Source of the DNA: Conus ventricosus
Taxonomy: Eukaryota > Mollusca > Gastropoda > Neogastropoda > Conidae
Length of the DNA stretch: 64,000 nt
Assembly: GCA_018398815.1 (NCBI GenBank)
Contig: CM031602.1
Location: 97,831,543 to 97,895,542 of the forward strand
Reading direction: 5' to 3'
The position numbers and the translations under genes are program-made. A model generated the notes under the pieces. It saw nothing but the letters and a program-made list of their open reading frames with translations, ran no database searches and was not told the DNA's origin. Position 1 is the first letter of the stretch, and every line of letters begins with the position of its first letter. Positions 1 through 64,000 of this stretch are shown here, piece after piece.

Positions 1-1280
1 GGGTGTATTCTGTGTGTCATGACATCGACCACAGAGGAACCACCAACTCTTTCCAGATCAAGTCGGTAAGTGTTCGCAATGCAGTCACTGTGCACTTTGG
101 GCATTGGGTGTATTCTGTGTGTCATGACATCGACCACAGAGGAACCACCAACTCTTTCCAGGTCAAGTCGGTAAGTGTTCGCAATGCAGTCACTGTGCAC
201 TTTGGGCATTGGGTGTATTCTGTGTGTCATGACATCGACCACAGAGGAACCACCAACTCTTTCCAGATCAAGTCGGTAAGTTTTCGCAATGCAGTCACTG
301 TGCACTTTGGGCATTGGGTGTATTCTGTGTGTCATGACATCGACCACAGAGGAACCACCAACTCTTTCCAGATCAAGTCGGTAAGTGTTGGCAATGCAGT
401 CACTGTGCACTTTGGGCATTGGGTGTATTCTGTGTGTCATGACATCGACCACAGAGGAACCACCAACTCTTTCCAGATCAAGTCGGTAAGTGTTCGCAAT
501 GCAGTCACTGTGCACTTTGGGCATTGGGTGTATTCTGTGTGTCATGACATCGACCACAGAGGAACCACCAACTCTTTCCAGATCAAGTCGGTAAGTGTTG
601 GCAATGCAGTCACTGTGCACTTTGGGCATTGGGTGTATTCTGTGTGTCATGACATCGACCACAGAGGAACCACCAACTCTTTCCAGATCAAGTCGGTAAG
701 TGTTGGCAATGCAGTCACTGTGCACTTTGGGCATTGGGTGTATTCTGTGTGTCATGACATCGACCACAGAGGAACCACCAACTCTTTCCAGATCAAGTCG
801 GTAAGTGTTGGCAATGCAGTCACTGTGCACTTTGGGCATTGGGTGTATTCTGTGTGTCATGACATCGACCACAGAGGAACCACCAACTCTTTCCAGATCA
901 AGTCGGTAAGTGTTCGCAATGCAGTCACTGTGCACTTTGGGCATTGGGTGTATTCTGTGTGTCATGACATCGACCACAGAGGAACCACCAACTCTTTCCA
1001 GATCAAGTCGGTAAGTGTTGCAATGCAGTCACTGTGCACTTTGGGCATTGGGTGTATTCTGTGTGTCATGACATCGACCACAGAGGAACCACCAACTCTT
1101 TCCAGATCAAGTCGGTAAGTGTTAGCAATGCAGTCACTGTGCACTTTGGGCATTGGGTGTATTCTGTGTGTCATGACATCGATCACAGAGGAACCACCAA
1201 CTCTTTCCAGATCAAGTCGGTAAGTGTTCGCAATGCAGTCACTGTGCACTTTGGGCATTGGGTGTATTCTGTGTGTCATG
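1..1280 (+). repeat. 105-bp tandem array of exon 3' end plus intron 5' end (12 units and a partial)
   Basis: Units start at 1, 106, 211, 316, 421, 526, 631, 736, 841, 946, 1050 and 1155, with a truncated one at 1260. Each holds the codons for [17 protein letters not shown], the donor GTAAGT, and about 40 bp of intron sequence leading into the next unit. The unit is 35 codons with no stop in the exon's frame, so nine and a half units form one open frame. It ends because the unit starting at 946 has lost one base near 1020. Differences between units are single bases, for example C, G or A after the donor GTAAGTGTT. No convincing acceptor with a pyrimidine tract is seen inside the unit. Confidence 0.95.
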
Positions 1281-4200
1281 TGGATCTTAGGAATTGCTAG
1301 CTGAGGTGATATGAAGCTCACTCTGTCAGTAGGTGAAGTGAGCGCTGTGGGCTCAATGTAGCAGCTGGTTAGCAGATGCAGCATATAGTCACTGCAGACT
1401 CTGTTTGTTTGCTCCTCCATATCCTGGCATTGCTCCATCACAGCTCATTCCGGCTTCCCCATACATGGCCACACCCAAGGCGGACCTGTCACAGCCCCAG
1501 CTCTTGCAATTCACCGGGAGCAATCAGCATCAGGTCAGCATGAGGTAACCCACCAGAGGAGACACTGCACAGCTGCTAAGTCACTAAGGTGGTGGTCAGT
1601 GGTACCTTCCTGCCAACAATGATTGCTTGGTCATGGAGCCAGTGGGAGTGATTATTTCCCTTCAGAATGTACCACCCCATCAGTTCAACAACCGTCCCCA
1701 TGAACTTGCTGATACCAACAACCTTGACATGACCTCACCATGGGCATAGAGTTCAACAACCGTCCCCATGAACTTGCTGATACCAACGACCTTGACATGA
1801 CCTCGCCATGGGCATGGAGTTCAACAACAGTCCTCATGAACTTGCTGATACCAACGACCTTGACCTGAACTCACCATGGGCATGGAGTTCAACAACAGTC
1901 TTCATGAACTTGCTGATGCCAACGACCTTGACATGACCTCACCATGGGCATGGAGTTCAACAACAGTCTTCATGAACTTGCTGATGCCAACGACCTTGAC
2001 ATGACCTCACCTTGGGCATGGAGGTACAGATTGTCATGACAACAGGGCATGAGGGGCTGCAGCACTGGAGACAGTGTTGTAATGATGATCGAGGATGATG
2101 CTGTGGATTTCCAGACTGGTCACAGACCCCATGACAGGGCTGTATTCTGTGCTTTTACCGGAATGTAGGGTGAGCTGAGGTAGTGTAAGGTCACCTGGTC
2201 GTTCAGGCAGAGCCAGATCACTGACCATCTGGGTGAGCTGAAGAGTCTTGGTTCGGCAGCTCATTTGGTGAGCTGGGGTCATTGAAGCTGTTTGTAATCT
2301 TCATGACCGAGCAGTGTTTGGTGATAGTCAGGAACAAGCTGTGCTGACCACACTGCCGTGTGGATTTGATGCTCTCAGGATGCACAGACTGATTTCAGGC
2401 CATTCATTTGTCATAAGCTAAACAGTTGAGCAATATGTCATCAGTGACATTCAATTATTTGTTTAGTTCGTGATTGTACATATGATGAATGTTCAGTTTC
2501 ATGGAAATATTATAAGTTATTTTCACCTTTTGCTATGGAAATATTGTATGTAATGCTGTCGACAAAAATCATGAAAAGCGTATGATATTTAGTCTGTCAA
2601 CTGTATGTTCAAGTTTTGCTCCTTTCCCTTTTTTTTTTCTCTCCTGTGAAAAATAAGAATAAAAGAAAATAGCATTAGCAAAAGAAAAGAGCATTAGCAA
2701 AAGAAATAGCATTAGCAAAAGAAAGCAGCACTGGCTTTTAAAATCAAACCAGTGGAACAGCAAAAAAGTAGAAGAGAACAGAGAATGGTGGAGATGACTG
2801 AGATTGATGTATTTTAGTTGTTGGTTTCAGCAATCGGTGCTGGCAGCGCTGTACAGCTCTGAAGGTTCTGTCATGGAGGTGAGCGGCTGAAGCTGTTTTC
2901 TCCTTTCCCTCTTTAAAGCATTTGAGTCAGATTAGAGATAGTGTGTTTGCATGCGTGCGTGCGTGCGTGTGTGTGTGTGCATGTGTCCGCACGCATTTGT
3001 GCTTATGTGCTGTGTAAGACACATTAAGAGAAGAAGGAGGAATAAGTGCCATGTGGAGGGGGATGAAATGTGTTGAGTGCAAAGACAAAAACAAATGACA
3101 AGATGAAGAACTAGGTTGTAAGATTTTTTGTCAGGGAATGTTATGGAAGAATCTTTTATTTTGATGCTAGTAGTTTTTATTGCTGCAGACTGGTTTAACA
3201 TTTCCATGAAATTCATGATTACAAATTTTTTTCTCTCATGTTTATCATTTCTTGGTTCATTTCAATATGAAGAGAACCCCAGATGATCCATATTGTTTGA
3301 CTAAACAAATGTTATCTAAAAGAAAGGTTGACGGTGCAACAGAAAAACGGGAGTGGAGAAACGATTGAACAAATGACCCAGTTGTTAAGAGTGTCACACA
3401 AGTGATCCACCTTGATAGCTCTCCCTCTCCCATTCAGCCCAACCCACCTCCCCCCCCCCCCACCCCCCACCCTTCCAATCTGTGTTCAACCAGTTAGCTG
3501 AAAGCAAAGGCTGCCTTATGCTGACAGCTCTAATGATGGGTGGTTTTTCCTGTTCTCCACTTCTGAGCCCCAAAAAATGCCAGTATTGCCGAAAAATGAA
3601 ACTGATGGACATTACTGAAAGAAGTTTAAAGAATGCTTCTTTGATTAGAAAAAAAGGCTTAGACAATGTTTTATTTATTTGTGTGTGTGTGTGTTTAGAG
3701 GTGGGTTGTTTCTGGTGAGGTGTCATAGATGTGTGTGTGGAAACCTATGAAACAGATCAGGTGTGTGGATTGGATGTGGCTGTGTTTCAGAGGCACCATC
3801 TGGCACAGAGCATGTGCATTCTCAACACCGAGGGCAGCAACATCTTTGAGAATCTCACCAGCAGGGTAAAGACAACCTTTTTTCTTCTAGTCTGTGTGAA
3901 TTTTCATGCTGAGGAAGCTGTAAGCAGTAGATAGAGGTGAGATGTTTCAGAAGAGAACTCAGCATCTCCCACACTGTGTGTATTGCAAATAACAAAGTCT
4001 GCAGAACCAGCGGGCAGCTTTGAAGTCACTGTCAAGGCACGCTGACCACAAGGATGTTGGAGTCGCTGTCAAGGCACACTGACCCACAAGGACGTTGGAG
4101 TCGCTGTCAAGGCACGCTGACCCACAAGGACGTTGCTAGTTGCTGTCAAGGCACACTGACCCACAAGGACGTTGGAGTCGCTGTCAAGGCACACTGACCC

Positions 4201-7200
4201 ACAAGGATGTTGGAGTCGCTGTCAAGGCACGCTGACCCACAAGGACGTTGCTAGTTGCTGTCAAGGCACACTGACCACAAGGACGTTGGAGTCGCTGTCA
4301 AGGCACGCTGACCACAAGGACGTTGGAGTCGCTGTCAAGGCACGCTGACCACAAGGACGGGAAAAAGCTGTAGCCGTAAATGGATGGGGATGAGATAAAG
4401 TGGACTTTCTGAGACTGTCCTCCAAGGAACAGGGGAAGTGCAGAGCAGACAGAGAAAGAGGTGGACAGACACCATGGCTGAGTGGACAGGGAAGAGGAGA
4501 CAGGACAGACAGAGAGAGAGGTGGACAGACACCATGGCTGAGTGGACAGGGAAGAGGAGACAGGACAGACAGAGAGAGAGGTGGACAGACACCATGGCTG
4601 AGTGGACAGGGAAGAGGAGACAGGACAGACAGAGAGAGAGGTGGACAGACACCATGGCTGAGTGGACAGGGAAGAGGAGACAGGACAGACAGAGAGAGAG
4701 GTGGACAGACACCATGGCTGAGTGGACAGGGAAGAGGAGACAGGACAGACAGAGAGAGAGGTGGACAGACACCATGGCTGAGTGGACAGGGAAGAGGAGA
4801 CAGGACAGACAGAGAGAGAGGTGGACAGACACCATGGCTGAGTGGACAGGGAAGAGGAGACAGGACAGACAGAGAGAGAGGTGGACAGACACCATGGCTG
4901 AGTGGACAGGGAAAAGGAGACAGGACAGACAGAGAGAGAGGTGGACAGACACCATGGCTGAGTGGACAGGGAAGAGGAAACAGGACAGAGAAAGAGGTGG
5001 ACAGACACCATGGCTGAGTGGACAGAGAAGAGGAGACAGGGCAGAGAAAGAGGTGTACAGAAACCATGGCTGAGTGGACAGGGAAGAGCTTTGCCTCAAC
5101 CCTGGCGTCTGCCCACACATGGTGGAGATGGAGACCGACGGTTTTAGCATTCATGACTGCAGTGCCCCTATGTGTCCTGGTGACCCCAGGGACCAGGACA
5201 GTCATATCTTCCAGTGTCCATGTCCTGTGCCTCTCGCGATAAGGTTCCCAGAGTATGCTTTGTGACATCAGCAAGTGATCTCTGTAGATCTGTACAGCAA
5301 AACATAAACACTGCTTCAGGTATCAAAGCAATTGTGTGAAGCAGCAGTTGGTCCATTGTGTGATTTATTCATTTCAAACCTAAAACTTATGGTAAAATGA
5401 TAGATCTTTGCCTCTCACGTATAGCTCATCTGACAGTTGTGTACTGAGACCTTACAAACTTGTAAACATGTAAAGTTTTTTGTTTGTTCTGTGTAAGTTC
5501 AGTGTTAGATCAAAAGTTTGCTTTCTTTGCAACTGAACATCTTTTTCTGTACTTCTCTGCCAGTTACAATGTTGTACACATTGCATGTGCTCCTGTTATT
5601 TGTGTGTTAGTGAAAAAGCAAATGTGTGTGTTTCCTGTATTGAAGAAGAGCACATAGTGTGTGTTTCCTGTATTGAAGAAGAGCACATAGTGTGTGTTTC
5701 CTGTATTGAAGAAGAGCACATAGTGTGTGGTTCCTGTATTGAAGAAGAGCACATAGTGTGTGGTTCCTGTATTGAAGAAGAGCACATATAGTGTGTGGTT
5801 CCTGTATTGAAGAAGAGCACATAGTGTGTGGTTCGTGTATTGAAGAAGAGCACATAGTGTGTGGTTCCTGTATTGAAGAAGAGCACATAGTGTGTGTTTC
5901 CTGTATTGAAGAAGAGCACATAGTGTGTGTTTCCTGTATTGAAGAAGAGCACATAGTGTGTGTTTCCTGTATTGAAGAAGAGCACATAGTGTGTGTTTCC
6001 TGTATTGAAGAAGAGCACATAGTGTGTGTTTCCTGTATTGAAGAAGAGCACATAGTGTGTGTTTCCTGTATTGAAGAAGAGCACATAGTGTGTGGTTCCT
6101 GTATTGAAGAAGAGGACATAGTGTGTGTTTCCTGTATTGAAGAAGAGCACATAGTGTGTGTTTCCTGTATTGAAGAAGAGCACATAGTGTGTGTTTCCTG
6201 TATTGAAGAAGAGCACATAGTGTGTGTTTCCTGTATTGAAGAAGAGCACATAGTGTGTGTTTCCTGTATTGAAGAAGAGCACATAGTGTGTGTTTCCTGT
6301 ATTGAAGAAGAGCACATAGTGTGTGGTTCCTGTATTGAAGAAGAGCACATAGTGTGTGGTTCCTGTATTGAAGAAGAGCACATAGTGTGTGGTTCCTGTA
6401 TTGAAGAAGAGCACATAGTGTGTGGTTCCTGTATTGAAGAAGAGCACATAGTGTGTGTGTTTCCTGTATTGAAGAAGAGCACATAGTGTGTGTTTCCTGT
6501 ATTGAAGAAGAGCACATAGTGTGTGGTTCCTGTATTGAAGAAGAGCACATAGTGTGTGGTTCCTGTATTGAAGAAGAGCACATAGTGTGTGTTTCCTGTA
6601 TTGAAGAAGAGCACATAGTGTGTGTTTCCTGTATTGAAGAAGAGCACATAGTGTGTGTTTCCTGTATTGAAGAAGAGCACATAGTGTGTGTTTCCTGTAT
6701 TGAAGAAGAGCACATAGTGTGTGTTTCCTGTATTGAAGAAGAGCACATAGTGCGTGTTTCCTGTATTGAAGAAGAGCACATAGTGCGTGTTTCCTGTATT
6801 GAAGAAGAGCACATAGTGCGTGTTTCCTGTATTGAAGAAGAGCACATAGTGTGTGGTTCCTGTATTGAAGAAGAGCACATAGTGTGTGGTTCCTGTATTG
6901 AAGAAGAGCACATAGTGCGTGTTTCGTTTGTTGTGTGTGTTGTTGAAAGAGTAAAGATGTGTGCTTCCTTTCTTTTTGTTGCTGGAAGAGTACAAATTGT
7001 TAGTTTTAGTTTGTGTCTTTCCAGGAGTACCAGCAAGTTCTTGACTTGATGCGGGACATCATATTAGCCACAGATGTGGCACATCACCTACGCATGTTTG
7101 ATTCATTGGAAGCCATGGCAAAAGGTGAGTGCAGACACATGTTCTTCATGAACCGTGTGTGCTGCACACATGATGGTCGTTCTCTGTCATATGTCATGTC

Positions 7201-7839
7201 TTTTCTGCAAGGAGTACCTGTCACATGGTATAATGTATTTGAGGACATGCAGAGCTACGAAAATGGAGTGTTCTTGCATGATAGGCACAGTGATGTCAGT
7301 AAAAATGCTGTGAAACCTCAAGCAGCAAAGGCAGTGAAAGTCTTCCTGAATCGTTTAATGACAGTGAAATTAGCTTCTGTGGAAACTGCAGTGCTGGTCA
7401 CTGAACAGCAAGCATGGGAACTGCTTACAGCCAGTTTCTGTGAAAACTTCAGTGCTGGTCACTGAACAGCAAGCATGGGTAACTGCTTACAGCCAGTTTC
7501 TGTGGAAACTGCAGTGCAGGTCAGGAAAGGCAAGGAAGAGATCCGACATTCAGAGAGATGAGAGCATTGTGCTGAAATGAGAATTCACTTCAGTCCATTG
7601 GGGGACACAGGAAGGAAAGGCAAGGAAGAGATCTGACATGCAGAGAGATGAGAGCACTGTGCTGAAATGAGAATTCACTTCAGTCCATTGGGGGACTGCA
7701 GACACTGGGTCTTCCCACCTCCCACCCACTTTTCGCCAGCTCATTATCCTCTCTCTTTTGAAAAAAAAATAACACAGACTGGTTCAAAAGTGCAATCTGT
7801 CTGTCTGTCTCTCTCTCTCTGTCTGTCTGTCTCTCTCTG

Positions 7840-7916
<77 letters not shown>

Positions 7917-10900
7917 GTCTGTCTCTGTCGCTTTATTACTCCCTAATGACTAGTCACTACCTGGTTGTTATCTCCCCATAACCACCTGATGGACACCTCC
8001 TGTACTGATCTATGGACAATGGTTTTCAAACGTCCTCTTCTCGGTGTAGTTTGGCCTCAAGGGGCCAAAGTGTAACTAGAGGAGAAGTCCATACGCTGAG
8101 GTTTTCTGTGGAAACAGAACAGGTAGGTCATTACCTCAGTCATTGGTTGCCTGCATTTCTAGGTATCCCTTTCAGAAATGTGACATGAGCAATAAGTGTT
8201 CAGAGTTGTGTGGATCGTTTTGCTAAATTGTCTGGATTTGATTAATCACATGCAATTTATGTTTATACTGACATTTTTTCTGTGTTTTTCTTTTCTTTGT
8301 TTTGGGAATAAATGGGGGCTGAGTCCCAGTCTTTTAAATCCATGACAAGTGTCCATGCCAGTCTTTTTGAAGTGAAGGGATTGATGTGTTCCGTTGGGTT
8401 GCCATGGATTGTTGAGTGGTGTTGGGCTCATATCCATCCCTTCCTGTGCTGTTCAGAGGGCTACAAAGCCAATGACCCCAAGTGCCATGACCTGCTGCTG
8501 TCTCTGCTGATGACGGCGGCGGACCTGTCCGACCAGACCAAGACCTGGGAAAACACCAAGCGCATTGCGGTCAGTCGGCTTCACGTGCGCTAGGCTTGTC
8601 AGTCAGACACACTGGACCAGTGCTCACGCAGGGCTCCCACTTTTACATGAATTGGTAGACGTCAGCAAAATGTACATTCAGAAAACGCAAAAAACAAATG
8701 TTGCAGTAGAGGGAGAAGGTGGGGGAGGCTTGGAGACAGAGCTTTGGCTGTATTACATAGAGGTAGTAGCAACTCTGATATGAGATTTTTGTGAAAACTT
8801 TGCAGGAGTGTGCAGTCACCACTTTGTCTGCATTAGTAGAAAGCAAATGATATCATACTCGGGCATTGTGCAGAAGTGATGAAGATTGCATTTAGATAGT
8901 CCATAGACTCTAGCCATGAAGATATTACTGCATCTCATTTTTCAAAGTTTTAGTTTTATCTTCAGCCGCGCCACTCTTCCACCATGGTGGAAGAGTGGCC
9001 CCGCTGAAGATAAAACTAAAACTTTGAAAAATGAGATGAAGATTGGCAAAAGCTTTATGAACAAGTAATCCTGGTCATGGTTGCACTGAAAAGTTGACGA
9101 TATTCCATCCAGTGCTCAGATCACGTCAGATTATACCATCTTAAATACACCTTTCCAGATGCACTTAAGTTTGTGGGAGTTTGAGAATTATGACAAGCTG
9201 CTCCGTGTACGCACTACATGACCTGTAAAATCACAACCCAGGAACATGCTGCAGGACTGAAAATAAATAATATCAAATAATCAGTTTGTCTGATGCCATG
9301 GCTTATTGTATTGTTCACTCTCAGCTGCTAACCACTGTCAGAAGTTCAAAGTTCTTTCCTTTGTGTTTTATTCACATTTCCATCCACACCTGCTAGCACA
9401 GGGAATCCCCAATGCCTGGAATGTGTTGGTTTAGCAACATTGTGGTGAAATTAGAATGGAAATTATCAGAAAAGAAGTTGACAACAAGCATGCTGCTTTT
9501 TGGTTCATCTGCCATTTTGAGATTTGGGAATTCAGACTGAGTGGATTGTCAAAGTTTTGGAAATGTTTGGGGATTTCGAAATAATTTTCTTTTCACTCTG
9601 TTTAGAGAAAAAGTCCTCAAACCAACTGCCTGGTTGTCGATTGTCAAGGGAAACGTTAACATGCTGTCTGTCAAATGCAGGTGATGATTTACCAGGAGTT
9701 CTTCTCACAAGGAGACTTGGAAAAGGCTCTGGGGGAGAATCCTCTGGAAATGATGGATCGAGAGCGAGCGTGCGTGCCTGACCTGCAGATTTCCTTCCTG
9801 GACAACATCGCCATTCCTGTCTACAGGTGAGAGCTGCCTTGCTGTCCTGGGACAGAGGCTGTGTAGGCATCACTGCAGACTCTGCTTCCTTCCACATCTG
9901 TCATCATACTTTACACTGATGGTCCCTGTCTGAATGCAGGCATAAAAAATAAACTAGTAAACCTTTTATTTATTTTTTTTTTTTCTGCTGTCCCATCTTC
10001 ACCTCAGCAGCATCGCAGCCATGCCACTCATTGCAAACCTGTTGCCAGCAAAACTAGTAAACGTTTTCTTGTTTATTCCTGTTCATACTGTTTCATCTTC
10101 CAGGCCACTTCAGTTGCACTGCTCCCACACCACCAACTAGTTACTTGTACTGAAGGACAGAAGATAAGATAAGATAAGATAATGTTGCTTATAGCCCAGC
10201 CGACCGCAGAGGGCCACATCAGGGCTGTCACCACGTTAAAATCAACTCACCAGCTGAAGGACAGAAGGAAACTAAAAAAAACTGTGGGATGGATGTGTCA
10301 GTTAAGGACATGAGGAAACTCCTGTGTCAAACTGTGGGATGGATGTGTCAGTTAGGGACATGAGGAAACTCCTGTGTCAAACTGTGGGATGGATGTGTCA
10401 GTTAAGGACATGAGGAAACTCCTGTGTCAAACTGTGGGATGGATGTGTCAGTTAGGGACAGGAGGAAACTCCTGTGTAAAACAAACTGTGGGATGGATGT
10501 GTCAGTTAAGGACAGGAGGAAACCCCTGTGTCAAACAAACTGTGGGATGGATGTGTCAGTTAAGGACAGGAGGAAACTCCTGTATCAAACAAACTGTGGG
10601 ATGGATGTGTCAGTTAAGGACAGGAGGAAGCCCCTGTGTCAAACTGTGGGATGGATGTGTCAGTTAAGGACAGGAGGAAACCCCTATGTCAAACAAATTG
10701 TGGGATGGATGTGTCAGTTAGGGACAGGAGGAAACTCCTGTGTCAAACAAACTGTGGGATGGATGTGTCAGTTAGGGACAGGAGGAAACCCCTGTGTCAA
10801 ACTGTGGGATGGATGTGTCAGTTAACCCCTTCACTGCCACAGTATAATAGCACATTTGAAAATCTGTATGCCGTGGTAAAATTGAGCTTTTTGGGGTAGG

Positions 10901-12219
10901 TTCAATGAAATGGTTACTGCTCACATATTTCTTGACAGATCTCTTTGAGTTTTTGCATGTTTTTTTGTTATGCATTTGTCTACAATGTTTTATCAAAATG
11001 GCTCGATTATGTTGATAATTAGTATAGCAGAAATTGACATAATTATAATAAACATTTTACCAAAAATAACAGTTTTCGAGTGTACACAAACACATTGCGC
11101 CAAACAGAATGAGTCAAAACACTGAAAAAGTGGTCTTACTACTTATTGAATATCAGCACTAACACATGAAAGTCATATAAATCCCAAGGAATGTTGTTCT
11201 TGATGATAATCTGCTCATAATTGGGGGTACTATTTTTTAGGTAAAAAGGGGCATAATCATGCTTTTCGCGGTATGTTCACTAACATGTACATTACTCATC
11301 CATTTGTTGAGTTATTTGTTAGATTTTTTGTGGATTACTTACTTATACCCTTGTCTACAATTTCACATCATTCAATATTGGTTTTGTTGGTTATGATGAT
11401 GGTTCACACTAATAACATGTGATAAAACAGTTTTTGTTTTGTTTTCAATGTGAGAGTTTTAGAATAATTGAGCATATAAAAACCCACTAAACAACAAAAA
11501 TACCTTTTGGTGTTAGCTCAACAACATTACAAACACCTGGTATTCATATTGTTGTCAATAAATGTCCCTCCGTGTAACAATCTGTCTGTTACTGGGGGTA
11601 CCCCAATTCTACTAGAAAGGGGCATAATTTTACTATTTGGGGTAGGCTCAGTACCTCGATCACTGCTTATGTATTTCTTTACATATGACTTAGATTTTAT
11701 GGCTTTTCTTTCCTTATACCACAAACTTTGATGCTATATAACCATAATGTAGTTTTGTGAGCCATTAGGGGATGGACAGGGATACATATATTGGTGGTTT
11801 TACAAAAAGAACAGTTTTCAAGTATACATAAACAAATTCCACCATATAAAATCAGTGTAAGCAATGAAAAAGTGATGTGACTTATTGTTCAACATCAGCA
11901 CTAACACATGACAGTCATATAAATCCCAAGGAATGTTGTTCTTGATGATAATCTGCTCATAATTGGGGGTACTATTTGTTGGGTAAAAAGGGGCATAATC
12001 ATGCTTTTCACTGTATGTTCACTAACATGTACATTATTCACCCATTTGTTGAGTTATGTGTTAGATTTTTTGTGGATTACTTACTTATACCCTTGTCTAC
12101 AATTTCACATCATTCTATATTGGTTTTGTTTGTTATGATGATGGTTCACACTAATAACATGTGATAAAACAGTTTTTGTTTTGTTTTCAATGTGAGAGTT
12201 TTAGCACACACACACACAC

Positions 12220-12254
<35 letters not shown>

Positions 12255-12296
12255 CACACGCATACACACAAACAGCTTCCACACACACACACACAC

Positions 12297-12338
<42 letters not shown>

Positions 12339-12364
12339 ACACACAGTAAGCAGACCCACAGCTG

Positions 12365-12431
<67 letters not shown>

Positions 12432-12466
12432 CACACATACAACACATGCATACACACAAACAGCTT

Positions 12467-12528
<62 letters not shown>

Positions 12529-12689
12529 TACACATATGCACAAACACACACTAACAGTATCACACACACATGAATGTAAAAACACCACAATGATACAAAA
12601 CAAAAAACTGCTGTGGATGAGTGCTTCTGCGTTTTACAAAATGAACAAACTTATATGGAAAACTTGCATACAGAAATAAATAATGCTTA

Positions 12690-12760
<71 letters not shown>

Positions 12761-12771
12761 ACACACACAAC

Positions 12772-12802
<31 letters not shown>

Positions 12803-15800
12803 AGTCCCACCTATCCATACAGTCATTATTTGCCATAATTATGTGGTTTCAGTAGAAAATAGGGCAAAGAAGAGAAAGACAGAAAATGAATAGTCAAGGA
12901 ATGAAGAATCATGTAGTAAAAACAAAACAAAAAACAACAAAGAAAAATAGAGCTACTTGCCTGAAACCAGTTTCTGGTCATGAAGGAACTGAAGACTGGA
13001 ACTTTGTACACTGAAAATTGGCACATTTGACTTGCAGACCAGAATTCCCAGCCCAAAACACAGCAAGGTTAAAGGGGCTGTGCACTCTTTCTCGCCATTC
13101 TTTGATCAGCTGTTGCTGACCACGCCCCATGCCACCCCCCGGCCGCTTCCACGGCCCCTCACCGTCGTTCTGACCCCGTACCACGTCCAACCACCGTTTG
13201 TCAAGAAAGGAGGGGTGCATTCGTCAAGAAAGGGGGGTGCAGTGCTCGTTCACGGCATGCGTCTGGAAATTTTTCCGCTTCGTCACCCACCTAGGGCTCT
13301 TTCTTTACTGCTGTGGTGTGTAGAGAACAATGAAGCCACGTCATCACCAGCATGTATCTCCGATAAAAGTGGATGGGCTGATTCCCATCCATCTCCTCCT
13401 CATCGCTAGTATCAGATCCGATCCTCAAAGGTCTTCTTCATCACTATTTTGATACTTTAGAAACGTTCATCTAAAATATAAAAGGGCAGTTGACGCTTGA
13501 AAACGGACACTCGACAAAGTGCTAGGTTGAGCTGCCATCTTGAATATGCTTATCAGCTGTGACCTCTCAACTCGAAATTTGCATAACATATGGTCAGCTG
13601 GCTGCTCATGAGAAGGGAAAGGGGCTTTTCCTTGACACCAGTATAAGAGGTGAGAACTTTTTAGGGGGTCGTCTCCAAGTAGATTTTTTGCTTTCTGTTA
13701 GGAAGTTACGACAGACACTCTCGTTCGGGGCGTAGCGATTTTGGGTTTTCTGCGGCTTTCTGAACGAGCGTTACTCGTTCCAGGCAGGGAATGGGTTAAG
13801 ACAGGAGGAAACCCCTGTGTCAAACTGTTGGATGGATGTGTCAGTTAAGGAAAGGAGGAAACCCCTGTGTCAAACTGTGGGATGGATGTGTCAGTTAAGG
13901 ACAGGAGGAAACCCCTGTGTAAAACTGGGGGATGGATGTGTCCAGTTAAGGGAAAAGGAGAAACCCCGTGTCAAACTGTGGGATGGAGTGTCAGTTAAGG
14001 ACAGGAGGAAACCCCTGTGTCAAACTGGGGGATGGATGTGTCATTTAAGGACAGGAAAAACCCCTGTGTCAAACTGTTGGATGGATGTGTCAGTTAAGGA
14101 CAGGAGAAACTCCTGTGACAAACAAACTGTGGATGGATGTGTCAGTTAAGGACAGGGGGAAACTCCTGTGAAAAACAAACTGTGGGATGGATGTTTCAGT
14201 TAAGGACGGGAGGAAACCCCTGGTCAAACTGTGGGAGGGAAAGGGGTCAGTTAAGGACAGGAGGAAACTCCTGTGTAAAAACAAACTGGGGGATGGATTT
14301 TCCCAGTTAAGGACAGGGGGAAAACCCCCTGTGTCAAACTGTGGGATGGATGTGTCAGTTAAGGACAGGAAAGGAAACCCCTGTGCCCAAACTGGGGATT
14401 GATGTGTCATTTTAAGGACAGGAGAAACCCCTGTGTCAAACAAACTGTGGGATGGATGTGTCATTAAGGACAGGGGGAAACTCCTGTGCCAAACTGTGGG
14501 GTGGATGTGTCATTAAGGACAGGAGGAAGCCCCTGGTGTCAAACTGTGGGATGGATGGGTCAGTTTTAGGACAGGAGAAAACTCCTGTTTCAAACAATTG
14601 TGGGATGGATGTGTCAGTTAAGGGAAACGGGAGGAAACCCCTGTGTCAAACTGTGGGATGGATTGTCAGTTAAGGACAGGATGAAACTCCTGTGTCAAAC
14701 AAACTGTGGATGGATGTATCAGTTAAGGACAGGAGGAAACCCCTGTTTAAAAAACAAACCGTGGGGATGGATGTGTCAGTTAACTCTTTCATTCCTACTT
14801 TTAATGAACCATTATTTGCTCTTGTTCCTAGTTTCTTATAATACGAGCATTCCCTTCATTCTGGATTTAGAGAAAAGAAAAAGAAGTTTTAATTGAGAAA
14901 CTCCCACCTGTGCAGTACAAACAGGCCAGAATAGAGCGGCGACCATTTTCCCACTCGTAGGGCCGTCTGGCACCATTCCATTCTAAACGCCGCTGAGCAA
15001 CCCGGTCATAAAGGGTACCAATAAACGCGACTCGCGCGAATTTAAAAGCGTTTACCACGAGAACCGATTTTCCGGGCTCGGGAAAAGGAAAGGAGGGATT
15101 TTGGCTGCCCGGTTTTCGGGCTGCAGGAAAGGGAAGGGAAAGGGGGGGATTCTGCAAACCGGAAAATCCGGTTGTAGGATGGGAAAAAGTTAAGGACAAG
15201 AAACTCCTGTGTCAAACAAACCGGGATGGATGTGTCAGTTAAGGACAGGAGGAAACCCCTGGGGTCAAACAAACCGTGGGATGGATGTGTCAGTTAGGCA
15301 GGAGGAAACTCCTGTGTCAAACAAATCGTGGGATGGATTGTCAGTTAAGGACAAGAAAGGAAACCCCTGATGTGTAAAACAAACTGTGGGATGGATGTTC
15401 ATTAAGGACAAGAGGAAAACCCTGTGTAAAAAAAACGTGGGATGGATGTGTCAGTTAAGGACAAGGGGAAACCCCTGTGTCAAAAAAACGTGGGATGGGT
15501 GTGTCAGTTAAAGGGCAAGAGAAACCCGTGTCAAACAAAGTGGGATGGATGTGTCAGTTAAGGACAAGGGAAACCCCCGTGTAAAAAAAACTGTGGATGG
15601 ATGGTCAGTTAAGGACAGAGGAAACCCCTGTGTCAAACAAACTGTGGGGTGGATGTGTCAGTTAAGGACAGGAGGAAACCCCTGTGTCAAACATAAATGT
15701 GGGATGGATGTGTCAGTTAAGGACAGGGGGAACTCCTGTTCAAACAAACCGTGGGATGGATGTGTCAGTTAAGGACAGGAGGAAACTCCTTGTCAATCAA

Positions 15801-17435
15801 CCTGGATGGATGTTGTCAGTTAAGGGCAGGAGGAAACTCCTGTGTCAAAACCGGGATGGATGTGTCAGTTAAGGACAGGAGGAAACTCCTGTGTCCAAAC
15901 AATGTGGGATGGATGTGTCAGTTAAGGGCAGGAGGAAACCCTTTCAAACTGTGGGATGGATGTGCAGTTTTAAAGGGCAGGAGGAAACCCCTTGTCAAAA
16001 AACCGTGGTTGATGTGTCAGTTTAAGGACAGGGGGAAACTCCTGTGTCAAACAAACTGTGGGGTGGATGTGTCAGTTAAGGAAGGAGGAAACTCCTGTGC
16101 AACAAACTGTGGGATGATGTGTCAGTTAAGGACAGGAGGAAACCCCTGTGTCAAACTGTGGGATGGATGTGTCAGTAAGGACAGGAGGAAACCCCTGTGT
16201 CAACTGTGGATGGATGTTCAGTTAAGGACAGGAGGAAAACCCCTGTGTCAAACGTGGGATGGAAAGTGGGCATTAAGGACGGAGGAAACCCCCCGTGTCA
16301 AACTGTGGGGTGGATGTGTCAGTTAGGGACAGGGGGAAACCCCTGTGTCAAAAACCGTGGAATGGATGTGTCAAATAAGGACAGAGGAAACCCTGTGTCA
16401 AAAAACCGTGGGATGGATGTGTCAGTTAAGGGACAGGAGGGAAAACCCCTGTGTACAAAAAACCGTGGGATGGATGTGTCGTTTTAAAGGGCAGGAGGAA
16501 ACCCCCTGTGTCAAACAAACCGTGGGATGGATGTGTCAGTTAAGACAGAGGAAACCCCTGTGTCAAACAAACCGTGGGATGGATGGTCAGTTAAGGGCAG
16601 GAGGAAACCCCTGTGTCAACAAACCGTGGGATGGATGTTTTCAGTTAAGACAGAGGAACCCCTGTGTCAAACAAACCGTGGGATGGATGTGTCAGTTAAG
16701 GGCAGGAGGAAACCCCTGTGTCAAACAAACTGTGGGATGGATGTGTCAGTTAAGGACAGGAGGAAACTCCTGTGTCAAACAAACCGTGGGATGGATGTGT
16801 CAGTTAAGGACAGGAGGAAACTCCTGTGTCAAACAAACTGTAGGATGGATGTGTCAGTTAAGAACAAGAGGAAACTCCTGTGTCAAACAAACTGTGCGAT
16901 GGATGTGTCAGTTAAGGACAGGAGGAAACCCCTGTGTCAAACTGTGGGATGGATGTGTCAGTTAAGGACAGGAGGAAACCCCTGTGTCAAACAAACTGTG
17001 GGATGGATGTGTCAGTTAAGGACAGGAGGAAACCCCTGTGTCAAACAAACCGTGGGATGGATGTGTCAGTTAAGGACAGGAGGAAACTCCTGTGTCAAAC
17101 AAACCGTGGGATGGATGTGTCAGTTAAGGACAGGAGAAAACTCCTGTGTCAAACAAACCGTGGGATGGATGTGTCAGCTAAGGACAGGAGAAAACTCCTG
17201 TGTCAAACAAACTGTGGGATGGATGTTTCAGAGTGCTGGCAGAGATTTTCCCTGCTGCCAAGGAAGTGGAGCAGTGTGTGTCAGCAACCGCAACCACTGG
17301 GAGCGGAAGGCGGAGTTCATCAACAGCCTCAAGAGCACCTCCCAGGGCATGAGTGTGCAGGAGATCATCGCTTTGGGGGAGGATGAAGAGGAGCACATTG
17401 AGAAGGCAGACCCAGAGCAGCACAATGGACGGTGA
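1..17435 (+). CDS. PDE2A: PDE2-type 3',5'-cyclic nucleotide phosphodiesterase gene, 3' half (overview)
   Basis: Seven coding segments joined by GT-AG introns encode the catalytic domain of a class I phosphodiesterase that hydrolyses cAMP and cGMP to 5'-monophosphates. Seen in order: [13 protein letters not shown] (second metal-binding HD motif), a helix ending [37 protein letters not shown] (its Asp is the fourth metal ligand in this family), LQISF (invariant Gln and stacking Phe of the nucleotide pocket) and an acidic tail. The DLSDQTK stretch is typical of PDE2 rather than PDE5, PDE10 or PDE11. The N-terminal GAF domains and the first metal-binding histidine lie upstream of the window. All seven segments have consistent phases. 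The last exon carries a frame break. Family assignment is strong; orthology to one vertebrate gene is inferred. Confidence 0.9.
3..65 (+). CDS. PDE2A: PDE2 exon end with the HD metal-binding motif (partial, first visible copy)
   Basis: The frame starting at position 3 reads [21 protein letters not shown] and is followed at 66 by a perfect GTAAGT donor in phase 0. The His-Asp pair of HDIDHRG binds the catalytic metals in class I phosphodiesterases. The exon start is not visible because the window begins inside it. The same segment recurs in each unit of the 105-bp array, so which copy is spliced in the living gene cannot be told from the sequence. Joining any copy to the next exon at 2831 keeps the family alignment without a gap. 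Confidence 0.75.
1281..1682. other. Intron, unique sequence
   Basis: Single-copy intron sequence between the 105-bp array and the next minisatellite. No coding, RNA or transposon signal was recognised. Confidence 0.5.
1683..2023 (+). repeat. 68-bp minisatellite, 5 copies, in an intron
   Basis: Copies begin with GTTCAACAAC at 1683, 1751, 1819, 1887 and 1955, exactly 68 bp apart, and diverge by a few substitutions each. It lies in the intron before the exon at 2831. Confidence 0.9.
2024..2830. other. Intron with a small AGCATTAGCAAAAGAAA repeat
   Basis: Ordinary intron sequence. Between about 2670 and 2730 a 17-20-bp motif built on GCATTAGCAAAAGAAA is repeated about three to four times. The intron ends with the acceptor TTGGTTTCAG at 2821-2830. 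Confidence 0.6.
2831..2878 (+). CDS. PDE2A: PDE2 exon, 16 codons ([16 protein letters not shown])
   Basis: The acceptor TTTCAG precedes 2831 and the donor GTGAGC follows 2878. The 48-bp exon is phase 0 at both ends and reads [16 protein letters not shown], the helix that follows the HD motif in PDE2 enzymes. It joins without a gap to the SFQIKS end of the previous exon. It is short but matches the family residue for residue over most of its length. Confidence 0.9.
2879..3790. other. Intron
   Basis: Contains a short GT/GCGT-rich tract near 2940-2990 and a poly-C tract near 3450-3470. It ends with acceptor TGTGTTTCAG at 3781-3790. Nothing else was recognised. Confidence 0.6.
3791..3865 (+). 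CDS. PDE2A: PDE2 exon, 25 codons (RHHLAQ...ENLTSR)
   Basis: The 75-bp exon is phase 0 at both ends. It is flanked by acceptor TGTTTCAG and donor GTAAAG, and carries [20 protein letters not shown]. The HH pair and following helix are conserved in class I phosphodiesterases. Its start directly continues the VME of the preceding exon, and its end continues into EYQQVLDL of the next. Confidence 0.92.
4029..4356 (+). repeat. 37-41-bp minisatellite, about 9 copies, in an intron
   Basis: The core CTGTCAAGGCACRCTGACC followed by CACAAGGACGTTGGAGTCG repeats from 4029 on. Units differ by a C in GACC/GACCC and by GGAGTCG versus CTAGTTG, so a two-unit higher-order pattern is visible. Confidence 0.9.
4440..5090 (+). 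repeat. 60-bp minisatellite, about 11 copies, in an intron
   Basis: Nine near-identical 60-bp units, built on GGTGGACAGACACCATGGCT and GAGTGGACAGGGAAGAGGAG, run from 4441 to 4980. Two shortened 56-bp and 54-bp units follow. The 60-bp units are nearly identical, suggesting recent spread. Because 60 is a multiple of three, several frames stay open on both strands; none is supported as a gene. Confidence 0.95.
5091..5623. other. Intron, unique sequence
   Basis: No gene, RNA or transposon signal was recognised between two minisatellites of the same intron. Confidence 0.5.
5624..6927 (+). repeat. 33-bp minisatellite, about 39 copies, in an intron
   Basis: The unit consists of TGTGTGTTTCCTGTATTG followed by AAGAAGAGCACATAG. 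Units alternate in blocks between GTGTGTTTCC and GTGTGGTTCC, and three units near 6750-6830 share GTGCGTG. A two-base insertion near 6459 and another near 5788 break the frame. The 11-codon unit leaves long open frames on both strands, which are repeat artefacts. The array stops about 100 bp before the next exon. Confidence 0.95.
7025..7124 (+). CDS. PDE2A: PDE2 exon ([21 protein letters not shown]...)
   Basis: Acceptor GTCTTTCCAG ends at 7024 and donor GTGAGT starts at 7125. The exon enters in phase 0 and leaves after the first base of a codon. It encodes [20 protein letters not shown] and then [13 protein letters not shown]. The [10 protein letters not shown] helix is a hallmark of the phosphodiesterase catalytic fold and the DVAHHLR part is PDE2-like. 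The reading frame continues correctly into the exon at 8457. Confidence 0.95.
7125..8456. other. Intron with two short direct duplications and a CT/CTGT microsatellite
   Basis: A roughly 69-bp segment ending in TTACAGCCAGTTTCTGTG is duplicated near 7380-7515. A roughly 100-bp segment beginning GGAAAGGCAAGGAAGAGATC is duplicated near 7523-7695. A mixed CT and CTGT microsatellite runs from about 7796 to 7930. The intron ends with acceptor GCTGTTCAG at 8456. Confidence 0.8.
8457..8569 (+). CDS. PDE2A: PDE2 exon with the catalytic Asp ([13 protein letters not shown])
   Basis: The first two bases complete the codon begun in the previous exon. It then reads [20 protein letters not shown] and [17 protein letters not shown], and leaves in phase 0 before a GTCAGT donor. 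The Asp of AADLS corresponds to the conserved fourth metal ligand of class I phosphodiesterases. DLSDQTK is the stretch that best separates PDE2 from related families. The donor has C at position 3, which is less usual but acceptable. Confidence 0.95.
8570..9680. other. Intron
   Basis: Single-copy sequence apart from the 108-bp palindrome listed separately. It ends with acceptor CAAATGCAG at 9680. Confidence 0.6.
8931..9038. repeat. 108-bp near-perfect palindrome with no loop, in an intron
   Basis: The two 54-bp arms pair around a CCATGG centre at 8984/8985. CATCTCATTTTTCAAAG at the left is matched by CTTTGAAAAATGAGATG at the right, and the inner 28 bp are a perfect palindrome. The only mismatched block is CGCG opposite CCCC. 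It is flanked by GAAGAT on both sides (8918 region and 9038 region). Without a loop it is unlike a normal microRNA precursor. It could be a foldback element, a palindromic duplication, or a chimeric-read artefact. Confidence 0.9.
9681..9826 (+). CDS. PDE2A: PDE2 exon with the nucleotide-pocket Gln (LQISF)
   Basis: It starts in phase 0 after GCAG and ends two bases into a codon before GTGAGA. It reads [20 protein letters not shown], then [20 protein letters not shown] and [18 protein letters not shown] and the Gln-Ile-Ser-Phe of LQISF are conserved. The Gln contacts the purine base and the Phe stacks on it in characterised family members. A small ORF that overlaps this exon in another frame is a shadow. 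Confidence 0.95.
9827..10280. other. Intron with a GATAA repeat
   Basis: A short (AGATA)n tract at about 10159-10180 is followed by unique sequence; no gene is seen. The 50-54-bp minisatellite begins at the end of this stretch. Confidence 0.6.
10890..12204 (+). repeat. Diverged tandem duplication (about 740 bp) inside piggyBac-like element 1
   Basis: The stretch 11158-11462, which includes AATCCCAAGGAATGTTGTTC and GATAATCTGCTCATAATTGG, recurs at about 11896-12204 with few changes. The segment before it (from TTTTTGGGGTAGGTTCA near 10890) matches the one near 11630 more weakly. The two copies are therefore offset by about 738-740 bp. Confidence 0.85.
12204..12798 (+). repeat. CA microsatellites
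   Basis: Interrupted CA runs occur at 12204-12252, 12279-12345, 12367-12430 and 12471-12528, with another block at 12692-12798. They lie inside piggyBac-like element 1. ORFs here are repeat artefacts. Confidence 0.98.
14784..15189. mobile_element. Short TTAA-flanked element 2 (406 bp, MITE-like)
   Basis: TTAA stands at 14780-14783 and 15190-15193 in the same minisatellite. The left end CTCTTTCATTCCTAC and the right end GTAGGATGGGAAAAAG are imperfect inverted copies. The left end also resembles that of element 1 (TTAACYCYTTCAYTSC). It has no coding capacity. It interrupts a repeat unit at the same TTAA used by element 1, in a different unit. Confidence 0.7.
17232..17435 (+). CDS. PDE2A: PDE2 terminal coding exon, with a frame break
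   Basis: The acceptor GGATGTTTCAG at 17221-17231 is the end of the last minisatellite unit. The exon completes the split Arg codon and reads [17 protein letters not shown], which fits the family. Then at GAGCAGTGTGTGTCAGC (about 17271-17285) the frame must shift to continue as [20 protein letters not shown] and an acidic tail ending DPEQHNGR with TGA at 17433-17435. Removing one TG from the GTGTGTG run would restore the frame. The break is therefore either a dinucleotide slippage error or allele, or a real lesion. Confidence 0.85.
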   Translation, partial: SAGRDFPCCQGSGAVCVSNRNHWERKAEFINSLKSTSQGMSVQEIIALGEDEEEHIEKADPEQHNGR

Positions 17436-19149
17436 AGCTGAGAGGTCTTGGTTTTCCTGGTGACTTTTTCATCCATAGTTGATTGTATCGGTGAGCATTC
17501 CCTCATGCTGCTGTGGCGAAGAGGATATGCATGTGAGACAGCAGGACTCGAGTGTCATAAGAGGGTTCAGGCCTTCAGTCTTGATCTTCGATGTGATGGA
17601 ACTGTTGGACGTGACAATGCTGGTGTCCAGGACAGGTGATGGTGAAGCAAAGCTGTGAACACTGTGTTGTCTGCAGGATTTAGACAGCAGGCATTTACCG
17701 AGGAAATATGCAGCGGTGTGTGTGTCTGTGTATGTGTGTGTGAATGTGTGTGAGAGAGAGAGAGACTGACAGAGACACATACTTTTATTGCTTTTTTTTT
17801 TATTAATTGCTCTAAGATTGAAACGTTAATTTTCTTGATGTCCTCATAATTACATTTTTACAATGAAACTATTCATGATTTTTCAGCCATCTCTCTTAGA
17901 GTATCTGCCTTTTTAGTGTAGCTAAATGTGATGTTGCTACTTTCATGGTTTTTACTGTGTTAAATAGAATAACATAGTTTGTTCTGAGGCACCCAAGATT
18001 GGGCCAAGATCTGTCCCATGCTGTGTGAAGATGTAGCAGAGTCAGTCACACCACAGGCTGTAATCACCTAGCTCGGCTCACTGTGTGTTAGAGGGGACAG
18101 TATAATCTTGTGACAGTCTTCAGAGAGATTTGTGGTGTGACTTGACTGGGGACATGTGTGTCTGCTCTCATGACCCACGGTCTGCCTGGCATTAGTTTCA
18201 TGCCCCAGTGTCCAACACCCCAACCCCTGTATCCTTCCCTTCTTCACCCCCTTCCTCATTTCCCACCGTGCATGCACATCCACATTCAGGAATTAGTCCT
18301 GTGACAGTCAACCACCAACAATCAGTGGGAACTTGCTGTGTTGACATCAACACTGCACATGCTGATACAACATTCACAATACACCGCTTGCCAACACCCT
18401 GCACTAATGCTACGCTCTGTCACACACAACCTTGCCCCTCCCCACCCCACAGTCCCCTCCCCCCCAACTCCCTCAGTGCCAGAGACATTGACATGAACTC
18501 TCTATTGGCCTGGGAGCATGTGTCATGGTGATGAGTGGGACCTGAGCTCACCTGGAGTGCAGGAGACTAAGGGAACAAGCGGCCTGCAGGCTTATTTCAG
18601 TGTTGCTGTGAACCCCCCAGCCACTGTGGGTGATGAATGGCACTGTGTGATGCCAGACCACAAGACAGTGCTGCAAACATCTCTTTGGTTGGGGTTACTA
18701 TCATCAGGGCCTCTCTGCCCCCACCTCCCTTACTCCCCAGGATTCTTTCATTATGCCCTCCGTCAATATACCCCGCTCCATTTGGACTGACCAGTACCCC
18801 CATCTCTAAATAATGATTTAACTGTAACATACCTGGAAGGCTTACATAAGAGAATGCCTTGATATGAGCGTCCCAGTCCTATATCCCATTTCAACTGGGA
18901 GCAGACTTCAACTTAGTGGATAAATATTTGCAGACATAAGCTGATTTACTCATGACCCTCCCTCCTCGACCCTTTTCCTCTTTCCCCATCCCCTTCCATC
19001 ATTTATTTTCTGGTAACACCCCCACCTCTGAAAGTGGGTAACTGGCAAGTCAGTGTTCCCTTCACTTGGATTTTGACCAGCACCCCCATCTGACATCTCT
19101 GGCCTGGCTAGGTTGTCATGGTTGCAGGCCATTCAGCAGACTGGTGTGT
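17436..19149. other. 3' untranslated and downstream flank of the PDE2 gene
   Basis: Starts after the stop codon. A GT/GA-rich tract is at about 17715-17765. No clear AATAAA was found in the first kilobase, so the transcript end is unknown. No further gene was recognised. Confidence 0.5.
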
Positions 19150-19985
19150 GAAGTGCAGAAGCATTGAGACCTGTGATGTGTCCATGGCCTTAAGGAAGTG
19201 AAGCATGGCGTCAGTGTAGGCCTTGAGGCCTGTGATGTGTCCATGGCGCTGTGATGTGTCCATGGCCTTAAGGAAGTGAAGCATGGTGTCAGTGTAGGCA
19301 TTGAGACCTGTGATGTGTCCATGGCCTTAGGGAAGTGAAGGAATGGCATCAGTGTAGGCATTGAGACCTGTGATGTGTCCATGGCCCTGTGATGTGTCCA
19401 TGGCCTTAGGGAAGTGAAGGAATGGCATCAGTGTAGGCATTGAGACCTGTGATGTGTCCATGGCTTTAAGGAAGTGAAGCATGGCGTCAGTGTAGGCCTT
19501 GAGGCCTGTGATGTGTCCATGGCCCTGTGATGTGTCCATGGCCTTAGGGAAGTGAAGCATGGCGTCAGTGTAGGCCTTGAGACCTGTGATGTGTCCATGG
19601 CCCTGTGATGTGTCCATGGCCTTAGGGAAGTGAAGCATGGCGTCAGTGTAGGCATTGAGACCTGTGATGTGTCCATGACCTTAAGGAAGTGAAGCATGGC
19701 GTCAGTGTAGGCCTTGAGACCTGTGATGTGTCCATGGCCCTGTGATGTGTACATGGCCTTAGGGAAGTGAAGCATGGTGTCAGTGTAGGCCTTGAGGCCA
19801 GTGATGTGTCCATGGCCTTAGGGAAGTGAACCATGGCGTCAGTGTAGGCCTTGAGGCCTGTGATGTGTCCATGGCCTTAAGGAAGTGAAGCATGGCGTCA
19901 GTGTAGGCCTTGAGGCCTGTGATGTGTCCATGGCCCTGTGATGTGTCCATGGCCCTGTGATGTGTCCATGGGTTTAGAGAAGTGA
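19150..19985 (+). repeat. About 60-bp minisatellite with a variable extra block
   Basis: The unit is built on CTGTGATGTGTCCATGGCC, TTAGGGAAGTGAAGCATGG and CGTCAGTGTAGGCMTTGAG. Several units carry one or two extra copies of the CTGTGATGTGTCCATGGCC block, so unit length varies between about 60 and 80 bp. About 12 units. The antisense ORFs are artefacts. Confidence 0.9.
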
Positions 19986-20790
19986 GGGGGTATCACCTGA
20001 ATGTATAAACTGTGCTTTTTATGCATTCCCCGTAATGTAGGTAAGTGTAGCATGCCATGGAAACGCAGGTTGTTTCATATTGCATGTAATGAGTTGAATC
20101 CCCTTGTTTTGTTGAAATGGTGATGCAAAAGTAAACAGAAAAATGGAACGCTAGTCTTGACTGGATTTCACTTTGATTTGTTCGTAGGTGTGTGACTGAT
20201 ACAGGTGTGAACTCATGGCATGTATTTCAGAAGATGAAAAGAAACTAATCTTGGTAGCTGCCATTTGTACTAAACAAAGTGACAAGTTGTGTGTGAAAGT
20301 CAGAACAAATTATGTATGTATCCAAGAAATCGAAGAAGGCTAGACTATCACTAGGCTCACCAGACTTATTTTGACCAGCCGCATTCCTAATGACGCAAAC
20401 CTAGGTTGAAAGTAGTTCATTTGAAGTTCAAATTTGAATCGTTGCTAGCACTCACAGCAGAACCAACTGACCGTGACCAGAAATGATCGTGATGGAGACT
20501 GCATGTTGATGTCTGAATGAGCCGGTGTAGGACTGTCAAGCTGAAGTCTGTGTCTGAATTCAGGTCCTCTTCTTCATGAGTATCATAACTGTGTTGTTTG
20601 ACAGACTGCAGTTTTCACAATTCTGTCAGTGCTGTTTATATCAAGTTAATGTTTTATGTCAGATCAGCAATTCTTTAACAACACTGCATCACTGACAGCC
20701 TGTTTATGTCACAGCCATGTCTGTAGCTTTTTGCAGCCAGCCGTAACCAATGCAATTGATATTTTCAAGAAAATTGTGTGTGAGTGAGTG

Positions 20791-20839
<49 letters not shown>

Positions 20840-21250
20840 AAAAAACGCTAGAAAACTGAGGCTTTTTTATCTTCATGCTCAACAGGTCATGACTAGAAAA
20901 TTTTGTGTAGCTCGCACTTGAATGTTTATTCAACTGGGGAATTTTAGAACAGAAAAGAGAGGATCTTTTTTGGTCAGAAATGCAAAATTTGCTTGTGTAC
21001 ACCAAGTTAGCATGTCTAGAGGTTGGTGTTCACTGGACTCCATTGAAAACTGTTCACATCTGTTTCTGGAATTGTCTGTCCCTTACTTTGTTTGACTCTT
21101 AATACTGATGTGTCAGCATCTTTTCACAGTGAGCGTTCCCTCTCCCCCTCTGCCCCCACCCCTCCCCCCAATTTCTATTGCTGTGTCACTCCCATCTGTG
21201 TTGTGCTGCTTTCTTGTCCCCCTCCTCCTCACTTTGTTTCTCTTGTACAT

Positions 21251-21313
<63 letters not shown>

Positions 21314-23392
21314 ATCTCCCACTTTGTGGATTTGATTCTCCTCTAACTCCCTCTCCTTTTTTTCTGTTTTTTTTTTTTCCTTCTTCATATCATCTGCCCT
21401 TTCTGTCATTCTCTCTATACTCATTAATTAACAGTAAAACAGTAATTGTATGACTTCATTCTTTTGAGCGCATAGGACAGGAGAACATGACAAAAAATGT
21501 CCATCCTGCAACAGCCAGTGAGGAAATCTGCTCACTATGACCGTTAAAGTGACCTGAACATGTTTTTAAAAGATGTTCTTTCAGAGACTGCAAGTGACAT
21601 TACACAGTGATCTGGTAAATGGAAAAGAAGATTACCACCAGAGTCCAGTAGTCATGGATTCTAATCACTGTAATAAGTATAATAACCAAATATAAATGAG
21701 GAGAACATTCTACCCAAGAACCCTAGTGATGAGATCTGATCATATTGAATACTCTAACAACCTGGAAAATGGAAAATGTCCATCCAGTGAGCACCAGGCA
21801 TTGCTAGGAAAGGCACGTGTGTCTGTGGTTGGGGATGAAGTCCTGTCAAAACATTAGAATCAGCCGTGCATCAATCAAAGGTAGACGGGAGGTGTGGGTT
21901 AGGCTCCAGGTGTTCTGGGCTTCACTTTCCCAGTTCCCAGCTCTTCTACCTTTCTTTCACACCCCCTCCTCCCTCATGCACCCCCCTCATACACTTCACC
22001 TCTCCCCCAACCTTAATGATGTTTTGAAAACCGTTCTTCCTTTGATAAAAGAAACCACCTTTCCTCCTGCATTCGGTTTCTGTGGGATCTCTCTTTGAGG
22101 TCATCGAAAAACTTGACCCTTTTCTCATAACAGTTTGTGGGGAGAGTGTCTTCTTTAACTGACTACACCATAGCATGAGTGGCGAAGGAGACAGAAGACA
22201 TAAACATGTGAGAGATCAAAACAACTGCTTGCAGGGAACCAGGTTACACTGAAAGCAGATTCCTCTCACACATAAGTACTAGTTGGTCAGATCCATTTTT
22301 GTGATACTTCCCAACTCCTCATGCCTCCTCCCCCACCTCTCACACTTTTCATAACTTGAAGGGTAACGCTTGGAACCTCCGGGACAGTTGTGTAACAAGT
22401 ACTCCCATTTGTGTGTGTGTGTTGTTGTTTTTTCTAATATATAATCTGGATTTCATTTCATTCATGTGTCCTGTATGTATGTTCCAGTATGGTAGGGGTC
22501 ACTGAAAGCAAATGTATTCTTGAGTTTGTGTTTTTTTTTTCCAGTTTTAACCGATGGAGTAGAACATAAAAACTGTGGGATTGGACCTGTGTGTTTGGTG
22601 TGATTAGTTGTGGATGTATGGCTTTGCGATCTGTGAACAGCAGTTTTCATTTTTCGTATAATGGATACCCGTATGAGTTGCATAACCAGAAAGAAAAAGT
22701 CTTCAAATTCTTGTTCCTGAGAACTCTTCTTGAAGTTCAAAGGTTTGTCAACCAGAGGTGCTTGTTATGTATGTAGGTGATTTTCAGCAGTTCAGGCTGG
22801 GGAAATAGGTCACGAGCCATCTACTTCAACCACACCATTTTGATGTTGATCTGATTGAGTTAAGATGAAAGGAAAGGTTGCACTGTTCTTGTGTTTTGAG
22901 ACTGTATTTGTTTGGATTTGTTTTTGCTGTTTTGGGCCTGTTGTGATGACTCCACCCCTTTTGGCTGATGACTGCCATTGACTGATCACAGAGTTGGTGT
23001 GATCCTTTATACAATGCATCGTTACTATTGTGCACATGTTTTGCTATCTTTTGTACACATACAAGCCTGATGCTAGAGAGGCAACAATGCAGAACTATGA
23101 GGAGTCCACTGGCCCGAAAAAAGGTGATGTTGTGTGTGTCAGTGGTGATGGTGGCTGCTTCATTGGTCTCTGGCTTAAGGAATTGGTTAGATGTGGAACG
23201 TCTGAATGTGCAATGACTACTTCAACAACAGGATTTTGACTGGAATAATGAATGATAGTCCAGTTAAACTCTGTCACCACATCTGTGATTTTATTTCTGT
23301 GATTTAATGCTGGTCGAATTGGTAAGCCTTAAATCAATATTGAAAAAAATGCATTTAGTTATTCTTCACTCTTCTGCTTCTCACCCCCTCCC
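19986..23392. other. Intergenic or long 3' flank, no gene seen
   Basis: Holds a GT microsatellite at about 20795-20838 and a CT microsatellite at about 21250-21312. The rest is unique AT-moderate sequence. No family-like protein was recognised in any frame. Confidence 0.5.
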
Positions 23393-23893
23393 TTCCACTC
23401 CCACCTCCCCAACTTCTTCACCAACTGTAATACCATTCAGTTTGTTCCACTCCCACCTCCCCAACTTCTTCACCAACTGTAATACCATTCAGTTTGTTCC
23501 ACTCCCACCTCCCCAACTTCTTCACCAACTGTAATACCATTCAGTTTGTTCCACTCCCACCTCCCCAACTTCTTCACCAACTGTAATACCATTCAGTTTG
23601 TTCCACTCCCACCTCCCCAACTTCTTCACCAACTGTAATACCATTCAGTTTGTTCCACTCCCACCTCCCCAACTTCTTCACCAACTGTAATACCATTCAG
23701 TTTGTCATGCCATTGATCTTTAAAACACTTCTTCACCAACTGTAATACCATTCAGTTTGTCATGCCATTGATCTTTAAAACACTTCTTCACCAACTGTAA
23801 TACCATTCAGTTTGTCATGCCATTGATCTTTAAAACACTTCTTCACCAACTGTAATACCATTCAGTTTGTCATGCCATTGATCTTTAAAACAC
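23393..23893 (+). repeat. Compound minisatellite: 52-bp unit x6, then 55-bp unit x3.5
   Basis: Six 52-bp units beginning TTCCACTCCCACCTCCCCAA (23393, 23445, 23497, 23549, 23601, 23653) are followed by 55-bp units starting TTTGTCATGCCATTGATC at 23701, 23756, 23811 and, partial, 23866. Both unit types share the core CTTCTTCACCAACTGTAATA and differ only in the linker. Confidence 0.92.
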
Positions 23894-25778
23894 TTATTGA
23901 TTAAAAAAAATTAAAGAAAGAGAACAAAGCAGACCCTTAACTTATGGTAAAGATACATTGATAATATTTGATGGGTCTACTTATGTTTCTGACAATGATG
24001 CATGTCATTACCTCCAGCATATGGCAAAGATATATTGATAGCGTTTCATGGTTCTACAGAATGTTCTTGAAGACAGTGCGTGCATAATCACCTCATTATA
24101 TGATCAGAATATATTGATAGTATTTCATGGATCTGTTGACATATCTGTTAACATTGTAAATATCACCAGAATACAACTTTGCTTTTTTTTGTTTGTTTTT
24201 TGTTTGTTTTGAAAATGATGAAAAATAATTCTGAAGCGGAAAATTAAATTCAGCAATGTTTGTTCATCACGTATGGCTTGAATATAACTGCACAGGACCT
24301 GTAATTTATCTAGGCAGTAAAATTGACACAACTCACAAGACACTGTGTAGACATGTACAGTCATGTATGCCTCTGTTGGCATATTCCTGTTACTCGTCTT
24401 TATGCAGTGTTGAACTGTGACATGAATGCAACTTGTCTCTGATTACTGCATTGTGGTAAAACATGTTCATTAGATTTTTGTGGTCAAACCTTTTGTTCCT
24501 ATTACCGAAGATACCAGTAGCGAAACATTTGCAGGTGAAATGTCCGTTTTTTACAGCTCCTCTTTAGGGTGACCTGGGCACCTGTTCTTAATTTCTGAAC
24601 TGTTCTGCTGTGACCTGTGTGTTGATGAGATGGGTCTTTTTTTTTTCTTTTTTTCTTTTTTTTTCTTTTTTATCCAACGCCAGTCACACGGAACAAAGTT
24701 CGTCTGTCTGTCAGACTCTCCAATTCTCTAACTAAATTCAAGACAGGCTTAAAATACATCTCTCCCATAGCAAATAGTGTACAGAATCCTTGCATAATTG
24801 TTTGTAGAGTATGTGTATGTAGAGTTAGGACTTTGTGCATTGTATGTGTATGTCACTGTATATGTAAAGTACGAGCCATGGAATGATTGGACGTAAGTTG
24901 TAAATTTTGTAAAACACTGTGAGTAGGTGTTAGAACTTGCCGTGTAAATGTCTGATGTTAGCACTGAACAGTGGGACTGATTAAGAGACAAAAAAGTGAA
25001 AGGTCATAATATGTCAATGAATATGTAGCTGTTAAAGATTTTCCAAAGCACTGGTAACACAAAATCATGAATCTGGTAACTCTCTCTGATACCTGTTTGT
25101 AAAAACAAAACACAATTAGTTGCTGTTGAAAAAAAATCCAGAGAATAACTTGAGTTGATCTGTGATTGATGGAGTGATATTTACTTAGAAAGATGAAAAG
25201 ATTTAAACTGATGCTCGTTTTGTTAGAAAAAAAAAGAAAAAGAAAAAAAGAGGAGACGGACATTTGCTTATAAAATCTCCAATGAATTTGATGAATTTGA
25301 CCCAGACAAGATATTTACTTAACTCAGAAGTGTTATGTGTACGATTGTTTTGAAACACATGCACACTAACTGGAGGCAAAGTCAGCAGAGTAGTTGCACA
25401 AATCAAAACTCAGTTCCCTTACAGTTCAAAAATGCATGATTGTAGTGCTATTAACACTTGCAAAAAATCTGTACAGAAATACAAATGAAGTACAGGATTG
25501 TTTTTAGTGTGAAGAGTAAACATTATAATATCGCATATCACCTGGCACATGCAGAATACTCACAACAAAGAACCACGAAAACTAAACTGGACCAGTTGAT
25601 GTATGGATGGGTTGTTGTAAAGACCAGGAGGCTTAGGCAGATTATTGCCAGTCCCTGTCACAGTTTCTCATACTACAATTTTGCTCCATGATTCCTCCTC
25701 TTTTTTTTCTTCTTTTATTGTTTTCCATTTTGTTGTTGTTGTTGTAAACTCCTCTCTGCATTCAAAAACCTTCTACAT

Positions 25779-25826
<48 letters not shown>

Positions 25827-26430
25827 GTGTGTGTGAGTGCGTGTGTGTGTTTTCAAAAAACTCTTCAGCTTTCATTTTTACTTCCGTTTTATTTTGTCAC
25901 TGCCTAGAGCCTGTAAAAAGCAATTGTATTTAGTTACATGAGTTTTGTACTTGATCACAGGAATCTATAGTGGGTGTTTTTATTCAGTTATGTGTATTTG
26001 TACTTTGCTGATAGGAGTTTATAGTGCACATTTTGTTTGGTTTTGTTTTCATCCAGCCAGTGTGATTTTCATCTGGAGCATTTCCATTTGGCCAGCACTC
26101 AGGAGTTGATAGCGTGATTTGTTAGCTGGCTCTTGTTCTTTGCTCTGGTGTATGATTTGTTCACAATACTTTCATGTGCCTGTAATATTTTTTAGCATTT
26201 TGTGTGATAGAGAATGTGTAGAATTGTACTGAGCCAGAAACTCTTCACTATGTTCATGGTTCCTTTTTCTAGGTTGGATTGTCATCTACTTACATTCTGT
26301 TTGACATGAAAATGGAAAAGGTTGGGGGTTTATGGGAGGGATGGGGGCCTAGAAGGAAAATGTAGAGTTTTGTGTTGGTTGAGTATGAGCAGTAAGATAT
26401 GACTTTTCTTGTGTGGCTCCCTTGTATTTT
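23894..26430. other. Intergenic, no gene seen
   Basis: AT-rich unique sequence with T-rich tracts near 24180-24220 and 24635-24675 and a GT microsatellite at about 25784-25850. ORFs here are short and resemble nothing I recognise. Confidence 0.5.
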
Positions 26431-27503
26431 AGACACCAAGGAATTCTGTCAGATGAATGACTTGTTCACTGTAGTTCAGACACCAAGGAATTCTGCCAGA
26501 TGAATGACTTGTTCACTGTAGTTCAGACACCAAGGAATTCTGTCAGATGAATGACTTGTTCACTGTAGTTCAGATACCAAGGAATTCTGTCAGATGAATG
26601 ACTTGTTCACTGTAGTTCAGACACCAAGGAATTCTGCCAGATGAATGACTTGTTCACTGTAGTTCAGATACCAAGGAATTCTGTCAGATGAATGACTTGT
26701 TCACTGTAGTTCAGATACCAAGGAATTCTGCCAGATGAATGACTTGTTCACTGTAGTTCAGATACCAAGGAATTCTGCCAGATGAATGACTTGTTCACTG
26801 TAGTTCAGACACCAAGGAATTCTGCCAGATGAATGACTTGTTCACTGTAGTTCAGACACCAAGGAATTCTGCCAGATGAATGACTTGTTCACTGTAGTTC
26901 AAACACCAAGGAATTCTGTCAGATGAATGACTTGTTCACTGTAGTTCAGACACCAAGGAATTCTCCCAGATGAATGACTTGTTCACTGTAGTTCAGACAC
27001 CAAGGAATTCTGTCAGATGAATGACTTGTTCACTGTAGTTCAGACACCAAGGAATTCTGTCAGATGAATGACTTGTTCACTGTAGTTCAGACACCAAGGA
27101 ATTCTGCCAGATGAATGACTTGTTCACTGTAGTTCAGACACCAATGAATTCTGCCAGATGAATGACTTGTTCACTGTAGTTCAGACACCAAGGAATTCTG
27201 CCAGATGAATGACTTGTTCACTGTAGTTCAGACACCAAGGAATTCTGCCAGATGAATGACTTGTTCACTGTAGTTCAGACACCAAGGAATTCTGCCAGAT
27301 GGATGACTTCTTCACTGTAGTTCAGACACCAAGGAATTCTGCCAGATGAATGACTTGTTCACTGTAGTTCAGACACCAAGGAATTCTGCCAGATGAATGA
27401 CTTGTTCACTGTAGTTCAGACACCAAGGAATTCTGCCAGATGGATGACTTGTTCACTGTAGTTCAGACACCAAAAAATTCTGCCAGATGAATGACTTGTT
27501 CAT
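26431..27503 (+). repeat. 47-bp minisatellite, about 23 copies
   Basis: The unit is built on AGACACCAAGGAATTCTGCC, AGATGAATGACTTGTTCACT and GTAGTTC. Units differ at a few positions (GTCAG/GCCAG, GACACC/GATACC). Each unit carries an EcoRI site, GAATTC. It has no coding capacity. Confidence 0.95.
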
Positions 27504-28402
27504 TTTTGCACTAATTATTTGTGTCTCAGATTTAGCATGTATTATTTCATCATTGAAACATCTAAATTACAGGTGCAATATATTGTCTTGAAATAGCTTC
27601 GCCATCTTTGTTTACCCCATTCGTCCAATTCATAGCCAAGATTCAATTGCTCAAAGTAAATGATACACACAATGTTGACAGTTCTCCTTTCCCTGTTTGG
27701 TCTGACACGTCAACAGTGCAAGTGATGCCACTTTTTTGGTCTGTAACTGAAGCCCAAATCAGGTAGTATTCAGAAATTTTTTAAAATGTCAACAACACAA
27801 ATTCTCAAACACAAAAACAGTGACATGAATACCAGCAAGTGGGGAAATGAGCTGAAACATAATTAATTGTAAGTTGTATTATGACATTTGCCAATTATTT
27901 GTAATTCTTTTAAAATGCAAACACTGTTATAAACAGCATACAGCCAGCCAACAGTGGACATCAAAATGTGTTGTAAGACTCTTGAAGTTGATATAAACTG
28001 GCACTGTTCACGTTGAGTTGTGTGTGTGATTTTTTTTCCCACAAGAAATGAAAGTATGCTGGGGATGTTAGGGTGGCAAAGAACATCACCAGATAGGAAA
28101 CAATGACGGGTATGATGTGACAAGGAGTTCTCTCATGCAGATCAGGGTTTTCTAGAGCCACTGTTTGTTGTTGTTGTTTCATACAGTTTCTGCTGGCTTA
28201 GTGTTGTTAGGAGAGTTCTGTCCTCAAGCAGTTACACCGATGTTCAGCCATGCTGGTGTCCAGTAAACTCACTCCAAAAGGGTCTCTGTGTTGGACTGGT
28301 CATTTGGGATGCTTGTCCGGAAGAATGTACATTTGTGCTTGTTCCAGGGTGATCCTGATTTTGTCAATGTATGGCTTTGATTGTTTTGTTGGTGTACGGT
28401 TT
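27504..28402. other. Intergenic, no gene seen
   Basis: Unique sequence between two minisatellites; no coding or RNA signal was recognised. Confidence 0.5.
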
Positions 28403-28728
28403 TAATTGCTCTAATGTTGTATGATTCAGACCTGTCTTTCACTGCTCCAATAGTGTGTGATTCAGACCTGTCTTTAACTGCTCCAATAGTGTGTGATTCA
28501 GACCTGTCTTTAACTGCTCCAATAGTGTATGATTCAGACCTGTCTTCAACTGCTACAATACTGTATGATTCAGACCTGTCTTCAACTGCTCCAATAGTGT
28601 ATGATTCAGACCTGTCTTCAACTGCTCCAATAGTGTATGATTCACCCCTGTCTTTAACTGCTCCAATAGTGTATGATTCACCCCTGTCTTTAACTGCTCC
28701 AGTAGTGTATGATTCAGACCTGTCTACC
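28403..28728 (+). repeat. 36-bp minisatellite, about 9 copies
   Basis: The unit is built on CCAATAGTGTATGATTCAGA and CCTGTCTTTAACTGCT. Twelve codons per unit keep a 126-codon frame open on the + strand and a longer one on the - strand; both are repeat artefacts. Confidence 0.92.
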
Positions 28729-30337
28729 CTTACAATTTTTGCGTATTTTGTACACATTTGACAAAACTGCGGCGAGAAACATGAAGTTAAAAAAAATAAA
28801 AAATAAAAAAAGTTTTTATTAAAAATCTTAAGACAAAGTTCGCAAGCAGCAATTGCACTTGCCGACTCGAACCATGGAGATGATTAGGTGTGCTCTAACA
28901 AAGAAAGCGACAACTCTTGTGTGGGAAATTCCATTTGGCTAAGTGTGCTTCGTCAACAACATGCAGGGGATGTCTCCTTGTTTCTCCTGTGTGCTCCAGG
29001 TTGTCATGTCTGCTTGTCGATTCAGTGTCATAAGCAACATTTGTTTGGAGTAATGGGCGTGGTTTTACTTCGTCATGGGAGCCAGAGCACCCCTACTTGT
29101 TTGTTATTTACTGTTCACTGTTCCCTGCCTCATTTAAGATTTTCATTTATTGTGCCAGCATGGAGAAGAAGAAAAGATACACACCCGAAGGTGCCAGTGA
29201 GACCCTGGGAAGTATTGTCCTCAAGTGCCAAACCAATCAACAGGGTGCAGTCCAGCACCTGTCCTTAGAACCGTGCGTTGTGTTCACATAGGGTGCAGGT
29301 ATGCACATGGCATTCCATAAAGAAGTCAAGGGACGTAGCTGCTCCCTGGCAGATGCCATTGTGTGACCGCCAGACGCGACACACTTACAGAACCAAGCTC
29401 TCCTATGGTACATCAGCCCATGAGCTCACCAGCGAAAGATGCCACCACTAAACGAACAGCTGCGCGCATCCCATGGTGCCACTCGTTGCCGTTTCGTTGA
29501 CGTGTGAAAACAGTACTACTCCAGACACGTGCAAGCTTTCGCCACATGCTCTGATGTGCCCTCTGGAGGGGATACAGAGTTATAGTCTTTTTCGCTGTTG
29601 CAACTTTCTGACAGGTTTAGAAAAAAAATTTAAATCCAGCAAGAGGTCGTGTGTTGGTGCCATAGTATAATGACTAGTCTGGTATGAAAGTAATGTACGT
29701 CAGGAGAGCCTTTTTTTTTTTATCTGCGGCAGATTAATGATGGCAGATGAAAACGAATCCACACCCAAACAGCACACACACACACACACACACGCATGCA
29801 CCCCACGCACACACGCCCGCACACCGCACTTTCGCTTTGACAAAAATGTGGAAAATTTAAACGTTCTTCGAAAAAATGCGCAAAATTTTGTTGAAAAGAC
29901 ACCCAAGAGTAAATGTAGGCCCCACCGTATCCCATACATTTCAAAACAGCCGAGTGAGAAATGGTCCCCCCCCCCCCCCCCCCCCCCACCCCGCCTTCTC
30001 CCTTAACCAACCCCCACCGCTCACAAGCACACATCACACAAGCCCCACGCACACAGTAAGACAGAGAGATTCTCTAAAGGTGTGTGGGGGTACGTGATTC
30101 TCTGTGTGTGTGTGAGACTGTTTTCTTTCTTCTTCCTAAAATACTGGTTCACTCAAAAACGAGTAGGTCACCAGCGCGCATGTAAAAAGTAAAATAAAAT
30201 AACATAAAACAGGCGACTCAGACTGTTGGCCCCGGGAGCAAATTTGTTGTGTGTGTTCGTACTCTGTGTGTGGTGGTGTGTGTGTGTGTGTGAAGATTTG
30301 TTTTCCCATGTGTACGTATGTTCATTAAAACCTCTGC
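28729..30337. other. Intergenic, up to the left edge of element A
   Basis: Includes an A-rich tract near 28787-28815, a short CA/GCAC-rich tract near 29775-29825 and a poly-C tract near 29967-29990. No gene was recognised. Confidence 0.5.
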
Positions 30338-30341
30338 TGGG

Positions 30342-30424
30342 AGAGAACTAATAAACACGGGTCTAGCCCAACCACCCCAACCAGTTCGGGGGGTTGACTC
30401 TAACCCCGTGTTTATTAGTTCTCT
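30342..30424. repeat. Left terminal palindrome of element A (83 bp)
   Basis: The first 20 bases AGAGAACTAATAAACACGGG pair perfectly with the last 20. Inside, AACC(A)CCCC pairs with GGGGGGTT around the nine-base loop AACCAGTTC, leaving an asymmetric internal bulge. The shape is a long basal stem with a smaller apical hairpin. Confidence 0.92.
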
Positions 30425-30665
30425 GACAAGTAAGACTTCAATAACCAAAAAATAACGATTATCTACAAACAAACATACTGTGTAGGATTATCCGTTTTCA
30501 ATACTAATTTACTAAACTTTTCAGATTTTGTTTTTGCTTAATCCTGCGTTTTTCCTAATCTTTTTAAATAACATCATTTTCACGCATACTTTTAAAATCG
30601 AATCCCGCCCTCTGTCTTTTAATTGTTCTCTAAAGTCTTTTAAAATCCACACACTTACCTAACAT
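30342..30665 (-). repeat. Left terminal inverted repeat of element A, including an ATPase 3'-end relic
   Basis: After the palindrome comes GACAAGTAAGACTTCAATAA, then a degraded inverted copy of the ATPase C-terminal codons. It matches about 46825-47190 inverted, and 59831-60210 directly. It lacks the ATPase start and motifs. A deletion of about 20 bp near 30645 separates it from the other copies. The relic shows that the terminal repeat extends into the last gene. Confidence 0.85.
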
Positions 30666-32022
30666 GATAAATCTTATAAAACGAAGTAGATAGACAGACA
30701 GACAAACACTAGCAATCGGCCTGCTTAAGGAAATTTCCCACACTACCAGAACACTTTACAGACATGGAAATCCCAGAGGCCCTTCATTAGGCTAAAACCT
30801 GATCACTTAATTTGTGGTGTTGGGTCTTATGACTTGCAAGTGCAATACCCGTGACCGGCCCATGCCGATCTAGACCCAGCGCCCTCCATTTTAGTTGCGG
30901 CTTTCAATGTAGACGGCCCGTGTTTTGTTTACAGAGGAACAGCCTTCTTGCTATAGATGATCATGTTTTTATTACAACTGTAGGGCGGAGTATTTAAACA
31001 AAAGAAAAATCAGGCGAGCCCAGTTCTTTACTTCCAAGCTAAAGAGAAGTATTGCTTTTTTGGAAGGTGAGGAGAAAAAAAAACGAGAACCACTACTGAA
31101 AAACCCTACACAAGCACCTTGAAAGCTTGTTGATTCAAGACAAGATTTTGCTGATATATTTGAAAGAAAATGTTATAACTTTGATAAGCTTTTTGCCTTT
31201 TGAAGAAAATGATTCTAATTTCTAAAAAAATGGCGCTGTTTTAATTCAAAAAGCTCCAAATGTTTAGTGACGGGTTTAACTACCTGGCAATCAAGAGCCG
31301 CCAAAAAACACTAACTCCGCCAATGCCGGTCCTACCCGGGATGAAAAAGAGGAGATTTTAACTTTTTGTGAAACCCTTTGTAAAAATAGGCGAGAGGCAT
31401 GTGCTGACTGTTACTATAAATGGCTGTTCGCGCGTAGTTTTCCAAGCCAGTGTTTTTTACTAATAAATGGCTGTTCGCGCGTATTTTTTCCCAAAGCCAG
31501 TGTTGTTACTATAAATGGCTGTTCGCGCGCAGTTTCCAAGCCAGCTGCAAAGCGCAGCGGCAAACTAGGCCAAACGACCCCGCTGTGACCCACTTGACCT
31601 GAAATGCTCAGCGGCAAACTAGCCAACGACCCCAGTGTATCATTTGGCCTAGTTGATTGGGGTGCACGCGGGACACATCCTGTTCAGTCACAAGCAAGTG
31701 GCTCCCCAGTTCCACTTTGGACACTTAAACACCTTCACCCCAAGTCAACCCCAAGTCCTTAAATTTAAAGTTCTTAATTAATCACCCCAAGTCCTTAATT
31801 AAGTTTTTTAATCAAGTCCCCCCCAAGTTCTTAATTAAGTTCTTAATTAAGTTCTTAATTAAGTCACCCAAGTTTTTAATAAGTTCTTGATCAAGTCACC
31901 TCAAGTCTTACTTAAGCCCACCTCAAGATTGTAATTAAGTCATCCTCTAAGTACAACCAAGTTCTATTCAATTTAAACTTATAATTATCAGAAAAAAAAA
32001 CAATACAATCTATGTTTTTGTC
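30666..32022. other. Left part of element A without a recognisable gene
   Basis: Holds three imperfect repeats of about 45-50 bp around AAATGGCTGTTCGCGCGTA (31420, 31466 and 31515 regions), a shorter pair around AGCGGCAAACTAG, and AT-rich AAGTTCTTAATT repeats between about 31740 and 31960. No coding sequence was recognised. Confidence 0.6.
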
Positions 32023-32160
32023 TTAAATATAATGTCTAATATAGTACACATACGCCTCAAAAAACGCGTCATCGTTGAGGATGTCTTGCTCAGCGTCCTT
32101 GGCGCGAGATCGGTCAGCATAGATCTTAATGAAGTTCTTACATCGAAAAGAAACCCACAT
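32023..32160 (-). CDS. Small ORF in element A, 45 residues, function unknown
   Basis: An ATG at 32160 opens a frame beginning MWVSFRCKNFIKIYADRSRA and ending YYIRHYI before TAA. The composition is protein-like (charged and aromatic residues in balance) and the orientation matches the neighbouring gene. I do not recognise the family. It could be a fragment of a longer decayed gene. Confidence 0.3.
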   Translation of the reverse strand: MWVSFRCKNFIKIYADRSRAKDAEQDILNDDAFFEAYVYYIRHYI

Positions 32161-32694
32161 TGATTACAATTCTGGTCTATGGAAATGTTTTTTAAATAGA
32201 CTCCATGTCTTTATTTATTGACTCCATCATTTTAAACAAATAATAACCCCGCCATGATCTATTTTTATCAAAGAAACAAAATTTTTATTGCATTTGAAAT
32301 GGATCAAAATGTTCTTTTTTTGTTGGCGGTTCTGGCATCTTTTTTGTTTGGTTTCTGTATTTAGTGGTTCAGATTTTTTTGACTGCTTTCGTTTTTGCTG
32401 TCGCTGTTTAAAAATTTTTTAAATAACAGTAAAAAACCACCCCCAGCAGCAATGGCGCTCAAAGCGCCCAACTTTTTTTAAGTTTAATATTCCATGAAGA
32501 CTTTGGCGTTTATAGGTCTTGAATCAATTTGTTCTGACGTTTTTAATAGCTGGCATTGAATCAACTTGTTCTGGCTTTGGGCGGCGTTATGTTTTCATTA
32601 TGAGTTATTTTCTGTGATTGAAAGCTTTGATTTTTTTGTTTGTTCCACTCTGCTAATCTTTTTCCTGCTGCACACGCCCCGAGAGGAAAGGGTT

Positions 32695-33164
32695 TTACTG
32701 GTCACTTTCTCCACCTGATTCAGTGTTTTCTGATTCTGCAGATTTTTTGGGTCGGCCCTTTTGAAGGGGAAAAAATCTATATGATTTAAAAATAATTAAT
32801 CCCGCGATCACTGGCGACAATAATGTTCCAAATCTGTAATACAGATCACACCCTAGAGACCTAAATGACTTAGTTAAAACTGGATCCTGCGTTAAATCAT
32901 ACATAAAATCTTGTTCAGAATCAATGGGGGCAAATCTACTAACTAGTTTTAAGTGTACAAACTAAGAACCGTTTGTCCTACACTTTTTACCATTCTTGAT
33001 CCCAGTTGCGCTTCATACCTGTTGTGATACTTTACAATGTCTTGTGGCGACATTTTTTGAATCTGTTCTATGCTGAATTCATTTCCGAGGTACTGTTTTG
33101 TTTTTTCCACATGCTGCCAAAGAATACAGTCCTTCCTTTTTGCGCATAATAGCTTGGTCATCAA
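32695..33164 (-). pseudogene. Element A uncharacterised protein, frameshifted (about 150 residues)
   Basis: Two frames on the - strand, 33164-32949 and 32904-32695, read as one protein once a frame change near 32945 is allowed. The first part contains FSIEQIQKMSPQDIVKYHNR; the second contains DPVLTKSFRSLGCDLYYRFG followed by a hydrophobic stretch (LLSPVIAGLIIF) and a basic, Ser/Glu-rich tail. The hydrophobic stretch suggests a membrane segment. It resembles uncharacterised proteins that accompany Polinton-type elements in invertebrate genomes. No function is assigned. Confidence 0.55.
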
Positions 33165-33518
33165 AATTGGGCATTCATAAATTCAGGAAGGTTTAGGCTG
33201 CCCTGTAGCTGTAGTAGATCATCGCTGTCATGTTTTTTATTAATTATAATTATTTTATTTTTAAAAAAGAGCACCGAAAAAACTGTTACCAACCTTTTAT
33301 ACCATTCTGGGGTTATTGGGGGGGTAAGTGTAGATACACAAGCTTGGTAAAAGCCTGTTAAAAATAAAAACGGCAGATCTTGGCAAACTAACTTTGAAGA
33401 CTCAGCAAAGCTATTGCTAATTATTACAGCTTCATTTGCTACGAAAGATTTTTTAGTTAAGCAAGGAATAATTCCAGACAGTAAACAATAGTAAAATTTA
33501 AAAAATACATTTATAAAA

Positions 33519-33912
33519 ATGGCTTCACCGTAATGATGATTGTGGCCTGTGGTTAATGCGCTTGCTTTTTGCGGAAGTAATTTCGCGTTTAGTAAACCTG
33601 CGGGATGACGGCGAGAGAAAAAGACATAACAAAGCTATGGACAACTAGCCGCAGCACAAGATCACTATGAAAAGCAGAGAATTGAGCAGTTAGATTTTAT
33701 CAATGACACACTAAAAAAAAGGGGCATGCAGCTTACACATTTAAAGATGTTGATCAAGCGATAAAAGAATATTATCTTTAACAGGCAAGCCAATCGAGAC
33801 ATTGCCCCCACCAAAATTCAGCGACTTTTATCATCCATCAGAAAAACAAAAGATGCAAGAAATCGTGTTTATTGTCTTTGGTATGACCGTTGTGTATTTT
33901 TTTTGCGCATAA
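33519..33912 (+). pseudogene. Element A small membrane-anchored protein, frameshifted
   Basis: From an ATG at 33519 (MASP...) to TAA at 33910-33912, protein-like sequence shifts frame at least twice. A charged helical middle (DHYEKQRIEQLDFINDTLKK) is followed by FSDFYHPSEKQKMQEIVFIV and a C-terminal hydrophobic segment ending FFCA. That layout suggests a helical domain plus one C-terminal membrane anchor. The gene ends 17 bp before the integrase start, on the same strand. No enzymatic motif is visible. Confidence 0.55.
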
Positions 33913-33929
33913 TATTGGGTGAATAAAAA

Positions 33930-34876
33930 ATGAACAAAATTTATTATTCGCCAAAAGGATATTGGAAGGGAATAACAGCAATCAAAAAGCTAAGCCAAGC
34001 AGCTGGGGTCAGTGAACAAACAGCAAAGGAATGGTTATCTAAACAAGCGATTTGGCAAATTTATTTACCAGCGCCTAAACGAATACAGAGACCACACTTT
34101 ATGAACACAATGCCGAACGACACCCATCAAATGGATCTTCTATATTACCCCATGAAACGATTAACGAAAAAGATTTAAGTACCACTACATCATTGACGTA
34201 GCTTCAAGATACAAAGATGCGGAACCATTAACACAAAAGAGTGCTTCTGCTGTTGCTGTTGCTATACAACTAATATATCAACGAGGCCCTTAACTTATCC
34301 CCGCATGATTCAAGTCGATGATGGAAAAGAATTTAAAGGGCCCAGTGAATCAATTATTGTTAAAAAATAGAGTTACAATTAAAAGAGGCATTCCGGGAGT
34401 TCACAGATCACAGGCTTGGTTGAAAACTTTAACAAACATTATCTGAAAGGCTTTCTCCTACCATTTTCACAGAGAGCTGATTGACAATTTTCCGCAACAC
34501 AGAATGGGGTTTAAAAAGACTGCCCTCAGTTCTACGTGCAATGAATAATGAAGAATTTAAATTAACAGGTCTAAAACCAGTACAAGCAATCAAAAAACAA
34601 ACAATAAATGCTGTTGAAGGAGAGTCTTCATCCAGCAAACTATTACCATTTGGTTTGAAAGTAAGGTACCTTTATTTGCCGAGAAGCAGAAGGGACACTC
34701 GCTTCAGGCAACAGATCCAGTTTGGAGTGTTGACCCGTATGAAAAAAAGAATTGTAAAGATGAATCCGCCCATGATTATTTACGAGAAACTGACACAACA
34801 AAACAACCAGCCCCCCCAAAGATCTTTTGTGAAGGAAGAACTGCAGATAATCCCGCCCGACACAGTTCCACTTTAA
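33930..34876 (+). pseudogene. Retroviral-type integrase of element A (RVE, DDE), frameshifted
   Basis: The frame opens with MNKIYYSPKGYWKGITAIKK and a helix-turn-helix-like segment (LSQAAGVSEQTAKEWLSKQA). The first catalytic Asp is in THQMDLLYYP. After frameshifts near 34150 and 34290 the second Asp lies in IQVDDGKEF (34317) and the Glu in GLVENFN (34422), about 35 codons on. The C-terminal part KLLPFGLKVRYLYLPRSRR ends with SFVKEELQIIPPDTVPL and TAA. The expected length of about 315 residues fits Polinton integrases, which insert the element DNA into the host genome. At least three frame breaks make this copy inactive. Confidence 0.88.
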
Positions 34877-34904
34877 CTGATTTTCGTAAATATATTGACT
34901 TAAA

Positions 34905-35072
34905 ATGGAAGCCCAAAAAGCGCAGAATGATACAAGAATAATAAATGAAAAGACCTTGGAATTAATGCGGAATCATATTGATATGAATTTTGCTATTAAG
35001 GCAATGGTTGCGGGATTCATCGGGACATGGCAATGCATCCAATCACCTACAGCCCAAAATCCCAAATTTTGA
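34905..35072 (+). CDS. Element A small ORF after the integrase, 55 residues, perhaps a fragment
   Basis: Begins MEAQKAQNDTRIINEKTLEL and has a hydrophobic run (FAIKAMVAGFIGTW). It ends at TGA, but protein-like sequence resumes in another frame to about 35290 (for example YAVLQCPIAYENSG). It is therefore probably the start of a frameshifted gene. It converges on the end of the polymerase on the opposite strand. Not recognised. Confidence 0.4.
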   Translation: MEAQKAQNDTRIINEKTLELMRNHIDMNFAIKAMVAGFIGTWQCIQSPTAQNPKF

Positions 35073-37080
35073 TTTTTAGGTATGGGGTAAAGAATATCTT
35101 GAAATGAAATAAAAAAAATTCCAAGCACATCAACAAACATGAGAAAAATTTTGTCTGAATTGGATATTGATATGATTGAGCTCTAGATAAAGTTGAGGAA
35201 AACCATGATATGATTGAGGAAAAATATGAAGAAGATATTAATTATGCTGTTCTCCAATGCCCGATTGCATATGAAAACTCTGGATTAACAAATACCGTTT
35301 TGTGTTTGTTCTATCTAATGACTCTTTGTTACAAAAAAGTTGTGTTGATCTCATGTAGATTAGATCGTAGTTTTACGTTGTCATGATGAAAAGTCTTATT
35401 GACAAGCAATGCTTCTTTTTAGTTGTCATGTGATATGCTCGACTGCACAACACTGCGAGATATTCCCTTTGCTTTTTTGATAGTTTTCCTCCTGGCTCGA
35501 AAAACTGTACATTTTTTACCTTAACCCAACAAACTCCTTGATCACCCCTCCAGATAATTCATCCTTCATCTTTCCTAAAACCTTCTTGTTAACAGTTGAA
35601 TGCAAAGGCGAATCTTAGGATAATCAGATTGTCGTACCATCCCGCATGCCCTTTAGCTACTTCTAATTCCATGTCTTTATAGATATCTTCAGTAGGGATA
35701 TCTATAACAAAACTGTCTGTATCTGTGTAAAGCACTCTGGACTCAGGATGCAAGGGCTTAAAGTAGTCATAAAGAAATTCTAACATCAAAAGCTTTGATA
35801 ATTCTAAACAGTAAACCCAATAAAAACGGCTTATCCAATTTGACTTTCTTTTTTTTCATCATTATACCAAAAAGCTGATCATGAAATCTTCTGAAGTCCT
35901 GATAATTAGTTTAGAAGTCAGCTTAATTGCATCGTTCTCTTTGGTGACCAATCTGACATCTTTACGCTTGTGCGGATTCTCCATAGTCTTTCCGAAACAG
36001 CTGTTGTTCATCAGCTTGAAAAGTCTTTTCTGAAGCATCTGTGGATTTAGTTCTGAGATCAGTATTCTCATGATGTATGGTTTCATGAACTGTTCTTGAT
36101 CAAAAGCAATTAACGATGAACACTGTCAACTTCAAACCATGTCTTAAATAAAATTGCAGAAGTCTGTAATGACAGACATAATTTTTTTTTGCCTCGAAGA
36201 TTAGGCACAAGTTTAGGAGGTTCTGTTTTTGCCATCTTTAGACTTTCTGCTGCTAACGGATAGTCATTATGCAAGTCATGGAGTTCATGAGGATATTCTA
36301 AGTCAACTTCTAGAATGTATCCACGCTGTTGACCCGGCGTTAAACTGCTCAACCACTTTAATGCTCTTTGAATATTTTTTGGATCTTTGGCTGTGAGCAT
36401 TTTAAAGTTACGTAATGGAAGCGATTGCGCCATTGCCCATCCATACAGATTGTTTGCATCTAAATACATGAGATAGTTAGAACCTTTTACTTGGATCATA
36501 GTCGTCAAGTATTTGTTGTTTGCTTTACAGTAATGGTGCGACGCCATACTAATTCCTCCACGCAATCCGTTTTCAATCATCTGAATCATTGGTAGGTCAG
36601 ACAATAAATCAATCTGTACTTTAGTAAACTTTAAGAAAGCGTCCCAACTCATCCCGGCGCAGAAATATAATGCGCAGGATCAAAACTGTAATGTTTCATG
36701 CAGGTCTTTCTGTAATTTTCAAAGACGTCCGCCAACAAACATACATCAGCCATCAAGTACAGACATCACATAAAGTTAAGGACCAGTCAAGATAATAGGT
36801 GCATTTTCAAAAAATCATAAAAAACCAACGAATAAGATTTATCATGTAAAACTCGGTGGCAAGGCTGAGGGTCAATAGTAAATACGTCAACTGCTGTGTG
36901 GGCTGCACGTGTGCGTCACGCAGCATGCTGGGCGCGTTTGAAAATCGACAATTTCAGCAAAACTGGAGCGTGTTTCAGTGGTCAGTGCGTGATACCTGTG
37001 GCTTTGTGAAGGGCCAAATTGAGATGCACGTGGATTAATGGATATCTGGCTATGATTTATACTCCTTGGTTTGCCTACAT

Positions 37081-37180
37081 AAGCAGCAGCATGCCACCAC
37101 GACAAAAGTTAAATGATTTCGACCGAACCCAAGCAGCAGCATGCCACCACGACAAAAGTTAAATGATTTCGACCGAACCC
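37081..37180 (+). repeat. Perfect 50-bp tandem duplication across the transposase start codon
   Basis: The 50 bases beginning AAGCAGCAGCATGCCACCAC occur at 37081-37130 and again at 37131-37180. Because 50 is not a multiple of three, translation from the first ATG (37091) runs out of frame, while the second (37141) gives the transposase. Confidence 0.97.
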
Positions 37181-38169
37181 GAGCGATTGCCTGGCTGCAG
37201 GATGGAATTGGCGTGCGCGAAGTGTCACGCAGGCTTCAAGTGTCGCACTCAGTCATCATTCGGTTGAGACAGCGGTTCCAGGTGACAGGAAGAGTCCAGG
37301 GGCGGCGTCGCAGGGGTCGTCCCAAGAAAACGACAGCAAGAGAAGACCGCTACATCCACCGCCAAGCCATAGTGCAACGAACGAACTCTGCCAACATCAT
37401 CAGACGACGTCTGCGAGCTGCCACTAACACCACAGTCAGTTCGCAGACAACACGTAATCGCCTCCATGACGTCAACCTTCGTGCGCGTCGTCCATTACGA
37501 AAACCAAGGCTGACCCAGATCCAGCGAGCCAACCGTCATGCCTGGTGCACTGCGCACCAGAGGTGGCCACGTGCCCAGTGGACAGAGGTTCTGTTCACTG
37601 ATGAATCACGGTTCTGTCTGACACCCAGTGATGGCCGAACCCGTGTCTGGAGGCGTCCACGGGAGCAGCTTGCTGCCAATGCAATTCAAGAAGTGGTCCC
37701 CTTTGGAGGCGGCTCCGTTATGGTTTGGGGAGGAATCAGCAGGCATCACAGAACCCCCCTTTACCATGTCGACGGTATACTGACAGGGCAGCGGTATCTG
37801 CAGGAGATCCTTCGACCTCTGGTCGTCCCGGCGCTGCAGCAGATTGGGCCTGCTGCTGTCCTTCAGGACGACAACGCCACGCCACACAGGTCCAGGGCCA
37901 TCAACGCCTTCGTGCAGCAGGCGGGGATTACCCGCATGGTATGGCCAGCCAACAGTCCCGACCTTAATCCCATCGAACAGTTGTGGGCCGAGCTCGGTCG
38001 GAGAGTTCGAGAGAACCACCCTTTGCCCGCCAACCGACATCAGCTGCTTGGATGGCTGCAAGAAGAATGGAACACTATTCCTCAGGCCTTTCTGGCACGC
38101 CTGATCAACTCCATGCGCCAGCGTTGCCTTGACTGCCTTGCCATGAATGGTGGACACACGCGCTTCTGA
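37141..38169 (+). CDS. Tc1-type transposase, intact, 342 residues, DD34E
   Basis: This enzyme cuts and rejoins the transposon ends at TA sites. An N-terminal helix-turn-helix (AIAWLQDGIGVREVSRRLQV, residues about 15-45) is followed by a basic GRRRRGRPKK hook near residue 55. A second DNA-binding region follows to about residue 120. The catalytic Asp residues are in VLFTDESRF (about residue 155) and LQDDNATPHR (about 246), and the Glu is in SPDLNPIEQLW, 34 residues after the second Asp. The frame has no break, unlike every gene around it. The start lies in the second copy of a 50-bp duplication; the ATG of the first copy (37091) is out of frame. It reads on the strand opposite to the polymerase. 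Confidence 0.95.
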   Translation: MPPRQKLNDFDRTRAIAWLQDGIGVREVSRRLQVSHSVIIRLRQRFQVTGRVQGRRRRGRPKKTTAREDRYIHRQAIVQRTNSANIIRRRLRAATNTTVSSQTTRNRLHDVNLRARRPLRKPRLTQIQRANRHAWCTAHQRWPRAQWTEVLFTDESRFCLTPSDGRTRVWRRPREQLAANAIQEVVPFGGGSVMVWGGISRHHRTPLYHVDGILTGQRYLQEILRPLVVPALQQIGPAAVLQDDNATPHRSRAINAFVQQAGITRMVWPANSPDLNPIEQLWAELGRRVRENHPLPANRHQLLGWLQEEWNTIPQAFLARLINSMRQRCLDCLAMNGGHTRF

Positions 38170-39944
38170 CAATCCATTGACATTCATGAAGTTTAACCTC
38201 TCTTTTTCTGTGATTTTGTTCAAATGTTTTTCGACTCACATTTGTGTGATTTTCGATTTAGAGGGTGGGCCGATTTCGAGCGCTGCGAATTGTGCATTTC
38301 TGTATCGATTGTGCTAAATTTCATTTTAGGCACATATGGATTGTTGAAATAAATGTATGTCAAAGATGGATGGAATCGATTTTCTAGTTTCTATTTGGCG
38401 TGCAATTTTGCAAGTGGTCCTTAACTTTATGTGAAGTCTGTATGAATCTGATAGTCCCCCATTGTTTTACCACTCTAACTTCTGCCACGCATCTTGAGCA
38501 TGCTGGTAATGGGAATCACTGATTTCCTTTCCTTTAAGCCCTATAACAGAACGCAACTTTGGGAGGAAGTGTATCTTCGTCAACCTTTCCCAACTGTTCA
38601 TGTATTCATAAGGGTAAACGCCCTTTCTAACAAGAGTTGGGTCAAAATATTCTTCCGTTATTGGCAGGTTTTTAAGGACATAGCTAGTGACTCTAATGAT
38701 CCCATCATGTGCTGCATGGGAGTCATAAAAAGACATGTTTTTAAAAAGTGAAACACATGTACTTTTCTGATGACTGTGAAATGCATGACACCCTAAAGGG
38801 CTCGGTTACTGCTTGCATTATAAGGTGAGAGTCGTAACCTCGCAGTTGTGAAAGAATACAGGCAGCTTCCATGTCTTTGGTTCAAACTTTAGTTGAAGAT
38901 TGCATTTACTGTGTGCTGTCCTCTGAACTTTCCCACAATGTGATCATGGTCTCTTACTGTCGGATTCGCGTCTTCACTGTTAGACATTAGTTTCTAAACC
39001 ACAAATCCAACAATGTGTGGCTGATTTATACTGTTGTTGGTCTTCGGGCGTCATTATGATTTCAGATAATTTTAGATTATTAGAACAGTCATTACGCACT
39101 TTCTGCATGCGTTCTAAAAAGTTTTTCTGCAGCATCTGGCCCTCTATACAATTCTGGTGCTGAATGGGCGCCATCCGACCTGAAAACAATGAAGGCAAAT
39201 GAAAAAATTGATGATTACTCATTAAGACCGTTTTTTCGAAGTTTTTGTGGTGCTGGTCCCTCATAAGGAACAATGAGTGATTAAAGTCTGCGTAAACAAC
39301 ATATGGAGAATTTTGCACCCGTTTCCAGTTCTTAAAACTAACTTTGATCCAGGTGGGGGCGTAATTATTTCTGTATTACAGTCAACTGGGCCGATACAAT
39401 GTTTCTTATGTTCGCTCCCGTGCTTTAACGGATGGAATTCTTGTTAAACATTTTCTACAGAATTCTTGTTTATTTTTTGCTTTAAAGTATGCGCCAATAA
39501 TCACTCTTTGTGCGTATCAATGTGTAATGTGGTAGCCCTGCGGGTAAAAAACATCAGTAGTAAGTCAACATGATTTTTGTCTGCTCGCCCAATCTTTTGG
39601 GCTGTTCTTAGACCTTTAATGGGTGTAGATTTTTTTTCCTCATCCCATGTGTAGATATTAAAGTTATTGGTTTGTTTGTTCTTCAAACAGATCAATTTGA
39701 TCTACGCAACGGGAAAGGATTTTCCCATTGAAGTTAAGATCATTGATGTAATCCCAATAGTTAGTCACCTCTTTTGCGTGTTTGGGGACGTGATGCAGCC
39801 TTGCAAGAACACACCACATGAAACATTTGTTGTCTGTATTTTGTATGTTTAGAATGCTCTTTTCGCTACCAATGCTGGGGCAGCGGAATGAGCCTTGCCT
39901 ACAAATCGGTGCATACTTAGCCTGGTTTTAATCTGATCTCTAGG

Positions 39945-40050
39945 ACTTCGCCCTCTGACCAACCAGAGCCTCCATTTTGGCTTCTTCAGCGGCTTCATCA
40001 AACGTGTAAGCAGTTTGTCTGCCCAACCGGGTGGTTAAGTCATTATAGAA
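39945..40050 (-). pseudogene. Fragment of a small element A protein upstream of the polymerase
   Basis: On the - strand, protein-like sequence including LGRQTAYTFDEAAEEAKMEA ends at a stop near 39945, just before the polymerase start. It may be the tail of a separate small gene or a broken polymerase leader. Not recognised. Confidence 0.3.
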
Positions 40051-40104
40051 GAATAGTCTGCTGTTTAGTTAAAGACCCAGACTTCAGATTTTCTTCATTT
40101 ATTG

Positions 40105-40302
40105 TTAATAGTCGTTTAAAACAGCTAACATTACTTTAACTGGCGGGTCTATTGTTAGTTTACTTGGAACTGAGAAATTGCATGTAAAAACGCTTGCCCG
40201 CACGTTTTCTGGATTAATAACTTCTAAATCAATATCATTCAATACTCTTGACAAACTTTCTTCCTCGAGCTTTCCCTTCAAACAATTCATCTGGGCCTTC
40301 AT
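40105..40302 (-). CDS. Small intact ORF in element A, 65 residues, function unknown
   Basis: Starts MKAQMNCLKGKLEEESLSRV and ends with AVLNDY and TAA. Its ATG lies 5 bp after the stop of the preceding gene on the same strand, a spacing that suggests a compact, virus-like gene array. The second half (FTCNFSVPSKLTIDPPVKVM) looks like beta strands. No family was recognised. Confidence 0.45.
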   Translation of the reverse strand: MKAQMNCLKGKLEEESLSRVLNDIDLEVINPENVRASVFTCNFSVPSKLTIDPPVKVMLAVLNDY

Positions 40303-40307
40303 ATATC

Positions 40308-41090
40308 TTAGCCTTTGCTGTCTTTCTTTTCTAAGCCAACATATTTATTTAAATCAAAAAAATACAACGACACCAGGGTCGTCTTAATCAAAATCATATC
40401 GACGGTCTTTTTGTGTTTGGACTCATAAACGAAAGTAAAAACGCCCTTTGGGGTTGTTAATGCGAGCTGTTTAAAAACAGAGTTTAATGTCTCGTTTACT
40501 TTTTTTAAACATTCCTTTTTTATCTGATCGGTGTCTGGCTGTTGAGAAAAAGTTGTTCTTGCCTTTCTTTGAAGATCAAACTTTTGTCTTTTATAGTCCT
40601 CAAAATCAGCCTGTAAACGACTAAATTCTTCATCCGTGATGTTTGGTCAGCTAGTGCTTTATTTTTGTCAGTTTGAAGGAACTAAGTTTAGCTGTTATTA
40701 GTTGAACCATAGCTGTGTGCTTTTGGATTTTAGTTTTTATTTTTTTGCTGGCAGTACTTACAGCTAATGAGCACAGGCCAAGAGCAAAAGACAAACGCCT
40801 AGGGTAAAGCCGCGGGTGCGCCTACGCCTGTTGCTAAGAGCCCCAACATCGTTCCTGCGTTTAGAGCACTTATAGTTGATGTTCCAGTATTTAACATATG
40901 AAACAGATTAAAGGCAGCAGAATACCTTCTTTTGGGTTTTGCTGTATTTTGAAAGGTCCTGCTTAGTACTTGCCGCATTTGTGGTAATGTTGGTTAATCT
41001 GAAAGTTTTTATGTTGGGGCTTTCTATAGCAGCAGAGTTGCCTATCTCTTCTTTAGGTCCCTTCGGATAATGCTGAACAACATGTTTTTT
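40308..41090 (-). pseudogene. Element A uncharacterised protein with a hydrophobic core, frameshifted (about 260 codons)
   Basis: On the - strand the N-terminal side includes HYPKGPKEEIGNSAAIESPN and LTNITTNAAST. It is followed by a Gly/Ala-rich hydrophobic region near 40860-40760 and a long charged, helical C-terminal half (ITDEEFSRLQADFEDYKRQK; LTTPKGVFTFVYES) to TAA at 40308. At least four frame changes are needed. Similar uncharacterised proteins accompany Polinton-type polymerases in invertebrates. A membrane-associated or structural role is possible but not shown. Confidence 0.5.
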
Positions 41091-41110
41091 AAAAAATAAA
41101 AAAATAATTT

Positions 41111-42359
41111 AGTATTGTATATTTTCTAATCTGTTATCTTGAATATTCAGCTGCGCATCTTATTAAAACAATACACATTAAGTGGTTTATCGACATCTTT
41201 TTCTTTATCAATTTGAATGTTTATTATGTCTCTAACACTGTTCTCCCACTTCCATGTAACTGTTTATCCTCTGTTGACCTTAGGCCAATCCATAAACCGT
41301 ATTTCGTGTTAAATAATGATCAAGTCTAACACTGTGAAGATGTAGATCTTTAGACACAAGGTCACTGTTGGATTTCTACCCCTCCCGCCTCCAAACAGTT
41401 TTCTTATTTCATCAAAATGCTGAAAAGGGTTTAAGCCCGCTACGTAGATTTGGTTAGGCTACCCTCAATTGTACATGCACTTTCGTTATTTTGGATTAAC
41501 AAAATTTCAGTTTGTTTTTTGAATGGTTCTTCATTTTCACAAAAGCAATAAAATACCTTTAAGCGATCTTGCTGCGGCACTAAACTAAAATTCCATATAT
41601 GTCTGCCTGCTTTTGAATATTTAGAATGAAAAATCACTCTTTCGTAATATATTGCAAAATTTTGACTGATATTGTTGCTCAATCAGCCTTGCTAAGTTAG
41701 GGTTGCTAACGATGTCAAACTCTAACGAATGTCAGAAATGCTGTACTTTGCTTCGGTGTCTGTAGATATAATAACATATTTGTAGTCATTAAAAGTTAGT
41801 TCATAGGGACAATCTGTCTTTTAATGCTCCTTGAAAGTATGGGGCATGCGCTTTTAACAACTCAAAATCTAGGGGTATGAAAAAGCGATTTCCATACGCA
41901 TAACTTACGGCTACAAACCTTTTGCCGTCTTTAGCATCTTCAGCGCCTATTCTATGTTTTAGTGCTTCTTCATTTTCAATTTCTTGAAAGCAAGATCAGC
42001 CCTTTCATTCGCGGTTAGCCATAGATCAAGATAGGTTAAAAATATGTCTGCATTTTGTAAAGAAATATTTCTTGCCCCTCAAGTTTTATAAAATTTTCTT
42101 AACGATTGCCCCCCAGATTCTGTAAACTGTCCTGTTTGGGTCTGTTGTTGAAGCGAGTTCTATTTTGAAAGTAAGACGCGCAGAGCCTGGCACAATCACT
42201 TCATTGCTCCTAGTTTTGGAAATTTGACAGTAAGAATTTGATCTGCATCAATAGTAATGGATTATTTGGAACCCGTAATATTCCGCTTATTTCCCTTCAC
42301 GCCAAAGGGCTCTTTCAGTCTTCTATGCGGTCAAGAATTGAGCCATATGCTTGTGACAT
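41111..42359 (-). pseudogene. Element A putative capsid-type protein, heavily frameshifted (about 415 codons)
   Basis: The start MSQAYGSILDRIED is at 42359 and the end DAQLNIQDNRLENIQY precedes TAA near 41111. Between them, strand-rich segments in changing frames include IVPGSARLTFKIELASTTDP, LWLTANERADLAF, AYGNRFFIPLDFELLKAHAP and ISDIRLEFDIVSNPNLARLI. The many short beta-like, Asn/Tyr-rich segments suit a jelly-roll virion protein, and its place between the ATPase block and the polymerase agrees. That is an inference: no defining motif is visible. The gene diverges from the one starting at 42401. Confidence 0.5.
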
Positions 42360-42400
42360 TTTTTTATAAAACAAAATAAAAAAGTTAATTATTTAAAAAC
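42360..42400. promoter_or_regulatory. Short AT-rich spacer between divergent genes, a likely shared promoter
   Basis: Only 41 bp separate the start codons of two divergent genes (42359, - strand; 42401, + strand). The spacer is almost all A and T and contains TTTTTATAAAACAAAATAAA. Transcription from it is inferred from gene layout alone. Confidence 0.35.
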
Positions 42401-43603
42401 ATGGCGGGCATTGAAGGTGAAGAAGATTATGATGTTCCTGATCCCGGAGACGACATGATGAAATGACTCCTTTGATACAGCATCGCTCAGCGCTCTCAAT
42501 CGGAGTGAATTAACAGAAATTACGGCCAGAGAATTTTACAAAAGTTTAGGCCTAGAACTCCTGAAGTTTTAGACCCTAATGATTTTGTAAAAGATGATGA
42601 TGGCCATTTGTATTTTAAAACGATCAAGGTGAACGTGTTCCGCTTACAACTAACGAGAACCCTTAAATTTTTAGCTGTGGGTAAAAATTAGACAAAGACT
42701 CAGTGTGAGCGAACAAAATCGCCTTGGCATTCCTAAAACCAAACCCAAAAATTTGATAGGGGGCGCGGTTGCTAAACTTCAAAACACACTACAAGAACTC
42801 CCAAAAGATAACCAAATACAAAACATGGAACTTCAAGTTTTAAATCAATCAGCAGATGAAATAATAATGCAATAGAAGCCAGAAACCAGTTTTTCAGAAG
42901 AAAACAGCATTAAAAACTATCCACGATCCGCAGTTACCCATGCGAGAATTAGAGGCTCTATCGTACTTTAAGAACCATTAGAGGTAATTAAAAACAATTC
43001 GCAAAACGATGAACTAAATGAGGATATAAAAAGAGAAAAGAAAAACTGCTGAGGCTGAGGACGCCAACTTAGTACCTGATGTTAAAGAAAGAATAACCCA
43101 AAGACTAAAAGAGCTTAAAGAACTGAGGATTAATAAGAATAAAGTGGGTCTACTAACCGAGAACAATTACGAACTCAAGTGAGCAGAATTTAAAAGAAAC
43201 TATCCAAAGAATTTTATATGAAGACACAACGCTAGCAGAACGAATACGAACACTGTTTAGAGAGCAAGGATTCAATTAGCGAGCGTTATAACAGCCTTAG
43301 GATTTGCAAAAAAGTACACTGGTGTTGGCTATTACAGGGGGCGGTGGAGGTCAAAGCCTAGTGCCTCCATCGCCCTCACCTCCACCTGATAAATTTATGG
43401 GTAAAAAAACAGCTTGATCATCTTGCGGGTTTATTAAAAAAAATTAGCCAGTAAAAGCCTAGACTCTTTACCTGGTATATTTTGGGGTATTGTTAGCTGG
43501 CTTTGTCTTCTGCAAGCAAATAGTTGGCTTTATAGCTGAGCACTTATGGGCATTAGTTCTCTTAATAGTTGGGTTAATTTTTAGTAAGATAAAGACCAAG
43601 TAA
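42401..43603 (+). pseudogene. Element A coiled-coil/membrane protein, frameshifted (about 400 codons)
   Basis: Begins MAGIEGEEDYDVPDPGDDMM. It continues in shifting frames with SELTEITAREFYKSLGLE, a long Glu/Lys-rich helical stretch (about 42960-43200), TTLAERIRTLF, a Gly-rich linker (TGGGGGQ), a Pro-rich segment, and a hydrophobic C-terminus ending FSKIKTK with TAA at 43601-43603. The layout suggests an acidic N-terminus, a coiled coil and one or two membrane segments. The same protein is partly present in element B at 63351-63980. The 3' end overlaps the opposite-strand gene by 30 bp. Function unknown. Confidence 0.6.
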
Positions 43604-44813
43604 TCCTAGGCCAGTTAATCCAAAAACAAGCGCTGTCTTTCATATTCATGGCCATTATTTTTTTTGACTTCGTGGACTTCGCGTTCTTCAACAGCCTTTG
43701 GGCTTTGGGGCCCTTGGGGGGTTTGGATGACTTATTCTTGGGGGGGGGGGGGGGGGGGGGGCGGCTTGTTTGTTTAAATGTTTGTAATATTACTGGCTCA
43801 GAATTTATGTCGTTTTGTCCAACCTTTGTTCATTTGCTGCCCAAGGATTTCATTGTTGTAGTTTATTATTGTTCCTACCTGGAGTCTGAGTCAGAAGGGA
43901 GCATGTATAAACCAGTGCCAACAGCAAAGTCTACTTTCGATCTTGCGAATTGTAAAACATTTTGGTAACCCTTTTTAAAACTTGAAGGTAAATCAACTGT
44001 TTGAATTAATGGCGTCCTCTAAATTTGCCAAGTACTGTTTTTGTGCATCAAAGCCAGTAGAAGGATCAGTTATGCTCGATCTTGCCTGTGCTTGTGAACC
44101 TAGCAAACACCAAACGTAAGTACGAATAGAGTCGTTTATTCGTTCTATTCCGCTCTAGTTAGGCCCTTAGAAGTGTCTATGATAAATGTTGTCCTGCTGT
44201 TTTATGCTCTTGCTCTATGGACAAAAGGGGAACAGTTGTGTCTGAAGAGAAAGATGTATAAGGAGGATTCCAGGCATAGTTATACTTTCTTGCACGCCCA
44301 AAAATAAAGGGTGCCTAAGCCATGATTGCGGTCCAACTTTTGTCTAAAGTCTGTCTTAACATTAATATTAATTCGTTACAGTCCTTTCAAAGCCTTCAGT
44401 CTATTCTTTTGCTAAATGGATTTTTAAAAGGGTTTTTCATTTGGTAATGGTGTTTCAGTTCAGTCAAAATACGTCTGAAGGTGTAATAAAAATGAAATCT
44501 ATACACTGACCTCACCAAAGGATCAGGATGATTTTAAGTGATCAGCATACGATAGTCCACACCCAGTTGATGCACAAAACACAGCAAAGTTTAACGGTTC
44601 TGATAAAACTGATCGGATGACTGAACCACACTTTCGCGATGTAGTCTTTTTTAATAGGGGGGTTAAGATATCTGTTTAATGGCGTACTCACCTTTAAATT
44701 GAAAGGTGGGCAGTCTGGGTCACAGAAATGACAAGAGATCAGTTGTTATATTTTTTAAGATTGTTGTGCGGCCCAACAGAATATTTTGCATTAGTATATT
44801 TGAATGCACTCAT
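43574..44813 (-). pseudogene. Element A copy of the 401-residue protein, broken
   Basis: On the - strand the start MSAFKYT is at 44813 and the end precedes TAA at 43574. It matches the intact gene at 62172-63377 of element B along its whole length, but has many one-base changes in frame and a run of about 19 G near 43741. The C-terminal hydrophobic anchor is still readable. See the element B entry for the protein itself. Confidence 0.8.
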
Positions 44814-44831
44814 TTTTAATTTGTTTTAAAA

Positions 44832-45537
44832 ATGTTTGTAACAATAACAACTCAAGACAGTCCTTTGTTTTTAGAGTATGCTATTGATAACGAAAGCGGA
44901 GCCCGAAGGGTTGCACTCCAGAAAATTTCTACAAGTCGTTTGGTTTTTAATATTACTGAATCCAAGAAGAATAATAAGATTAAAAAATTGACAATAGAAG
45001 AAACTTAGGGTTTGGGCCCGTTAACCCTACCTGATGGTTATTACGGGTTTTGCTCACTAAAAGAAGCAATGAGTAACTTCAAATTTACTCTCAACTTAAA
45101 AATGCAAATCTCAAACAATGTTAACATTCAAGCCGGGAAAAAGAAGAAGTAGGTTATATTTTGATAAAGAGCTAGCTAAATGTTAGGCTTTGCAACTGAC
45201 AGCCCGGGGCTTTTAAGTTTTAGTGTTACAAACCCGACAAAACTACTTATGAGGGGGGAAAATCCGCTCAATCTTTTCATTACATTCATTACTCTATGTT
45301 CATTTCGATGAGCTGAGCACTGATGAAAACTTATGTGATGGAAGGCCCTCAACTGTTTTAAGAGCTCTTGCATCAGGGAAAGCTGCATATTGCGATTATG
45401 AAATTATACAATTCCCTAATTTACAGTTTAAAAGATTAGCTTGCGGAAAGGTCGGATCATTTAATGTAAAAATCACAGACAAAACAGGGAAAGTCGTAAA
45501 ATGTGATAATCTGCACATTGTTTTGGAAATAAAATAA
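44832..45537 (+). pseudogene. Element A copy of the strand-rich FVTITTQD protein, broken
   Basis: Begins MFVTITTQDSPLFLEYAIDN at 44832 and ends LEIK with TAA at 45535-45537. It corresponds to the - strand block 62153-61450 of element B. Unlike B, the join GYYGFCSLKEAMSN near 45060 is in one frame here. Other breaks follow near 45010, 45120, 45180 and 45250. It reads as an Asn/Thr-rich beta protein of about 234 residues, so a virion protein is plausible. The family was not recognised. Confidence 0.65.
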
Positions 45538-45554
45538 TATAGTACTAAAAAATA

Positions 45555-46410
45555 ATGTCGCGCGGGCCAGAAGAATCGGGAGTTACATTAGCGCCTGTGA
45601 GGTGTATAACTTTAGAATTAAAAGACCTTGCGGACGTTGCAGACTTTGAACAGAACGGTGAGACAGGCGCTTTGTATGGTTTTGAGTACACTAAAGATGG
45701 TGATTATAAACGCAAAGAGGTTGGCGACAGCAAAAAGTTTCCTAAACTAGAACAACTACGCAATCTAGAAGCAAATAATGTTGGTCAGTATGAATATAAA
45801 ATAGTTCGAAAACCTGACCTCAATGGCACTTGGAACCATATTTAGAATGGGACATAAAATTTGAATTCATAAGCCTATTTACATTTTTTAGCCGTCAAAA
45901 AAGTTTCAGAAAGCATTCAACTCTGGCCCTTTACATGTAAGTCTTATGCCAGAGGACAATAGTCGGAAAGAGATTGAAATAACGCCGTATGGGAATAAAC
46001 AGTACATCCTCCACAGAAGAGAAACGGTTTTAAAGGACGCTTCTACAAATTTACAGTTCATTCCACAAATGAAATTAGGAGACACGTTCACAATGATATT
46101 TGAAATTTCTGTCTTAAAAGATGTGGCGAGGAATGGAGCTGTGGGTGTCAGTGACGTCCTTTTAAAAGGAATTCTAATTAGCTGGCAAAACTTAGACGTT
46201 GACCGTCTTAAAGTTACCATCATCGTTCTTCACAATGGTGAGGATATTAAGACCATAACAACAAGCAACAAAATCAATATTAGTCTAAATAGAAACAATC
46301 TTACAGAACTGAATTGGATTAATATTACACATTTAGGCCTCATAGGGTTTTATTATACTGAACAAGTTTTGACGGAGAGTATGATAAAAATAATAACTGG
46401 ATTAGATTAA
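45555..46410 (+). pseudogene. Element A copy of a 285-codon uncharacterised protein, one or two breaks
   Basis: Starts MSRGPEESGVTLAPVRCITL at 45555 and continues to about 45840 (RKPDLNGTW). There a frame change is needed before the second half, which runs from FNSGPLHVSLMPEDNSRKEI to IKIITGLD and TAA at 46408-46410. Strand-rich segments such as LGDTFTMIFEISVLKD and VTIIVLHNGEDIKTITTSNK suggest a beta fold. It lies between the FVTITTQD gene and the ATPase on the same strand, as in element B. A minor virion protein is one possibility. No motif defines it. Confidence 0.65.
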
Positions 46411-46426
46411 ATTATGTTATAAAACT

Positions 46427-47063
46427 ATGGAGCAGACAACTTTGGTGTCAATGCCGATGTTAAACTTTATGATAAAATCCCCTCATTGTTCAATGATTTG
46501 TGGGCAGACTGGCTGTGGAAAAACAATATTTGTCCTCGACCTATTACAAACAGTTTATCGTTTATAATTTTAATCATATAGTAATTTTCTGCCCAACACT
46601 TAAATGGAACAAAGCATATAATGATAGAAGGTTTATATGGGCGGATGATAACATATATTTAATTGATCCCAGCAATAAGCTGAGTGAGTGTTTAGAACAC
46701 TTTTATAAATTGTTTGAGGGAACGCAGACGCTATTTATTATAGATGACTGTTCGTCAGAAAGAGACATAGTTAAAAAGAGAAACACTTTGTCAAAACTGG
46801 CTTTCAGTGGAAGACATGCTGGGATAAGTGTGTGGATTTTATGTCAAAAATATAACTCCGTTTTAAAAGACTTTAGAGAACAATTAAAGACTATAGTTTT
46901 ATTTCACATGAAAGACAGAGACGCATTTGATGAATGTATGCGCGAAAATGATGTTATTGAAAATGATCAGGAAAAACACAGGATTAAGCAAAAACTAAAA
47001 TCTGAAAAATTTAGTAAATTAGTATTGAAAACGGATAATCCTACACAGTATGTTTGTTTGTAG
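46427..47063 (+). pseudogene. A32-like packaging ATPase of element A, one frameshift
   Basis: A start at 46427 is in frame with the Walker A motif ICGQTGCGKT (about 46493-46522). A frame break follows near 46560. The second frame contains VIFCPTLKWNKAYNDRRFIW, the Walker B strand TLFIIDDCS and ISVWILCQKYNSVLKDFREQ (sensor region), ending NPTQYVCL and TAG at 47061-47063. At about 212 residues it fits the FtsK/HerA-related ATPases that pump DNA into capsids in Polintons and related viruses. The stop is 40 bp from the terminal palindrome, and the gene's 3' end is part of the terminal repeat. Confidence 0.88.
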
Positions 47064-47102
47064 ATAATCGTTATTTTTTTGGTTATTGAAATCTTACTTG
47101 TC

Positions 47103-47190
47103 AGAGAACTAATAAACACAGGGTCTAGAGTCAACCGTCCCGAAACTAGTTGAGGGCGGTTGGGCTAGACCCCGTGTTTATTAGTTCTCT
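47103..47190. repeat. Right terminal palindrome of element A (88 bp)
   Basis: AGAGAACTAATAAACAC pairs with its complement at the outer end. After one A-C mismatch, eight more pairs follow. AACCG and CCC then pair with GGG and CGGTT around the loop GAAACTAGTTGA. Read from outside inward it matches the left palindrome, in the same arm order. Confidence 0.92.
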
Positions 47191-47194
47191 TGGG

Positions 47195-47507
47195 GACTTC
47201 CTTCATGTTGGCGACGTAAGCCAAGGGGGAGATAAGACATGACAGATCCGGGTTGATCCGCTGGTCTGATCCACGGTGATCTCCCCTGCCCACCATCCCT
47301 GTCCTGTCGCTGATCCCTGACCACCGCATTCCGCGTGCTGGTCATTCGTTGAACAGGGACTGATCACACGGGGCCGAGGAGATGGTGGACGTGGGCTGTG
47401 CTCAGCTAGAGACGCCAGCACTTGGCGACCTTCGGTACACGCTGTCCCCAGCACCAGGAACAAGTCATGTGGCTTGTACACAAACAAGTGAAAGAGATTC
47501 AATCAAC

Positions 47508-47604
<97 letters not shown>

Positions 47605-49619
47605 GTACATAGTCTGACTCCGCACCTAGCAGTAGAAGGGGCAAGGATAGTTCCAGGAATAGAATGATAACAAATAAAGAAAAAAAAAATAAAGAAATCC
47701 CAAAACCCCGCCTGTTTCTTCCCCTTTATTTCCTTTTCAAATGTTCGGTTTTTCGCCTTATCGGGAATCTGCAATCGAAAAAAAAAGCTATGATTAGTAA
47801 AATGGTTTGGGGCCCCAAGGGTGTGATATTATTAAAATTTTTATAATAATTTATTAAATTTATATATATATTTATATTTTTATAATAAACAACAAACTAA
47901 AAAATTTCCCAAAGGATAAGTACCGGCACCGTTTCCGAAATTTTACGGCATTGGTGTTGAATGCGCAAGAAATTGAATTATAAAAAACTGCTTTTAGTCT
48001 TAGTTTGAAGAAATTGGGAGATCGCATTCATCCCTGCAGTGGCGATGATTTGCCTACAACGTATGTGCTTGGTGGTGGAGGGGGAAAAAAAAAAATAAAT
48101 CTTCTCAAAAATGAGCCTTCAGCAAGCTTTTATTCCCAAAGGGGGGACATCCCCCAATAGGGGGGGAAACTCACAACATAAACCTGGTATATCCCGATTT
48201 TTCGAAACTTGGTGGTTTTCCTCGTGGCAAAAAGTGGTAATTTGATCCTCTCCCTTTTCTTTTTTAAGAAGAAGCAACCCCAGAAAAGGAATATTATATA
48301 AAATATAATATATTTTTTATAAAATTTATATAAATTTATTTATATTTTATTTATATTATTTTAAAAATTTTTTAAAATGAAGTGTAAAATCACTAAAGCT
48401 TGTTTCAGGATAGTCTCTTCCCAGGATGACTTTTTTGGGCAGCCCAAGGGTTTTTTATGGCGTGGGGGCCCCTGATTTTAGCACTTTTTTTAAAATTTTT
48501 TTAACAAATGTTGCTCCCCAAGGGGTTAGCTTTTTAGTTTTTTTAAGGACGTTTTTTACTGTTTTTTTAAATATATATATATATATATATATAATATATT
48601 TTTAAAAATTATAATATATATATATTTAATATATAAAGAAAAGTGACCGAAGTTTTAGTCGTGTTATGCTTAGTAGCGTTCATGCTTATTTTAGTCCCTT
48701 GGGGGCAAGGGCCGGATAAAAAAAAAGGGCTGTTTTTTGCTTATCTTTTCCCTTGGAAAAAAAGTTTAACATCATCATCATATCTTCAATCCTCCCCTCT
48801 CTCTCCTTCTCTCTCTTTTCCCCTCTCTCCTTCTCTCTCTCTCTTCTCTCTGTCTGTCTCCTGTCCTCTCTCTCTTCCCTTACTTGTTTTTTTCTCAAAT
48901 CGTCAACTCTCTCCCCCCTACCCCATCTCTCCAACACATGTGTGTGTGTGTTGTGTGTGTGTGGTGGTGTGTGTGGTGTTGGGGTTTGTGTGTGTGTGTT
49001 GTGGTGTGATGAGACGACATCCCGGGGGTTGACCCAGGCTTATTCAACCCAACCTCTGTAATCCACTGGGTTCCCCCCACGTTTATCTCTCTCTCCCCCC
49101 CCAGGTGTGTTCCCCACCCCCGCGACTTGGAAACCCGGGGAAAAACCGGCAGCCAGTAGTTTGCCGGGAACCCCAGAATGGGGGCGGCAGGAAAACACGC
49201 CCCCCCTTTTTAAAGACCCCGGTTTATAAAGACCAAATCCTTCCCCTGTCAATTGACGTTTGCCCGTTGTTTTCATCCAAACAGTAAAACCTTGGCATTC
49301 ACCCTGTACAACAACACTTGTTCCTTCCTCCCGCCTCGGCATGGGGTCCTCCTCGCTTCATCGCAGGGCATCAGGGGCTGCCACCACCACGACCACGGAA
49401 CGGGAAACCAAAACATGTGCAGGAGCAGGCCCCCCAAAGACCCATTTTTGGAGGCGCGGTTGAGGGCGGGGGAAAACTCGGGAGGCAGTGCAGGGAGGGT
49501 CTCCTCTCGGTTCTTCCGTCCCGCCCTGTGGCCCAAAGTGACGTAAATAAACCCAGCAGGTCCGTGACGTCACGTGCACCCCCGCCAACAGGGTAAGGCG
49601 GTTATGATGGGACAGGGCA
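47195..49619. other. Intergenic: CT microsatellite, AT-rich and low-quality sequence
   Basis: A CT microsatellite runs from about 47512 to 47600. An AT-rich tract with TA runs lies at about 47830-47880 and again at 48290-48640. A CT/TTCT-rich stretch is at 48790-48890. Homopolymer lengths look unreliable. No gene was recognised. Confidence 0.6.
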
Positions 49620-49835
49620 TGTGAGAAAAGACAGAAACAGTTCACCCCCCGGGTGTAACATCAGAACGGGGCGAGAGACAAACAGAAACAAACTATTTAC
49701 CCCCCGGAGTGTAACATCAGAAAGGCATGAGGAGACAAGAAAAAAACAATTTACCCCCCGGGTGTAAACAGAAAAAGGGATGAGGAGACAAAAAAAAACA
49801 AACCATTTACCGCCCCAGTGTAACATCAGTTTGGT
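49620..49835 (+). repeat. About 60-bp repeat, 4 copies
   Basis: Units share TTTACCCCCCGGGTGTAACA and GAGACAAACAGAAACAAAC, with many small length differences. The repeat adjoins the G-rich array. Confidence 0.75.
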
Positions 49836-49849
49836 GGGGAGGGGGGTTT

Positions 49850-52800
49850 CCTCCTCCCGGGCCCCGGGAGGGGGAGAAAGAAAGTAGGGGTGGGGAAAGG
49901 GGTGTGGGGGTTAAGGGTGGGGAAAGGGGGAAGGGGGGTGGTAACGGGGGGGGAAAAGGGAATGTGGGGGGTAACGGGTGGGGAAAGGGAAGGGTGGTGG
50001 TAAGGGGGGGGAAAGGAAGGGTGGGGTAAGGGGGGGGAAAGGGAATTTGGGGTGGAAAGGGTGGGGAAAAGGGGAAATTTTTGGTGGAAAAGGGGGGGGA
50101 AAGGGAAGTGTGGTGGTAACGGGGGGGGAAGGGAAGTGTGGGGGAAACGGGGGGGGAAAAGGGGAAAGGGGTGGTGGTAACGGGGGGGGAAAGGGGAAGG
50201 GGGTGGTAAGGGTGGGAAAGGGGAAGGGTGGGGGTAAGGGTGGGAAAGGAAGGGTGGTGGTAACGGGTGGGGAAAGGGGGAAGGGTGGGGGTAACGGGGG
50301 GGGAAAGATAAGGGGGGTGGTAAGGGGGGGGAAAGGGAAGGGTGGTGGTAAGGGGGGGAAGGGGGGAAGGGGGGGGGGAAACGGGGGGGGAAAAGGGGGA
50401 GGGTGGTGGTAAGGGGGGGGAAAGGGGGGGGTGGGGGTAACGGTGGGGAAAGGGGGGTGGTGGTAATGGGGGGGGGAAAGGGGGGGGGGTGGTAATAGGG
50501 GGGGAAGGGGGGGTGGTTAATAGGGGGGAAAAGGGGGGTGGTGGTAAGGGTGGGAAAGGGAGGGGTATTAAATAGTGGGGAAAGGGATTTTGGTGTAATG
50601 TAAAAAATTTTTTAATAGGGGGGGAAGGGAGGGGTGGTCGTAATGGGGGGGAAAGGGGGGGGTGGTGGAAAACGTGGGGGGAAGGGAGGGTGGTGGTAAC
50701 GTGGGGGGAAAGGGGAAGGGGTGATGGTAACGTGGGGGAAAGGAAGGGTGGGGGTAAGGGGGGGGAAAGGGAGGGTGGTGGAAACGTGTGGGAAGGGGGG
50801 GAGGGGTGGTGTAAGTGGGGGGAAAAGGGAGGGTGGTGGTAACGGGTGGGGAAAGGGGGGGGGTGGATGTAATAGGGGGGGAAAGGGGGGGGTGGTGGTA
50901 ATGGGGGGGAAGGGGGGGGTGGTGGTAACGGGGGGGAAAAAGGGAGGGGGGTGGCAACGGTGGGGAAAAAGGGGGGGGGGTGGTAAAAGGGGGGGGAAAG
51001 GGATGGTGGTAACGGGGGGGGAAAAGGGGGGGGTGGGGGTTTTAAGGGTGGGGAAAGGGGGGGGTGGGGGGTAATAGGGGGGGAAAGGGGAGGGGGGGTG
51101 GTAATAGGGGGGAAAAAGGGAGGGTGGTGGAAGGGGGGGGAAAAAAGGGAGGGGTGGTGCAAGGGTGGGGAAAAGGGGAGGGGGGGTGGTTAGGGGGGGA
51201 AAAGGGGGGGGGGGGGGAATAGGGGGGGGAAAGGGAGGGGGTGGTAATAGGGGGGAAAGGGGGGGTGGGGGGTAAGGGGGAAAAAGGGGAGGGTGGGGGT
51301 TGGTGGGGAAAGGGGGGGGGTGGTAATAGGGGGGGGAAAGGGGGGGGTGGTTAATAGGTGGGGAAAGGGAGGGGTGGGTTAAGGGGGGGGAAAGGGGAGG
51401 GGGGGTTTAATAGGTGGGGAAAGGGGGGGGGGGTAATGGGGGAAAGGGGGGGGTGGGGTAATGGGTGGGAAAGGGGGGGGTGGGGGTAACGGGGGGGAAA
51501 AAGGGAGGGTGTGGTAATGGGGGGGGGGAAAAGGGAGGGGGGGTGGAAATAGGGGGGGAAAAGGAGGGGGGGTAATGGGTGGGGAAAAAGGGGGGGGTGG
51601 GGGTAAGGGGGGGGAAAGGGGGGGGTGTGGAAAGGGGGGGAAAAGGGGAGGGGTGGGGGAAAACGGGGGGAAAGGGGAGGGTTGGAACGGGGGGGGGAAA
51701 AGGGGGGGGTGGGGGTAATAGGGGGGAAAAGGGGGGGTGGGTAATAGGTGGGGAAAGGGGGGGTGGTGAATAGGGGGGAAAAAGGGAGGGGTGGTGGAAA
51801 TAGGTGGGGAAAGGGGGGTGGTGGTAACGGGGGGAAAGGGGGGGGTGGGGGTAATAGGGGGGGAAAGGGAGGGGGGGTGGTAACGGGGGGGAAAGGGGGG
51901 GGTGGTGGAACGGGGGGGGGAAAGGGAGGGGGGGTGGTAACGGGGGGGGGAAAGGGGAAGGGGGGGTGGTAATGGGTGGGGAAAGGGGGGTGGGTGGTAA
52001 TGGGTGGGGAAAAGGGGGGGGGGTGGAAGGGTGGGGAAAGGGAGGGGTGGGGGAAAAGGGGGGGGAAAGGGGGGGGTGGGGGAAACGGGGGGGGGAAAGG
52101 GGAGGGGGGGGTGGAAATAGGGGGGGAAAGGGGAAGGGGGTGGTAAATAGGTGGGGAAAGGGAGGGGTGGGGGTAAGGGTGGGGAAAGGGGGGGGGTGGG
52201 GGTAATGGGTGGGGAAGGGGGGGGTGGTGTAACGGGTGGGGGAAAAGGGGTGGGGGTAATGGGTGGGGAAAGGGAGGGGGGGGGTAATAGGGGGGGAAAG
52301 GGAGGGGGTTTAAACGGGGGGGGGAAAGGGGAGGGTGGTGGTTAGGGGGGAAAGGGGGGGGTGGGGGTAAGGGTGGGGAAAGGGAAGGGGGGTGGAAAAG
52401 GGGTTTGGGGAAAAGGGGGGGTGGTGGAAAAAGGGGGGGGAAAAGGGGAGGGTGGGGAATAGGGGGGGAAAAGGGGGGGTGGGGTAAGGGGTGGGAAAGG
52501 AGGGTGGGGGTTAACGGGTTGGGGAAAAGGGGGGGGGTGGTGGTAAGGTGGGGAAAGGGGGGGGGGTGGTAATAGGTGGGGAAAGGGGAGGGGTGGTGGT
52601 AACGTGGGGGAAAAGGGAGGGGTGGTGGAAATAGGGGGGGGAAGGGAGGGTGGTGGTTAAGGGGTGGGGAAAGGGGGGGGGTGGTAAAGGTGGGGAAGGG
52701 GGGGTGGTGGTTAGGGTGGGAAAGGGAGGGGTGGGGGTAATAGGTGGGAAAGGGAGGGTGGTGGTAATAGGTGGGGGAAAGGGGAGGGTGGTGGGTAATG

Positions 52801-52965
52801 GGTGGGAAAGGGGGGGTGGGGTAATGGGTGGGAAGGAGGGGGTGGTAAGGGGGGGGAAAGGGGGGGGGTGGTGGAAAAAGGGTTGGGGAAAAAAGGGGGG
52901 TGGGGGTAATGGGGGGAAAGGGAGGGTGGTGGTAACTGGGGGGGAAAGGGAGGGGTGGGGGGTTT
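49850..52965 (+). repeat. G-rich tandem array, about 3.1 kb, unit about 28-32 bp
   Basis: The unit is approximately GGTGGTGGTAAYGGGTGGGG plus AAAGGGGG, repeated roughly 100 times. The + strand is almost free of C apart from the occasional AACG. Lengths of G runs vary from unit to unit in a way typical of homopolymer sequencing error. Long ORFs on both strands here (Gly-rich on +, Pro-rich on -) are artefacts. Confidence 0.92.
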
Positions 52966-55900
52966 AAAATGCCCGATGAGTGCCGAAGTAGGGGGAGAAA
53001 TGTGAAATCGTGGAAGCATTTCTGCTTACCCTGTTCTTAAATCTGAAACGAATATCTACGCACCCAGATTTTTCAAAAAAGAAAGAAAAAAATAAGCTTA
53101 AAAGTGAACAAAAAACTTATGAAAAAGGACGGGTGAAGATGCAGAGGGGAGAGGGAGGTGAAAAAGCGGGACGGACGGCGACGGACAGTTTTGTAGACAG
53201 GAAGACGGTAAGTGGACAGACAGACTGAAAAAAAAAAAATCAAACGTTTTCACACCCCACACACACCACACCCCACACACACACCACAACCCCACACCAC
53301 AAGAGAACGGGCACAGGTCGTGGGACTCAAGGTCTGACCGTGGGTCTAAAAAACAGATGTGACACTCTGTGTTTTGTCCAAATCTTTCCTTTTTCCCTTT
53401 CTTTTTACTTTTTTTGCCCCTTTTTCCCCTTCTTTGTTTTTCTTTGTCCTTCTTTGTTTACTTTCTTTGTCCCCCTTTTGTTTTCTTTTTTTGCCCTTTC
53501 CTTTTGTTTATCTTTTTTGTTTTCTTCCCTTTTTTTTCCCTCTACCCCTGCCATTTTCCCCTCATTTCGAGCAGACGTGGTGTACTTTTAAGGCCTAAAC
53601 CGTACCTAAAAAATGTCTTCTAAATAAAATCGATACGATGATGACATAAAATGACGATGATGCACTGTCGCTTTTCTTCTTCTTCTTCTTTTTTTCTTCT
53701 TTTTCTTTTTTCTTTTTTTTTTTCTTTTTTTTCTTTCTTTTTTTTTCTTTTTTTTTCTTTTCTTTCTTTACTTTTTTTTTTTTTTTTTGGTTGCCCTATG
53801 CCCCTTTTCATATTCCCGAACCGAGGATACGGGTTGCTCTACGGTTGATCAGAAAACTGAGGTGATCCCCGAAACGCTTTTTGTGGTAGGGGGATTTTGC
53901 CCCCTGTGGCCCCCGTCTCATTTCTGGAGCCGCTAAACTCGCCTACCTATGAGTTTATAGAAGACGGCAAGGGCCAAAAAAATCACAGAGATATGTTTTG
54001 ATGGGACGAACCATTTCCACCCAGCAATTTCCCCGTAAATCTTTTGAAAGGGAGCAAAGCGCCCCTAATAGAATAGTCTCGATCGTTAGCATGAAACTGA
54101 TCGAACTGGGCAACGCTAAAACCACTGACCTTACGAGTCGGTACTAATACCCGGTCTGTCGGGGGCATGGGTTTTTTGTCCATTTCCTTCACGTGCAGGG
54201 CCTTCAAACCCCCAATGTTCCGACCATTTTCCGTGGGGACACTTCTCCCCCCTTTGTGTTCGAGGCTGACCACCAGCCTTGGTGACGGGTCACAACCCCC
54301 CGGGGTCTTACGGCGCCCTACGCCGGGCCCTCTAGTCTTCCACTTCGCATCGTCAACGCAACAAGCTGCCTTCACCGCGCGGTTGGTGCACGGCTCGCGC
54401 CGCTGGGGGTGGGGGGCGGTGGGCGGCGGGCCGGAGAACTCCTACGATGACGGGCCCTCACCGCCCCGGGCCCCCCGGGAAAGAACCAGGTTTTTCGTCC
54501 GAGGGGGCGGGGCCAAATCTGCCCATGGGAGTCTCTGCAGTTCTCTGGCTTCATGGCTGGGGATCTGAACTGGGGGGGCGTGAGGGGGAGGGCCTGTGGG
54601 TGCAGCACAAATGGATGTCCAAGGCTTTCTTAAGGAGTCGGTATTTTTTACCTGGGCAATTAGATTTTTTTATTGTGTCTGAAAATTGTTCCCCGTTTCT
54701 TTTGTCGGCCTCAAGGTTCAAGCCCGGTGGTTCCAAACAGAAGATTTAAAAACAAAGGAATGGGACATTTTTTGGCGGAAGCTGGCGCAAAGTAGGGTCA
54801 CGGTTGAGTGCAAAGGGCCCGAAAAGTGACGTCAACTGAGGGGAAGGTCATGTATTTTAGATTATGATTTCATCGGGGAAATCCCCCAAAAAAGGGAAAT
54901 GATTTTACAGGGTTTTTTTTTTTTGATCAATTATTAGTTTAGCATTAAACCTGGGTAAATTTATGGTGGCCTAAACGCTTACAGGATTATACAGTGTTTT
55001 ATAGGCAACTCCTAATTTGGCGTGGGCTTTGGGGAGTGGCTTAAGTCCTGGTAGCTTTGGCACGTGGTGGCGTGGTCATGGGGTTGTAGTGTTGAAGCGA
55101 ATGGCGCTGGGTGGAGGGATGGGCGGCCCTTATGTTTGGGATGATGATGATGTGATGTGAGGGTGAGTGACTTTTGATGTATGCTGGGGGGGTCTCTGTG
55201 TTGGGGGGTAGGGTCAGGGGCTGGTTTTAGGGAGTAAAAAATAACGCCCTTTTGGGATGATGGGGATGTCGTGAGGGGGGGCAGGGGTCAGGGCTGGGGT
55301 TTGCGGGCGGGGAAGGAAGACGTTAGGTGACGTGAGCACGTGGGCGTCATTTCAATGTTGGGTTCGTTTAGTTCCAGTTAATGACCAATTGTATTCCCAA
55401 TAGGGTCCCCTGGGGGGTTGGTATTTTTTGGGTGACAAAGTTTATCGCGTTTTGGAATATTTCCGTGACATCCTTTGGGGCGAGGTCAAAGAGTCAGTCT
55501 GTTACTCCACCTTTTGAAAATGCGAGGCAGCAGAATTCTTTATCCCTTAGCTTTAAATCATGCGCAGTGTTATCTCAAAAAAGTAGGGATGGGTTTAGCG
55601 TATATGGACCCGTCCGCACGCAGTGAAACCCCTTCCATGAAACGAAACTGAAAAACTGAAATTTTAACATGCACTCAAGGGGAAAATCTCACACCTGCAA
55701 TTTTTGGGTTTCCCCCTTGGTTTTTTGTTTTTAAAGGGTTTCTGGGATATTTTCGGTAGGGACTGTGACCTGTTATTTTCTTATTTTTAAGTAAAAAGGC
55801 GAGGGGGGGACATGCCCCCGGGTTTTGGGCCCCTTTTTTCCGATATTGTCCAAAATGTTTCTCTTCTTTCAGTCGGGGGGTTTTTACACACAGCTAGGTG

Positions 55901-57089
55901 AAAGTCGCCCCAAAGATTGCGCGGTTTTTTTGTTACTTGTAATAGGTGTGTTGATTTAAGCCTTTGGGGTTATGGCATAGATTGTCAGTTGGGGTTGATG
56001 TCGTCACAAAATTTTCAGTTCTGGGGGTTACCTTTTTTCTTAAAAACTATTTTAAAGTATAAGAACATGGGGCAATGATTTTCCAATATTTGGAATGGGG
56101 TGCGTGTGTCGTGTGTGTGGTTTGGGGCGCGCCGCGTGCGTGCGTGCGAGGTGCGTCCCTCCTTGCGTGTGTTGTAGTGTGTGTGTGTGTGTGGCGCGCT
56201 CGCGTTGTGTGTGGTTTGTGGTGTTGTGTGTGTGGGTGTGTGTGTTTGTGTGTGGTGTGGTGGTTTTGTTGTATATATTTTTGTTTGTATAGCTTTATCT
56301 TATCGTTTATTTAGTTTTTTAAAACAAATTTTTTTGCCGTTATCACATGAGGCATTAAGCGTTAACCCCTTAAAACAAAAATGTAAAGTTCATATCAAAC
56401 GTCTGTATTAAAAGGGAAGGAGTTGGTTTTAACAACGGAATGTTCATATCAAAACGTTTGTTTTAAGAGCAAAGGGAGCTATGTGTTTAAGAAAAGATTA
56501 CGCTTGACGTTTGCGAAAAAATTTTTTTGGTAATTTTTTGGTTATGAAATTTTGTCGATCAAAATTTTTCTTTAGGGGGTCCGTCACGGAGTTTTTTTAG
56601 AAGAATGAAAAGGGCTGCACAGAGAGTCCATCTGTGGCAACAGTTTGTTCACAAAGGGGTGAATTACATGCTGCGGAACATAAATTACCGTCACTGTTTT
56701 GCCCATCGCACATAATACCGCAAAACGCCGCATCAGCATGCGCGCGCGCGCCACACCACACACACACGCACGCTCGCCGTTGCACGCTCGCAGCACGCGC
56801 GTGTACGCACCACGCCAAAAAACACACACACACCACGGCCAACGTCACCGCACGCACGCAAGCACGCACGCAGTCATGGGACGCAGCAACACACCACACA
56901 CGCACCGCACACGCACTCACAAATACACAACCAAACCCCTTTTGGGCACGCTACGCCGCCGCACGCGCACGCACCACGCAGCCGCACGCACTACACCACA
57001 CAACACACACACACCAAAACACACCAAAAAGTAGTATCGAAGTGCGAGCGATATGACTGCATAAAAAAAGGCAAAAGGTTAAACAGACT
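52966..57089. other. Low-quality intergenic DNA, no supported gene
   Basis: Contains T/C-rich tracts at 53380-53560 and 53670-53790, a GT/GTGC-rich tract at 56100-56265 and a CGCA/CA-rich tract at 56735-57025. An open frame at 54375-53983 (- strand) has protein-like stretches (KALHVKEMDKKPMPPTDRVL) but no recognisable family, and the surroundings are noisy. Confidence 0.5.
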
Positions 57090-57225
57090 AAAATTCCACA
57101 ACCCGACTGTAACATTTTTTTACAACCCCGACTGTAACATTCCACAACCCAGATGTAACATTACTACAACCCAACTGTAACTTACCCCAACCCACTGTAA
57201 CATTCCCCAACCCCGACAAAAACCA
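57090..57225 (+). repeat. About 22-bp repeat, 6 copies
   Basis: The core ACAACCCCGACTGTAACATT recurs six times with small changes. Confidence 0.8.
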
Positions 57226-58084
57226 CACACTGTTCCCGAAAAAAGTGCAGGGGTGTGCTCATGTTGTAAGCCTCAGTTTCGATTCATTAAAAATTTGTTT
57301 GTGCTGTATAATTCCGACCGTTTCGTTTGTTCTTGTGTTGTGTGTGTGTGGGGGTGTGTGGTTGTGCGTGTGGGTGTGTGTTGTGTGGTGTTGTATTAAA
57401 ATGGAACTGTTTTGAAAGAGAAAATCAATCGTTTAAAAAATTTAATTTTTTTCATGAAGGATGTCAAATATGTTGTTGCTTAGCTCGTGCACAAAATGAC
57501 TCGTTTCAACCCCGGGAACTTTATGGATGTATGCGTTGTCTGCCAAAAGATGCTGAAAGACTTTCGGACTGTGTCACAGTAAACAACGTCGCAGGTTTAC
57601 CATTGCCGGAATGATCATTCATGAATTTTTTTTTCGAAATGTTACGGACGGTGGGTGCGTTGTTTACTGTCTGACTCCACTTCAAAAATTTGGATGCGTT
57701 TTTAAAATTTTTTTCCACACACACCCAAACCCCCCGAACATGGGAAACCCGGCAACACACAAGTTAATTTCTTTCTTTTATATGTGCAGAACACCCCAGA
57801 CACATATTTCCCTTATATAAAATTTAAAAGGCACAAAACCAATACACGCCACCCCAAAAAAAGGGCATACGACAACACAGGAAGCTTTAACCGTCGCCCC
57901 CCCCAAATGAAAATAAAATTTTTTTCTTTTTGGGGCAGACCTCACGGGGACCGTCAGTAGTGTCCAAAAGCACAGTCCCCACAGCTGGGTGCAAAAGCCC
58001 AAGTCACAGTTCACACGGCAAGCAAGCCCTTCATAATACAGTTCGTGGAGTCCCACAGGGTAATCCCACACAGCAGACAAACCA
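57226..58084. other. Intergenic, no gene seen
   Basis: Includes a GT-rich tract at 57333-57395. No coding signal was recognised. Confidence 0.5.
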
Positions 58085-58530
58085 ATACCCACCTGGCGGT
58101 AACCTTTCCCCGCGTCTTGATGGAAAAAACCCGAGGCCTTTCCCAAATCCCTTCTGACCCGGGGCACCTCCCAGCGTTTTGGGGGAATCCTGAGGCCCCC
58201 TTTTTGAATAATTCCACATGACCTGGGGGGTCAGCCTCTCCCCTTTCTTTAGGAGAATCCTGAGGCCCTTTTCGGGCATTTCCCCTATCCCCCGGCGGTC
58301 AGCCTCTCCCCCATCGCTTGACGGGAAAACCCGAGGCCCTTTATTAATAATTCCATATGCCTGGCGGGCAGCCTCTCCACGTCGTTTGCGGAGAAACCTG
58401 AGGCCCTTTATTACTAATTCCCTAGCCTGGGGGTCAGCCTTCCACGTCGTCTTGAGGAGAATCCTGAGGCCTTTTCGCATAATCCCTACTGCCTGGCGGC
58501 AGTTCTCCACGTGCTTGACGGAGACAGCGG
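58085..58530 (+). repeat. About 69-bp minisatellite, about 6 copies, degraded
   Basis: AATCCTGAGGCCC or CCCGAGGCCC recurs near 58129, 58189, 58259, 58329, 58397 and 58466, each followed by CCTGGCGGTCAGCCTCTCC-like sequence. Indels between units are frequent. Confidence 0.8.
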
Positions 58531-59610
58531 CTGGGGCAGGGGGTGTCCCCTCAAACCCCCGGGGGTCACCCTTCAGGCCGGACTCAGGGCCTCACCCACA
58601 CCCGGGGAACTGTATAACTCCTTGATTACTAGCCTACTTCCTAAATTGATCGCCTTTTTTTTTCACTGCAGCCACTCTTCCATAATAGTTTACTGGAATT
58701 TTGGGAAAATTACCCAAACAAAATTTTCAAGTTTTAAAAACAATGGGTGATTTTCAATGAAAAATTTTTCGATTTGCACCCTGATGATTAAAAGAAGAAA
58801 AAAGATTTTCCCCCGTAAAATTTTCCAAAGTACCAAGAATACAATTATACACAAAAAGGAAAGATTTCAAATTGGTCCCCTTTTTTTCAAAAAAAAGAAA
58901 TGTTTTTTTCTTTCCTCTCTCATCCTTGACGTGTCCACAACAGGGATCAAATACATTTACAAAAATTTTTACACAAAAAATTTCATTTCTCTCCCGAGGT
59001 CACCAACACTACATGTTTAAACTTCAGGGAAAAAAAAAAAACAAAGTTCTTTTTTTCAGTAAAAATGATTTAATTTGACCCCTTTCCCCCCCTCACATGC
59101 AAAACATATATTCTCTCTGCCTCCACTACTCCATTCTTCATCCCCTCTCGACTCACAATTCCTAACCACAACTTTCCCACAGTGCCCCTTTTCCGTCAAG
59201 TCTTGTCAATCCAAGATAATCAAGGGAACAATTTTAATATTTTGGGGCTTCACAAGAAAATGGAAACCACCTGTATAGGAAAAATAAAACCCTTAATACT
59301 AACCCTAACTACCCAAAAACAATTGCCACCCCAAAAACTAAGTTTTCAGTCTCTCTTGGGTCCGTAGGGTGTTTCCAGGGCCCGGGAAATTAGAGACCGA
59401 AAGGAAATCCCGTACGTACTGACAAAAAAAACGCGGGGGGAGTACTGCGGGCAAAGTTTAGAGGTGAAAGGCAAACTTTTGCTACCTCGAAAAATGTCCC
59501 CCCAAATTTGGGACCGGGCAAAAATGGCCCGTCAAGGAAGGCGAGATGGCTTTGTGAGCTGATTTGGATCTCTCTGAAGTGCTCTCCACAGTCGTGCAAA
59601 CGACAGCAGC
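58531..59610. other. Intergenic, no gene seen
   Basis: A-rich and T-rich tracts with unreliable homopolymers; nothing recognised until the retrotransposon relic. Confidence 0.5.
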
Positions 59611-59828
59611 GCTAGCCAGACTCTAAGATCCATCTGGAATGACAGAAACATCACAATCGGCCCCAAGGTCAGACTGATGCGCCCCTGGTCATTCCCATAT
59701 TTTTCTATGCGTCTGACAGCTGAACTTGAGAGGATTCAGGCATTAGAGATGAGATGCTTCTGCAAGATCCCTGGCATCTCATACAAAGACCACATTACCG
59801 ACTTGGAGGTCCAGACCAGAGTAAGGCA
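59611..59828 (+). pseudogene. Non-LTR retrotransposon reverse-transcriptase relic, cut by element B
   Basis: In broken frames the + strand gives SIWNDRNITIGPKVRLMRP, then LTAELERIQALEMRCFCKIP and GISYKDHITDLEVQTRVR. This is the familiar C-terminal region downstream of the reverse-transcriptase core in RTE-like LINEs. It stops abruptly at the edge of element B, so B inserted into an older LINE copy. The rest of the LINE should lie beyond the far end of B, outside the window. Confidence 0.7.
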
Positions 59829-59830
59829 AG

Positions 59831-59920
59831 AGAGAACTATATAATACCAATCCTAACTCACTTCGCCCTCAAACCAGTTTTCGGGCGAAGTGACCTAGGA
59901 TTGGTATTATATAGTTCTCT
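59831..59920. repeat. Terminal palindrome of element B (90 bp, 38-bp stem)
   Basis: AGAGAACTATATAATACCAA and the next five bases pair perfectly with the inner arm. Two mismatches (AC opposite CC) follow, then 11 more pairs up to CTTCGCCC/GGGCGAAG around the loop TCAAACCAGTTTTC. The first eight bases AGAGAACT and the apical part (CGCCCTCAA...CAGTTT...CGGG) agree with element A, while most of the stem does not. Confidence 0.93.
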
Positions 59921-59959
59921 GACAAGTAAGACTTCAATAACCAAAAATATAACGATTAT

Positions 59960-60560
59960 TTACAAACATGCATACTGTGTAGGGTTATCCGTTTTCAATA
60001 CTAATTTACTAAACTTTTCAGATTTTAGTTTTTGTTTAATCCTGCGCTTTTCCCTGATCATTTTCAATAACATCATTTTCGCGCAAACATTCATCAAATG
60101 AGTCTCTGTCTTTCATGTGAAATAAAACTACAGTCTTTAACTGTTCTCTAAAGTCTTTTAAAACGGAGTTATATTTTTGACATAAAATCCACACACTTAT
60201 CCCATCCTGAAAGCCAGTTTTGACAAAGTGTTTCTCTTTTTAACTATATCTTTTTCTGCTGAACAGTCATCTATAATAAAGAGTGTTTGCGTTCCCTCAA
60301 ACACTTTATAAAAGTATTCTAAACACTCACTCAGTTTAGTGCTAGGATTAACTAAATATACGTCATCGTCTGTCCATATAAACCTTCTATCATGATATGC
60401 TTTGTTCCTTTTAAGTGTTGGACAGAAAATCACAATATAATCAAAATTATAACGATAAACTGTTTGTAATAGGTTGAGGACAAATATGTTTTCCCACAAC
60501 CAGTTTGTCCACAAATTAATGAACAATGAGGGTTTTTGTCATAAAGTTTAACTGCTCCAT
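59960..60560 (-). pseudogene. A32-like packaging ATPase of element B, frameshifted
   Basis: The start MEQLNFM is at 60560 and the stop TAA at 59962-59960. The Walker A sequence ICGQTGCGKT is readable near 60510-60481, but in a different frame from the start and from the rest: one base is missing near 60490 relative to element A. Walker B TLFIIDDCS lies near 60285-60259. A deletion near 60200 also changes the frame after KLAF, and the C-terminal codons resume after it. The role is DNA packaging, as described for the element A copy. Confidence 0.85.
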
Positions 60561-60576
60561 AGTTTTATAACAGAAT

Positions 60577-61434
60577 TTAATCTAATCCAGTTATTATTTT
60601 TATCATGCTCTCCGTCAAAACCTGTTCAGTAAATAAAATCCTATGAGGCCTAAATGTGTAACATTAATCCAATTCAGTTCTGTAAGATTGTTTCTATTTA
60701 AGTCAACATCGATTTTGTTGCTTGTTGTTATGACCTTAATATCCTCACCATTGTGAAGAACGACGATGGTAACTTTAAGATGTTTAACGTCTAAGTTTTG
60801 CCAGCTAATATTAATTCCTTTTATAAGTATGTCACTAACGCCCACAACCCCATCCCTCTCCTCATCTTTTAAGACAGAAATTTCAAATATTATTGTGAAC
60901 GTGTCTCCTAATTTTCTGCTTGGAAAGAACTGTAATTTTGTAGAAGCTTTCTTTAAAACCGTTTCTTTTCTGTGGAGGATGTACTGTTTTTTCCCATACG
61001 GCGTTATTTCAATCTCTTTCCGACTATTGTCGTCCGGCATAAGACTTACATGTAAAGGGCCAGAGTTGAATGCTTTTCTGAAACTTTTTTGACGGCTAAA
61101 AAATGTAAATGGGCTTATGAATTCAAATTTTATTTCCCATTCTAAATATGGTTCTAAATGCCATTTGCTGTCAGGTTTTCGAACTATTTTATATTCATAC
61201 TGGCCAGCATATTTTGCTTCTACATTTCGCAGTTGTTCTAGTTTAGGAAACTTTTTGTTGTCGCTAACCTCTTTGCGTTTATAATCACCATCTTTAGTGT
61301 ACTCAAAACCATACAAAGCGCCTATCTCACCGTTCTGTTCAAAGTCCGCAACGTCTGCAAGGTCTTTTTAATTCTAAGGTTATACACCTCACAGGCGCTA
61401 ATGTAACTCCCGGTTCTTCTGGCCCCCGCGACAT
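60577..61434 (-). pseudogene. Element B copy of the 285-codon uncharacterised protein, two breaks
   Basis: The start ATG is at 61434. One extra A near 61370 shifts the frame, after which 233 codons are open from 61316, including EFISPFTFFSRQKSFRKAFN and LGDTFTIIFEISVLKDEERD. A second break near 60625 separates the last residues and the TAA at 60579-60577. It is about 90 percent like the element A copy by eye. The strand-rich C-terminal half is well preserved. Function unknown; a minor virion protein is possible. Confidence 0.7.
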
Positions 61435-61449
61435 TATTTTTTAGTACAA

Positions 61450-62153
61450 CTAATTATTTATTTCCAAAACAATGTGCAGGTTATCACATTTTACGACTTT
61501 CCCTGTTTTGTCTGTGATCTTTATATTAAATGATCCGACCCTCCCACAAACTAATCTTTTAAACTGTAAATTAGGGAATTGTATAATTTCATAATCGCAA
61601 TATGCAGCTTTCCCTGACGGAAGAGCTCTTAAAACAGTTGAGGGCCTTCCATCATATAAGTTTTCATCAGTGCTTAGCTCGTCCAAATGAACATAGAGTA
61701 ATGAATGTAATGCAAGATCGAGCGGATTTTCTCCCTCATAAGTAGTTTCGTCTGGTGTAACTCTAAAACTATGAAAGTCCTGATTGTCAGTTGCAAAGCC
61801 TAACATTTTAGCTAGCTCTCCATCAAAGTAGTAACCTACTGCTTCTTTTTCAGGTTTGAAGGTCAACATTGTTTTCAGATTCGCATTGTTAAGTTTGAGA
61901 GTAATGTCAAAGTTACTCATTGCTTCTTTTAGTGAGCAAAACCATAATAACCATCAGGTATGGTTAACTGGCTAACTAATTGTCCTCTATTATTAACTTT
62001 TTTAATCTTATTATTATTCTTGGATTCACTTATATTAAACCATACAACTTTGTAAAATATTTCATGAAGCGCAACCATTCTGCTTCCGCAATTGTTATCA
62101 ATAGCATGTTCTAAAAACGAAGGACGGTCTTGAGTTGTTATTGTTACAAACAT
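61450..62153 (-). pseudogene. Element B copy of the FVTITTQD protein, one base short
   Basis: Two adjoining frames, 62153-61929 (MFVTITTQDRPSFLEHAIDN to DGYYGFAH) and 61920-61450 (MSNFDITLKLNNANLKTMLT to IVLEINN), correspond to one continuous frame in element A at the same point. A has GGGTTTT where B has GGTTTT near 61945. They are most simply one gene of about 234 codons with a one-base deletion in B. A split into two genes is the alternative. Both halves are otherwise clean. Asn/Thr-rich and strand-rich; no family recognised. Confidence 0.7.
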
Positions 62154-62171
62154 TTTTTAAACGAAATAAAA

Positions 62172-63377
62172 ATGAGTGCGTTTAAATATACTGATGCAAA
62201 ATATTCTGTTGGGCCGCACGACAATCTTAAAAATATAACAACTGATACTCTTGACATTTCTGTGACTCAGTCTGACACCTTTCAAGTAAAGGTGAGTACG
62301 CCATTAAACAGATATCTTAACCCCCCTATTAAAAAAGACCACATCGCGAAAGTGTGGTTCAGTCATCCGATGCAGTTTTATCAGAACCAGTTAAATTTTG
62401 CTGTGTTTTGTGCATCAACTGGGTGTGGAGTATCGTATGCTGATCATTTAAATCATCCTGATCCTTTGGTGAGGTCAGTGTATAGATTTCATTTTTATTA
62501 CACCTTCAGACGTATTTTGACTGAACTGCAAGCACCATTACCAAATGACAAACCGTTTAATCCATTCAGCAACAGAATAGACATGAAGGCTTTTGAAAGG
62601 ATTTGTAACGAATTTAATATTAATGTTAAGACAGACTTTAGACAAAAGTTGGACCTTAATTATGGCTTAGGCACCCCTTATTTTTGGGGCGTGCACAGAA
62701 AGTATAACTATGACTGGGATCCTCCTTACACATCTTTCTCTTCAGGCACAGGCGTTCACCTCGGGTCCATAGAGCAAGAACATAAAACAGCATGGACAAC
62801 ATTTATCTTAGACACTTCCAAGGGCTTAACTAGAGCGGGAATAGAACGAATAAACGACTCTATTCGTAATTACGTTTGGTGTTTGCTAGGTTCACAAGCA
62901 CAGACAAGATCGAGCATAACTAATCCTTCTACTGGCTTTGATGCACAAAAACAATACTTAGCAAATTTAGAGGACGCCATTAATTCTACAGTTGATTTGC
63001 CTTCAAGTATTAAAAGGTACCAACATGTTTTACAATACGCAAGATCGAAAGTAGACTTTGCTGTTGGCACTGGTTTATACATGCTACCTTCTGACCTCAG
63101 ACTCCAGGTAGGAACAATAATAAACTACAACAATGAAATCCTTGTGGCAGGCAATGAACAGAAGGTCGGAAAAAACGACATAAATTCTGAGCCAGTAATA
63201 TTACAAACAATAAAAAAACAAGATGACCCCCCAAGATTAAGTCATCCAATCCCCGAGGTCCAAAGCCCGAAGACTGTTGAAGACCGCAAAAAAAGTAATG
63301 ACCATGAATATGAAAAGACAGCACTTGTTATTGGATTAACTGCCCTAGGATTACTTAGTCTTTATTTTACTAAATAG
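62172..63377 (+). CDS. Element B 401-residue protein with a C-terminal membrane anchor, intact
   Basis: ATG at 62172 (MSAFKYTDAKYSVGPHDNLK) to TAG at 63375-63377, with no break. An upstream in-frame codon at 62130 is less likely because the ATG at 62172 follows an A-rich leader and matches the start in element A. Notable parts: TPYFWGVHRKYNYDWDPPYT, TGVHLGSIEQEHKTAWTTF, AGIERINDSIRNYVW and AQTRSSI. A Pro/Glu/Lys-rich hinge follows, then a hydrophobic segment TALVIGLTALGLLSLYF at the very end. It diverges from the FVTITTQD gene by 18 bp and overlaps the convergent gene by 27 bp. A capsid or capsid-associated role is possible; no motif proves it. Confidence 0.85.
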   Translation: MSAFKYTDAKYSVGPHDNLKNITTDTLDISVTQSDTFQVKVSTPLNRYLNPPIKKDHIAKVWFSHPMQFYQNQLNFAVFCASTGCGVSYADHLNHPDPLVRSVYRFHFYYTFRRILTELQAPLPNDKPFNPFSNRIDMKAFERICNEFNINVKTDFRQKLDLNYGLGTPYFWGVHRKYNYDWDPPYTSFSSGTGVHLGSIEQEHKTAWTTFILDTSKGLTRAGIERINDSIRNYVWCLLGSQAQTRSSITNPSTGFDAQKQYLANLEDAINSTVDLPSSIKRYQHVLQYARSKVDFAVGTGLYMLPSDLRLQVGTIINYNNEILVAGNEQKVGKNDINSEPVILQTIKKQDDPPRLSHPIPEVQSPKTVEDRKKSNDHEYEKTALVIGLTALGLLSLYFTK

Positions 63378-64000
63378 TAACCCAACTATTAAGAGAACTA
63401 ATGTCCATAAGTGCTCGGCCATAAAGCCAACTACTTTGCTCGCAGTAGACAAAAGCCAGCTAACGATACTCCCTAATATACCTGGCAAAGAGTCTATAGC
63501 TTTACCGGCTAATTTTTTTAATAAACTCGCAAGATGATCAAGCTGTTTTTTACCCATGATTTATCAGGTGGAGGAGATGGCGGGGAGGCACCGAACTTTG
63601 ACCACCGCCGCCCGTAATAGCCATCACCAATGTACTTATTGCAAATCCTAAGGCCGTTATAACGCTTGCTAATGTGACTCCTTGCACTCTAAACAGGGTT
63701 CTTATTCTTTCTGCTAGCGTTGTGTTTTTCATATAAAATTCTCTGGGTAGTTTCTCTTACTTCGCTTACTTGAGTTTGTAATTGTTTCTCGGTTAGTATT
63801 CAACACTTCTAGTCTAACTAATCTTTCTGTATTAAGGTNNNNNNNNNNNNNNNNNNNNNNNNNNNNNNNNNNNNNNNNNNNNNNNNNNNNNNNNNNNNNN
63901 NNNNNNNNNNNNNNNNNNNNNNNNNNNNNNNNNNNNNNAATTATTTCCTGTGACAGAACAACGCGCACGGCAACACACAATCAGCAGTGTGACCAATGCT
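63351..64000 (-). pseudogene. Element B coiled-coil/membrane protein, C-terminal part, interrupted by the gap
   Basis: Two - strand frames, from 63732 (MKNTTLAERIRTLFRVQGVT, hydrophobic TALGFAISTLVMAITGGGG) and to 63351 (LDHLASLLKKLAGKAIDSLP, then FMAEHLWTLVLLIVGLLFSK), join by a frame change near 63555. Upstream sequence runs into the 100-N gap at 63839-63938. Two hydrophobic segments suggest a membrane protein. It corresponds to the C-terminal third of the gene at 42401-43603 of element A. The N-terminal part is beyond the window. Confidence 0.65.
63839..63938. other. Assembly gap, 100 N
   Basis: Exactly 100 N, the conventional placeholder for a gap of unknown size. The 62 bases after it cannot be assumed contiguous with element B. 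Confidence 0.99.

Follow-up and report, generated by a model that had tools for sequence, protein, structure and literature searches.

Three palindromes of 83–90 bp lie at the visible ends of two elements, A and B, in the 64-kb stretch of DNA analysed here (the window), which probably comes from an animal. The arms of each palindrome pair exactly, and the main stem has changed between the two elements on both arms at once. We propose that these are fold-back termini of a Polinton-type element whose replication uses one arm as the template for the other, a reading to which we give a probability of somewhat under one half (about 0.47). The termini would fold in vivo, the copying would take place as the element replicates, and the hairpins may serve in the replication or the protection of the ends.

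Element A extends from 30342 to 47190 (16.8 kb, including an inserted transposase-like ORF) and is bounded by terminal inverted repeats that have AG...CT ends. Element B begins at 59831 and runs out of the window. Inside the palindrome, the non-palindromic part of the repeat begins with GACAAGTAAGA; over 160 bp of it the three ends share 94–96% identity. At the left of A this part occupies 30425–30660 on the forward strand (end approximate), its match to the right end fading after ~240 alignment columns; at the right of A it occupies 46870–47102 on the reverse strand (start approximate) and overlaps the 3' part of the ATPase ORF. A is the sole insertion of which both ends are visible, and no 6-bp target-site duplication is seen there: the flanking six bases do not match as such, and the match is limited to a 4-bp TGGG at 30338–30341 on the left and at 47191–47194 on the right, a possible 4-bp target-site duplication. 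A longer duplication may have decayed, since the inner repeats of the two ends differ at 6 of 158 bases, a sign of an old insertion.

By its ATPase and its integrase- and polymerase-like pieces the element appears to be of Polinton type, an assignment that does not extend to full membership of the Polintons, as a 6-bp target duplication was not seen and the polymerase is putative. The preliminary description had placed an A32-like ATPase beside the ends. For A this is borne out by a packaging ATPase ORF piece at 46497–47063 on the forward strand (Pfam PF04665, E 3.3e-9; PHROG terminase large subunit, E 1e-7), for which 403 homologues were found at E 0.001. For B, the two ORF pieces at 60036–60538 on the reverse strand are identified as ATPase because their DNA matches element A; the piece 60197–60538 alone gave no match in Pfam. 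Putative integrase pieces of the rve type occur in several frames at 33927–34876 on the forward strand, where acidic motifs were recognised by eye and 33927–34178 matched a PHROG transposase (E 8e-4); the two pieces of this region tested against Pfam gave no match. Broken pieces resembling a family-B DNA polymerase, again by motifs seen by eye, lie at 35589–39375 on the reverse strand. Five of them had no match to a polymerase family in Pfam and PHROGs, and one had none among PDB sequences. They are split by an open 350-aa transposase-like ORF (37117–38169), which we take to have a Tc1/mariner look.

Element B also holds a conserved 420-aa ORF at 62115–63377 on the forward strand, with a C-terminal helix and 714 homologues at E 0.001. 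Its structural model is mostly helical (pLDDT 86), and no match to the fold was obtained at E 0.001 in the PDB or in viral structure libraries. Among the 20 of 89 listed ORF pieces that were scanned with Pfam, we recognised no nickase or resolving enzyme and no HUH nickase with an SF3 helicase. Further along in B, 100 consecutive N at 63839–63938 probably mark a gap in the assembly. Between the two elements, the segment 50001–52000 has a GC skew of 0.96 at 64.5% GC and is probably a G-rich simple repeat.

The palindromes were confirmed at the coordinates given for them in the preliminary description. The left terminus of A (30342–30424, forward strand, 83 bp) has a 20-bp perfect outer stem, an interrupted inner part and an apical hairpin with AACCAGTT. 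The right terminus of A (47103–47190, reverse strand, 88 bp) has the same stem as the left, with one G-T cell at pair 18 of the main stem, and the terminus of B (59831–59920, forward strand, 90 bp) has a perfect stem of 25 bp. As single-stranded DNA they fold with energies of -28.1, -32.9 and -36.8 kcal/mol, respectively, which correspond to z-scores of -8.8, -12.1 and -15.9 against dinucleotide shuffles; none of 200 shuffles equalled any of the ends. In the whole 64-kb window, arms matching at 17 or more of 20 positions over spans of 80–92 were found at the three element ends and at one unrelated palindrome only, and in 50 order-1 Markov simulations of 64 kb a match of 17/20 arose once and was never exceeded. 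The unrelated palindrome, at 8931–9038, is a near-perfect one of 108 bp with 36-bp perfect outer arms, a short mismatch and inner arms; it is of other sequence and has no link to the elements. An assembly artefact or chance is thought an unlikely source of the terminal palindromes, because the three ends have their base, loop core and adjoining DNA in common and the simulations fall short of such arms. An RNA hairpin in the ATPase mRNA was set aside, by reasoning only, since both ends of A have the structure and it coincides exactly with the termini. A search of the whole window against Rfam gave no match at the gathering score.

All three hairpins are built on the same plan. The 9-bp base AGAGAACT(A) and the loop core AACYAGTT, both noted in the preliminary description, were confirmed and are kept in each of the three ends. 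At the base, AGAGAACTA pairs with TAGTTCTCT in 3/3 ends, and the outermost bases are paired in every case, as self-priming would require. Above the base stands a main stem of 20–26 bp, which is separated from an inner stem by a small internal loop rich in C; the two sides of this loop read CC and ACT in A, and AC and CC in B. The inner stem then leads to the apex around AACYAGTT; the left end of A has an additional interruption at missing bases. The asymmetric core has the same orientation throughout, the as-read score being higher than the flipped score in all three comparisons. Flip and flop arm orders, which the preliminary description had proposed to look for, are thus represented by one orientation only in three ends, an outcome that random flip and flop would yield with a probability of 1/4.

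When the right end of A and the end of B are compared in register over the first 25 pairs of the main stem, 16 pairs are unchanged, nine are changed on both sides and none is changed on one side. The preliminary description had regarded the two stems as different; nine pairs are indeed altered, but the stems are not simply different, as the other 16 are identical in register. Watson-Crick pairs make up 24 of the 25 in both ends, the exception being the G-T pair of A. The changed pairs lie partly in runs (pairs 10–12 and 18–22), and given these runs the nine paired changes may represent few events. In a MAFFT alignment of the three ends, too, nine of 25 pairs carry a change in each arm and no pair varies in one arm only, and all 73 lettered cells form standard pairs, one G-T among them. 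None of 500 column shuffles yielded nine double-changed pairs, 8 of 500 equalled the observed number of further pair types, and six slid registers had at most one double-changed pair each; both controls are weak, the alignment being of three sequences only. Simulations of independent substitution at 0.065 per base produced no more than three double changes in 200,000 runs. Two elements, with three ends in all, enter the comparison of arms. Differences also occur at 22 of 40 columns of the inner stem and apex in the three-end alignment, which is probably poorly placed in that part. The paired stem change proposed in the preliminary description, with base and loop core kept, is supported, and the element in which it occurs has integrase-like pieces and polymerase-like motifs in addition to its A32-like ATPase.

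A fold that is maintained while its sequence varies, on a conserved base and with a conserved loop core, could also be the product of selection for a folded end, bound by an integrase, a terminal protein or the packaging ATPase, with compensatory mutations following stepwise. However, no half-changed pair is present among the 25 compared between the right end of A and the end of B, and the 6–8% divergence of the neighbouring DNA leaves a short time for such steps. We consider this account rather improbable. The preliminary description had named both selection and the rebuilding of one arm from the other as possible causes; the lack of one-sided pairs suits copying more than slow compensation under selection.

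The stem stands out from its surroundings in rate as well. Between A and B, 10 of 159 bases differ in the inner repeat beside the palindromes and 242 of 3150 aligned bases differ in the 3.2 kb adjoining the end. With neighbouring DNA that is 92–94% identical, the change in the stem is therefore both fast and paired: even at one event per pair its rate is ~5 times that of the neighbouring DNA (P 6e-5 at 0.077 per bp, in a test picked post hoc). So abrupt a shift from nearly identical adjoining DNA to a changed stem might mean that recombination between the base and the apex, which both elements share, exchanged the whole terminal hairpin for that of a more distant relative; the difference would then reflect exchange and not mutation. 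The common base and apex would allow such an exchange, and the similarity of the mid-stem arms of A and B was equalled by 150 of 2000 shuffles and so is not beyond chance; the mid-stems may not be homologous base by base. Yet the two stems are equal in length and have 16 of 25 pairs in register, nine of them in the conserved base, and an exchange leaves unexplained why the donor's own arms match. A swap of this kind seems to us quite unlikely.

Copying between arms need not be tied to the ends of an element, as ordinary template switching at a quasi-palindrome would even out the arms of any near-palindrome and would give a hairpin with no special role in end replication. A study in yeast reports that template switching homogenises the arms of inverted repeats and gives rise to clustered substitutions (PMC8604942), and for this reason generic copying stays a rival. 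The clustering of the changed pairs at 10–12 and 18–22 agrees with it. It leaves unexplained, however, the conservation of the base and the loop core and the position of the palindromes exactly at the ends of both elements. Nor is there any evening-out between the ends of the inserted A, where the main stem has three differences only. On these grounds we regard generic template switching as unlikely.

The two ends of A offer a contrast to the comparison of A with B. Presumably they matched when the element inserted; now three alignment columns of the main stem differ between them, with no change that preserves pairing: a base lost from the left end (column 18), a substitution in the right end (column 73) and a further base lost from the left end (column 68). 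Columns 18 and 73 are alignment partners changed on different ends, and to count three one-arm events assumes that the deletion in column 18 and the substitution in column 73 arose separately on the two ends. Set against the nine paired and no one-sided changes between A and B, three one-arm events give P 0.0045 in a Fisher test, which was post hoc and is based on small numbers; with substitutions only (one substitution) P is 0.1, and the contrast is weaker still if columns 18 and 73 count as one pair. Another 7 columns that differ between the two ends of A fall in the inner stem or apex and were left out of the count. Because A's own ends have no pairing-preserving difference in the main stem, paired change seems, on few events, to be tied to replication. 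This hints that the arms drift apart while the element resides in the chromosome and are brought together again when it replicates.

A scheme of arm-from-arm copying could be envisaged as follows. The element would be of Polinton type, with the palindromes as its true termini, and would encode an integrase and, judging by motifs, a protein-primed polymerase. Outside the chromosome, the terminal strands of the element would fold back on themselves, and in replication synthesis would template one hairpin arm on the other. This might happen by either of two routes: the paired 3' end may prime its own extension, or the polymerase may switch template at the hairpin. Since one arm would be copied from the other, a change in one would soon be present in both. 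As we propose, proteins would read the base (where the junction and the integrase end lie), the C-rich internal loop and the loop core, and these parts would be kept for that reason; the stem between base and loop would be free to vary in sequence as long as pairing holds. An integrase cannot use a closed hairpin and needs an open duplex end, so if this reading is right both open and folded forms of the terminus must exist.

The element resembles Polintons/Mavericks in its A32-like ATPase, its integrase- and polymerase-like pieces, its terminal inverted repeats, its 16.8-kb length and its AG...CT ends. The Mavericks of vertebrates end in (AG)3//(CT)3, measure 12.7–24.6 kb, and have inverted repeats of 46–1447 bp and 6-bp target duplications (PMC8097293). 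The present element differs from Polintons/Mavericks in that the outermost 83–90 bp of each repeat is a fold-back palindrome, and from those of vertebrates in the 4-bp TGGG match at the insertion of A in place of a 6-bp duplication. In outline the proposed copying is analogous to that at parvovirus hairpins. In AAV, too, the terminal self-complementary palindrome is internally asymmetric, and the repeat continues beyond it as non-palindromic sequence; this repeat is of 145 nt, and the 125-nt palindromic end self-primes, the hairpin placing the 3' hydroxyl (PMC1131931). In contrast to AAV, the termini here form a single hairpin and not a T shape, there is no flip/flop in the three ends, no Rep-like gene was recognised in the pieces scanned, and the carrier element bears an integrase. 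Bidnaviruses are thought to unite an ancestry among parvoviruses with the polymerase and inverted repeats of a Polinton, although these repeats are stated not to form parvovirus hairpins (PMC4061559). The ends of element A and element B are also like those of poxvirus-like linear genomes, which have imperfectly paired terminal hairpins, but the integrated form here has an opened, double-arm palindrome, and no resolvase was identified.

To our knowledge, the replication of Polinton ends has never been directly shown. Neither 'hairpin' nor 'palindrom' is present in the main text of PMC8097293 on vertebrate Mavericks or in PMC4642659 on a Polinton-like virus. In the available parts of PMC11071308, PMC4455052, PMC12747079, PMC6431247, PMC6723459, PMC5718144, PMC3630058, PMC1131931 and PMC4061559, hairpins are mentioned for other matters (Helitrons, excision intermediates, polyadenylation, a giant virus, a fungal plasmid and AAV) or are denied, and never as Polinton ends. 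No description of palindromic Polinton ends was found in the literature searched, much of it in partial text; the absence is a weak one, with most subscription papers and the adintovirus paper lying outside that literature.

Searches with the element proteins found no further copies in viral contigs or in prokaryotic genome contigs. A loose DNA pattern recovered at least 120 stretches from viral contigs; in two of 120 AGTTCTCT occurs within 130 bases, and neither is a comparable palindrome. Relatives of three of the element proteins lie on metagenomic contigs of which the longest are ~13.2–13.7 kb, a length of 13209 recurring for all three, and these contigs are perhaps complete free genomes. 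One relative of the ATPase, P0254, is filed under the bacterial symbiont assembly Candidatus Thiodiazotropha ex Monitilora and is likely to be DNA of the host clam.

A bolder form of our proposal, of which we are doubtful, is that in an integrase-bearing, protein-primed lineage protein-capped duplex ends have been replaced or supplemented by fold-back hairpins, each round of replication restoring one arm from the other; the lineage would then bridge the Polinton and the parvovirus manner of replicating ends. Change of arm with arm would offer a test legible from genomes, with paired changes expected on replicating branches and one-sided decay on chromosomal branches. It would also bear on the kinship of hairpin-ended and protein-primed viruses, two groups that are joined in one published scenario for bidnaviruses (PMC4061559).
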